A stretch of DNA of 64,000 nt from Xestospongia bergquistia. Taxonomy: Eukaryota > Porifera > Demospongiae > Haplosclerida > Petrosiidae. Below the pieces are notes generated by a model. It did no database searches. It saw only the letters and a list, made by a program, of their open reading frames with translations, and was not told the origin of the DNA. The position numbers and the translations under genes are program-made. This document shows, one piece after another, positions 1 to 64,000 of the stretch; within the stretch, counting starts at the first letter, position 1, and each line of letters starts with the position of its first letter. The DNA is taken from positions 7,936,001-8,000,000 of the forward strand of contig OZ014416.1 in NCBI GenBank assembly GCA_963965975.1, given 5' to 3'.

Positions 1-2936
1 CACCCTGTTCATTAGTAGCATTAAGATTACTGGTATCTTCTGATAAATATTTAGGAATTTTCTATAAGAGACAGAGAGTATAGTTGATAAGTGATATAAT
101 ATATATAAATATACATATATATTTACATTAAAGTGCATATTTATCTGTAAAAACTTGTAGATGTGTTTAGTGGAACACTCACCTGAGCTTTTTTAGGGTT
201 AAAAATATTTGATTTATCAGAGAAAAAGGACAACTAGTGGAGGGAGGAGAGAGAGAGGGGAGGGGGAGAGAGAGAGAGAGGGAGGGAGGGAGAGACAGAG
301 AGAGTTGACATTACTATATATATAATATTCCCTCACCATCGTTGGTTTTCGTTTAGGTTTCTCATCTAAAGGATACACACTTTGTGCTTTACTACCAGCG
401 ACAAACTCCCAATTAATAGACTCTTCAGTACCCTATATAATAAATATAACATATGATGTAAACTCCTTCTCATGTACATATAGAATATGTACATGTGATG
501 TACAAAATTTGAAATAGATTAATTTTATGAACAATAGATAAAGAATTATATCAATAGACACATTAATAAGAAATGGATTCACATCATAGATAATGGACGC
601 AAATGGATGCATAAAGATAACAATGGATCTATACTTGTATCAATGGATATATATTTATATCAATGGATACATCATTAATAACAACAATGGATATATACTT
701 GTATCAATGGATATATATTTATATCAATGGATACATCATTAATAACAACAATGGATATATAGTTGTATCAATGGATATATACTCACACTAATAGAACCAG
801 AAGGAGAAACAATTTTCAAAGGAGATTCTTTTGTATTGCTCTTAGCTCCACCCACAGCTCTGCCCACAGACTCTCTCCTTGTTTTTGGATTTCCCTTTGG
901 ACTACATCCAGATCTACTAGAACTAGATGATCCCTGTCTCTCCTGAGCTACAACAAGAGCCATCACATCCTCACTTTGTCGTCTACTAAGTTTCTTTTTT
1001 GCTGATGGTGAGTGTGTGGGTGTTTGTGAAGATTGTTTCGGAGAGTGTGATTTTGGATGATGACGTAATTTGACTTCAACAGTTGTATGAGGAGAGGAGG
1101 TCGATGAAGGAACAAAAGGAGAGAGGATCTTTTCCGGAGAATGTGGTAACTATGAAAGATTGAGTTAAAAATTCAATTGTGCTTGCACAACAATAACATG
1201 TAAATAATTGTTAATAATTATTATTATTATATTAAATTATTGTATGTTATTCCTACCAGCTGGTCATAAACACCAGTTTCCAGAAATTCCGAACGGCAGG
1301 TAGCATGTTCCTTAACCTGTAAAATTAATGTACTTTAATATATTAAGATAATTAATACATAAAATTAATGTACAATAATTTATTAAATTTATATTATCAT
1401 GTCATTTCCCATTAATCCATTCATCTATCCATCTATCTATCCATTTAAAACATACTTCTAACGTATCATATTCTCCCGTTTTCAATAGATCATGTCGACC
1501 ATTATCTGGTTCAGCCTGTTCAGTAGAAGAGGATAAAACATTTGTGGGTGTGGCTTTGGGTGTCTCATGCTTCAATTTCAATACTGGTGAATTAGTAGGT
1601 GTAATTAAAGGAGAAGAGCCAGGGGGTGTGGTCACGCCACAAAGGGGGTGTGGTTTCTGTTTACGATTCAACTGAGGAGTCAGCTGTCCATTATTATCAC
1701 CATTGGCCATTAATAAGGGGGCATCTCTGTCCGTGGGATCTTCATCTGATTCCTCTTCTTCCTCAGATATGTTTTCACTTCTAGATGGAGAAAGAACAGC
1801 TGGACGGGAAAAGTTACGAGGTTCAATTGAATATTCTAATTCAGATATACCAGTTAGTACAAGCAGGCCATTAGGAGATAGAGGAGGTTCATCCCTAGCA
1901 ACATTATTGCGATGAGCATAAACAATTTCTGGTGACAACTCCTTTGAGTGACATTCACTTTTTTTCTCGTCAGACTGTATACTGTCATCAGTAAAGTCTT
2001 CACCAATTTGATTTTTAAACTGAAAAGGAGGTTCTTCATTGCTATAGCAGCCTTTGACTTCACTCTGGCCATCATTTTTGCCACTATGACTAGCCACACC
2101 CTCAAGAGATGATTCTAAGTCAGCAATTTGATGTGATACTACATTTGGTATAAAAGGGGCGGGGTCTGTTTCTATTTGAGAGTCAGAGAACCTTTTATCA
2201 TAAGGTCGAAATCGTTGAGAGTGCATAGTACTAGAGCAATCAGTAGATCTGTTCTCAGAACTAAAATTACAATCAGATTTACAATCTTGTAATATGGATT
2301 TCGGATTGGTCTTCCTATTACGAGGTGGTTTCTTTGGGGGTGGAGCTTTAATAGGCTTCTGTGTACTAGAACTGTGTAATATGGACTCAGATCCATTCAC
2401 TATTTTAGACTCATTCTCGCTATCCTTAGGAATGGGTCCCAGACTTATCTTATCACCCATAGCAATCCATGGCCATTTTACAGAAGGATCTTCAGAAGTA
2501 GGTGTGTCCCTGCCAGGTAATTCATCAGAGTTATTGGACATTGTTAATGGACTCATTGGAGATTTTACATCAGATATAAGTTTTTGTTGTTTTGAAGATG
2601 AAGAACTTAGAGCTGTAGGTTTCATGATATTTAAGGCAAAATATGGAGATTCTCGTCCTCCATCTTTACCCTCTCCAGAATTTTGGTCCTCTTTCTTATG
2701 ACCTATCTCTAAATCTTTTGCCATCTGGTCTAGTTTGACAGCTGTCTCAATGTCTCTTCCTTTAGAAGGAGATTGTTTAGCTAAATTAGACTTTCTTGAT
2801 GAGTTACTCGATCTCTTCAGCTTTGGAGAAGAATTGGGGGATCCCCTTGAAGGGGAGAAGTCTCGTAAGTGTCTTGTTGTATCTGAATGTTTACGACCAG
2901 TTTTTGGTGAGTCATAAAGTTGAGGATAAAACATAT
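1..2936 (-). CDS. Large disordered scaffold-like protein, partial
   Basis: Minus-strand gene of at least six coding exons: 2936-1456, 1316-1257, 1149-787, 432-337, 233-183 and 61 to the left edge, where it continues out of the window. Each junction has GT/AG signals and the frame continues (all internal introns phase 0). The first exon follows a CT/CA-rich acceptor ending at 2937. The product is almost all low-complexity: Ser/Pro/Lys-rich stretches, an SH3-ligand-like proline run (APPPKKPPRNRK), an acidic run (SEEEEESDED) and many SP/TP sites. Two tyrosine motifs, GEYDTLE and GVYDQL, flank the 1456/1316 splice. I see no folded domain and do not recognise the family; a signalling scaffold is only a guess. 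Either translation starts at the ATG at 2934 or the protein continues from an upstream exon. Confidence 0.72.
240..305. repeat. GA-rich simple repeat
   Basis: Interrupted (GA)n/(GGA)n tract in the intron between the exons at 337-432 and 183-233. Read on the minus strand it is the polypyrimidine tract before the acceptor at 234. Confidence 0.85.
590..785. repeat. Degenerate tandem repeat, CAATGGATA motif
   Basis: Repeated blocks of caatggatatata with a longer period of about 90 bases (starts near 615 and 705), located in an intron of the disordered-protein gene. Confidence 0.75.
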
Positions 2937-2937
2937 C

Positions 2938-2973
<36 letters not shown>

Positions 2974-3637
2974 TAGAAAGAACAGAGTAGAGGAGAGAGA
3001 GAGAGAGAGAGAGAGAGGTTAGAAAAACAAGTATAAATCATTATCTAAACAAACCAGATATCATCTATAATATCACAACAACCATTACCTTGATGACAAT
3101 CTCAATGCACTATTTATAAAACATAAAACTACATGTACAAAAACAAAAGTCACAAGTAGCAATCAACCAGTAAACATGTTTTGGCAGTCCAACTATTGGC
3201 TATCAGAATGAACAAACAATGAATACATTTAAAATAAGTAACTTGATCTTATAATATATATAATTCACAGTGGTATTCAAGGAGTATGACATCACATGCT
3301 ATCCATTGAAAAACAATATATAGACACAACAATATGTGATAACTATAGCTACTATATCTTATAATTATTTGTACATTATAAGATGTAGTAGTTATAATAA
3401 CTACATATTGTTAAAATATGAAGTAGTAATGTGTTAAGATATTCTTTCAACTCATTTATCAATTTTAAAGCAGTCAACAAAACTGACAACAATTGTTAAT
3501 ACATAAATACCAGTAAATATGCTTAAAATAGATTGATTGAAAGGAATCATAAAAGTCACAATTATCCAATAGCAAAGATATGCTTTATATATATAATGAT
3601 AGTTACCATTAGTAATAAATCTAGTACTACCTACAAG

Positions 3638-4062
3638 GAACCTAGGATAGCTACTATTAGTAAACTCTAGACTAATGAACATCAGTACTTACCACAGTGA
3701 CCTAGGATAGCTACCATTAGTAAGCTCTAGACTAGTGAACACCAGTACTTACCACAGTGACCTAAGATAGCTACCATTAGTAAGCTCTAGACTAGTGAAC
3801 ACCAGTACTTACCACAGTGACCTAGGATAGCTACCATTAGTAAGCTCTAGACTAGTGAACACCAGTACTTACCACAGTGACCTAGGATAGCTACCATTAG
3901 TAAGCTCTAGACTAGTGAACATCAGTACTTACCACAGTGATCTAGGATAGCTACCATTAGTAAGCTCTAGACTAGTGAACACCAGTACTTACCACAGTGA
4001 CCTAGGATAGCTACCATTAGTAAGCTCTAGACTAGTAAACATCAGTACTTACCACAGTGACA
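3638..4062. repeat. 60-bp tandem repeat, about 7 units
   Basis: Seven units of 60 bases, most differing at only one or two positions, each containing cctaggatagctaccatt and agtacttaccacagtga. Shorter arrays of the same family, reverse-complemented, are at 36745-36870 and 61280-61490, with a decayed trace near 19120-19190. Read on the other strand each unit contains GTGgtaagtact, a close match to a splice-donor consensus. Confidence 0.92.
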
Positions 4063-4069
4063 TTGGAAA

Positions 4070-5668
4070 CACATGAATTATTATTATTATTATTATAAAT
4101 TTATACAATAATCACAAATATTAACTTGGGGATAGCATTTGTATCATTTACAATATCATTAGATGTTGTTTACTATATAAATAATTCAATTATTTTAATT
4201 CATCTGAACATGGCCTCTGTTGGTTCCAAAAACAATCCACTTTACTTATAGCTAACATAAATCAAATATTGATGACATAGTATATTATATTATACATGAC
4301 CTCACAACATGTGACTTTGGTCAATGTAAATCAATAATCAATATGTTGTAACTATCTAGTTACTCCTATCTCTCAATGAATACTATTTACAAGTACATTA
4401 GATCCTCCCTTAAACACTACACCATATTAATCATTTCAATACTATTGACACTAAAGATAGTGAAGTTACATACATTTTTCCCAAGAAAGCTAACTAGTAC
4501 ACACAACTATTTATAACATATGGAGAATTCCAAGATATCAAAAATATGTCCATTACACAACACTACTTTATATTATTGAAGTTCAATTCTTATAAACAAT
4601 ATAGTTTTCAATGATATATACCACTTGATCAGAGAGTAAACAACATCTCTATAGAACTAACATAGAGGTCTGGATAGGACTTGAACTCATGACATTAACA
4701 ACCTAGTTCACTACTCCACCAGTATATCACTGATAAATAGTTACAGGTGTTATTAGTTCTCTATAAGTTGTGTGATGTTGTCTTAAGAGATGCTAGTACT
4801 AAAGAGGAAGGGGATTACAAGTATCTTGTTTTATACATGTACATGTACATGCATTCCTCCTATATTGTTAATATAATTATGTACATATACACACAACTAT
4901 AATTAAGTAAGTATAGTAAGAGTTTACTTCCCATAATCACAAATCTCATTCATAAAATTTTTAATAATATATTTGTTAGTAATAATGGAGACTACTAAGT
5001 GTATTATTGAACATATAGACAGTCTACTATAACTAATTAGTGGAACTAATACACAAATTAATTTAACATTTGGATCATGTCTAAAACTTGTCTATCATCT
5101 CTTTATCTCTTTTACCTTATATGGTCTATTGTTACTTCAAAATCTATCTCTACTGTTCTAATATCATTGAACAGCCAAAAGAAATGTATAATTTAATATA
5201 ACACTGACCAATATAAAAGGAATGATAATTTAAAAGTTTTATTATCTCAATATAAATTTTCAAATCACTTTAGATTTAAACAAGGAATCTAAAATGACAT
5301 CAGAGATTTCCAAACATCTTGCCAGATCTTAATCTAGTATTTGGACATATACAGATTTTAAAAGACATTTTAGGCTGTAATTTTGATAAGAGTACACGAG
5401 ATTTCTCATATCAGACTCGTCTATTGTACAATACATCCTGTACATATAACAATACACACCTTTTATATAAACTAGTCAATTGTGTGAAATGAAAACAATA
5501 GAGGTTAGATTGTTAGCTATCTATAGTAGTTGAGTAGTAGTAAAACGAGATATCATCAACTACAGCGCTAAAATAGTAAATTTATTAGATTCAATTTCAC
5601 GTATAGTGCGTACAATTGACGCGTTGTTTTACTACATAACTAACTTATTATTATGTATACGAGCTTAC
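4070..5668. other. Intron or spacer, no gene seen
   Basis: AT-rich sequence with scattered ATT and TA microrepeats. I found no exon with convincing splice sites on either strand, although the phase mismatch described for the exon at 5669 suggests one small exon might hide in 3041-5668. Confidence 0.5.
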
Positions 5669-5698
5669 CTCGTTTGCTTGGCTTTGTAAAGAAGACAT
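5669..5698 (-). CDS. Possible first coding exon of the disordered-protein gene
   Basis: Ten codons (MSSLQSQANE) end exactly at a strong donor, GAG|gtaagc, at 5668. The exon is phase 0, whereas the exon starting at 2936 needs a phase-1 donor, so at least one further exon must lie between them or this exon belongs to another transcript. It sits about 350 bases downstream of the stop of the next gene on the same strand. Confidence 0.4.
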
Positions 5699-6053
5699 CC
5701 AAAAGGATGGACCGTCTTTATCGCCAGGAGCGAGCAGTTAGTGAGGGGACAGTATTTCTTGTGTGGGCGTGGTTGGCTTAGCAAAAGTATGACGTCAATA
5801 CTTGATGAGCCCCACCTTGCTTTTAATTTGCAGAGTGACCAATAAAAACAAGTCACTCCCTCCAAATAAGATGTATTAACAAGATAAGACACTGGTTAAT
5901 ATCTAGTGATATCAATTCAGACATTGTGGTAAAATTAAGAGTTGTATGAATGTGTTATTACTAGTAAGACTCATGATATTAAAGGATTGTTAATATTATC
6001 ATCTCTTAATAGACTCTTATACATTTAGTTAAACTTTTTATACTAATGCTATG

Positions 6054-7623
6054 TTACTGTGCTTTCTGTGGTGAGTGATTTCTAGAAGCAATCACTGATG
6101 GATCTCGACTTTTTTCTGGTGACGTTGATAAGTGTTTTTTTCTTGGAGAGAGAATGTCAACTTTGTCAATGTTATATGACATTTCTATCTCTTCCTCTTT
6201 GAGTTTATGAATTAAGTCACTCTCAGCATTGGCAACATGGCCCTGGATGAAAGGAAGAATACCTTAGAATGAATAGAGTTATAATTGATAGATCAATAGA
6301 TAAACTAAAAAGGTCAGTTGCACTCACTTTCACTATGGCATCTACAGTTTGATGTAGTTGATCTTCACTCTCAAATCTATCCATCATCCCCTCATATAAT
6401 CCTTCCAATTTAATCTCTCCTTCAATCTTAACTTGTTCCTTCAACAAACCTAACTCATTCTTATGTTTTTCATAGTCATTTGTAACAAGCAACAGTTTCT
6501 CTTTGCGTAGCCACTCTTCCTCTAAGCAGCCTTCACTCAGCTCTAACACATCAGTAGAAGGATGTACAGTCTTTCTAACTAGCTCTCTATCTACTTCTTG
6601 ATTCTCTGTTAACAAGAAGTGATAAAGATATGCATGTTGTAGAATAGTGTTTGAAAGGTAGTGAGCAGTAGAGACAAGGCCATGTTTAGATAAAGAGGGA
6701 GAGAGATGATGTAAGATTACTTGAAGTTCCTTTAATAGTTCAGTTGGAGTTAGTGTGTCTACAAAGAACAATATTATTGATAGCACTCAACACATTATTT
6801 GATCTCTCTATTATATAACTAGTACTTTCACTCTAAGTATTTAGTAAATGAGCCGTATCATTTGTTATACTTCACTGATAATGATATTATTAACAATAAA
6901 TAATTACTATTAATGATACACTCACTAGTTAGGGTTCAAATAATAAGATTAAAAATTTACTAAAAGTGAGCTGAATTATTTTTTTTAATGTGAAGTCTTA
7001 TATCACAATTCAGCATTACCAAACCACAAACAATAACATATGTCAAAACAACTAGGACTCAACATTAGGTCTATTATATAGTTTGAGGTCGACCTAATAT
7101 TCAAGGAGAAGGCAAATGCTCAGGTTTATCTGTCTCATATCCATGCCAGCTATACATGGTATGGTTCAAACATCAGGATATACTTTAATATCAATTTCTT
7201 ATCAAGTACTCTGTCATTCATTCCAGTCTCACCAACTAGATACAGTTTAATTTTAATCACAATCCTATAGCAATTTGCTCAAGTATTTCACTTACCTCTT
7301 GATATCATAGTCATTAATGCATTAATAACAATGCTGACAAGACTAGATATATCTCTTTCATTCAATCCTCTATTAACACCATACAACATAGTCTCGTGGA
7401 TGATTTCAACCAATAATGAATCTCTAGTATATTCTCCCGGTACTGGGACAACAGTCTGATCTGGGACATTCAAGTATTGTTGTAGATAATATTTCAATGA
7501 TATTTTATCGGATTTCTTGATTTGTTCTTGATGTATATATCTTCTTGTTAGCTCATAAAATTTGTCCTGTCTTACAAGTTCTAGTAAAGTACTCAGACTC
7601 TCTCTGCAGTCTCTGGAGGACAT
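6054..7623 (-). CDS. 315-residue helical protein, possibly C8orf74-like
   Basis: Three exons, 7623-7296, 6758-6328 and 6242-6054 (stop TAA), with GT/AG sites and matching phases (1, then 0) giving 315 residues. Exon 1 ends SLLVEIIHETMLYGVNRGL; exon 2 is mainly helical with Leu/Glu-rich coiled-coil character after about residue 185; exon 3 is a charged tail ending in SP-rich sequence. The order (helical N-terminal segment, an HxYLSNTxLQHAYLYHFLL-type helix, then a coiled coil) recalls vertebrate C8orf74. That comparison is from memory and weak, and I assign no function. The start ATG at 7623 opens an MSSRDCRES sequence and has a purine at -3. Confidence 0.8.
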
Positions 7624-7969
7624 ATTTACTTTTCGGTTGCCATAGTAACAAATAATGATACTATTAATTTAATTGGATGATTACATCCTACATGGCTGTA
7701 ACTGAGCTTTTCAAGATGGTATAATGTGTGGCTATGTACTTTTTGCAATAGCTAGTGACTAAATCTTAACCAGCATGTACTAATGACATAGATATTGAGC
7801 TAATAAGGAACTCTAATTGCATAAAATTTGAAGTGAATTTTGTTACATATCAGTCTGATATGATCTATATTAATTTTTTAATTGAGTTATGGTCAAAAAT
7901 TAAAATATGGCCCAAAATCTGAGTATATATAATGAAATCACTTAAAAGTCCTTATGAAGTTTACTGTTG

Positions 7970-8215
7970 TGATACACATACTGTTGCTATGGTAATGGTT
8001 AACACATGGCAATATTGCTTGGTAACATACATGCTGTTGATATTAGTCATATTGGTAATGTTGTAACTGTTACTATGACAATGTTGCTATTATAATGGTT
8101 ACCATGGTAATGATTTAGTGACATACATGATGTTGCTATGGTTATTTTGTTATGGCAATCGTTACTGTGGTAAATGTTTCTATGGTGATGATTACTATGG
8201 TGCAGTCCTCTTAGC
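7970..8215. repeat. Degenerate repeats of CTATGGTAATG
   Basis: Loose tandem copies of a roughly 20-30-base unit built on gttgctatggtaatggtta. No coding potential. The rest of 7624-8270 shows nothing else I can support. Confidence 0.6.
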
Positions 8216-8270
8216 ACTAACACTTGGGAGGGCTAGTGAGGTAACCTTGACTATTGGTAGAAACCTCTAG

Positions 8271-9010
8271 CAAATCACCTGCATCATTATTTAAAATAAA
8301 TATACTCACTTCTGGAACTGTTGATATATTAGTCTGCTTTTTGTCTTCCTTTTTATGTATCATTTGCTTTGTTCATTAGATAATACCATAGCAATGCTCT
8401 GGTAAAAGCTTCATTTCAAACACCAGTTGTTAATATTGTGCAATAGTTTTTATAATTTATGTTTGTGAGTTGAAGTTAATGAGATATTAACCCACAAGAC
8501 TCTCCTGTTAAATTACCACGTCCATTGCACTCACTTGTCATTCTTCACTACTGTTATGTTGAAAATCAATTAATTTAGCATATACATATAATTAATAAGT
8601 AGATATTTTCCCTGGTATCTATCTGTATATTTATGTCTTTGGTACTGTATATGACTATAAGTAGTCTTGTTAGCCACCTGTTGTGGTTGTGATTGCTGTC
8701 TGCCATCTCTCTCCTTATTGCTTTAAAATAGTAGTAGCAGTTGAAATCAATATCCTTTAGTTTAACATGGTATCACTCCACTCAGTCCACTAATCAAATA
8801 ATTATTGGTTATTGTCATTTAACAATTTGTTAGCAATCTGTTGGGTGTCCATCACCTCCTTCTTACTACTCTAAAATAGTGGAAGTGCTCAAAATCATTA
8901 TCATTTAATTTAATTTACTATCCCTCAAGACTCCTTCATTCATCAGACCATGCACTAATCAAATAGTATTTGTTACTATAGCAACAAGACTGACACTCTA
9001 AGAGGAGGTT
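8271..9010 (-). pseudogene. Relic of a protease-cystatin promoter and start
   Basis: Read on the minus strand this matches the 5' flanks of the genes at 12031 and 15657 nearly throughout, ending with ATGATGCAGGTGATTTG at 8287-8271, the same first codons as the gene at 15657 (MMQVIC). Homology stops there with an in-frame TAG. It lies directly 3' of the gene at 9233-10618, so in array order it is the promoter of a lost next copy. A TATA-like element (acataaaaagg) lies about 60 bases before the relic ATG. Confidence 0.8.
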
Positions 9011-9232
9011 CGGCACTTTTTTAGAGCTAATGAATTTCATGGACAAACATGGGGATATGTACATGTGCTAGTATTAGTATGTATGTTCAGTTAATAAAAT
9101 GAACTATAATAACATATAAAGTTCAGTGTCACTCAATGCATATATAATACTACAATCATAAGTTGTATCAGGAGTACATGAGGACAGCAACACTCATGCA
9201 TTCCTGGTTGTACCTATCTAAAAGTCTAATAG

Positions 9233-10618
9233 CTAAAAAACAAAAAGACAGCCAGTAGCTAGTCCGATAATAAGGAGCAGTATATGAACATTGAGACCCA
9301 CAGCATCACTTCCTGTGTTCTGCATAGAACCACTTCTTGTATAAGAATAACTTGTGAGATTAAAGAAATTGTCAAGATCTAAGAAGACAATAGCATTAAC
9401 CATTGCTGTAGTCTTGAAATTAGGACACTCCTTGACATCTAGAACAAGCTCTAATGTGACAATCACACCTGCAACAAGTTGTTCTGTGGCATTACTCTTG
9501 GTTGTACTATTAGAAGCTAAGGCATAATAGTCAGGTGTCGTCTCATTATCCCAGCAAAGGATTGGTTGAGACTCATTAAATTCTTCAATCACATGATCAA
9601 TAGCAGCCATTATCAATTCATCAGATGTAATGTTTTGTACTCTTCTTGCAGCACAGTCTGGAGTACTGCTAGTAAAACTTGGGCTGTTGGTATTGCTTCC
9701 AGTTAGTACAGGAGCATAATATCGATTGCGTAATGATAGCACTTGGTCATTTCTGAGGATACGAAAATAACCTTTCTCTCCCCAATCGTCACTCCAGCTA
9801 TTTTTAATCACCCAAAAATTAATACCTCCAGTAGTAGTTCCATAGTCTACTATTTCAACACTATGACCACCAGCTGTGTTGTCAAGATCATCAGATGTAC
9901 TACAATATATTCCACAGCGATACATAAAGAAGGAATCTGGAACAAGCATTGAAGCAATAATGGGACCTTGATTAAGTGCAGAAATAATTTCACTGTTACT
10001 ACTTAATTTTCTATAATTTAGAAGACGTCTATTGTTTGGTTGGAATAAAGACCCATCATTACAGGATGATGGACAATAGTTACTTATTGGAACTGTTTTT
10101 TTATATTTTTCCAAATTATATGGTGCACATTGTTCTGTTACTGCACCCCTAATTTTAAAGAATTCAAATCCAGCTTGAGTTTGAGCCCCACAGCATCCAT
10201 TTTCTTTTGTTACATAAAGTTTGTTTTGGAAACATGCTGCAGGATACTGAGGAGCTAACTGTAAATTAGAGTTACCAGACACATTTAATCGAAGATAATC
10301 TGTGTATGCATGAGTGGCTGCAAAAGCCCAACAGCTACCACAGTCTCCTTGATCTTGAGGTTGATAAAGTTTGTCTGATGCACGTCTCCCTAAAGTATCA
10401 TTCTGGAGGGGGTTGGTTAAGTTACATGTGGCTGATTCAGGTTTTAATTCACTTTGCCATAATTGTGGATTGCACTGAGTATCCCTGCGTTGTCGAAGAT
10501 TGATGATGTGTTGTAAATGGGCATCCCAACGTGCAGATCGTTTTGCAATCCCCTCAGCTCCAACACTGGGCAGGAGTGAGATCAAACTAACTATTGCAAA
10601 GAGGAAAATATTCACCAT
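9233..10618 (-). CDS. Papain-like protease with C-terminal cystatin-like domain, copy 1
   Basis: Intronless, 461 residues. Order: signal peptide (1 to about 21), short pro-segment with conserved SARWDAHLQHII (22 to about 85), C1A protease (about 86-300) and cystatin-like domain (about 325-425), ending in a hydrophobic tail (442-461) typical of a GPI-anchor signal or membrane anchor. Protease residues: oxyanion Gln90, Cys96 in CGSCWAF, His252 in GGHSVEIVDYG, Asn273 in KNSW. The usual GCNGG motif is GCCGA. In the cystatin-like part a helix (AAIDHVIEEFN) precedes the inhibitory-loop motif QxVxG (QLVAG, 380-384) and a strand VTLELVLDVKEC. Family knowledge: cystatins block C1 proteases in trans; cathepsin F carries a cystatin-like domain, but N-terminally. 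A cell-surface, self-inhibited protease is inference. SWS replaces SWG after Asn273. Confidence 0.9.
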   Translation of the reverse strand: MVNIFLFAIVSLISLLPSVGAEGIAKRSARWDAHLQHIINLRQRRDTQCNPQLWQSELKPESATCNLTNPLQNDTLGRRASDKLYQPQDQGDCGSCWAFAATHAYTDYLRLNVSGNSNLQLAPQYPAACFQNKLYVTKENGCCGAQTQAGFEFFKIRGAVTEQCAPYNLEKYKKTVPISNYCPSSCNDGSLFQPNNRRLLNYRKLSSNSEIISALNQGPIIASMLVPDSFFMYRCGIYCSTSDDLDNTAGGHSVEIVDYGTTTGGINFWVIKNSWSDDWGEKGYFRILRNDQVLSLRNRYYAPVLTGSNTNSPSFTSSTPDCAARRVQNITSDELIMAAIDHVIEEFNESQPILCWDNETTPDYYALASNSTTKSNATEQLVAGVIVTLELVLDVKECPNFKTTAMVNAIVFLDLDNFFNLTSYSYTRSGSMQNTGSDAVGLNVHILLLIIGLATGCLFVF

Positions 10619-10666
10619 TTTACTTGAATTCTCAGTACGTTGTAAGATGATACTAGTTTTTGTGCC

Positions 10667-10672
10667 TTTATA
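10667..10672 (-). promoter_or_regulatory. TATA box of protease copy 1
   Basis: TATAAA within gctataaaggc, about 50 bases before the ATG at 10618. The surrounding promoter does not match those of the other two copies, consistent with a rearrangement breakpoint close to the gene start. Confidence 0.55.
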
Positions 10673-10690
10673 GCACTTTTTGTATATAGA

Positions 10691-10857
10691 AAGTTTTGAT
10701 AAAGGTTAACTCCTACACTGATAATCAGAAACTGTTTGTCGTGTGTAGGTTGACTCCTACATTGACAACTGAGTTAAGGGACAGATTGTTGTGGGCTACC
10801 CATGACAACTGAAAATTTACTTGTTATCAATGTAGGAGTGAGCCTTTATCAAAACTT
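10691..10857. mobile_element. MITE-like element with ~34-bp inverted ends
   Basis: The left arm begins aagttttgataaaggttaac and the right arm is its reverse complement with a few mismatches, enclosing about 100 bases that contain a further partial copy of the arm (gactcctacattgacaactg). No coding capacity. It sits where the inverted block carrying protease copy 1 should end. Confidence 0.75.
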
Positions 10858-11146
10858 TGGTTAATTTTTTATGATATTCATGAGCACTGTTAGCAGCTGG
10901 TAATCATAGAAACCTATATACCAAAAAAATAAGAATTGGCTCAAGTCGTGAAATTGTTTGAATTTTTAAAATTATAGTTATAGGTGATTGTCTAGTGACA
11001 TTAATATTATTTTTCTTAAGTTTTGCATAAATTGTAAAAAAAATTATATGTCATTCTTAATTTTCATCTTAACCAATTTCTCACTTACAGTAATTATCAT
11101 TCCATTGTCATAGCAAAAGTTGTCATAGTAACAATATGTATTATGA
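10858..11146. other. Spacer, nothing recognised
   Basis: AT-rich, without an ORF or a repeat that I can name. Confidence 0.5.
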
Positions 11147-11265
11147 TTCTTAACTTTAATGTCACAAGTTATTCATATTATACAAGAAGGGATGCTGTGA
11201 GTCTAAATGTCAATATATATTGCTCCTTGTTATCAGACTGGTTGTCTTTTTGTTGTTAGCTATTA
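11147..11265 (+). pseudogene. Truncated 3' end of a protease-cystatin gene
   Basis: Matches the coding strand of copy 1 from the NLTSYSYT codons (about residue 420) through the hydrophobic tail and stop into the 3' flank, with an internal loss of about 24 bases and frame damage. Everything upstream (protease and most of the cystatin domain) is missing. In array order it is the tail of a lost gene directly before copy 2. Confidence 0.82.
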
Positions 11266-11269
11266 AATT

Positions 11270-11960
11270 TTTATATAGGTACAACTTATGACTGAGTTAA
11301 TTGTAATATTATATATACATTGAGTGACATTGAACTTTATATTTTATTATAGTTCTTGTTATTAGTTTTTGATAAAATAGTTATATTATAGTCAATTTTT
11401 ACAACTAGAGCAACTACTTCAATACTCAGCTTAGGACAGTACTACCCAGAGCTATATATATTATATGATAAGATGTTATATTGTATTTTAGAGTAATAAG
11501 GAAAAAGATGATGGACAACATTGACAACCAACAGGTTAAGTTGTTAAATGCCAATAATCAATAATTATTTGATTAGTGGTCTGAATAAAGTGATACTATA
11601 TTAAATTAGATATTGACTTCAAGCACTTTTACTATTTTTGAGTAACAAGGAACATAAGAAATAGACAGCAATCACAACCACAACAGATGGCCAACAAGAC
11701 TTGTTTATGGTCATATAAAGTACAAAGACATAAGTCACAGATAGATACGATCTACTTATTAATTATTCATATCTAATTTAATTGATTTCATTATAACTGT
11801 GACCAGCAAATTTGTGAATGCAATGATGTGGTCAGGGGAGTCTCGTGGGTTAATAAATATCTCATCACACAAACAAAAACTATTGCACAACTGCTTTATT
11901 AAAGAAATTCTTTTAACAAGACATTGCTATGATGTTATCTACACTTAATAACCAGAAGCA
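11270..11960 (+). repeat. Inter-gene unit of the protease array, unit 1
   Basis: This spacer between a gene tail and the next gene start recurs at 13860-14137 plus about 15000-15590, and in inverse orientation at about 9170-8380. Landmarks are tacaacttatga, ctcaatactcagcttaggac and gtaataaggaaaaag. It carries the promoter of the following gene. Confidence 0.85.
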
Positions 11961-11968
11961 GAACATTG

Positions 11969-11976
11969 TATAAAAG
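11969..11976 (+). promoter_or_regulatory. TATA box of protease copy 2
   Basis: TATAAAAG, 55-62 bases before the ATG at 12031. The aligned position upstream of copy 3 (15590-15600) reads tacagaaagg and has lost the TATA match. Confidence 0.6.
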
Positions 11977-12030
11977 GAAGATAAAGAAAGCATACTCATG
12001 TATCATCTGTTGGATTAGTATTGATTTAAA

Positions 12031-13461
12031 ATGATGCGGGTGACTTCCAATGCAAATCTTTTCCTGTGGCTTCTGGTAATAGTCTCTGTTATCATACTGG
12101 TCCTCCCAAGTGTTGGTGCTGTGAGGACTGCAAAACGATCTGCACGCTGGGATGCCCACTTACAACACATCATCCATCATCGACAACACAGAGATACTCA
12201 TGATCAATTGTGGCAAAGAGAGCAAAATCCTAAGAATGCCATGTGCAAATTGACTAACCTCCTTCAATATGATACTTTAGGGAGACGTGCATCAAACAAA
12301 CTTTATCAACCTCAATATCAAGGACATTGTGGCAGCTGTTGGGCTTTTGCAGCCACTCATGCATATACAGATCATCTTCGATTATCTGGTAACTCTAATA
12401 TAGAGTTAGCTCCTCGATATCCTGTAGCATGTTTTAATAATAGAGACTATGTAGCAGGAGGAAATGGATGCTGTGGTGCTAAAATTGTTGCTGGATTAGA
12501 ATTCTTCAAAACGAATGGAGCAGTAACTGAGCAGTGTGCACCTTATAATTTACAGAACTACATCAATGAAGATAATGAAAAGCCAGAACCGATAAATAAA
12601 TATTGTCCATCATCGTGTAGTGATGGATCATTATTCCAACCAGATAACCAACGTCTTCTTGGTTATGAAACATTGAACAATATCGAAATTATTTCTGCAC
12701 TCGAAAAAGGTCCTGTAATTGTGGCAATGGTAGCAGTAAAAACCTTCCGTTCTTTATATCGCTGTGGAATATATTACAGTACAAATTATGACCGCTTACG
12801 TTTGTATTATACTGATCGAAAAAACTGGCCTTGGCATGCTGTGGAAATAGTAGACTATGGAACTACTAATAGAGGTATTGACTTTTGGGTAATTAAAAAT
12901 AGCTGGGGTGACGATTGGGGAGAGGATGGTTATTTCCGTATCCGTAGAGGAGACCCGATAATGGGCACTATATATTTTGCACCTAATCTAACTGGGAACA
13001 GTAGCAACAACGTGAACCTTGACACCATTGTTTCAACCTGTGTTGCTAGAACAGTAAAGAACGTGACAGCTAGTGTATTGGTATTGGCTGCTATTGATCA
13101 TGTGATTAAAGAATTCAACGAATCTAAGCCAATCCTTTGTTGGGATAATAGAACAACAGCTGACTATTATGCCTTATCTACAGATAACAATTTACAAAAT
13201 AATGCCACAGAACAAGTTGTTGCAGGTGCAATTGTTACATTAGAGCTTGTTCTAGATGTCAAGGAGTGTCCTAATTTCAAGACTACAACAATGGTTAATG
13301 CTATTGTCTTTGTAGATCTTGGCAATAGCTTTAATCTAACAAGTTATTCATATACAAAAAGTGGTTCTATGCAGAACACAAGAAACGATGCATTGGGTCT
13401 CAATGTGCATGTCCTACTCCTTGTTATAGGACTGGTTGCCTTCCTGCTGTTTGGGATTTAA
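12031..13461 (+). CDS. Papain-like protease with C-terminal cystatin-like domain, copy 2
   Basis: Intronless, 476 residues, same domain order as copy 1. Signal peptide about 1-30 with a long hydrophobic core. Catalytic set: Gln97, Cys103 (HCGSCWAF), His269 (WPWHAVEIVDYG), Asn290 (KNSWG). GCCGA at 146-150. Cystatin loop QVVAG at 395-399, followed by the helpful strand motif VTLELVLDVKEC; hydrophobic tail 456-476. Differences: the cysteine after RCGIY is Tyr (YYS for YCS), probably removing a disulfide, and an insertion of about ten residues rich in Tyr/Arg/Lys precedes the active-site His. Several N-glycosylation sequons lie in the linker and cystatin part, as expected for a secreted or surface protein. 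Confidence 0.9.
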   Translation: MMRVTSNANLFLWLLVIVSVIILVLPSVGAVRTAKRSARWDAHLQHIIHHRQHRDTHDQLWQREQNPKNAMCKLTNLLQYDTLGRRASNKLYQPQYQGHCGSCWAFAATHAYTDHLRLSGNSNIELAPRYPVACFNNRDYVAGGNGCCGAKIVAGLEFFKTNGAVTEQCAPYNLQNYINEDNEKPEPINKYCPSSCSDGSLFQPDNQRLLGYETLNNIEIISALEKGPVIVAMVAVKTFRSLYRCGIYYSTNYDRLRLYYTDRKNWPWHAVEIVDYGTTNRGIDFWVIKNSWGDDWGEDGYFRIRRGDPIMGTIYFAPNLTGNSSNNVNLDTIVSTCVARTVKNVTASVLVLAAIDHVIKEFNESKPILCWDNRTTADYYALSTDNNLQNNATEQVVAGAIVTLELVLDVKECPNFKTTTMVNAIVFVDLGNSFNLTSYSYTKSGSMQNTRNDALGLNVHVLLLVIGLVAFLLFGI

Positions 13462-13739
13462 ATCCTGACATCAACTAGTTACAGACTGTAAAATAGCTTA
13501 ATCTTGAGTGACACTGTAGCCTCCTTAATTTTAGGATTGCATTTTTTCTACTTTGCTCAAATATTTGAGTTTAGGCTTTTATTTTTACACTGTTTTCCCC
13601 TGTCAATTTTTAGATTAGATATTCATATAATTCAAAGGGTGTGGTCGATAGTATAATAATTATTATGAAAGAAATTAAATAACTCCACCAGAAGGACACT
13701 CCCCCTGACTAACTATAATATAAACACAATAGATAATAA

Positions 13740-13870
13740 TATATCATACGGACAGTGAGACACAATAAACATACAACTAGTCCAATAACAAGGAGTAATT
13801 ATATATTGTTCATTGATATCAGACTGGTTGTCTTTTTGTTGTTTAGCTATTAAACTATTATATAGTACAA
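13740..13870 (+). pseudogene. Two opposed fragments of protease-gene 3' ends
   Basis: Around 13775-13797 the sequence matches the tail codons and stop region of the protease genes in reverse orientation. From 13800 (attgttcattgatatcagac) to 13870 it matches the same region in forward orientation and continues into the inter-gene unit. This is a head-to-head junction of two short relics. Confidence 0.65.
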
Positions 13871-14137
13871 CTTATGATTGAATTAATTGTAATATTATAT
13901 ACACTGAATGACACTGAGTGTTATTATAGTTCTTAATAACATTCATAATTAATTGTAGTATTATATATGCATTGAGTGACACTGAACTTTTATATGTTAT
14001 TGTAGTTCTTTTTTATTAGTTTTGATAAAATAGTTGTATTATAATCTATTTTTGCAAATAGAGCAGCTACTCCAATACTCAGCTTAGGACAGTGCTATCC
14101 AGAGCTATATATATTATGTAATAAAGATGTTATATTG

Positions 14138-15080
14138 TAACATACCATATATGGAAGTTACCAAATGTATTAACCATTTGATATTAAAGTAGACTTTGGT
14201 TATGTATATACTATCTTCAGTGGAAACATAATTGTGAATTGAAAGAAAATCAATAAAGCAGTCATTATTGATAGCATTTATATGATTTAAAAATAAATCA
14301 AATAAAGAGAACATTATATATATCACTGACTATCAAAATGAAATGTACTAAAGTGCTTAACCTCGCTGCGGTCTTATCCAGAGACTTTCTTTATTCAACT
14401 TCAAGTGACGTAATCTTACGTATGAGCAAGATGACTCATCATTTCTCTTAAGGGAAAAAACCTTTGCCTTTTAGTGGGTACTTTGCACTCTAATTGACAA
14501 AAGGTCCAATACTTTCCAACTTCTTAGTAAAAGTTAGTGATTCTTCAATGACGGCTATGGTGCTAGGATTTTTAGTTCGCGCTCAATGTATCGAGAAAGA
14601 TAACTGCCAAAAGTTAGTAAAACTGTCAGTATTTTTACAAAAATTCTCACTTTAAAAGGTTTGAAAATGTCATAAGCTATATCCAGGAGATTTTTATTGA
14701 ATTCTCGAGTCTTCGCTGAAAGCTGTGCTTTTTTCAAAGGTTTTTCAGACTTTTAAAGCTTTTTGTTCGTTTGACGTTCCTTTTGGCAGTATTCTTAAGA
14801 AGTAAAGAAGTTTTGCTACCCTCCACTATAGTTTGGTGGCTACCAGTGCCATATTTGCCGAGTTAAAGCAGTTCAAAGCCATTTGCCTGGGTAACAGACA
14901 TACACACACACACACACTGACAGACTACTGTAACCCTCACTATTCGCCCACGCACAGCGAGGGTTACTGTAGTCTGCCAGTTTATAGATGGTATTAGATT
15001 AGTACATAGCCTGATGAGTGGAAGAGTCTTGAGGGACAATAAATTAAATTGAACGATAATGATTTTAAGCAGTTACACTA
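14138..15080. mobile_element. Probable insertion splitting the inter-gene unit
   Basis: The inter-gene unit aligned to 11270-11960 breaks off near 14138 and resumes between about 15000 and 15080. The inserted part is less AT-rich and has no convincing gene. Near its right end is an 18-bp inverted repeat (14921-14938 with 14959-14976, one mismatch, 20-base loop). The motif aacctcgctg near 14360 partly matches the reverse complement of the hairpin arm, so these could be element termini. Class not determined. Confidence 0.5.
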
Positions 15081-15656
15081 TTTTAAAGTAATAATGAGAA
15101 AGAAGATGGTCAATATTGACAACTGACATGTGACTAACAAGTTGTTAAATGTCAACAATCAATTAGTATTTGATTAATGGCCTGACCAGTGGAATGATAC
15201 CATGTCAAATTAAAGGATATTGAGTTCAAGTGTTACATGCTATTATTTTAGAGAAATAAGGAGAAAGGAAACAGATAGCAATCACAACCCCAAGTGGTGG
15301 TGGGCCAACAAAACTATAGTTATGGTCACATACAGTACCAGAGCAAATTCTATTTATTAATTATTTATATCTAAATTAATTGATTTTTAAGATAACTGTA
15401 ATGAAGAGTAATGAGCAAACCAGTGAGTGCAATGGATGTGGTCAAGGATGTTTGTGGGCTAATGCCTCATTAACTTGAACATACAAACGTAAATTATAAA
15501 AACTATTGCAACTGGTTTTCGAAAGGGATTTTTTTTAACCACGGCATTGTTATGATGTTGTCTCCACTTATGACTGGAAGCAAAACATTGTACAGAAAGG
15601 AAGACAACGAAAGCATACTAATATATCATCAGTTCTACAAGTGAGTATTCATTCAA

Positions 15657-17078
15657 ATGATGCAGGTGATTTGCAATGCAATTCTTTTATGGCGGCTTAT
15701 AGCAATAGTCAGTATTATCCTACTAGTCCTCCCAAGTGTTAGTGCTGAGAGGACCATGAAACGATCTGCACGTTGGGATGCCCATTTACAACACATCATC
15801 AATCATCGACAACACAGAGATACTCAGTGCAATCCACAATTATGGCAAAGTGAAGAAAATCCTAAATCATCCACATGTAAATTAACCAACCTCCTTCAGT
15901 ATGATACTTTAGGGAGACGTGCATCAAACAAACTTTATCAACCTCAAGATCAAGGAAGATGTGGTAGCTGTTGGGCTTTTGCAGCCACTCATGCATACAC
16001 AGATCATCTTCGATTATCTGGTAACTCTAATCTACAACTAGCTCCTCGATATCCAGTAGCATGCTTTAATAATAGACACTATGTAGCAGGAGGAAATGGA
16101 TGCTGTGGTGCTGCAGTTCATGCTGGATTAGAATTCTTCAGAATTAAAGGAGCAGTAACTGAGCAGTGTGCTCCTTACAATTTACAAAGTTACATCAACA
16201 CAACCAATGAAAAATCAGATCCAATAAATAACTATTGTCCATCGTCCTGCAGTGATGGATCAATGTTCCGACCAACTAATCAACGTCTTCTTAGTTATAC
16301 AAAATTAAATAATGACAATGAAATTATGTCTGCACTTCAACAAGGTCCTGTAATTGTAGCAATGTATGCTATAACATCCTTTAAAAATACATATCGCTGT
16401 GGAATATATTGTAGTACTCAAAATGAATTCAGGAGAATCAATGGACATGCTGTTGAAATAGTTGACTATGGAACTACTACTGAGGGTGTTAACTTTTGGG
16501 TAGTTAAAAACAGTTGGGGAAGTACATGGGGAGAGAATGGTTACTTTCGTATCATCAGAGGAGACCCTATATTGTCAAGATTCAATCAGTCTTTTACTCC
16601 TGTAATAAGAACAAACACTAAAAACAACCCAAGCTATGCTATTGTTTCAGTTTGTGCTGCAAGAGAAATAGAAGATGTTACTGCTAATGAATTGATAATG
16701 GCTGCTATTGATCATGTGATTGAAGAATTTAATGAGTCTCAACCAATCCTTTGCTGGGATAATGAGACGACACCTGACTATTATGTCTTAGCTTCTAACA
16801 GTACAACCAAGAGTAATGCCACAGAACAACTTGTTGCTGGTGTGATTGTCACATTAGAGCTTGTTCTAGATGTCAAGGAGTGTTTGTGCTGCAATATCAA
16901 GACTACAGCAATGGTTAATGCTATTGTCTTTGTAGATCTTGACAACGGCTTTAATCTCACAAGTTATTCATACACAAGACATAAGTCTATGCAGAACTCA
17001 AGAAACAATGCCGTGGGTCTCAATGAGTATACACTATTCATTATTGGATTGATTGTCTTCCTGCTGTTTGGGATTTAA
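15657..17078 (+). CDS. Papain-like protease with C-terminal cystatin-like domain, copy 3
   Basis: Intronless, 473 residues. Signal peptide about 1-30; catalytic Gln99, Cys105 (RCGSCWAF), His264 (NGHAVEIVDYG), Asn285 (KNSWG); GCCGA at 148-152; cystatin loop QLVAG at 391-395; hydrophobic tail about 453-473. The protease half is closest to copy 2 (for example LAPRYPVACFNNR is shared), while the cystatin half is almost identical to copy 1 (ELIMAAIDHVIEEFNESQP is shared), a mosaic pattern. After VKEC this copy has LCCNIK where the others have PNFK, adding two cysteines. All catalytic residues are present. Confidence 0.9.
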   Translation: MMQVICNAILLWRLIAIVSIILLVLPSVSAERTMKRSARWDAHLQHIINHRQHRDTQCNPQLWQSEENPKSSTCKLTNLLQYDTLGRRASNKLYQPQDQGRCGSCWAFAATHAYTDHLRLSGNSNLQLAPRYPVACFNNRHYVAGGNGCCGAAVHAGLEFFRIKGAVTEQCAPYNLQSYINTTNEKSDPINNYCPSSCSDGSMFRPTNQRLLSYTKLNNDNEIMSALQQGPVIVAMYAITSFKNTYRCGIYCSTQNEFRRINGHAVEIVDYGTTTEGVNFWVVKNSWGSTWGENGYFRIIRGDPILSRFNQSFTPVIRTNTKNNPSYAIVSVCAAREIEDVTANELIMAAIDHVIEEFNESQPILCWDNETTPDYYVLASNSTTKSNATEQLVAGVIVTLELVLDVKECLCCNIKTTAMVNAIVFVDLDNGFNLTSYSYTRHKSMQNSRNNAVGLNEYTLFIIGLIVFLLFGI

Positions 17079-17906
17079 ATACTGCTATCAACTAATTACA
17101 GACTGTAGCATAGCTCGAGTCTTCAAGTGACATTGATTACACGTGTAGCCTCCTTAATTTTAGGATTTCATTTTTCTACTTTGCTCAAATAATTGATTTA
17201 GTTCAGTTTAGGCTTTTATTTTTATACTGTTTTCCCATGTCAATTTTTGGATCATGTACTACAGAGGGTGTGGTCGAAACTTGTATAATAATTATTATAA
17301 TAATTATATGAACTATAATAACTTCACCAGTAAGGACACACCCCCTGACTAACAATATTGGTATAATAATAAAAGTTAAGTAATCTGGCTTCCTACTCTA
17401 CTCTGTAAAAACTAATTACACGAATAGCATGCTCAGTTAGATTTGCTATAACTTCAAATCGATTCTTTTACTAATCAAATCTGAACCTTAACTGAAAATG
17501 AGGTAAGATCTGTACCTAATGTGTATTCCATAGTGTGATCAAAGACGATTTGTACTATATATTAGACTACTAACAACAGTTTAGATATACTGTTTTTCAA
17601 CATAAACTCAATGCTTGCTATGTTAGTTTTGCTGTGAGATGAAAGACAACATTTAGTCTACTAGTTTCCATGATCTCCTTTCATATGACCAGCTCATGTT
17701 CAACACGTGTACTATAGCAGACACACACTGTGTCACATAGACTATTAGCAAATCGGTGTTGTCTTCCTGTTATATATTTCAAAGAAACTGTGAAGTCAGT
17801 TATTTTGTTTACAGTGACTGAGCTGTGGAATGCGCCGAATTTAATAGTCTCTGGCGTCTAGCTAGGAGATCATTTTGGCGTAGAGATTCACACTTTGAGC
17901 TCAGCC
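17079..17906. other. 3' flank of protease copy 3 and spacer
   Basis: Up to about 17360 the sequence is homologous to the 3' flank of copy 2 (13462-13720; shared landmark gggtgtggtcga). Beyond that it is the 5' region of the next gene, with nothing else that I can name. Confidence 0.6.
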
Positions 17907-20246
17907 ATGATATCTCTTTCTCCTTTTCCCAGTGTTACTTCTACTCCCAAAAGTTTATCTGAGGGCGGTGCTACTAATACTGTAGACAAACGATTGCTAA
18001 GTATTTATCGGCGATCTCCTTCTCGTGTTGGCAGTAGAAGCTCTCTCTGCAGCCATCCTAGACGTTTTCAACGTAGGCCAAAACTCAGAGAACGTGATTT
18101 AAGTGAGAGCGGGGTTGTCATCGAAGAGATACCTTCAGGTATTCTGCCTAGCATCAGTAGCTCAGAGAGCTCGACTAAAGCTAGTAATATCAATGGTGAT
18201 CTTTCTTCATCATTCATTGTTGTTGGAAAAGAAGTGTTAGAGTGTGAGTCTGTTGTACGTTGTAAAATACCCAAAGGTACCATGGACACCCCACTCCATC
18301 GACCCAAAAATGCTGAAGTAAGTCTGAATATTTTAAAACACAAACACATACTTAAAATGGTGTTTATTGAAGACCCTTTCTTTTACTTTATTTTGTCTAT
18401 CTTTGTAAATATAAGAATTCTTTATTGGCTCATTGACTAACCAAAGACAATAATAATTCCCTTTGTAATGTAAAATCCATCCCCCATTTTGTCCACCTGT
18501 TGATAAATAACTTTCCCTCCATTATGTTAATTTGTTCTCACAATTTAGTAACCACTAATAGATAGCCAATGTGTCCCTGTACGCTATGTGTAAGAGTATA
18601 TTAGCAAATTTGTAATGTCTGTATCATTACATTATATCTGAATGGGACAGCATTTCTGCTATATGGGGGTTTAATTTCACCCATACAGTAAGCATGTTAT
18701 ACCATCACTTCAAAGAAAATAACATTCCAAAGCTATAATGAAATTGGCAGTATATCAAGTCAATAATAAACTTGACAATTGTGAAGTTTGACCTTTAAGA
18801 GTTGACCTCTTTAATAGATTATATAATAGTTTACACATAATATGTATATATTCAATTATAAGTTGTTACTTGTTAGTAAGTGGATATAGGCAACCATTCT
18901 TGTTATAAACATAACAAGAATTAATAGGACAAAATAGTAATGATTAACTAGTGAAGATACTTTAAGACCACATGTTATGAGTTTGCTGATTGAGTACTAT
19001 GTTTGCACACACTTTACATAGACAATATGTGTGACTGAATTCTCTGTGTCAACATAACTTTACTCAGTTTTTATAAGATATATCACTAATATCTGTATCA
19101 ATAAATAACCTTTACACTGGTGAACATCATTAAGTACCACAGTAACCTAGGAGACCTATATTAGTAAACTATTTTCCACATTGACCTAGCTACTATAAAA
19201 TGATCATAATATCAATCAATTAGGCTAAACAATTACAAACTGTACAAATGGTGAGAGAGTTTATGTAAAAAGGGAATTTAGTGCATTGATTTTAACCTTT
19301 TTAATATGTATAGAAGTCTGACCAGTTTGTTTTCAATTTTAAATCCATTTGAGACTACTATCGGAACTACTATTAATAACAATTTTGTATGTGAACTGCT
19401 TACCTCTAGTAGTTCATTCAGACCACCTGAGCTAATTGATCAACATGCCCTGTTCCACTCCTATGTAATGGAATCCTGATATTGTTATAACCACAAACCT
19501 TCTGTTTGAGGTCATATTCCCAGTGATTTGAACTAGACCAATAAATTCTTCCTTATGTTACAAACAGAAGACATATTGGTGATATGAATTAGTGTACATT
19601 TGAAAACTTGTGGTTTACTGATAATATAACATATATATGTTCTTCCTGTATTAATTGTGTATTCTAATATGCTATATCATAATACACAATTTATATTGAG
19701 AAGTAATAATAGCGAAAACTGACGTTGTTTTATTATAAAATTCATTTTAATGGTGTTTAGTTTCAAAGTATTCTCTCTCTAATGAATAAAATTGACTACT
19801 AGTACTAGTACTCTGTCATAACAACAACACTTATTTCAGACAAGATAAGAGTTGCATAAACAACACAGCCTATAAGGACAGTTGGTATTACTCTATCTTT
19901 TCCCTTTCATCATTTCTTACATGTACTGGTCTATACATGTATATATTATATGTTACAGTACATGTAATGGAGCTGTGTTTGCTTTGGAGCGTGAGTGTTT
20001 GTCATGTGTGATATTCTACAGAACAGCTGTTTTCAATTTATAACTAATCACTTTGTTGTGCAAGGATGTATCAATGACATTTTATATAGTATAAATAGTT
20101 AATATTATATTATATTATTATATTATGTATTGAATGTGATGATCTTTTGATTAAGGTCATTGTTAAGTGTCTCCATTCTGTCTGCTGATGTAAGCAAGTG
20201 TTGTTGTTTTGTGTGTGTGTGTCTCTCTCTCACACACACACACGCA

Positions 20247-20326
<80 letters not shown>

Positions 20327-21636
20327 ACACACACGCACATGTATGCACACACACTATGTATATGCTTATATTGATGTTGTGTTAAGGATAAGTTATATTT
20401 CAATTTTTGTAGCATTCTCTTAAAAGGAGGGAACAGAAACACTAAAAGTTGAGAATGTGTTTTCCCAGAGGCCTTATCAATGAATTAACAATAAATTGTA
20501 ATGTTTCTTGGTTGCTAGTCCATGGTTTCTCTAATAATTACATTAGGGAAATAGAGCACATGTCCTACACATGCTAGCCACTATAATAATTATGTTTACA
20601 ATATTTATGCTGGTATTATTGGTATAATATATTACAATGTACCAAGTCTCTTTATAGTACTGTGTTACATTAATGTTAATAAACAGTAAGGACAACTTGA
20701 GATAACAAGTTGATGTGTGTATTCAGTATTTGCTTTCTGCTTCAATAAATCATGTTAGAAATCCTCCCAAAGTTTACTTCAATGAAGAATGTCCTACTAC
20801 TTAACATTTAAAGCAGCATTATCTTTAACCTGTACTAAATATCTAGAAAGACTTCATTTTTTGCAACAAATCCCTAACATTGTTTTTATTATGGATTACT
20901 CTATCTGAGGTTGGGTGCTAGCTTTGGCTTCAAGGGGATGGGCCTATATAATATGATGTAATAGTCTTATCCCATTACATTAGTATGTGGACTATATTTG
21001 AACAATGGGTGGAAGAAACCCTTGCGTATAGTTTCTACAGTTATCCCTCCCAGTCTTGAGAATAGTTTTTAGAGAGGTGGTCTTAGATGCCAGCTAGCTG
21101 TCATTGCTAATCTAATGCAGGTGGTCTAGTTTACATGAAGTGTGATGCAATATAGTGATGGATGTCTTTAACAAGAGATAGTGTGATACCTGGAAATCAA
21201 GACACTTGTTAGAGAGATGTCAGAGACAGAGACAAACAGACAGACAGACAGAGACAGACAGACAGATCGACAGAGACAGATAGACAGACAGACAGAGACA
21301 GATAGACAGTGACCTAAGATATCAATCCAGTGATATGTACAAAACAGTTTTGAGTTAATGTGTTATTTTGTCTAAAAGTGGACAAACTTGTACTGTTCAC
21401 TTTCAAAATGATAACTTGTTGTCTTGTTGATTCTAAATTGGTTATATTTTTAAAATATCAAGTGTGATTTTTTCATTTTATCTTTTTTGGTAAAGAATTC
21501 AACCTTGTACATGTAGTATGTGGTGTGTGGTTTATTAATGATTACATAGTAATTTGTTCCTTGACCATCTGGTGACCACTGATTTTGTTATTTACATTAA
21601 CTATTGACATAAATAATGGTAGTTACTCATTCATGT

Positions 21637-21671
<35 letters not shown>

Positions 21672-24600
21672 GCATGTACTAAGATTACTTGAAAGTGGTT
21701 ATGATCCTAATCAACCAGATCTTTCCCATGATGCACAAACTCCAATTCATACCATTGTCAGGAGCAAGTTAAAAGATCGTGCAGCTTGCCTTGAAGTTCT
21801 GTTAGTACACAGCAATGTAGATGTCAATATCTGTGATGCTCACAAAATGACAGCTCTCCATTTTGCAGCAATGGTAAGTAGTGGTATATCAGGTACAATG
21901 TATTGTGTATTGACAAACCACGATGGATATATTAGAATCTTGTAAACTGTGCTTAGAATAGAGATATCCTTGACATAGAGGTTGTATAATACACTAAAGT
22001 ATTAGCATGGGACTAGAACAAGTGTCCTCAATATAGAGGTTGTATAATACACTAAAGTATTAGTATGGGACTAGAACAAGTGTCCTCAATATGCATGGTG
22101 ATATAGAGGGTATGTTCTGTCTATTACATTATCATGCTGACTACAGAGGAAGGGGAAATCCTGAAATATTCCCCCACAATATTCCCCTATAGTAGTTCCA
22201 CTGTAGTAATGTATTATGAAAACATACAACATTGTGACCTTTTAATGTACCACTACATTAGACTTGTTTCAAAAGCAATTTTAAAATAAAGTCCTTATCA
22301 CTCGTTATTGCTTTCAGTGCTTTCACAAACAAAACATTGTTACGTTATATTGACACTGACATTATACTGACATTGTACTGACACAGATATTATACTGATA
22401 TTATACTGACACTGACATTATACTGACATTGTACTGACACAGATATTATACTGATATTATACTGACACTGACATTATACTGACATTGTACTGACACAGAT
22501 ATTATACTGATATTATACTGACACAGATATTATACTGATATTATACTGACACTGACATTATACTGACATTGTACTGACACAGATATTATACTGACATTGT
22601 ACTGATATTATACTGACATTGTACTGACACTGACATTATACTGACATTGTACTGACACAGATATTATACTGATATTATACTGACACTGACATTATACTGA
22701 CATTGTACTGACACAGATATTATACTGATATTATACTGACACAGATATTATACTGATATTATACTGACACTGACATTATACTGACATTGTACTGACACAG
22801 ATATTATACTGACATTGTACTGATATTATACTGATATTATACTGACACTGACATTATACTGACATTGTACTGACACAGATATTATACTGACATTGTACTG
22901 ATATTATACTGATATTGTACTGATATTATACTGATATTGTACTGACGTAGACATTATACTGATATTATACTGACCTTATACTGATACAAAGCAAATAAGT
23001 TTGCTACAAATCAAATCAAATCTAATTTTACAACTATGTTAATTAACAATTAGTGATTATAGTATACACAGATGAGTACCTCATGAATAATATCATATGT
23101 AACAAAAGCCAGTTTTCGAACATATCAAAGATTTAGCGACTATAACATATATAATATCATGTGCATCACTGAATGACCTAATTTTGGAAAATGTACACTT
23201 ACTGTAAAATAATCACATAAACACTCACGTGGTTGATAGTTGTTACATAACTATTTCATAAAGGATGTTTACTGCTACTGGGAGACAAAATTTAGTAAAC
23301 ATCCTTACAAAGTAGTAATACAGCAACCACAATTTTAACTAGTGTTTGTTCAAAAAACAATTTCACACAATAAATGTAGTTTCAAAAATTGGGACATAAA
23401 GTGCTGTACCATACAATATTATGCCTACCTCATATCTTGATTCTTTTCCTCTTCAGATCGGTGACTTACGTTGTGTTAAACTTCTCTTAGCATTCGGTGC
23501 TGATATCAACGCCATCAGTGACTTTGACCAGACTCCTATGAACCTTGCTCTAGCACATTATCAAGAAAATGTCATCCATCTCTTGGGTGCACTAGAAGGA
23601 GTCAGTGCTACATTTGTCCAACCAGCCATCCCCATTCCACTTCCTGGTGTGACTCAGTTACGTAGTCTACAACTTCCCTTAAATTCTGATAGTTCTGATA
23701 ATGAACTTGAACGAGCTAGTCGTTTCATGGGAAGTTATGATTTAGCTATGGACTCCATTAGACCATTTTATGTAAACCTTCAATTAGAGGTCAGTAATAC
23801 TACTGTGCATACCTTAGTATAACTGAGTGTCACTCAGTAAATTGCCTAGTATATTACTTAGGAAATTCCATTGTATACTTCAGGATATCGCTCAGTAAAT
23901 TAATTTGCGCACATTCTGTATTTTACTCAGTATACTAATCTGTATACATTCAGTATTTTAGTGTATATTTTTAGTAAACTGGTTAGTATATTTTCAGTAT
24001 ACTAGTTTGTATACTAGCCTTAATTTTTAGTAATCTAATGTATAACTCAGTAAACTATAGTTAATATTTTCACACAATACAATTGTATTTACACATGTAT
24101 ATATTATCATATACAATCTATTACATTACCATAGACACAAGCATCCTTTGTACTCAAAGAAGAAGAGGCAGTATCACTGATACTTAGACAACAAGAGACA
24201 TCTCTTCTACACAGAAGTCAATCAGAAATTATGCATACACTTACATTCAGAATACACAATGGCTGTCGTATATTATGTCTTGATGGACTGGGTATACGAG
24301 GGTTAGTGATAATTGAAGTATTAGAACATTTCGAGAAGTTGACTGGTCAGAAGATAACAGAGATATTTGACATTATCTGTGGGTCATCTATCGGAGGTTT
24401 AATAGCACTTGGTCTTGTCTATGGTAAGGGATTATGGATAGATACATGGACAAATGGATTGATGGATGGATGAATGAACTGGGTATTTACTTGATGTGTG
24501 TTTCATTTAGGCAAGAAATCATTATCACAGTTACGACAAATTCTCTATAAAATGAAGGAGAACATTTATTCCAACTCACATTCTGAGCCAGTGTACAATA

Positions 24601-25969
24601 CTGAATTGCTAAATGCATTGTTACAGGATACCGTGGATACAACCCTCACAATGTGCGATGTTAAAGAACCAAAGTAAGTAACAAGGGTGTGACCCTATAA
24701 TTTAATTTGTTAATTGGATATGCTACATGTCTAGTAATGTAATTTGTTATTTCATTGCAGAGTCATGGTATGTGCTGTAAACAAAATAACTAGTGATCTG
24801 AAATTGCATTTCTTTAGCAACTTTTTAGACGATGAATTTTGTCATGGTAAGTATGCTATGTTTCTTCTATAATAGAGATAGTCATTATTATATTATTCTA
24901 CTTGCTATATTGTCTTGCCTGAATGTTCACTCATTTACTCTCTCTCACTCTCTCTCTCTCTCTCTCTCCCTCTCCCCCCCCCCCTCTCTCTCTCTCCCTC
25001 CCTCCCTCTTCTCTCACACACAGAATCAGTATTCCAAGTAGCTCAATACATTACAAGTACACCTACACTCTACACAGACTGTAACAACTATATTGATGCA
25101 TGTATTATTGCCAACAATCCGTGTGACTATGCATTGACAAGACTACAACAATATTACTTCATGCGACGTGAACAACAGCCAGTATCCCTTGTTGTTTCTG
25201 TGGGAACAGGGATATACTCTCATGCAAAAATGGGAGATCTACCTCGGATAATGTCGCCAGGGAAACAAAGAACAAGATCCAGGGAGGCGTGGCATCGATT
25301 AGAAAACTTCATAATTTTGATGAAAAATTCTGTAAGTCTTGAAAAAGTAACTTATCTTTTTTTTTAATATAACCTCAAATGTTATCTACTTTGTAAACAA
25401 AAATTATGAACGAAATTATTTTTCTTTATTTCTCCATAGATTGTACAATCCGAAGAAGTTGCTCGTTCATGTAAGTCTCGCTGTGAGCAACTAGGTATCC
25501 CGTTTTACAGGTTTAACCCTGAATTACGAGAAACTGTCTCCGCCTTTGAAACCGATTCTCGTAAACTCCTTAATATGGTTTTGAGAACTCGTCTAGAATT
25601 ACAGAACATGTGTTATGGTATCGAAACATTAAGACAGTATTGCCGTGAGGTGGTTGATTCATACACTGCGTCAGGAAGTGGATTAGGTGTGGTCCTTGTT
25701 AGTGATGTGATGTCACCTTCAGAATTAATACCACAACCTACTTCAAGTGATACAACCTCATCTGGTAAATAAATAGATAGATAGAAGGATGAGTTGATGA
25801 ATGGGAAAGACAAGTAGATGAAAGGATTTATGTACCATTAAGAAATACAACTTTATTATTTATTGTTTTTAAACCTACAGGTGATGAATTACAAAAACTG
25901 CGTCTAAAAAACTTTATGTCAACTCGTTGCTGCTCTCCCACCAGACCAATTACTTCACCTCCATATTAA
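17907..25969 (+). CDS. Ankyrin-patatin phospholipase, iPLA2-like, copy 1
   Basis: Nine coding exons: 17907-18317, 21673-21873, 23457-23789, 24135-24423, 24511-24673, 24761-24846, 25024-25331, 25440-25764 and 25881-25969 (TAA). All junctions are GT/AG with continuous phase; 734 residues. Residues 1-137 are Ser/Arg-rich and disordered, about 138-250 hold ankyrin-type repeats (QTPIHTIV, MTALHFAA, GADINAISDFDQTPMNLAL) and about 350-600 form the patatin domain. It has the oxyanion loop DGLGIRG (from Asp365), nucleophile Ser400 in GSSIG and catalytic Asp519 in YIDACIIANNP, where the usual DGG/DGA is DAC. Known role of the family: hydrolysis of glycerophospholipid acyl chains by a Ser-Asp dyad. Activity here is likely but the altered loops are notable. 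The ATG at 17907 opens the first ORF with a strong donor. Confidence 0.88.
20218..20350. repeat. CT/CA microsatellite
   Basis: (TG)n, (CT)n and (CA)n runs in the first intron of ankyrin-patatin copy 1. They open artificial ORFs on both strands. Confidence 0.95.
21215..21312. repeat. CAGA-type microsatellite
   Basis: Interrupted (GACA)n run in the same intron. Confidence 0.9.
21955..22095. repeat. 58-bp minisatellite, two partial units
   Basis: Two tandem copies around the landmark tatagaggttgtataataca followed by ctaaagtattagtatgggac and tagaacaagtgtcctcaata, in intron 2 of ankyrin-patatin copy 1. Same family as the arrays at 26930, 31030 and 39225. Confidence 0.9.
22345..22985. repeat. ACTGATATTAT-type minisatellite
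   Basis: Over 600 bases built from 11-13-base words such as attatactgac and attgtactgacacag, arranged in a higher-order unit of about 60-110 bases. Lies in intron 2 of ankyrin-patatin copy 1. Confidence 0.95.
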
Positions 25970-26853
25970 TAGTACCTCTCAACACAACAGCGATACATAT
26001 ACATTTATATACATGTAACATATACCCTCGCCTCAGTCAGTCAATAATCCTACATCTCAAACACTTCAACCCTATGCATTAATACTCATATATTTTGTTA
26101 ATATTTAAACATAAACATTAAATTCTCCATATAATTTACCTCACGATCCTTTTAGTAGTTCACAATATACCTCATGTCATCTCACATGTTATATTAGATA
26201 AATTGTATTCATTTTAATGTCCGTCATATTTCATCATCTCTTCATTTAACAATAATGTAATATATCTCACATTGCATCACTGACTAAACACACACACACA
26301 GTCTCAGACTGTATTGCTATTGAACTTTATGCTGTTCATTTAATTTTGTTATTTAATCTTTAAATTTTTGTATTTGAAGCCTTCAATTTCATCCTGGAAC
26401 GCTGTAGTATAGAATTCACTATCTAAATTTTGTAACATTATCACTCATTTTTTAAAAATAAAGTCTATATTAAATTTTGAATCAAGTACATATATTTATA
26501 AATATATCCAAAAAATACCTCCAGGTTCTTAATATAGACTCATACCAGATGTTCAGTGAGGGATTGGGTATGAGACTACACAGTATATATATACTACATA
26601 GTCACTTGTTTTCCCAGTATATAATGCTATAGTATGTGGGTATTAAGATGTGTCTGGTACATCTTATGTCTGTGTATGTTTATTTTTCATCATCTGTGAC
26701 AGTACTGATCATGTGCATTCAATACATATAGAGCCCTAACTAGAATTTACAGTAGTAAGGTTGTGTATATATAAGCCATAACTAATGTTTGAATAACCAT
26801 TTGTGAAGTATAGCTACTGGACACGTTGTGTGGTGGAGCAAGTCAGTCAACTA
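25970..26853. other. 3' UTR and spacer
   Basis: Likely 3' UTR of ankyrin-patatin copy 1, with AATAAA-type signals near 26457 (aaataaagtc), then spacer. No gene seen. Confidence 0.5.
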
Positions 26854-28528
26854 ATGGAACTGCAATATATTATTCTAATATTTTGTGGTAAATTGATCTA
26901 TAATAGTGGAACCTCTTGGAAATGTCTTCATAGAAGTGTCTTCATTATATAGAGATTGTATAATACACGAAAGTATTAGTATGAGGCTAGAACAAGTGTC
27001 TTCAATATAGAGGGTGTATAATACACTAAAGTATTAGTATGGGACTTGAACAAGTGCCCTCAATATAGAGGTTGTATAATACACTAAAGTATTAGTATGG
27101 GACTAGAACAAGTGTCCTCAATATAGAGGTTGTATAATACACTAAAGTATTAGTATGGGACTTGAACAAGTGCCCTCAATATAGAGGTTGTATAATACAC
27201 TAAAGTATTAGTATGGGACTAGAACAAGTGTCCTCAATATAGAGGTTGTATAATACACTAAAGTATTAGTATGGGACTAGAACAAGTGTCCTCAATATAG
27301 AGGTTGTATAATACACTAAAGTATTAGTATGGGACTAGAACAAGTGTCCTCAATAATATGTAGGTGTCCTTGATACAGAATCTTCCATTATATTTAACGA
27401 ACATTATTTTCCTTAAATATAAAATACCTATCTTTCTTTTAATATTTAGGTTTCTACAACACAATAATGGCATCAAATGCCTCTCTCTTCATAAACTCTA
27501 TCATCAGTTGCTACTCAACACCAAATTGTCACCTTAACCAAAATATAGGCAATGTTATATTGAGTGATTGTTGTAGCAACACAATGCACCACTTCACATT
27601 TGGAACTTTACTTACTTGTGTACATTGTGCACCAATTACCTGCTACAGAAGTGCTAGCTGCAATGGACCTACTATCACTCCAACATCAAATACACTAGAC
27701 CGGTGTTGTAATGAAGGCAACTCCGCAAAACTAACTGGTATGGTTCAACCTCTATTAACACCAGTTGGATACTGTGTACGTTGTCCCAGTCGTGGGTCTT
27801 CAGGAGAAGATCCACACTTTGTCGTTCTTCTTCCCAGTAACCAACAACTTTGTTTCACAGTTCAAGGAGAACGGGGATTCATTTTTAACTTAGTACAAGG
27901 GACACACTTGACAGTGAATGCTATCTTTGTGCATGATAGGGTACGAAAGGAAGTCACATGGATTGGTAGTCTTGCAGTAATAGTCAGTGACACTCAATAC
28001 AACAAAGTAACATTACGTTTTGAAGCTGATAAAGGGATTGTTTACATCAATGAACGTACCCATTTTCACATCCGAAATATATCTGAAATATCTTTTAGCA
28101 AGAAAGGAATGACTGTTAAAAGTACAGTGAAAATAATTCCCTCTCAAATTAATATCAATATTTGGCACATCGGACTCGAGTTTACTGTTGATTTCGTTGG
28201 ACAACATTTGGACACTATTTACCACAAAATTCCAAGTAATCCACACAACTATTCATACCACGGTCTTCTAGGACAGTTCTTTTGTAAAGGTCACAGTATT
28301 GATGAGGTTCGAAAACTCCTCCTATTTCCTACGTCAGAACGGGAACCAATACCTGTCATGCGACGTCCAATTTGGGGTTTTATGGAAAGGGAGTCAGGTA
28401 CTCCAGACCATTTGTGTTGGATGGCCATGAACGTGGGATATCAGGGGGAGGGGCTTATTCAAGGACACTATCTCGACTATGTACGTTCAAATTTGTTCTC
28501 CACAACTGAAAACTATTTCAAAACTTGA
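26854..28528 (+). CDS. Secreted Cys-rich protein with ITIH C-terminal domain, copy 1
   Basis: Two exons, 26854-26887 and 27450-28528, joined in phase 1, 370 residues. Exon 1 is only a signal peptide start (MELQYIILIFCG). The N-terminal third is cysteine-rich with two similar blocks (DCCSN...CVHC and RCCNEG...CVRCP). From EDPHFVVLLP onward the sequence follows the C-terminal domain of inter-alpha-trypsin inhibitor heavy chains: LCFTVQGERGFIFNLVQ, WIGSLAV, YHGLLGQFF and GEGLIQGHYLDYV. No VIT or von Willebrand A domain is present, so this is a stand-alone version. In vertebrates this domain lies downstream of the hyaluronan-attachment site; its role here is unknown. Confidence 0.85.
26930..27355. 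repeat. 58-bp minisatellite array, about 7 units
   Basis: Nearly identical 58-base units (landmark gaggttgtataatacactaa) filling most of the only intron of the ITIH-type gene. Confidence 0.97.
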
Positions 28529-29304
28529 CTTCAGAACAATTTTTGTTTTTTTGTTTTGTTTTGTTTTTAATTTTTAGGACTTTTGTATTGTTTTTTTATA
28601 TAATCTTGTGTGTATTTTTTATTTACTCTTTGTATTGTTTGTATTGTCTGTATTGTTTGTTTTTGTACTCACTTTTTTAGGCTTTTTATTGTTGTTTGTT
28701 AATGATTTGTAACAGGTTTAGTTAGTATTAGTTAACATGTACATGTACCATGATGAAGTACATAAGTGTTCATTCACTGAGTATACTATATTAATATTAT
28801 TGTTTATACATTTCTTAGGAAATATTATCTGGTCAGTACTTGTAGTTAGTGTATAATATAGTTATGGGTTCCTGTATAGTTTATAATATAGTTATGGGTT
28901 CCTTTACAGTTTATAACACATGCTTCCTGTATATAGTTATGGGTTCCTGTACAGTTATAATATAGTTGTACCATGCTTTCTGTATATAATTATAGGTCCT
29001 ATACAGTTCTGTACAGTTTATAATATAGTTGTATCATGGTTTCTGTACATAGTTATGGGTTCCTGTACAGTTTATAATATAGTTATGGGTTCCTGTACAG
29101 TAGTATATACCTATGACAGCCAATTATTAAGAGGACTTTGATGACCTTCTTCATGCTAAAGCCACACCTTTCCATTTCAATTACACATTGTAAACACAGG
29201 TGTAATAATTATTAAAACAATAATTAATACATACATTAAGACATAATGATCTATATTTATAGTTCCAACAGCAATGTGCAAGTTTAATACATTATTAAGT
29301 ATCA
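28529..29304. other. Spacer between convergent ITIH-type genes
   Basis: T-rich 3' UTR-like sequence, then a tandem repeat (28835-29105), then AT-rich sequence. No gene seen. Confidence 0.6.
28835..29105. repeat. ~30-bp tandem repeat
   Basis: Imperfect copies of tttataatatagttatgggt followed by tcctgtacag. Confidence 0.9.
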
Positions 29305-30615
29305 TTATATTTTTCCGATTTTAGATGATGAGAACAGATCAGGGCATATGTACTTGAGGTAGTGACCTTGAATAAGCCCCTCCCCCTGATATCCCACGTT
29401 CATAGCCATCCAACACAAATGGTCTGGAGTACCTGACTCCTTCTCCATAAAACTCCAAATTGGACGTCTCATGACAGGGACTGGTTCCCGTTCTGGTGTA
29501 GGAAATAGGAGGAGTTTTCGAACTTCGTCAATAGTGTGACCTTCACAAAAGAATTGTCCTAGAATCCCATGATAATCACAGCTACCTTTATTGGAAGAGG
29601 GTATTAGATGAAATAATATATCTAAATGTTGATTGATGTAGTCCACTGAAAACTTGAGTCCAATCTTTTTGATGTGTATGTGAACATTAGACTCCTTTGA
29701 CTTATAGTCTCCTGTAATTTCCATATGAGTATCTGAGAATTCAATCAACTCTATATTTTGAACGAGTACATGATTTTCTTCATTAATGTATATTGTTTTG
29801 TTAGCTGCTTCAAAACGTAATGTAGTTTTGTTTGATATTTTTGAGAATCCATTCTTAATAATGACAACGAGACTTCCTATCCAAGTGACTTCACTACGAA
29901 CAGAATCAGGTACAAATAAGGCGTTCACTACTAACAGAGGACTTTGTATCAAGTTCAATACAAACCCTTGTTCTCCTTGTACTGTGAAACATAACTGGTG
30001 ACCACTGGGTAGAAGAACAGCAAAGTGGGGATCTAAACCGATACCAGAAGGTTTGTTAGATTTTGGTGGGCATTGGACACAGACTAGCTGATTGCCAATA
30101 GACGAGAGCATGGTCATGGAGTTACCCACACTACAGCACCCTTGCATTGTCTGCCTGCCTTTTGGAAAGTAGACTTGTTGTCCACTACACATGTCTGATG
30201 TGTAACATCGTAACGGAGTACATGTTGTAATGCAAATTCCTTTACTTTCAGTTTCAATGTGAGCAGAGTTAGTTGCATTAGCACAGCATACATCTAATGG
30301 ACAGACCATAGAATTATTTGAAGTGTCAGTAAGATACGGGATTAAGATATCACAAAAAAGCTGTTGGTAGCATAAAACAGTATTGTTTGTGTGCACAACT
30401 TCAATCATCACATTATCATTGTCACCTGTGGAGAGACAAGTTAAAATGATAATTCAAAAAATACATCTAAGTTACAAGTATCAAGGACTTGCATCTAGCA
30501 TGTCAATTGAGTAATATTTTTATGTTTCTATCTCTTTCAAGTCTCTGAGGTAAGATTACTTACCTAGTAATTGCACTAGAAGCATCATTAACAGAGAAGC
30601 TAGATATTCTGCCAT
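29305..30615 (-). CDS. Secreted Cys-rich protein with ITIH C-terminal domain, copy 2
   Basis: Two exons, 30615-30564 and 30425-29305, joined in phase 1 as in copy 1, 390 residues. Exon 1 encodes a signal peptide (MAEYLASLLMMLLVQLLG). The Cys-rich N-terminal third is followed by LDPHFAVLLP, LCFTVQGEQGFVLNLIQ, WIGSLVV, YHGILGQFF and GEGLIQGHYLKYI. It is convergent with copy 1 and has the same intron position, so the pair arose by inverted duplication. The last 60 or so codons are far more similar to copy 1 than the rest. Confidence 0.86.
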
Positions 30616-31014
30616 TTCTTTGTCAGGAGATTTCTCTGAACAAACTGTTCTTACACAGGGCTGAAGGAGAGCTCTGTCTTAAGACAAGGGCTGTTATAAA
30701 TTGTTAATGTTGTTATATAATCATTATTGTATTATCACAATAAACTAAGATGTTTGTCTCTTCAGTATTTATTTACTACAGGTTTCTAATTAATTATAAA
30801 TATATCAATGACCTTTGATAGATGAAAAAATATTTGTAGATTTTCACATTTGATAGTGAACTAATGATATCAATCAATGTACAATGTGCTGATAGCTTCA
30901 AACTAAAACAACATGGAGTCAGTCTACTGGTGTTCAGTGATATGATGTTATGAACAACAGCTCTATAATTTTATTAATAATGTAATTGGTACAGGTATAG
31001 GAGACACTTTAGGA

Positions 31015-32000
31015 CATTAGACACTGTCCTTAGTATAGAGATGTCCTCAATGTAGAGGTTGTATAATACACTAAAGTATTAGTATGGGACTAGAACAAGT
31101 GTCCTCAATATAGAGGTTGTATAATACACTAAAGTATTAGTATGGGACTAGAACAAGTGTCCTCAATATAGAGGTTGTATATACACTAAAGTATTAGTAT
31201 GGGACTAGAACAAGTGTCCTCAATATAGAGGTTGTATAATACACTAAAGTATTAGTATGGGACTAGAACAAGTGTCCTCAATATAGAGGTTGTATAATAC
31301 ACTAAAGTATTAGTATGGGACTAGAACAAGTGTCCTCAATATAGAGGTTGTATAATATACTAAAGTATTAGTATGAGACTAGAACAAGTGTCCTCAATGT
31401 AGAGGTTGTATAATACACTAAAGTATTAGTATGGGACTAGAACAAGTGTCCTCAATATAGAGGTTGTATAATACACTAAAGTATTAGTATGGGACTAGAA
31501 CAAGTGTCCTCAATATAGAGGTTGTATAATACACTAAAGTATTAGTATGGGACTAGAACAAGTGTCCTCAATATAGAGGTTGTATAATACACTAAAGTAT
31601 TAGTATGGGACTAGAACAAGTGTCCTCAATATAGAGGTTGTATATACACTAAAGTATTAGTATGGGACTAGAACAAGTGTCCTCAATATAGAGGTTGTAT
31701 AATACACTAAAGTATTAGTATGGGACTAGAACAAGTGTCCTCAATATAGAGGTTGTATAATACACTAAAGTATTAGTATGGGACTAGAACAAGTGTCCTC
31801 AATATAGAGGTTGTATAATATACTAAAGTATTAGTATGAGACTAGAACAAGTGTCCTCAATACAGAGGTTGTATAATACACTAAAGTATTAGTATGAGAC
31901 TAGAACAAGTGTCCTCAATATAGAGGTTGTATAATACACTAAAGTATTAGTATGGGACTAGAACAAGTGTCCTCAATATAGAGGTTGTATAATACACTGG
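31015..32000. repeat. 58-bp minisatellite array, about 17 units
   Basis: Largest array of the family, with near-perfect units and a few 3-base deletions (gttgtatatacacta). It lies in the spacer between ITIH-type copy 2 and ankyrin-patatin copy 2. Confidence 0.97.
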
Positions 32001-32554
32001 TACTATTAGGGACTACAGTGTCATTTTCTTTATGTGAGATTCTACAATCAATAAATATACAATGGATCTCTTTTGTATATACTTCAAGTACATGTACATG
32101 TATAAAATAATCTGTATTAACGACCTTTATTGAATAATGATAGTACAAAGGTCACTTGTTTTATCAGTTATAGGGAAATGGGTGGAGTAAGTACAAAGGT
32201 CACATTTATTGCCATATATAGGTGGGATGGTGTTGTATAGGGTATGCTCAGACTATGAATATCGTTAATTTGTTGTGAATGTGTTTATGTATAGTGTGAT
32301 GTTTTTGTTTATGAATTCTTTTATGAGAGTTTTCTGTTACATTCTTTGTTTGAAGAAAGCTCTCTTTGTGTTTATATTATTTCTCTAGTACTTTCTTAGT
32401 TTTAATTGTAAGTTAAAATTTTGATGTACAGTATTCATAATTAAATGGATGAATTGATTGATAGAGAGCCATGAAACTCCATCCATTCAATTCACTTGTC
32501 CATCTATCCATTCACAATGACAGCTGTTTCTTTTCAGGTAGTTCTTTCAAAACA
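32001..32554. other. 5' region of ankyrin-patatin copy 2
   Basis: No gene seen. A cttttcag acceptor-like site at about 32530-32537 shortly before the ATG suggests a 5' UTR exon upstream. Confidence 0.5.
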
Positions 32555-35500
32555 ATGGCTGAAGAAAATACAGAAAGGAATCAGATAAATCCTCAGGAGT
32601 CTAAGGAAAGTCCTCATTCTGATGATCACAAACCAACTCAGCCTGAGACTTGTTCTGGTGAGGTACAGACTGATACTCAGCCCATTAAGAGACAGAAACT
32701 CAGACGAAAGAATGCCATGCATAAAAAGTTAAAACATCCTCAAATTATGACTCGATCTTCATCCAATCCGGAAATCTCAAACTTACGAAATATTTCAAAT
32801 CCTCAAAGAGTTACTAATCCACACAGAAAATCTGCAGATTTTACAGACACTGACATTGCCTTCTCAACTGATGAAAAAAGACTTAACACATACTCATCTC
32901 ATGTCAATACCTCTCTTCATTCACCGTTGCCACTAGCAACCACATTATATACTAAATCTGGGAACCCTCATAAGGATGACTTTGGTCCTTTTGAACTCAT
33001 AGAAGACTTAGATCCTGTTTATTATGCACTACACTCAACTGAAGATGAAGAAGATGATGAACAAAGTCTATCTCCAGTTTCAGCTAGATTAGATGTCCCA
33101 TTTTCTTATCCAACTATTTGGCCTTGTCATTCTTTACCTTCTTGTGTACAATCATCACCTCATCTATTTCCTCGGGAACTTTTGCGAACATCTTCAGAAA
33201 TAGCTCTTGAAGATAACCATGATACTTCAGGGGATGGAGACTCTTTAGAAGATGAAGGATGGCTAGAGGATGGTGAAGTGGGAGGAGCAGAATGTGGAAT
33301 CCAGCTTAGTGAAGATTTTAAACAATCGTTGACTGGACTTCACTCTCAAGATATAACCGATGAGTTAAAATTTATCTTCCAGCGGTCTCGTTTAGATTCA
33401 ACAGACCATCGAACTAGATCTATACCCATACCAATTCGTAATCGCTCTGTTACTGAATCTAGTTTTGACAAGTTTGAGGCAAAGCTAAGGACATTGGATG
33501 CCGGCTTTGTAATACCTTTGAGTACTGATGATGATATGTTAAGTGATTCCGAGGAAGATAAATTGAATCTGGAGGTGAAATCTGTAAAAAAGTTAAAGAA
33601 AAGACATGATGCTTTGAAAAAAATGAAGAATAATATGTCTCCTCGTACCAGGAAAAATCGTGCTATTAGTGTTGTGGAAAATGATCTTCAGGTAATGTTC
33701 TACAAATCCATTGTAGCCATCTCTCCATTCATCCAATCATTGATTCCTTCATCCAATTATTGATTCATTCATCCAATCATTGATTCCTTCATCCAATTAT
33801 TGATTCCTTCATCCAATTATTGATTCATTCATCCAATCATTGATTCCTTCATCCAATCATTGATTCCTTCATCCAATTATTGATTCATTCATCCAATCAT
33901 TGATTCCTTCATCCAATTATTGATTCATTCATCCAATCATTGATTCCTTCATCCAATTATTGATTCATTCATCCAATCATTGATTCCTTCATCCAATTAT
34001 TGATTCATTCATCCAATCATTGATTCCTTCATCCAATTATTGATTCATTCATCCAATCATTGATTCATTCATCATCTCTTATGCATTTCTTAAAATATAC
34101 TAACAGTTCACAATTTTAGAGCTAACAGCTGCAGTGAATGTAGACATGTTATTATCAAAATATTTTATTTCACTTGTTTAATTAATCTCTAAAAATGAGT
34201 ATATTCATTAGTGGTCAGTTTCAATCTACCATTGTTACCATTGTTACCATTGTTACCATTGTTACCATTGTTACCATTGTTACTAGTCCCACAGTGGGCA
34301 AAGTCAGTAATACAGTCAGACCAGATTAATAATAATACTTCATAGGATTACACATATATTTTATTCTTTTATTGTAGGGATGGGGCTCTTCAAGATCTCC
34401 TATTATTAATCGAAGAGAAGTGAGTAATTCACAAATGGAAGACATTTATAATTTGATCACTCAATATAGGTATCTCAATTGAGACGTGGTACTTATAATT
34501 TTGAATCTCTGCTTCTCTTGTCCCAACAAATCCAGCCCCTTGAACAAACAAAAAAGAAAGTACTTGGATCCCCACAACTATTACGTTCACCTAGACTTAA
34601 TAGAAGGATCCCTGATGTTCAGGTAAATAGATAATTATGTGTATTAATTATTCTTATAAATAGAGAAAATAAAATATTATTTTTTAATACTGCCCAATGT
34701 ACATGTACCTTGTATTTGCCAATTACATGACCAACAGAACATGTGACATTGAGTTACATGTTATGTAATGAAGTTATTAAAAGTTTTGTACACAATTATA
34801 ATACATTGGTTAGTTAAATGGCATTTTTGACATATTTAAATAATTTATTAATTAATAGAATTAATTATTATTATAAAAGTTTTATTTATTTAACACCATT
34901 CAAATCTCAGTTATCATTTGCCAATGGAGCAGTGTTATCATTATATTGTAAAGTCACTGAGATCATATTACTTAGTCATTGATAGCTCAGTGATCCAGTT
35001 ACTTGGTGGTCATTGAAGTTAAGCAATATCAAGCAGGATCAGTTTTATGATGGGCAACTGCAGTAAATAACAACGGAGACTATATGTAGTGGTCTAGATA
35101 TATTTAATTATTAATGAAGTTAACCAATTATCATCAGTAATATGATGAGAGATTGTGAGACTTGTCACTATCTTTAAGCATGTTCAATACAGTGTTATTT
35201 GACTTCTCTCTATATTTTAAATCCTACATTTTCTTTTCTATAGAAACCTAAAAAGTATAAACTTCATAATCCCAAAAGTGCTGAAGTAAGCTTTAACTCC
35301 AAAACTATCATGTTTAAATTGTTGCCATAGAAACTTTTAAAACACCTTAAAGCAAACAAGTTTGATCAAGTGGAACGAGACAAGAATAATGACACGCCCC
35401 TTCATGCTATCATTCGTAGTGAAAGACGAGATAAACTCGAGTGTTTAATTATATTAATGGTCCATAGTGATTACGGTGCTGATAACATTGATTTGCCTGC

Positions 35501-36157
35501 ACTGTATGGAAACACTGGACTTCACCTTGCAGTACAGGTATAGGAGGGAGGGAGGGAGGGAGGGTCAAAGGGTAGGGAAGTTAGAAGGAAGAGGGAGAGA
35601 GCCGGGGGTAAATAGGAAGTGAGAAAGAGATTACATATATATATATCTTTGACATAAACTGGTAATATAAGAAGGTACATGTGTATTTTTATTTGTATAG
35701 AGAGCTGATCTTCAAGTAATAAAACTATTATTAATATTTGGCGCCAATATAGATACCACTAATGAACAAAAAAAGACACCTCTTGACTTTCTAATCAACA
35801 AAGGTGGTGATAAAAAATTCTTAGAAGTTATAGAGTTGTTGAAGTCTCTTGATGCAAAGCATGGAAAAGAAATTAATATATTACAAGCTCAAAGTTGTAG
35901 TCGTCAAACTCGTTTAATGTCCATATGTGTCGATCATCCTGAGTTACAAGAACGTTTAGAGCCTCAACCTATAACATTTGAGAAACCACGAACTCTGGTA
36001 TGTGAGTAATATAGTGTATATTACTCATCTGTGTTCTAATAAAAGAGGTTATCCTCTTTTCAGATAATATTACTTTAAATGAACTGACTGCAATTTGTAC
36101 GTATCACATTGAATACTGATATGTAATTTTTATGTTATAAAAACTGCTTTATTGACA

Positions 36158-36193
<36 letters not shown>

Positions 36194-39100
36194 CCAGTCA
36201 AGCAACTCTCTGTCCCCTTATGTATTAGCTCAAAAGCTAGAAACCAATCTAAATGATCTATACACAGAGTATGATAGGATACCTGATGTTGATATGCAGT
36301 TTGCAATTGGACTACAACAATTTGAACTACAAGGATGGAAAGTTACATCTTCGTCAGCACTTAAATTTCAGGTAATCAATCATTACTTAATCTAATTAAT
36401 TATATTTTTGTTCAATACTAAGAATTTCCAAAATCTATTATTCCCCTTTTAGTAAAATTATTAATGCCATTCTTAATTATTTTGTGTTTTTGAAAGTAAA
36501 TTAATATAATTTAGGTTCAAGGTGGTAGTCGACTGTTGTTTCTTGATGGAGGGGGCATAAGGGGTCTGATACAGATTGAAATTTTGAGTATGCTGGAACG
36601 TCGTACTGGTCGTAAGATTACAGAACTCTTTGATTGGATCAGTGGTACTAGTACTGGAGGTATAGTAGCTCTGGGGCTAGTATATGGTAAGTAAGGATAG
36701 TGTTACTTATAGCTTACATCTGTACATGGACAACTGTGAACCTATAGTCCTAGGTAGGTGGTACTGCTGTTTACTAGTCCAGAGCTTACTAATGGTAGCT
36801 ATCCTAGGTCACTGTGGTAAGTACTGATGTTCATTAGTTTAGGTGGTAAGTACTCCTGTTCACTAGTCTAGTCATATTTTGTAAGAGTACTTATAAGTCT
36901 ACTATTAATTGTGTCTAGTATTTTAAAATGTTCGGATTTAGTTGACAACTGTTATAACAGTATTTGCTAAAACACATACAAAATTAATGATAGTCAGTAA
37001 GACAATATGATATTGTAATGTCAGTACTTTAAATATAGCTCACACATATTATGTAGTCATGGCTACACTGAGTGACATTAGTATGTAACACTCTTTTAAT
37101 GTTTCTCTCAATTTATCAATATAGGTAAAAAGAGCCTCTCTGAATTAAGACAATTTTATTTCAAGTTGAAGGAAGAAATATTTGCTAAACCTGGTTTTGG
37201 ATTTGCTTACAACACTGAAGCATTAGAAAATATATTGAAAGAAATATTAGGTAGTGATGTAAAGATGTCAGATGTTAAAGAACCTAAGTAAGAATCACAG
37301 TATATTCTAATTAATCAATTATTCTATTAATTATAGGGTTTTGGTATCAGCTGTGTTCAAGAAAACAACTAATTTGCAGCTGAATTTCTTTAATAATTGT
37401 TTTGACGATGAGTTCAGTGATCGTAAGTTGATAGTTATTGAAAACAAAAGTTAGAAACTAAAACAATGCATTTTAACGATGTAATAATGATGTCACCTCT
37501 TTCTTCAACTTGGATATTGTTCAATATGGAGTTTAAATAAGGCAGTATCTAGAGTGCTAGTAATAGAATACTATGGTTTAATGGAAGATTATTGCTATAC
37601 CCCAGGTATAAATGTTGGGGTTGGGGTTGATTACAATCGTAATCGATTACAATCAATTACATTTTTTGCGTAATCAGTAATCGTAATTATAATCAGACGA
37701 AGTAATTATTGTAATCACAAATGATTACAGTAGCCTTTGCAAGTAGTACATGGAACAAGTACATGTTGGCTGTGTTAGCATCTACTGGTGTAAATTTATG
37801 AAATGATTCATGAAAGGACATGAGATTACACTTTGCATATCTGGAGCTGAATATACATACTGTCACTGCTAGACTGTAATCTGTAATCGTAATCATGCTT
37901 TTTCCCTACAATTGTAATTGTAATCATTCTCATGTAATTGACCCCAACCTAAATGTTATGCTAAATGTTAATCATTAGAACCTAAATGTATTAATTTCAC
38001 ATTAAAGTATAGCATTCATTACCAGCACTCTTATACTCATAAAATGGAAATATCTTTGATTTAGAGTAGACTTTGTGAAATACACACTAGCATTACTACA
38101 CTAGACACTGTACACTACTCTACACTAGACACTGTACATTACTATACTAGACACTGTACATTACTACACTAGACACTGTACATTACTACACTAGACACTG
38201 TACATTACTCTACACTAGACACTGTAGCATTAATACACACTACACATTGTAGCATTAATACTTTCATAATATGTTATTATTTTCACACATAGAACTTGTA
38301 TGGAAAGTAGCTCGCTATACAAGTGCTGCTCCTATGCACTTTTCTGAACTGGATCACTACGTGGATGGAGGGGTACTAGCTAACAACCCCAGTGATTATG
38401 GACTAACAGCAATTCAAAATTTCCACCGTGAACAGGGACGTAAATTAGACATTGCCTGTGTGGTATCCGTGGGCACAGGGACATTTCCAGCTGAAGCTCT
38501 TGGAAGCACAGATGCTCATGAAATGTTGTTCAATGTTCATTCTCTTAAAAAACGTGCTACAAATTTGTTAACACTTTTAACAAAAGCAGTGAGTAGGTTG
38601 TGATAACTTATACTGGAAAATATAATATAATATAATATAATATATTATAATATAATATAATATAATATAATATAATTATTTAATTAGCAAGGAGTTATAT
38701 TAATGAAGGTCACATGACTCTGTTCACTAACTTGTAACGAAATATCTGCCTACATATATGATATCCATAGAAATGAGTCCTTGGTATTTTAGCATAGATT
38801 ATAAACACATATTACAATCAGAAAATGATTCTTAAGACACATATATGTATTGTGAACCTTTATGAAGGACACTGAATTAATAACTCTACACATATTCTGT
38901 TAAAACATTCTCAATCTTAATGACGAGAATGTTTTTAATAAGTGTCATTATAAAGGATGTAGTTTCTGTTATATAGAGTGTTTCTATCTTCCCAATAGCT
39001 TGTAGAGTCAGAAGATGTTGCTAAAAACTGTAGAAGTAGATGTCAGGAACAGCACATCCCCTTTTTTCGATTCTGTCCCAATTTGGAAAAGGAAGTAGCC

Positions 39101-40108
39101 TCTAGTGAGACTGACAACGGTTGTCTTATTGATATGTTGATGACCACCAAGTATCAGGTACATAATAGAACCTCTTATAAGAACATTCTGTACAAAGAGC
39201 ACTCTATTTTAATGAGACCTAGAACAAGTGTCCACAATATAGAGGTTGTATAATACACTAAAGTATTAGTATGGGACTAGAACAAGTGTCCTCAATATAG
39301 AGGTTGTATAATACACTAAAGTATTAGTATGGGACTAGAACAAGTGTCCTCAATATAGAGGTTGTATAATACACTAAAGTATTAGTATGGGACTAGAACA
39401 AGTGTCCTCAATATAGAGGTTGTATAATACACTAAAGTATTAGTATGGGACTAGAACAAGTGTCCTCAATATAGAGGTTGTATAATACACTAAAGTATTA
39501 GTATGGGACTAGAACAAGTGTCCTCAATATAGAGGTTGTATAATACACTAAAGTATTAGTATGGGACTAGAACAAGTGTCCTCAATATAGAGGTTGTATG
39601 ATACACTAAAGTATTAGTATGGGACTAGAACAAGTGTCCTCAATATAGAGGTTGTATAATACACTAAAGTATTAGTACGGGACTAGAACAAGTGTCCTCA
39701 ATATAGAGGTTGTATGATACACTAAAGTATTAGTATGGGACTAGAACAAGTCTCCTCAATATAGAGGTTGTATGATACACTAAAGTATTAGTATGGGACT
39801 AGAACAAGTCTCCTCAATATAATGTGTGTTCTAAGTTCAGAATATTTATGGTATTTTTTAAAATAATAACTTTATAATTGTATATCTCATAATAAAATAC
39901 AGACTTTATGTCAATCATATCTTCCCCATTTCTATAGGCTATTGAAGAGTGGTCATACCAAATGGATGAATTATTACATATCTTTACCAAAATTGAGGAG
40001 TTTAGTCGTAAAGAGACCATTGAGAATTTGAGACTCAAACGTCGTCAAAAATTAATAAAAACAAATCAAAAAGTAGTACAGGAAGAAGATGAGACAACAA
40101 TGTGGTAA
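32555..40108 (+). CDS. Ankyrin-patatin phospholipase, iPLA2-like, copy 2
   Basis: Thirteen coding exons: 32555-33691, 34378-34419, 34470-34622, 35244-35285, 35331-35537, 35701-35997, 36198-36371, 36515-36686, 37125-37287, 37337-37422, 38293-38588, 38999-39157 and 39938-40108 (TAA); all GT/AG with continuous phase; 1032 residues. Residues 1 to about 455 are disordered and highly charged; about 459-570 are ankyrin-like (DTPLHAIIR, NTGLHLAVQ, GANIDTTNEQKKTPLDFL); about 685-920 form the patatin domain with canonical DGGGIRG (from Asp695), Ser730 in GTSTG and Asp849 in VDGG; a basic tail follows. Splice positions in the patatin part match copy 1, so the two are duplicates. The start is the ATG with a good context (aacaATGG); an in-frame ATG at 32471 reads into intron-like sequence. 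Confidence 0.9.
33707..34078. repeat. 20-bp tandem repeat
   Basis: About 18 units of attgattccttcatccaatt and close variants, starting 15 bases after the first donor of ankyrin-patatin copy 2. Confidence 0.97.
34228..34281. repeat. 9-bp tandem repeat ACCATTGTT
   Basis: Six perfect units in intron 1 of ankyrin-patatin copy 2. Confidence 0.97.
34965..35090 (+). mobile_element. Possible 5S-rRNA-derived SINE, decayed
   Basis: The string gaagttaagcaatatcaagc followed by a gap and atgatgggcaactgc resembles the internal promoter part of 5S rRNA genes (box A GAAGCTAAGCA, box C GATGGGxGACC). Intronic and degenerate. A better copy is at 55806-55885. Confidence 0.45.
36745..36870. repeat. 60-bp repeat family, two units
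   Basis: Reverse-complement relatives of the array at 3638-4062 (ggtagctatcctaggtcact), in the intron after the exon ending at 36686. Confidence 0.88.
37617..37949. mobile_element. hAT-like MITE with 8-bp target duplication
   Basis: Terminal inverted repeats of about 16-18 bases (left ggggttggggttgattac; right ends gtaattgaccccaacc) enclose 333 bases rich in GTAATC words. Identical 8-base flanks TAAATGTT at 37609-37616 and 37950-37957 look like a target-site duplication, the length typical of hAT transposons. Non-coding; intronic in ankyrin-patatin copy 2. Confidence 0.82.
38085..38255. repeat. ACACTGTACATTACTACACTAG tandem repeat
   Basis: Imperfect 22-25-base units of actagacactgtacattact in the intron before the exon at 38293. 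Confidence 0.9.
39220..39825. repeat. 58-bp minisatellite array, about 10 units
   Basis: Near-identical units in the last intron of ankyrin-patatin copy 2, in the same orientation as the arrays at 26930 and 31015. Confidence 0.97.
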
Positions 40109-40499
40109 TTTAATTTATTTTATAATTGAATCTGTCAAATATTTTTATATAATTTTAGTAAATTTTATTGCTGTCAGTCAGAATTATTGTAAATAGTCTT
40201 TTTAATTAAGAAGTAAATTTTTAAAAATAATTAATATTTAAATCAGTGAAGACTCCCAATTATATTTAATGGGAGGGGAAGGAGCACACATTATTTACTG
40301 GTTTCCATGTTCCTGCTTCATTGTTCAATTCTAATTTAATCATCTGGTTTCAATTTCAAAATAAATTATGAAGACAAATTTTTGGATGCACTTAACTATA
40401 CTAAACAACTGGATTAAAATATCAACACAATAATACAAAATAGTGTTATATAATAAACAGTGAACCAGAAAATAAGTAATTAACCTTTAATTAAATCGT
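40109..40499. other. Spacer between convergent genes
   Basis: AT-rich 3' UTR-like sequence. Nothing recognised. Confidence 0.5.
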
Positions 40500-41276
40500 C
40501 TAATCCTCACGTTGCAGCGCCTTAATAAACCTCACACAACCACGAGCTAATTTATAACCCCAAAATAAATTTAAACAATGCAGTATAGAGGTAAGTACTA
40601 CAGCAAATGCTTTAATACTGAAAGGTACATGATAGTCCAAGGATGGATCAAGTTCTCGCATCATACACAAGTACATTGTGTAGACTAATATTGGTAGAGC
40701 AAATATACGAGAAATGAAAAATGTGGTGGTCAATCCGAAGGCATCAAAAATAAATATCCATGACTTTTTACGAGTCTTGGTCTCAGAAAGAACCCAACGG
40801 AGATTGACAAATGGAGTAGATAGTTCTGAGAAAAGATGGAGTAATATTAATATCATCCAACGTCCTTCAAACATAAGTCCAAGAATTACAGCAGTAAAGC
40901 TTGTTATGTGATGTAAAAGCATTTTTCCATCGCTACGTAAGGATGCATGTGACAGTATTGATATAAAATCACCAATAAAATAGCCGGCAGATACTTGAAG
41001 AGCCAGAAAACCTAACTTAGATTTTGACTCAAGGATATCTTCACTCAGTATAGAGCCATATAGAAATGTTGTTATAATAACCGTACATACTACAATAGAA
41101 TGTATCGTAGAACATGGTAGAGTATTCCAATAAACCTTTTGAGCTTCAGTAAAAGAGTTATATCGTTGAAAGAACTTCTTGCTGAGAACGGGGCTCAGTA
41201 TATAGAAACTGGTCAGCGTAAATATTATGAATAATATTGTAACTGGTGTTATAAAGTACTCAGCACCTGTTACCAT
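40500..41276 (-). CDS. TLC-domain membrane protein, copy 1
   Basis: 258 residues from the ATG at 41276 (acaATGG context). About six to seven hydrophobic segments. TLC (TRAM-LAG1-CLN8) family signs: YWNTLPCSTIHS after the first membrane segment, GYFIGDFISILSH, the histidine pair LLHHITSF, and LFSELSTPFVNLRWVL, which most recalls TLCD4/TMEM56. Known members are integral membrane proteins linked to lipid sensing, synthesis or membrane fluidity; a substrate cannot be inferred. A catttcag acceptor at about 41308 just upstream of the ATG is conserved in copies 2 and 3, indicating a 5' UTR intron. Confidence 0.85.
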   Translation of the reverse strand: MVTGAEYFITPVTILFIIFTLTSFYILSPVLSKKFFQRYNSFTEAQKVYWNTLPCSTIHSIVVCTVIITTFLYGSILSEDILESKSKLGFLALQVSAGYFIGDFISILSHASLRSDGKMLLHHITSFTAVILGLMFEGRWMILILLHLFSELSTPFVNLRWVLSETKTRKKSWIFIFDAFGLTTTFFISRIFALPILVYTMYLCMMRELDPSLDYHVPFSIKAFAVVLTSILHCLNLFWGYKLARGCVRFIKALQRED

Positions 41277-41639
41277 TGTTACTTGAGTAAATGTCTTCTT
41301 TGATGATCTGAAATGCCAAATGAATCGAACAGGTCGGCAAAAAACTACCACACTCTCAAAGTCACACCCTCTCCTCTTTACTTTTCAGTTTATATTAAGT
41401 ATTCATAAGTATTCTAAAAATGACTATTTCCTGTCAGGAAGTTCGTGGATATGAAAGTCATTACTTTTTTATATATAGTAGTAATTTATACCCCCTGTAA
41501 TATAATGAGTCCTTGAAACTTCAGTGCAGTATTCTGTTGCCTAAGAATTGACTGTCTAGAGATTTTGACTATGATGATGGTATACTCAAATGCACTAAAT
41601 CTTTTGAATTATATGTATATTTGTCATCCTGTCATGGCA

Positions 41640-41800
41640 AATTTGTTCCTAGTTAAAATTGGACCTAGGTCCAATTTATGCAAGTTAAATTTGGACCTAG
41701 GACCCTGCCTAATTTGGACCTATACTGCAAAATTTGTTCCCAGAGATAGGTCCACTTTTGGCAGCAAAATATGGTCCTAGGTCTCCTTTTGGCAGCATAT
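41640..41800. repeat. GGACCTAGGTCC-rich low-copy repeat
   Basis: Several short direct and inverted copies of ttggacctagg and ggcagcaaaat. Non-coding, class unknown. Confidence 0.5.
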
Positions 41801-41849
41801 AATCTAAATAAAGACAACATATGTTCTGTAATTATAGGTTATATTATAA

Positions 41850-42405
41850 AGGTAATGCTACGATTAATTAAGAGTTTTTACACAAGTGCCACATATCCAT
41901 GATATGTGCCTCTTGGTCTGCCAAATGGCTCTTGAGACTTCAACACAATCTTCATAATATCAGTCTTTGCAGTTTTCACACTTAATCATTCTACCCCTTC
42001 TGCTTGACGACACTTGTAGTACTTGTAGTATACTCCAAATTTAATATCAGCAACACATTGTTTTGCTTTCATTTTTCACCACTGGCAAGGGAATGGGTTA
42101 ATTGTCTTATTTTCAAGAGAGTGAAAAAGGTGGTCCCTTAATTGATGTTGAATATAGGTTATTTGTGTTGGAATTTGCCCGCCACAAAGAGATGTGGCAA
42201 AAGCTAATGAAAAACACCACAAACATTTGCAAAACGTCCACCAATGTTTGGATAGGCATCTTTCAGAAGCTTTTGTGCAGCAGTAATGACTATGTTACTC
42301 AGCAACCTGTCATTGATCAATGATTTTCTGTCTGACAGAAACAAAGTTAATTCTTGTATCCAATATATGGTTGGGACGTCTTTCTTGTTTGTTGGTCCAC
42401 ACACT
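41850..42405 (-). pseudogene. Decayed transposon-type gene: C48-like plus PHD-like pieces
   Basis: Minus strand. The first part reads LSDRKSLINDRLLSNIVITA, then AQKLLKDAYPNIGG, which resembles the start of Ulp1/C48-like regions in invertebrate transposon-related proteins. After frame breaks, the second part reads RRGRMIKCENCKD, a TGA stop, then YYEDCVEVSRAIWQTKRH and ICGTC, a PHD-finger-like Cys pattern in which the usual Trp is now the stop codon. No intact ORF. Confidence 0.5.
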
Positions 42406-42428
42406 CTATTGGAAAAGAGCTAAGTAGT

Positions 42429-42524
42429 ATAAATATTGAACCCACAGTTTGCTACTGTTAATGATTTCATTTGTAATACTTCTGCTATTAATAAAAAGTA
42501 GCAAACTGTGGGTTCAATATTTAT
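42429..42524. mobile_element. 96-bp palindromic MITE
   Basis: Arms of 28 bases (left ataaatattgaacccacagt...; right its exact reverse complement) enclose a 40-base loop. No coding capacity. Confidence 0.85.
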
Positions 42525-43286
42525 ATCAGTGACCAAGTACACTTTAATGAAACCAATGTTAGATTACTCTTTCTTGACATTGTTAATGTCACATTGGAAT
42601 GGGTATCAGTCCAGAAGAGTTCTGTTTTGGACTCTGTCTAGATCTAGTTAATGCTTATAATGGTGTGTTTGTCTCTGGTTTGATTAGCAGAAGTAACAGT
42701 CTACTCAACATATGAAAATAATTTGATATTGCAAATTTATCCTGAATATTTAATATTATTTTACAAAACATAATATTATTGTCAGTTTGAAGATACTAAT
42801 GGTAAGTATCTATGTATCTATAGCGGGTGAGCTTCAGAATTGAGGAAAATTGAAAGGTCTCCACTCTCCAGTCTAGTCAAGGAGAGTCCAATAATAAAAA
42901 GCACAGTTAGCACACACCTACATTTTTCATCAGCACTAGTAAATTAAAGTGTTTCAATTTAATTTTATCATACGTGTGTAATAAAAAATAAAATTTGTGT
43001 GTAATGATAGACACTGACTTGGGTTGGTTCGATTATTTAGAGAGGCCGAGAACGGACATTAAAACTCCGTATAACCCCGTTATATTGAAATTGGAATGGA
43101 ATGTCCGCTTCCGTACCGATACCTTCCAAAATCCTTATCGCTGACATATTTTATGAGTCATCTTTTAATATTACTGTCATGCTTAATAATACATAATGAG
43201 TTTATTATATATTAAAGTTCAATTCAATTACCAAAATTAATGTTTATAATATAACTAGAAAATGTACATTTATTATATTGAATTGT
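42525..43286. other. Spacer, nothing recognised
   Basis: AT-rich with no ORF. A somewhat GC-richer stretch at 43025-43130 has no family that I can name. Confidence 0.5.
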
Positions 43287-44054
43287 CTAATCTTTTTTTG
43301 ATTTCAGAATTTTCAATTTCAGAAACTTCAAAAAGCCACGAGCCACTTTGTAACCCCAAAATATATTCAAGCAATATTGTGTAGTTCCTAATAACACAAG
43401 GAATATGTTGAGATAGAGAGATAGATCGAGTTCTTTCATCAAACAAAAATACGTTAAATAGATTTGTAATGGAATAGGAAAAACACGTGAGCCAAGAAAA
43501 GTGATGGTCATTCCAAAGGAATTGGTAATAGCTAACCAAGAATTTTTAGGAGTCTTGGTCTCAATAAATAACCAATGGAGGTTGACAAATGGAGTGGATA
43601 GTTCTCCGAGATCATGAAGTAGCATTAACATCATGCAGCGTCCTTTCCATGCAAGTGACAGAAAAAAAGTGATAAGGATTGATATGTGATGTACAATCAT
43701 TACAGTATCACTACGTAAGGAGATATGTGACAGCATTATTATTAAATCACCACTAAGGTAACCAAAAGTTAATTGAATAGGAAGAAAACCTAACTTACAT
43801 TTTGAATAAGGTATGTAATCATTCAGTATAGAGCCATCTAGAAATATTATTACAATAACTGTACACACTGCAACAGCATGTATTGTTGAACACGGAAGAG
43901 AATTCCAGTAGATCTTTTTATCTTCAGTAAAAGAGTTATATTGTTGAAAGAACTTTTTGCTAAGAACAGGGCTCAGTATATAGAAAGAGATCAATGTAGA
44001 TATCAATGATGATATTGTAACTGGTGTTATAACATAGTCAGCACTTATTTCCAT
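43287..44054 (-). CDS. TLC-domain membrane protein, copy 2
   Basis: 255 residues, intronless CDS. The TLC pattern is kept: YWNSLPCSTIHA, GYLSGDLIIMLSH, the His pair MIVHHISI, DLGELSTPFVNLHWL. The His-pair segment is conserved but the following membrane segments diverge from copies 1 and 3. A ttttcag acceptor lies 30-50 bases upstream of the ATG, as in copies 1 and 3. Confidence 0.83.
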   Translation of the reverse strand: MEISADYVITPVTISSLISTLISFYILSPVLSKKFFQQYNSFTEDKKIYWNSLPCSTIHAVAVCTVIVIIFLDGSILNDYIPYSKCKLGFLPIQLTFGYLSGDLIIMLSHISLRSDTVMIVHHISILITFFLSLAWKGRCMMLMLLHDLGELSTPFVNLHWLFIETKTPKNSWLAITNSFGMTITFLGSRVFPIPLQIYLTYFCLMKELDLSLYLNIFLVLLGTTQYCLNIFWGYKVARGFLKFLKLKILKSKKD

Positions 44055-44149
44055 TCTTATCTTATAAAACTGGCTCTTTTGATGGTCTGAAAACAGTGAG
44101 AGAGGAACAGGTCAGAAACCAGCTTTCAAGTCTCTAATGTGCTAAGGAG

Positions 44150-44410
44150 TAGTAGATTTCCTACAAGGAAGTTTAGTATTGATCAATAAACTTGTGAATC
44201 ATCTATAATAGCACTTTATCGTATATACATTATACTAGACACTATATTTCCTACAAGGAAGTTTAGTATTGATCAATAAACTTGTGAATCATCTATAATA
44301 GCACTTTATCGTATATACATTATACTAGACACTATATTTCCTACAAGGAAGCTTAGTATTGATCAATAAACTTGTATAATAGCACTTTATTGTATGTACA
44401 TTATACTAGA
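44150..44410. repeat. 90-bp tandem repeat, three units
   Basis: Units start near 44161, 44251 and 44341 with ctacaaggaagtttagtatt; the first two are almost identical and the third carries a deletion. A fourth trace, ctgcaaggaagtttagtac, lies upstream of TLC copy 3 near 46155, so the unit probably derives from the TLC promoter region. Confidence 0.93.
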
Positions 44411-44686
44411 TACTCTCACAATAGTTATATTTCATGGAAAATAAATGTAGCACAATTTCAATATCTGCTGTTATCAATCATTGACTATTTTAAAATCTCA
44501 GATGACTAAAACATATTCAAGCAATCTAACTGAGTTGTATTTTTCAGAAAGATAGGTCCATGGTTTGAATTATAAGAATGGCCCAAGATAATAAGTAATG
44601 AAGTTAATCTTAGATTTTTATGAAGTTAATTATATAGGTCATTGATAATTCAGTGTCCTCTCTTGTGCAAAATCTACTTTACCAAC

Positions 44687-45115
44687 TCAAGCTTGTTTTT
44701 GTGAACTAATAAACTCAACAGCTTCTTCATATTTATCTTCATTGGTAGAGTAGATCTCATGATGTGGGAGAACCACCTGTGGCAGACCTTCCAATAGGTG
44801 GAGGAGCTCTGTTGCTATGGTAACACAATCCCTAGTACTAAGTAATACTTCACATGTACCACAATGAGGTAAATCACTGACAATACCTGTATATATACAT
44901 GTACATGTACACTTGTATATATAATATTATTATACCTGGAGAAAAAGTCCATCTTTATAATTATGTCTTATAACATGTTGACCACGTCATATAGTTTGCC
45001 CACTCGTTTTAGCTGACTTGGATGACATGTACAGATCAATATCTCACAATGATTTGCCTTTTCTTTGAGAGCTGGTTTATCTAAATCACATAGACGAGTG
45101 GCAAGATAGTTAATG
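44687..45115 (-). pseudogene. Exon fragments of an unrecognised gene
   Basis: Two minus-strand exon-like segments. The 5' segment, from 45115 after a ttatag acceptor, reads INYLATRLCDLDKPALKEK then ANHCEILICTCHPSQLKRVG and meets a stop near 44968. The 3' segment, 44886-44687 after a tatacag acceptor, reads IVSDLPHCGTCEVLLSTR and ends EEAVEFISSQKQA with TGA. Codon-like composition suggests a former gene, but no start exon or phase-compatible donor joins them. I do not recognise the family. Confidence 0.4.
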
Positions 45116-45235
45116 CTATAATGATAAAATTGAATGACCTTTTGGCAACGTTATTGTTTGATTTGCACCCTTATGGAAGCCATTTTTCTGTGTCAAATTA
45201 GATACCATGTTTAATTAAATTAGAAAAATGTACAT

Positions 45236-46033
45236 CTAGTTTATTGATTTATGTATATAATCTTCTTGTTGCAATATTTTCAAAAAGTTCAAAAATCCAC
45301 GAGCCACTTTATAACTCCAAAATATATTCAAGCAATGTTGTATAGTTGCAAATACCACAACCAATGCTATTAAAAAGATAGGTGGATGATAGTCAACAGA
45401 TGGGTCGAGTTGTTTTATTACACACAAACTCAAAGTGTTGACTAATAATGGTAGAGCAAATATACGAGAAATGAAAAATGTGATGGTCAATCCAAAGGCG
45501 TCAAAAATAAATATCCATGACTTTTTAGGAGTCTTGGTCTCAATAAGTAACCAATGGAGGTTGACAAATGGAGTGGATAATTCTGAGAAAAGATGGAGTA
45601 GTATTAACATCATCCAACGTCCTTCAAACAAGAGTCCAAGAAATACAGAGATGAAGCTTGATATGTGATGTAGAATCATTAGTTTATCACTATGTAAGGA
45701 GTTATGTAACATTATTATTATAAAATCACCAATAAAGTAACCGGCAGATACTTGAATAGCAAGAAAACCTAACTTACACTTTGAATGGAGTATATCATCA
45801 TTCAGTATAGAGCCATCTAGAAATGTTATTACAATAACTGTACACACTACAACAGCATGTATTGTTGAACATGGGCGACCATTCCAGTAGATCTTTTTAT
45901 CTTTAGTAAAAGAGTTATATTGTTGAAAGAACTTTTTGCTAAGAACAGGGCTCAGTATATAGAAAGAGATCAATGTAGATATCAATGATGATATTGTAAC
46001 TGGTGTTATAACATAGTCAGCACTTATTACCAT
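45236..46033 (-). CDS. TLC-domain membrane protein, copy 3
   Basis: 265 residues, intronless CDS, closest to copy 1 (GYFIGDFI, MILHHISSF, LFSELSTPFVNLHWLL, SWIFIFDAFGLTITFFISRIFALP) and with an N-terminus almost identical to copy 2 (ADYVITPVTISSLISTLISF), again a mosaic. It ends with a short polar tail. A gttttcag acceptor lies upstream of the ATG. Confidence 0.85.
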   Translation of the reverse strand: MVISADYVITPVTISSLISTLISFYILSPVLSKKFFQQYNSFTKDKKIYWNGRPCSTIHAVVVCTVIVITFLDGSILNDDILHSKCKLGFLAIQVSAGYFIGDFIIIMLHNSLHSDKLMILHHISSFISVFLGLLFEGRWMMLILLHLFSELSTPFVNLHWLLIETKTPKKSWIFIFDAFGLTITFFISRIFALPLLVNTLSLCVIKQLDPSVDYHPPIFLIALVVVFATIQHCLNIFWSYKVARGFLNFLKILQQEDYIHKSIN

Positions 46034-46248
46034 TGTTATATTTACTAGTTCCTTTGGTGGTCTGAAAACAGTGAGCTCGAGCTCGATCGAGAGAGGGACG
46101 AGTCAGAAATCAACTCAAGTCTCTAATCTATTAAAGAATAAATAACAGGATTTCCTGCAAGGAAGTTTAGTACATCTATTGCAAAAAACTTGTGAATTTA
46201 ATTTTTTATTAATATTATAACATTTTCGATTGATACACATCAAATTAG

Positions 46249-46865
46249 TCAAAGAAAAAATAATGTAATAGAATTAATGGAAATATTATATGTAGTACAC
46301 ATTATAATATCTACTGCTTTTTTTCTGTCCTTTGATATATAGTTGTACAAGTTTGTCAGTAAGCTTATTACTGACAAACTGATTTCAGAAACAAGCCAAT
46401 AAAAGTTCACAAATGGAGTGGCAAATTCTGAGAGGAGACAAAGCAAAAATACAATCACCAAATGACCTTTTAACATTCTTGCCGTAAGCACAGAACAGAA
46501 GCCAACTATTGTGGTGAATTATTATTGCTATATCAGGATGGAAAGAATGATGTGACATTAGTACTAAGAAATCACCACAAAATTATCCTGATGTAATTTG
46601 TGTGGCAAGAAAAACTAAGTCAGATTTTGTCTCCATATAATCATTTCTTAAGAATCATATGATACAATGATACATCCTGTAATAGTGTGTATTGTTGAAA
46701 AGGGAATGGAATTCCAATAGAACATTTTGTCTTCAGTGAAAGAGTTGTATAATGTTTAAGAAACCTTTTGTTGAGAAAAGGACTAAGTAAGTAAAAAGAG
46801 ACGAGTGTAAATATCATAGAAGATGATGGAACAAGAATATCACCAATTTTTACCATTTTTGACAA
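46249..46865 (-). pseudogene. Decayed TLC-domain gene
   Basis: The start (46865) reads IFTLVSFYLLSPFLNKRFL as in the intact genes. A one-base frameshift near 46750 follows: the second frame continues NSFTEDKMFYWNSIPFSTIH and then stops. Further on, fragments such as CGDFLVLMSHHSF and LLSEFATPFVNFYWLVSEI survive in different frames. A second, shorter copy is at 50840-51193. Confidence 0.85.
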
Positions 46866-46899
46866 CGGTAAGTTTGACTCAATATTTTATAAAATATGA

Positions 46900-47493
46900 A
46901 GAACTAAGGTTTTCCATACTTAGTTTAATTTCACTTAATTTGATCACTAGTTTAGCAAAGGAGGTTGCCATTCACAGTAAATACTACAGTTGTGACAGAT
47001 ACATATGTGGGGAGTACAAGTGCTATCTGCAAGCTTGATTAAAACAGAAGATCATTGGTCCTAGAATAAATTTGAAATTATAAAACTACTTTTATGGATT
47101 CATTAAATTTTATAAGTAGAGAAATTTTTTCAGCCATTGCTATTTAAGTGATTGCTGTCGTGATATAATTTAGAGTATATCAATAGACCATTTGGAGGCT
47201 GTTCATAAGAATACAAATATTCAGGACATTGTAGTTATGATCGTGTAGTAGTGTTTCCCCACATACAGCATCCATACAATACTAATAAGATTAATTGACT
47301 ATCAACTACCAAGACACCTCCATAGGGTGTAGTAAAAATTGAAGTATTAATACAAGGAAAGTTACCAGTAGATTGTGACTGTTATAACAATATTAATGTT
47401 ATTATGATAATGATATTATATACACTAATGATATTATCACCAACTTAAATATTTCTCCCTCGTTATAACTAAAAACAGTAACTATATATATAA
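46900..47493. other. Spacer repeated in the TLC array
   Basis: This spacer, with landmarks tctgcaagcttgattaaaac and gaccatttggaggctg, recurs at about 49160-49625 and 51560-52030 as part of the duplicated segment. No gene. Confidence 0.75.
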
Positions 47494-48243
47494 TTAGTAA
47501 CGATTTCTGAATTTTCTTTTTTTGATGACATCCAACCAACTATTGACAATTCGACAAGCCCAAAAAATGTTCACACAATCTAATAAAACGTTTAGTGACC
47601 CACAAAATACTATGCCATAAATAGACGAATATTCCGAGGAATCACCAACTATATCAAAAACCATATGCCAGAGAAATGGTATAGTAAATATACGTGATAG
47701 AATGAAAGTGACTGTCATTATGCCTTTTGCAAGTACAAACAACAGTTTTGATGGACTAATGGTTTCACAAATGAACCAGCGAAGATTCAGAAAAGGAGTT
47801 GATACTTCTAGAGATAGCAAACGGTATAAAAAAGACGTTATCCAGCGACCTTTCATTAGTCTCACCAAAATATATACGAGGCAAATGCTAACAATATGAT
47901 GAAATATAATTGGCCGGTTACTGCGTTGAGAGCTATGTGACATGATTATTATGAAATCGCCAATTAGGAAGCCAGTGCAAATATTTGAGGCCAAAAAAGC
48001 TGAAGTAGTTTGTTTTAGCGTTGAGTCAAATATCAATCCCATTGATGTTATGATACAAAGTAATATTGAAGATATTGTTGAACCAGGAAGAGCGTTCCAA
48101 AGATTCTTTTTATCTTCAGTGAATGAATTATATTGTTTAAAATATTTCTTGCTAAGGAAGGGACTAAGTAAATAAAATGAGGTCAATGTGAGTAACAACG
48201 AGGTTAATAGCACTAATAAATCAATATCCATACTTGTTATCAT
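47494..48243 (-). CDS. TLC-domain membrane protein, copy 4
   Basis: 249 residues with about six to seven hydrophobic segments. ALPGSTISSI, GFLIGDFIIIMSH, the His pair IIFHHIVSI, LLSLEVSTPFLNLRWFICE and a basic tail (KKRKFRNRY). It belongs to a subgroup with copies 5 and 6 that begins MITSMDIDLLVLL and is distinct from copies 1-3. Differs from copy 5 at only about a dozen residues. Confidence 0.86.
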   Translation of the reverse strand: MITSMDIDLLVLLTSLLLTLTSFYLLSPFLSKKYFKQYNSFTEDKKNLWNALPGSTISSILLCIITSMGLIFDSTLKQTTSAFLASNICTGFLIGDFIIIMSHSSQRSNRPIIFHHIVSICLVYILVRLMKGRWITSFLYRLLSLEVSTPFLNLRWFICETISPSKLLFVLAKGIMTVTFILSRIFTIPFLWHMVFDIVGDSSEYSSIYGIVFCGSLNVLLDCVNIFWACRIVNSWLDVIKKRKFRNRY

Positions 48244-48449
48244 TGTACTGATAAGAATATAGGCAGATACAAAGTCTCCTGGTAACGTCAGTAGACTGAA
48301 TAATCTTCAAATCAGTGGTCTAGCCAGACTAAATCATTCATTGTATTAGTACACTAGTACTGTGACAGCTGAAGAATTAATTGAGCAATATGGAAATTCC
48401 TTTAATAGCACCTTTGAGATAGTAACAAAGATATGTGTCAATCCAATTT

Positions 48450-48828
48450 TCACCTTTACACTAACATTAGTGAATACATTGAGTATTATTAATACACTAA
48501 CATTAGTTAATATATTGAGTATTATCAATACACTAACATTAGTTAATATATTGAGTATTATTAATACACTAACATTAGTTAATATATTGAGTATTATCAA
48601 TACACTAACATTAGTTAATATATTGAGTATTATCAATACACTAACATTAGTTAATATATTGAGTATTATTAATACACTAACATTAGTTAATATATTGAGT
48701 ATTATCAATACACTAACATTAGTTAATATATTGAGTATTATTAATACACTAACATTAGTTAATATATTGAGTATTATCAATACACTAACATTAGTTAATA
48801 TATTGAGTCTTATCAATAAGGTCATAAC
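48450..48828. repeat. 36-bp tandem repeat, about 10 units
   Basis: Units of acactaacattagttaatat plus attgagtattatcaat. Since 36 is a multiple of 3 and no stop falls in some frames, it opens long repetitive ORFs on both strands that are not genes. The duplicated segment at 50597-50755 has only about four units. Confidence 0.96.
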
Positions 48829-49627
48829 ATTATGGAGGTCATTGCATTATTATAGTTTAATTTCACTTAATTTGATCACTAGTTCAGCGAAGGAGGTTGC
48901 CATTCACAGCAAATACAGTTGTGACACTACATGGGGAGCACAAGTGCTATTCATAAGTTATGTGTATAGCACGTGTATATACACTTTAACAACATGTGAC
49001 TGTAAAAGGTTTTATCACTATCACTTTAAACAATATATATGCATTCCTTTATTAGCATGATCATGCTAATGAATTATGACACTGCATCTTATTTTTTAAA
49101 GGATGATACTCAAGTTTGAGAAGCTTTCCAAATTGTAACATACTAAGCATTTCAAATTTTATCTGCAAGCTTGATTAAAACAGAAGATCATTGGTCCTAG
49201 AATAAATTTGAAATTATAAAACTACTTTTATGGATTCATTAAATTTTAAAGAAGAGAAATTTTTTCAGCCATTGCTATTTAAGTGATTGCTGTCATGATA
49301 TAATTTAGAGTATATCAATAGACCATTTGGAGGCTGGTCATAAGAATACAAACACTCAGGACATTGTAGTTATGATCGTGTAGTAGTGTTTCCCCAAATA
49401 CAGCGTCCGTGCAATACTAATGAGATTAATTGACTATCAACTACCAAGACACCTCCATAGGATGTAGTAAAAATTGAAGTATTAAGACGATGAAAGTTAC
49501 CAGTAGACTGTGACTGTTATAACAATATTAATGTTATTATGATAATGATATTATATACACTAATGATATTATCATCAACTTAAATATTCTCCCTCGTTAT
49601 AACTAAAAACAGTAACTATATATATAA

Positions 49628-50377
49628 TTAGTAACGATTTCTGAATTTTCTATTTTTGATGATATCCAACCAACTATTGACGATTCGACAAGCCCAAAAA
49701 ATGTTCACGCAATCTAATAAAATGTTTAGTAACCCACAAAATACTATGCCATAAATAGACGAATATTCCGAGAAATCACCAACTATATCAAAAACCATAC
49801 GCCAGAGAAATGGTATAGTAAATATACGTGATAGAATGAAAGTGACTGTCATTATACCTTTTGCAAGTACAAACAACAGTTTTGATGGACTAGTGGTTTC
49901 ACAAATGAACCAGCGAAGATTCAGAAAAGGAGTTGATACTTCTAGAGATAGCAAACGGTATAAAAAAAAAGTTATCCAGCGACCTTTCATTAGTCTCACC
50001 AAAATATATACGATGCAAATGCTAACAATATGATGAAATATCATTGGCCGGTTACTGCGTTGAGAGCTATGTGACATGATTATTATGAAATCGCCAATTA
50101 GGAAGCCAGCGCAAATATTTGAGGCCAAAAAAGCTGAAGTAGTTTGTTTTAGCGTTGAGTCAAATATCAATCCCATTGATGTTATGATACAAAGTAATAT
50201 TGAAGATATTGTTGAACCAGGAAGAGCGTTCCAAAGATTCTTTTTATCTTCAGTGAATGAATTATATTGTTTAAAATATTTCTTGCTAAGGAAGGGACTA
50301 AGTAAATAGAATGAGGTCAATGTGAGTAACAACGAGATTAATAGCACTAATAAATCAATATCCATACTTGTTATCAT
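49628..50377 (-). CDS. TLC-domain membrane protein, copy 5
   Basis: 249 residues, close twin of copy 4 at an offset of 2134 bases. The flanks are duplicated too. All TLC family signs are kept (GFLIGDFIIIMSH, MIFHHIVSI, LEVSTPFLNLRWFICE). The small number of substitutions points to a recent duplication or conversion. Confidence 0.86.
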   Translation of the reverse strand: MITSMDIDLLVLLISLLLTLTSFYLLSPFLSKKYFKQYNSFTEDKKNLWNALPGSTISSILLCIITSMGLIFDSTLKQTTSAFLASNICAGFLIGDFIIIMSHSSQRSNRPMIFHHIVSICIVYILVRLMKGRWITFFLYRLLSLEVSTPFLNLRWFICETTSPSKLLFVLAKGIMTVTFILSRIFTIPFLWRMVFDIVGDFSEYSSIYGIVFCGLLNILLDCVNIFWACRIVNSWLDIIKNRKFRNRY

Positions 50378-50596
50378 TGTACTGATAAGAATATAGGCAG
50401 ATACAAAGTCTCCTGGTAACGTCAGTAGACTGAATAATCTTCAAATCAGTGGTCTAGCTAGACTAAATCGTTCATTGTATTAGTACACTAGTACTGTGAC
50501 AGCTGAAGAATTAATTGAGCAATATGGAAATTCCTTTAATAGCACCTTTGAGATAGTAACAAAGATATGTGTCAGTCCAATTTTCACCTTTACACT

Positions 50597-50755
50597 AACA
50601 TTAGTGAATACATTGAGTATTATTAATACACTAACATTAGTTAATATATTGAGTATTATTAATACACTAACATTAGTTAATATATTGAGTATTATCAATA
50701 AGGTCATAAAATTAGTTAATATATTGAATATTATCAATAAGGTCATAACATTATG
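50597..50755. repeat. 36-bp tandem repeat, short version
   Basis: About four units of the repeat at 48450-48828, at the same place relative to the TLC gene. Confidence 0.93.
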
Positions 50756-50819
50756 GAGGTCTTTTTCTGACACCAACCCGAACAAGAGCACATACTTTTT
50801 ACATTCTTGCTGTAAACAC

Positions 50820-51193
50820 AGAACAGAAGCCAATTATTGTGGTAAATTATTATTGCTATATCAGGATGGAAAGAATGATGTGACATTAGTACTAAGAAAT
50901 CACCACAAAATTATCCTGATGTAATTTGTGTGGCAAGAAAAACTAAGTCAGATTTTGTCTCCATATAATCATTTCTTAAGAGTCATATGATACAATGATA
51001 CATCCTGTAACAGTGTGTATTGTTGAACAGGGAATAGAATTCCAATAGAACATTTTGTCTTCAGTGAAAGAGTTGTATAATGTTTAAGAAACCATTTGTT
51101 GAGAAAAGGACTAAGTAAGTAAAAAGAGAAGAGTGTAAATATCATAGAAGATGATGAAACAAGAATATCACCAATTTTTACCATTTTTGACAA
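50820..51193 (-). pseudogene. Second copy of the decayed TLC gene
   Basis: Nearly identical to 46500-46865, with the same frameshift (KHYTTLSLKTKCSIGI), so the gene was already dead when this segment was duplicated. It is truncated at about 50820, where it joins sequence following the 36-bp repeat. Confidence 0.85.
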
Positions 51194-52031
51194 CGGTAAG
51201 TTTGACTCAATATTTTATAAAATATGAAGAACTAAGGTTTTCCATACTTAGTTTAATTTCACTTAATTTGATCACTAGTTTAGCAAAGGAGGTTGCCATT
51301 CACAGCAAATACAGTTGTGACACCTGCACATGTGGGGAGCACAAGTGCTATTCATATGTTATGTGTATAGCACATGTATATAAACTTTAACAACATGTGA
51401 CTGTAAAAGGTTTTATCACTATCACTTTAAACAATATATATGCATTCCTTTATTAGCATGATCATGCTAATGAATCATGACACTGCATCTTATTTTTTAA
51501 AGGATGATACTCAAGTTTGAGAAGCTTTCCAAATTGTAACATGCTAAGCATTTCAAATTTTATCTGCAAGCTTGATTAAAAACAGAAGATCATTGGTCCT
51601 AGAATAAATTTGAAATTATAAAACTACTTTTATGGATTCATTAAATTTTATGAGTAGAGAAATTTTTTCAGCCATTGCTATTTAAGTGATTGCTGTCGTG
51701 ATATAATTTAGAGCATATCAATAGACCATTTGGAGACTGGTCATAAGAATACAAACACTCAGGACATTGTAGTTATGATCATGTAGTAGTGTTTCCCCAA
51801 ATACAGCGTCCGTGCAATATTAATGAGATTAATTGACTATCAACTACCAAGACACCTCCATAGGATGTAGTAAAAATTGAAGTATTAAGACGATGAAAGT
51901 TACCAGTAGATTGTGACTGTTATAACAATATTAATGTTATTATGATAATGATATTATATACACTAATGATATTATCATCAACTTAAATATTTCTCTCTCG
52001 TTATAACTAAAAACAGTAACTATATATATAA

Positions 52032-52784
52032 TTAGTAATGATTTTTGAATTTTCTTTTTTTGATGACATCCAACCAAGCATTGACGATTCGACAAGCCCA
52101 AAAAATGTTCACGCAATCTAATAAAATGTTTAGTAACACACAAAATACTGTGCCATAAATAGACGAATATTCCGAGGAGGGATCACCAACTATATCAAAA
52201 AACATACGCCAGAGAAATGGTATAGTAAATATACGTGATAGAATGAAAGTGACTGACATTATAACATTTGCAAGTACAAACAACAGTTTTGATGGACTAG
52301 TAGTTTCACAAATGAACCAGCGAAGACTCAGAAAAGGAGTTGATGCTTCTAGAGATAGCAAACGGTATAAATAAAGCGTTATCCAGCGACCTTTCATTAG
52401 TCTCACCGAAATATATACGACGCAAACGCTAACAATATGATGAAATATCATTGGCCGGTCACAGCGCAGAGAGCTATGTGACATGATTATTATGAAATCG
52501 CCAATTAGGAAGCCAGCGCAAATATTTGAGGCCAAAAAAGCTGAAGTAGTTTGTTTTAGCATAGAGTCAAATATCAATCCCATTGATGTTATGGTACAAA
52601 GTGATATTGAAGATATTGTTGAACCAGGAAGAGTGTTCCAATGAGTCTTTTTATCTTCAGTGAATGAACTATATTGTTTAAAATATTTCTTGCTAAGGAA
52701 AGGACTAAATAAATAATATGAGGTCAATGTGAGTAACAACGAGGTTAATAGCACTAATAAATCAATATCCATACTTGTTATCAT
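52032..52784 (-). CDS. TLC-domain membrane protein, copy 6
   Basis: 250 residues, same subgroup as copies 4 and 5 (MITSMDIDLLVLLTSLLL start, GFLIGDFIIIMSH, MIFHHIVSV, LEASTPFLSLRWFICE), but older: one extra residue (GDPSSEYSS) and more substitutions. It lies at the upstream end of the minus-strand array. Confidence 0.86.
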   Translation of the reverse strand: MITSMDIDLLVLLTSLLLTLTSYYLFSPFLSKKYFKQYSSFTEDKKTHWNTLPGSTISSISLCTITSMGLIFDSMLKQTTSAFLASNICAGFLIGDFIIIMSHSSLRCDRPMIFHHIVSVCVVYISVRLMKGRWITLYLYRLLSLEASTPFLSLRWFICETTSPSKLLFVLANVIMSVTFILSRIFTIPFLWRMFFDIVGDPSSEYSSIYGTVFCVLLNILLDCVNIFWACRIVNAWLDVIKKRKFKNHY

Positions 52785-53605
52785 TGTACCAATAAGAATA
52801 TAGGCAGATACAAAGTCTTCTGGTGACTTCAGTAGACTGAATAATCTTCTTCAAATCAGTGGTCTAGCCAGACTAAATTGTTCATTGTATTAGTACACTA
52901 GTATAGTGACAGCTGCAAGACAGAGAATTAGGAAAACTGTTTGAGTAATATGGAATTCCTTTAATAGCACCTTTGAGATAGTGAGATGTGTCAATCCAAT
53001 TTTCACTTACACAATGACATTATATAATAGCTATATATTGAGTATTGTCAATAATGAGGTCATAACACTACGGTGGTTATTTTCTGACACCAACCACAAC
53101 GAGCACAGAGTGGAGTTTTACTAAATTAATTATGTTATTGTTGTACAATTACTAGTTATAAGAATGAGTATATATATATATAACAACACCAATTTCTATT
53201 TGTTGTTCTCATTGTTCTCATGTGTAGTTGGTATACACTGTCATCATTGGACTAGGTTGAATTATTGAGACCATAGACTGAGCCCTGAAAATTCATGCCT
53301 GAAATTAAGCTGTTTTATTATTTATTTGGGTTATAATTAATATATAAAAATTCATACGATTATTGTGTATAACTGTACACGTATATTAATTTTGCACTGA
53401 TGCGCATGCGTATAACATTGCCCAATACCACGTGTTTGTGTGATTTTTTTGTAACTGGTCGTGTAATATACCCTGAGAATATCATGTAAGTTTACTCCTC
53501 ATCGTACTGTAATGGTCTCTAGTAAGCGTTATTTATTAAGAAAGATAAGAGTATTTTTATTATCTACAATATTTTCTCGTTCCTAGTGAGGAAACCGTCG
53601 AAAAA
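52785..53605. other. 5' flank of TLC copy 6 and eS12 promoter region
   Basis: The first 300 bases match the flanks of TLC copies 4 and 5, including an almost repeat-free version of the 36-bp repeat site (53020-53060). The second half precedes eS12 and contains a pyrimidine run (ttttctcgttccta, about 53573-53586) that could be a 5' TOP start. Confidence 0.55.
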
Positions 53606-55262
53606 ATGGCGGCGGAAGGGTATGTCACATGTCAATTATAACTACGTACTTCGTGTTAAGTTGTGTAGATCCTTCATTGGTTGGTTGGTTGGTTGGTATA
53701 TTACCTAGCCACCCTATAGTGACCATTAAAAATCACTAATATCCATTATTATAGCATTATACCTAACTATAATAATTATGAAAACTATAGAGGATATGAC
53801 TTCAATTTTTGACAAGACAGTCGTAGTTAATTTTTTTAATGTGGATATGTGGTATACCATCGCCTATGCCTCAGACTTGTATGCTTGTAGGTCTGGGTTT
53901 CAGACCAGTCTCTATCAGAAGGAAACTGTGATTAAAAGTAGTACTTGTCATCTTCTAATGTATTGTTGTTTCTAGAGATGATGCTTCTCAGGGCATGAAG
54001 CTCAAAGAAGCAATGAAAGAAGTACTCAAAGAATCGTTGAAACATGATGGACTTGCTAGAGGACTACGAGAGTCTGTGAAAGCTCTAGACAAGTAAGAAA
54101 GATTTTTTATACTTAAGATTAAAGTAATAGGTTATGATCTGTTGTACACATGTGAATACTGAAATTTGATTGGTTACAGGTCATGTGATCAGCAATGCCA
54201 TGAATTTTATTTGTCATTCAACTATTATTATTGTTTTTCTTTCATTAGACGTCAAGCATTCTTATGTGTGGTAGCTAAGAATTGTTCAGAAGCTGGATAT
54301 TTGAGACTTGTAGAAGCACTGTGTAATGAACACCAAATTAGTCTTCTTAAGGTATTATTGATAATAATGTGTAGAAAGGGAGGGGGTGTGGTGTATGTAT
54401 GTTGCCATTGATTAAATCTACATGCACCACGATCTGACTGATTAGTGGGTGTGGTTAGCTCTGCCCAACTATAAGGTTGATTTGCATTCTGTTTTATTTA
54501 TGAGGCAACATTCAAGGACACACCCTCTATATTGAGGACACTTCTATACTAAGGACTAAGGACAGTCCCCAGTATAGAGAGAGGTCATTATACTTAGGGT
54601 ATTGTATAGATGTTACAATAATATATTTAGTAACTTTATTAGATGTCATATAATATATTATAGGTAGTCCCCAGTATAGAGAGAGGTCATTATACTTAGG
54701 GTATTGTATAGATGTTACAATGATAACTTTATTAGATGTCATATAATATATTATAGGTAGTCCCCAGTATAGAGAAAGATCATTATACTTAGGGTATTGT
54801 ATAGATGTTACAATGATATATTTAGTAACTTTATTAGATGTCATATAATATATTATAGGTAGAAGATAAAGAAGAACTAGGAGAATGGGTTGGTTTATGT
54901 AAGATTGATAGAGATGGAAAACCACGAAAGGTTGTCAAGTGCAGTTGTGTTGTAGTCAAGGTATTATATTAATGTATATTATTAAGTTTCCTATCTGGAT
55001 ACTTGTGATGAGACTTAGCTCCCTCTACTGATATCAGTGAAGATAATAAGCTTACCGGAATCACTATAGCAATCTGAAGTGTCCAGTATAAATAATATGT
55101 GACCACACCTCCTAGAATTTAGCTTTGTTTAAATTTACTTGATTTTTTTTTGAGATTCATAAAATTAGAACATTTATGGTATCTTTCTAGGACATTGGTA
55201 CTGACACAGAAGCATGGAATGTTGTCCAGGAATACATCAAAACTCAAGCAGCTGCTGTTTAA
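53606..55262 (+). CDS. RPS12: Ribosomal protein eS12
   Basis: Five coding exons: 53606-53619, 53976-54092, 54249-54351, 54859-54960 and 55191-55262 (TAA), all GT/AG and in phase; 135 residues. Clear eS12 sequence: [80 protein letters not shown]. It is a component of the small (40S) ribosomal subunit with an L7Ae-like fold. Exon 1 is tiny (14 bases), with the ATG in a GCG-rich context. The last intron carries a box C/D snoRNA, matching the known habit of vertebrate RPS12 introns of hosting snoRNAs. Confidence 0.96.
54575..54857. repeat. ~100-bp tandem repeat, three units
   Basis: Units start with gtagtccccagtatagagag and end in a region homologous to the real acceptor (atatattatag). As a result, acceptor-like copies occur at about 54662 and 54757 before the true eS12 acceptor at 54858. 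Confidence 0.93.
54997..55084 (+). ncRNA. Box C/D snoRNA in the last intron of eS12
   Basis: In order: 5' stem GGATACT (54997-55003), box C GTGATGA (55005-55011), box D' CTGA (55028-55031), box C'-like GTGAAGA (55037-55043), box D CTGA (55074-55077), 3' stem AGTGTCC (55078-55084). The stems pair over 7 bases with one G-U. Length of 88 nt and intronic position, about 106 bases before the acceptor, fit the class. Guide regions lie upstream of D' (gacttagctccctcta) and D (ggaatcactatagcaat). The D' guide has a 9-base complement (AGAGGGAGC) that I recall from 18S rRNA, but this is unverified. Found by eye, not by covariance search. Confidence 0.75.
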
Positions 55263-55545
55263 TAAACCCAATAACTTGTGGGACATCAATGAAGCTATGA
55301 ATATTGTTAATCAAGATGTTGTGTTTAATTCCTTGAAAATTTATTGGAAAAAAATGATACATAATTATTAATGATAGAAATAAATTGAGAGTGAGACTAG
55401 ACATGGAATGTTGGTAGAATAGGTCTTGTTTAATCTTTGAAAACATTTTAGTGGGGCAGTACCTCACTAAAATAGAATACTGATATTAATGAAAGATTGG
55501 CTAGGAGAGTAGGTGTGGACTTTCTGCATAATGTAGGCCTTGGGG

Positions 55546-56012
55546 TCCTTCTTGGTGTAATTTCTATGATGATGTAACTTGGACTATGATAATGACATCA
55601 CTATGTGTCATAAGGTTTTGGTTTAGGGTGTCATACATGATGACATCACTATGTGTCATTTAATGATGTCATCAGAGTGAAGTTACACCAAGAACCAACC
55701 AGGCTATAGAGGGTGGCTATTATAATTACTTAGAATTAGAAGGGAAGTGTTCCACAGAGATAACATGATCTTGTTACAAAGGGTATATAGATTTTAATAA
55801 TATTAGAGGGAGCAAAGTCCAACAGGAGTCACCCATCATATAAATGTTCCGACTTGGTGTTGCTTAACTTTGGGTGTGTAACTTGACTATGATGACATCA
55901 CATTAAATGACACATAATGATGTCATCATATATAATGACATCACCTAAACCCTAACCAAAACCTTATGACACATAGTGATGTCATCATCATAGAAGTTAC
56001 ACCAAGAAGGAC
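55546..56012. mobile_element. Foldback element with ~150-bp inverted arms
   Basis: The left arm starts gggtccttcttggtgtaatt and the right arm is its imperfect reverse complement, ending caccaagaaggaccc. Arms are rich in atgacatcactatgtgtcat. The spacer (about 55700-55860) holds a 5S-like SINE segment. It lies immediately 3' of eS12. No coding capacity. Confidence 0.8.
55806..55885 (-). mobile_element. 5S-rRNA-derived SINE segment
   Basis: On the minus strand: aaagttaagcaacaccaagt, then cgga, then atgatgggtgactcctg, corresponding to box A, intermediate element and box C of 5S rRNA internal promoters. Neighbouring sequence does not complete a 5S gene, so I call it a SINE3-like fragment. Confidence 0.55.
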
Positions 56013-56344
56013 CCTTAACTTCAGTGACAGCTAGAGCACTGTACTACACCGACTCTTATTTGAGCAATAATATTAACTTCAATTTTTTTAAAACAACATA
56101 ATTTTAAAATAATGACTGTCTAATAAACACATCACATTGCATATTATTAATACAGCAATCAAACATAATACAAAAAGATGTTTTAAATAATTCTAATATT
56201 TAAATTTAACAAAATTACCAAATATTACAAACATCAGTATGTTAACTGAAAAGTATCAGTTTTTTTAAAAAAGAACACTAAGTCCCTCTCAAGCAAAAAA
56301 GAAAAGAGAAAATTGAAATAAAACATTACTTTAAAATCATGTCA

Positions 56345-63208
<6,864 letters not shown>

Positions 63209-63235
63209 TATGAATCATTGACGACAAGTATTCTA

Positions 63236-63342
63236 TGAAGACAAGAATTTAAGAAAAATTTCATTGTAAGAAACACGAAATGACGAGGGATTAGAAATCA
63301 AGATTAAAAGCGATTTTAAATTACTTGGTTATAGAGGCTTAC
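63236..63342 (-). other. 5' UTR intron of the Src-family gene
   Basis: The donor TTTAG|gtaagcc at 63343/63342 and acceptor cttcatag at 63236 bracket a 107-base intron between a non-coding first exon and the exon carrying the ATG at 63208. Confidence 0.6.
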
Positions 63343-63399
63343 CTAAAGAAGAGAGAAAGCTTGGATTGTTCACAAACTGCCTGTTTTTCCCCTTCTTTC

Positions 63400-63526
63400 C
63401 GACGATCTTCACAGGAAATCGTTTTTGATCCGACCACTAGTCACTAGCCCCCAGCAAAACATCCGGATACTTCCGTAAATTTAGGTGACCATCTGTAGTG
63501 ACACGCCTCCACATAAATCTATAAAC
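63400..63526. promoter_or_regulatory. Bidirectional promoter between Src and GTF2H5-like genes
   Basis: The two genes are divergent, with about 180 bases between the Src 5' UTR donor and the GTF2H5-like ATG. This segment is less AT-rich than its surroundings and has no TATA match, fitting a shared housekeeping-type promoter. Inferred from layout, not from a motif. Confidence 0.4.
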
Positions 63527-63561
63527 ATGGTTCACGTTTCTAAAGGTCTATTATTACGATG
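63527..63561 (+). CDS. GTF2H5: First coding exon, probable TFIIH subunit TTDA
   Basis: ATG at 63527 in an aacATGG context followed by MVHVSKGLLLR and a split codon TG|gtgagt. It matches the start of GTF2H5/TTDA proteins (MVNVLKGVLIEC, from memory). The rest of this roughly 70-residue protein would lie to the right of the window, since no continuation is visible in 63562-64000. TTDA stabilises TFIIH in transcription and nucleotide-excision repair. Only 11 full codons are seen, so this is tentative. Confidence 0.5.
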
Positions 63562-63939
63562 GTGAGTTAATTTACGTAGATTACAGTAATTTAAAATATT
63601 TAGCACTATATTCCAGTTCCAATATCTCAAGTAGTTGTTGGTACATTAATTTGTTGTTCTGTTCGTCAGTCAGTCAGAATTTTCATAGTAGTGGATTATC
63701 GCAGAATGTCATTATAAAATAGAAAGTAAATAGGTCCAGTGTTTGATTTATTTAATCATTACATAATTATTATTTGTATAATCATGTAAAGAGTTATCAT
63801 TTTTCTAAACCTTTTGTTTCAAGTTCCATTCTCATGTACATGTACATGTACATCAATTGAGTACAAAATTTATAAATGTTTATTAGCTTGAGCAATTGTG
63901 CATTATTTTATATAATAAAGTTCTCAATAGGAGTATCCT

Positions 63940-64000
63940 TAGGTGTCCTCAATATAGAGGTTGTATAATACACTAAAGTATTAGTATGGGACCAGAACAA
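63940..64000. repeat. 58-bp minisatellite at right edge
   Basis: One unit of the family (gaggttgtataatacactaa) running into the window end, in the putative GTF2H5 intron. Confidence 0.93.

What the first reader, a model, noticed from the sequence alone, without database searches (positions are those of the whole stretch)
9233..17078. Cysteine protease fused to a cystatin-like domain at its C-terminus
Seen: all three paralogues keep the papain Cys-His-Asn set and oxyanion Gln, followed by about 100 residues with a cystatin layout: helix with EFN, then QxVxG (QLVAG or QVVAG), then the TLELVLDVKEC strand. A hydrophobic C-terminal tail follows. Known: cystatins inhibit papain-like enzymes through QxVxG; cathepsin F has a cystatin-like domain but N-terminally in the pro-region. 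Inference: a surface-tethered protease with a built-in inhibitor on the exit side, which could act in cis, in trans on neighbours, or as a switch after cleavage of the linker. I know of no described family with this order, but I cannot search.
Basis: partly seen in the sequence, partly recalled or inferred. Interest (0 to 1): 0.92.

Follow-up and report, generated by a model that had tools for sequence, protein, structure and literature searches.

The report
Sponge protease with cystatin-like tail domain
A sponge genome carries tandem genes for a protein-cutting enzyme that ends in a domain resembling the natural inhibitor of such enzymes, apparently tied to the cell surface; the order is the reverse of the known animal case, but neither the inhibitor fold nor inhibition could be proven here.

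Summary
Three uninterrupted genes (461, 476, 473 aa; 64-71% identical) encode papain-family (C1) peptidases with all catalytic residues, a C-terminal domain of about 107 residues carrying QLVAG/QVVAG, and a hydrophobic tail that reads as a GPI signal. A fourth, frame-broken copy lies 5.9 Mb away; searches found the domain at no other place in this genome. The host is a sponge (atp9-bearing mitochondrial contig).

"Cystatin" is likely, not proven. Pfam Cystatin is the best of 24,736 models for all four domain copies, but below cut-off (13.8-14.9 vs 22.2 bits). Cystatin profiles beat nearly all shuffles; with QxVxG masked the signal is weak. Of the three cystatin contact elements only QxVxG is kept: the N-terminal Gly is Ala, and PW/LP is LD or LG. 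A conserved N-glycosylation sequon sits four residues before the Gln. AlphaFold2 with three rows failed on the certain papain domain too, so structure is undecided.

No inhibitory prodomain was recognised, so I favour a built-in brake on a tethered protease (0.42); a non-inhibitory glycosylated stalk is close behind (0.32). The papers listed by my searches describe no such C-terminal order. New variant of a known kind.

The parts
9233..10618 (-). paralogue 1 (P0001, 461 aa): apparent signal peptide, short pro-region, C1 peptidase, cystatin-like domain, hydrophobic tail
   Evidence: ORF and translation; Peptidase_C1 E 3.8e-40
9725..10375 (-). Peptidase_C1 match of paralogue 1 (residues 82-298; Cys96, His252, Asn273)
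9338..9655 (-). cystatin-like domain of paralogue 1 (residues 322-427)
   Evidence: Pfam Cystatin best hit E 0.066, below cut-off; profile tests
9467..9481 (-). QLVAG of paralogue 1 (residues 380-384)
   Evidence: read directly
9236..9328 (-). C-terminal tail of paralogue 1 (residues 431-461), candidate GPI signal
   Evidence: sequence; GPI reading is inference
12031..13461 (+). paralogue 2 (P0002, 476 aa)
   Evidence: Peptidase_C1 E 1.1e-37
12289..12954 (+). Peptidase_C1 match of paralogue 2 (residues 87-308; Cys103, His269, Asn290)
13039..13356 (+). cystatin-like domain of paralogue 2 (residues 337-442)
   Evidence: Pfam Cystatin best hit E 0.032, below cut-off
13213..13227 (+). QVVAG of paralogue 2 (residues 395-399)
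   Evidence: read directly
15657..17078 (+). paralogue 3 (P0003, 473 aa)
   Evidence: Peptidase_C1 E 1.5e-40
15747..15884 (+). short pro-region of paralogue 3 (residues about 31-76) with no recognisable I29 or cathepsin B propeptide
   Evidence: no propeptide family in Pfam, no PDB match, pairwise test against two cathepsin B propeptides not above shuffles; limits of the region set by eye
15918..16565 (+). Peptidase_C1 match of paralogue 3 (residues 88-303; Cys105, His264, Asn285)
16653..16976 (+). cystatin-like domain of paralogue 3 (residues 333-440)
   Evidence: Pfam Cystatin best hit E 0.072, below cut-off
16815..16817 (+). Asn387 of the NAT sequon four residues before the Gln of QxVxG; the sequon is present in 4 of 4 copies
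   Evidence: glycosylation itself is inference
16827..16841 (+). QLVAG of paralogue 3 (residues 391-395)
   Evidence: read directly
16992..17075 (+). C-terminal tail of paralogue 3 (residues 446-473), candidate GPI signal
   Evidence: sequence; GPI reading is inference

Best explanation
A small tandem family of sponge secreted C1 cysteine peptidases in which a divergent cystatin-derived domain is fused C-terminal to the protease and is probably held at the cell surface by a GPI anchor. SHOWN: order of parts, intact catalytic residues, intact QxVxG, similar purifying selection on both domains, no recognised inhibitory prodomain. LIKELY (about 0.75): the domain descends from, or folds as, a cystatin. 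INFERRED: it acts as a built-in brake. The QxVxG hairpin would block the active site of its own chain or of a neighbouring tethered copy with modest affinity, taking over the latency role that the N-terminal prodomain plays in ordinary C1 zymogens. Cleavage of the variable linker (P0003 residues about 316-332) would release an active soluble protease and leave the domain on the membrane.
For: Peptidase_C1 E 1.1e-37 to 1.5e-40 with complete catalytic set. Cystatin is the best of 24,736 Pfam models for 4 of 4 domain copies, aligned over QxVxG. With a type-2 cystatin profile 1, 2, 1 and 0 of 5000 shuffles reach the observed score for copies 1-4; with a nine-cystatin profile 0, 4, 3 and 0. hhalign local score: 1 of 500 column shuffles with each profile. 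The joint alignment places helix, QxVxG and the following strands, with 14 residues from the Gly to the Cys of KEC, as in cystatin C (counted by eye). Both AlphaFold2 runs, though of very low confidence, give helix, strand, strand at those places. Foldseek of the poor domain model ranks a cystatin first, not significantly. dN/dS 0.37-0.55 for the domain and 0.41-0.46 for the peptidase over three pairs. No I29 or other propeptide found.
Against: Pfam score below cut-off in 4 of 4; no Cystatin row for the 3 full-length proteins; PDB searches with the domain list no cystatin up to E 10. The first hhalign run gave HH-suite probabilities of only 2.4 and 1.3%. With QxVxG masked, 18-295 of 5000 shuffles reach the score for the three window copies and 17-18 for the fourth, so much of the signal is the motif itself. 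The N-terminal Gly and PW/LP elements are not kept. A NAT sequon four residues before the Gln could put a glycan beside the inhibitory hairpin. Q, V and G lie in a block that is nearly invariant as a whole among close paralogues, so their conservation is not separate evidence. Foldseek hits are not significant (best E 1.6). Inhibition and linker cleavage are untested.
Confidence: 0.42

Rival explanations
1. Cystatin-derived but non-inhibitory: a glycosylated stalk or localisation module that lifts an otherwise regulated protease off the membrane, as degenerate cystatin domains serve other roles (fetuins, recalled; the cystatin domain of cathepsin F has no established role).
For: Only one of the three inhibitory contact elements is kept. 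Four sequons in the domain are shared by the three window copies, one beside QxVxG. A hydrophobic tail follows directly. PMC2654340 (passages) states in 2009 that the physiological role of the cathepsin F cystatin domain had not been established.
Against: Q, V and G are kept in 4 of 4 copies, one of them frame-broken elsewhere, although the surrounding block is also nearly invariant. No other inhibitory prodomain was recognised.
Confidence: 0.32
2. Trans-acting: the tethered domain inhibits other papain-like proteases (food-borne, microbial or the sponge's own), with the attached protease serving separately.
For: Cystatins classically act in trans (general knowledge); the genes are multiplied in tandem, with decayed pieces nearby, as is common for interaction-driven families (inference).
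Against: Nothing found here points to a foreign target; both domains show similar constraint.
Confidence: 0.1
3. Not a cystatin: an unrelated glycosylated membrane-proximal domain with a chance QxVxG.
For: Sub-threshold Pfam score; weak masked scores; HH-suite probability 1-2%; no confident fold.
Against: No other family scores better for any of the four copies. The helix aligns in register even with QxVxG masked: 1 and 4 of 500 shuffles reach that score. Among 613 ORFs (overlapping loci repeat some) the four genes stand 1st, 2nd, 3rd and 5th of distinct ORFs under the type-2 profile.
Confidence: 0.16

Closest known systems
Cathepsin F (C1A peptidase with a cystatin domain in its N-terminal prosegment)
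   Same: A papain-family protease and a cystatin-like domain in one chain; role of that domain not established according to PMC2654340 (passages).
   Different: Here the domain is C-terminal and followed by a hydrophobic tail, and no I29-type propeptide is recognised.
RD21-like plant proteases (C1A peptidase with a C-terminal granulin domain)
   Same: C-terminal accessory domain behind a C1A protease; in RD21 its removal needs the protease's own catalytic Cys and His (PMC3292552, abstract).
   Different: Granulin, not cystatin-like; RD21 has a removable prodomain; plants.
Type-2 cystatins (I25B)
   Same: Helix ending in EYN/EFN, QxVxG, 14 residues from Gly to Cys, following strands; scores above stefin profiles.
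   Different: No N-terminal Gly, no PW, different cysteine pattern, 12-residue insertion, fused and apparently tethered.
Stefins of this sponge (three matches at C4:9.306-9.313 Mb)
   Same: QxVxG and similar spacing of the strands after it.
   Different: Unfused and split by introns as read by eye; the stefin profile scores the three window domains hardly above shuffles (97-153 of 2000 reach it; 5 of 2000 for the fourth copy).

Membership tests
Peptidase family C1 (PF00112) | profile match over the curated cut-off | tested here: met
   130.7-140 bits against 20.7 for 3 of 3 window proteins
Peptidase family C1 (PF00112) | catalytic Cys, His, Asn and oxyanion Gln | tested here: met
   present in 3 of 3; the fourth, frame-broken copy also keeps them
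Peptidase family C1 (PF00112) | N-terminal inhibitory propeptide (I29 or cathepsin B type) | tested here: not met
   no propeptide in Pfam for 3 of 3, none in PDB for paralogue 3, no pairwise match for 3 of 3; a divergent propeptide is not excluded
Cystatin superfamily (PF00031, MEROPS I25) | profile match over the curated cut-off | tested here: not met
   13.8-14.9 bits against 22.2, though best family in 4 of 4
Cystatin superfamily (PF00031, MEROPS I25) | QxVxG first hairpin | tested here: met
   motif QLVAG or QVVAG in 4 of 4 copies; hairpin conformation not shown
Cystatin superfamily (PF00031, MEROPS I25) | conserved N-terminal Gly | tested here: not met
   Ala in the aligned column in 4 of 4 copies
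Cystatin superfamily (PF00031, MEROPS I25) | PW (type 2) or LP (stefin) second hairpin | tested here: not met
   LD in three copies, LG in paralogue 2. PMC7913475 (passages) reports LP replaced by LD (LS once) in the sponge stefins it surveyed; this host's own stefins read LQ
Cystatin superfamily (PF00031, MEROPS I25) | cystatin fold | tested here: inconclusive
   pLDDT 39 and 29; the papain domain failed too; Foldseek best hit a cystatin at E 1.6
Cystatin superfamily (PF00031, MEROPS I25) | inhibits C1 peptidases | not testable with these tools
   needs biochemistry
Cathepsin F | cystatin-like domain N-terminal to the protease | tested here: not met
   domain is C-terminal in all four copies
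GPI-anchored proteins | cleavable C-terminal signal with omega site | not testable with these tools
   by eye: [SN][DN]A, spacer and hydrophobic run ending at the C-terminus in 4 of 4 copies; rule recalled, no predictor run

The most novel reading that the evidence does not exclude
An animal protease in which the zymogen brake has moved from the N-terminus to the C-terminus: a fused, membrane-anchored cystatin keeps its own C1 protease latent at the cell surface, and cutting the linker frees the enzyme while leaving the inhibitor on the membrane. It would be an origin of protease-cystatin fusion independent of cathepsin F, and a type-2-like cystatin domain in a phylum where a 2021 survey reported none.
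Probability: 0.25. Interest if true: 0.75.

Novelty: new variant of a known kind. Interest (0 to 1): 0.52.

Why it matters
Protease and inhibitor normally meet as separate molecules, or with the inhibitory segment in front. A fixed one-to-one fusion at the back would be a natural self-limiting, surface-bound protease and would make the open question of what the cystatin domain of cathepsin F does testable in a second arrangement. It also bears on cystatin evolution. The 2021 survey of basal animals found no multi-domain cystatins and no type-2 cystatins in Porifera (PMC7913475, abstract and passages), although a 2009 survey lists cystatins as well as stefins for sponges (PMC2784779, passages).

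Tried and rejected
Structure prediction: A2 (domain, 3 rows) gave pLDDT 39, pTM 0.27; A1 (full length, 3 rows) gave pLDDT 29, pTM 0.18. Because the papain domain, certain by sequence, failed as badly, the failure says nothing about the cystatin domain. Foldseek on the poor domain model: 37 PDB rows with E up to 10, none with E up to 0.001; 7 of 37 rows are cystatins (from three entries), including rank 1 (repeated). I treat this as a hint only, since Foldseek also uses sequence.

Relatives elsewhere: none by tblastn in genome contigs or viral contigs with the full-length alignment or the domain alignment; no phage match for paralogue 3. Other sponge proteomes could not be searched here. In the own genome the domain was found at 4 places (in which only 4 candidates were scored). 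A fifth weak place (E 0.27, C6:5985439) showed no resemblance when its ORFs were read.

Stefin origin: tested because PMC7913475 reports LD at the second hairpin of sponge stefins. The stefin profile does not score the three window domains much above shuffles, though it does the fourth copy (5 of 2000), and this host's stefins read LQ, not LD. Type-2 is the closer match. Cathepsin B-type propeptide: rejected (223-777 of 2000 shuffles reach the score in six comparisons). TAL-effector rows come from summed repeats and are not meaningful.

Literature (open-access PMC library only): nine searches. Searches returned nothing; several lists were cut (20 of 65, 20 of 39, 40 of 56 and 12 of 97 papers listed). 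None of the titles and abstract openings listed describes a C1 protease with a C-terminal cystatin domain. That is not proof of absence in print.
Full report
WHAT IS THERE. The window holds three uninterrupted reading frames: 9233-10618 (-), 12031-13461 (+) and 15657-17078 (+), of 461, 476 and 473 residues. Copies 1 and 2 are each 71% identical to copy 3 in the alignment; by tblastn the pairs are 64-70%. Each has an apparent signal peptide (by eye), a short pro-region, a C1 peptidase domain (E 1.1e-37 to 1.5e-40) with Cys, His, Asn and oxyanion Gln in place, a variable linker of about 17 residues (limits by eye), a domain of 106-108 residues and a hydrophobic tail. The closest solved structures to copy 3 are cathepsin B and other C1A enzymes at similar scores (84 bits and below). 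In the 146-Mb genome the C-terminal domain was found at four places: these three and one at C6:2.08 Mb. That copy is frame-broken near the N-terminus but keeps QVVAG and the catalytic residues. Gene-sized and flank similarities inside the window show further decayed pieces, so this is a tandem family with gains and losses.

HOST. Contig C21 is an 18,997-base mitochondrial contig (cox1 reads through under code 4) with an atp9 gene of 78 residues and 25 tRNA calls. Mitochondrial atp9 and about 25 tRNAs are traits of demosponges (recalled, not from a call).

IS THE DOMAIN A CYSTATIN? For: scanned alone, all four copies have Pfam Cystatin as best family, E 0.072 (copy 3), 0.032 (copy 2), 0.066 (copy 1) and 0.048 (fourth copy), aligned over QxVxG and the following strand. 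A profile built here from nine cystatins is reached by 0, 4, 3 and 0 of 5000 shuffles for copies 1, 2, 3 and the fourth; a profile of seven type-2 or kininogen sequences by 1, 2, 1 and 0 of 5000. hhalign of the four-row domain profile scores 24.5 and 24.9, each reached by 1 of 500 column shuffles; reversed rows score 9.9 and 12.2. Ranked among 613 reading frames of at least 60 residues from the window and the loci then held (overlapping loci repeat some), the four genes stand 1st, 2nd, 3rd and 5th of distinct ORFs with the type-2 profile, and 1st, 3rd, 4th and 6th with the nine-cystatin profile. The joint alignment puts Ala in the column of the N-terminal Gly in all four copies, AIDHVIEEFN on ALDFAVGEYN, Q[LV]VAG on QIVAG, KEC on TTC with the same 14-residue spacing from the Gly, and IVFVDLDNGFNLTSYSY on the last two strands.

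Against: none of the copies reaches Pfam's cut-off of 22.2 bits, and Cystatin is not listed when the three whole proteins are scanned up to E 10. PDB searches with the single domain of copy 3 or the three-row profile list no cystatin up to E 10. A first hhalign run, with another alignment setting, gave HH-suite probabilities of only 2.4 and 1.3% (E 0.007 and 0.016 for one comparison). With QxVxG masked, hmmsearch scores are reached by 17-175 of 5000 shuffles (nine-cystatin profile) and 18-295 of 5000 (type-2 profile). hhalign with the motif masked still aligns the helix in register, reached by 1 and 4 of 500. So the motif carries much of the signal, with an independent but weak contribution from the helix. 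A 12-residue insertion with CWDNETT separates helix and second strand. The four copies are close paralogues and are not four independent pieces of evidence.

STRUCTURE. The domain model has pLDDT 39 and the full-length model 29. The papain domain, certain by sequence, has block means of 22-33 in the second run, so these failures reflect the three-row alignment. Both runs place a helix at P0003 residues about 343-361, a strand beginning at the V of QLVAG and a second strand at about 414-427. Foldseek of the poor domain model ranks canecystatin first and has 7 cystatin rows of 37, none significant (best E 1.6). I count this as a hint. I put the probability that the domain is cystatin-derived or cystatin-folded at about 0.75. 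By the family's own tests it cannot be filed as a member.

HOW IT MIGHT WORK. Ordinary C1 zymogens are held off by an N-terminal propeptide. Here the pro-region matches no propeptide family and no cathepsin B propeptide better than shuffles. The C-terminal domain keeps the central hairpin motif of cystatins. The tail ends in a hydrophobic run without basic residues after it, preceded by [SN][DN]A in all four copies, which reads as a GPI signal (rule recalled). Both domains are under purifying selection of similar strength (dN/dS 0.41-0.46 and 0.37-0.55 over three pairs). The simplest mechanism is a tethered protease with its brake attached, released by cutting the linker. Cysteines other than the catalytic one, signal and tail left out, are odd in number on each side (11+3, 9+3, 11+5). 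That would fit a disulfide between the two halves, but pro-region cysteines are included and this is weak. The strongest arguments against inhibition are that the Gly and PW elements are not kept and that a sequon (NATEQ) conserved in all four copies lies four residues before the Gln. A glycosylated, non-inhibitory stalk is therefore a close rival.

WHAT IS KNOWN. [quoted passage not shown] PMC2654340 (passages) says its physiological role had not been established. [quoted passage not shown] PMC4390278 (abstract) gives G, QxVxG and PW as the motifs of the cystatin-like domain. PMC7913475 (abstract and passages) found no multi-domain cystatin in basal animals, no type-2 cystatin in Porifera, and LP to LD (LS once) in sponge stefins. 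PMC2784779 (passages) lists cystatins and stefins for sponges. Nine searches of the open-access library (several lists cut short) listed no paper describing a C1 protease with a C-terminal cystatin domain.

VERDICT. A real, intact gene family with an unusual order; a new variant of a known kind (protease-cystatin fusion). The fold and the inhibitory role remain open.

Noticed in passing
window 11182-11364, 13823-13871, 13952-14018, 8201-8660: Pieces similar to the 3' end and flank, or the 5' flank, of the protease genes: probably remains of further copies, so the cluster has lost members.
   Followed up: partly
window 9338-9655 (-) and 16653-16976 (+): Copies 1 and 3 are much more alike in the C-terminal domain (dS 0.17) than in the peptidase domain (dS 0.46), which suggests gene conversion.
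   Followed up: partly
G000:C6:2079106-2080520 (L016): Fourth copy of the same architecture, with a frame break near the N-terminus and a short deletion after the active-site Cys; described only.
   Followed up: partly
window 40500-52850: Six similar uninterrupted ORFs in tandem on the minus strand; the one scanned is a TLC-domain (TRAM_LAG1_CLN8) membrane protein, E 7.3e-24.
   Followed up: partly
window 27443-28528 (+) and 29305-30453 (-): Two related ORFs sharing a block like LDPHF.VLLPS..QLCFTVQGE and matching no Pfam family at E 0.001.
   Followed up: no
window 56345-57550 (-): SH2 plus tyrosine kinase, Src-type order, in one open frame.
   Followed up: no
G000:C9:1502757-1523415; also C9:3183978 and C10:2084964: A cluster of C1 peptidase matches split exon by exon, and three places with active site CxSCYAF instead of CGSCWAF. 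The pattern used would also have shown a Ser in place of the Cys and found none in the loci scanned, 26 of the 30 plus six earlier ones.
   Followed up: no
G000:C6:3154917-3155898 and 3199148-3200446: Stop-bearing cox1-like stretches in a large contig, probably nuclear copies of mitochondrial DNA.
   Followed up: no
window about 3640-4060: Tandem repeat with a unit of 60 bases, read by eye; not run through a repeat finder.
   Followed up: no
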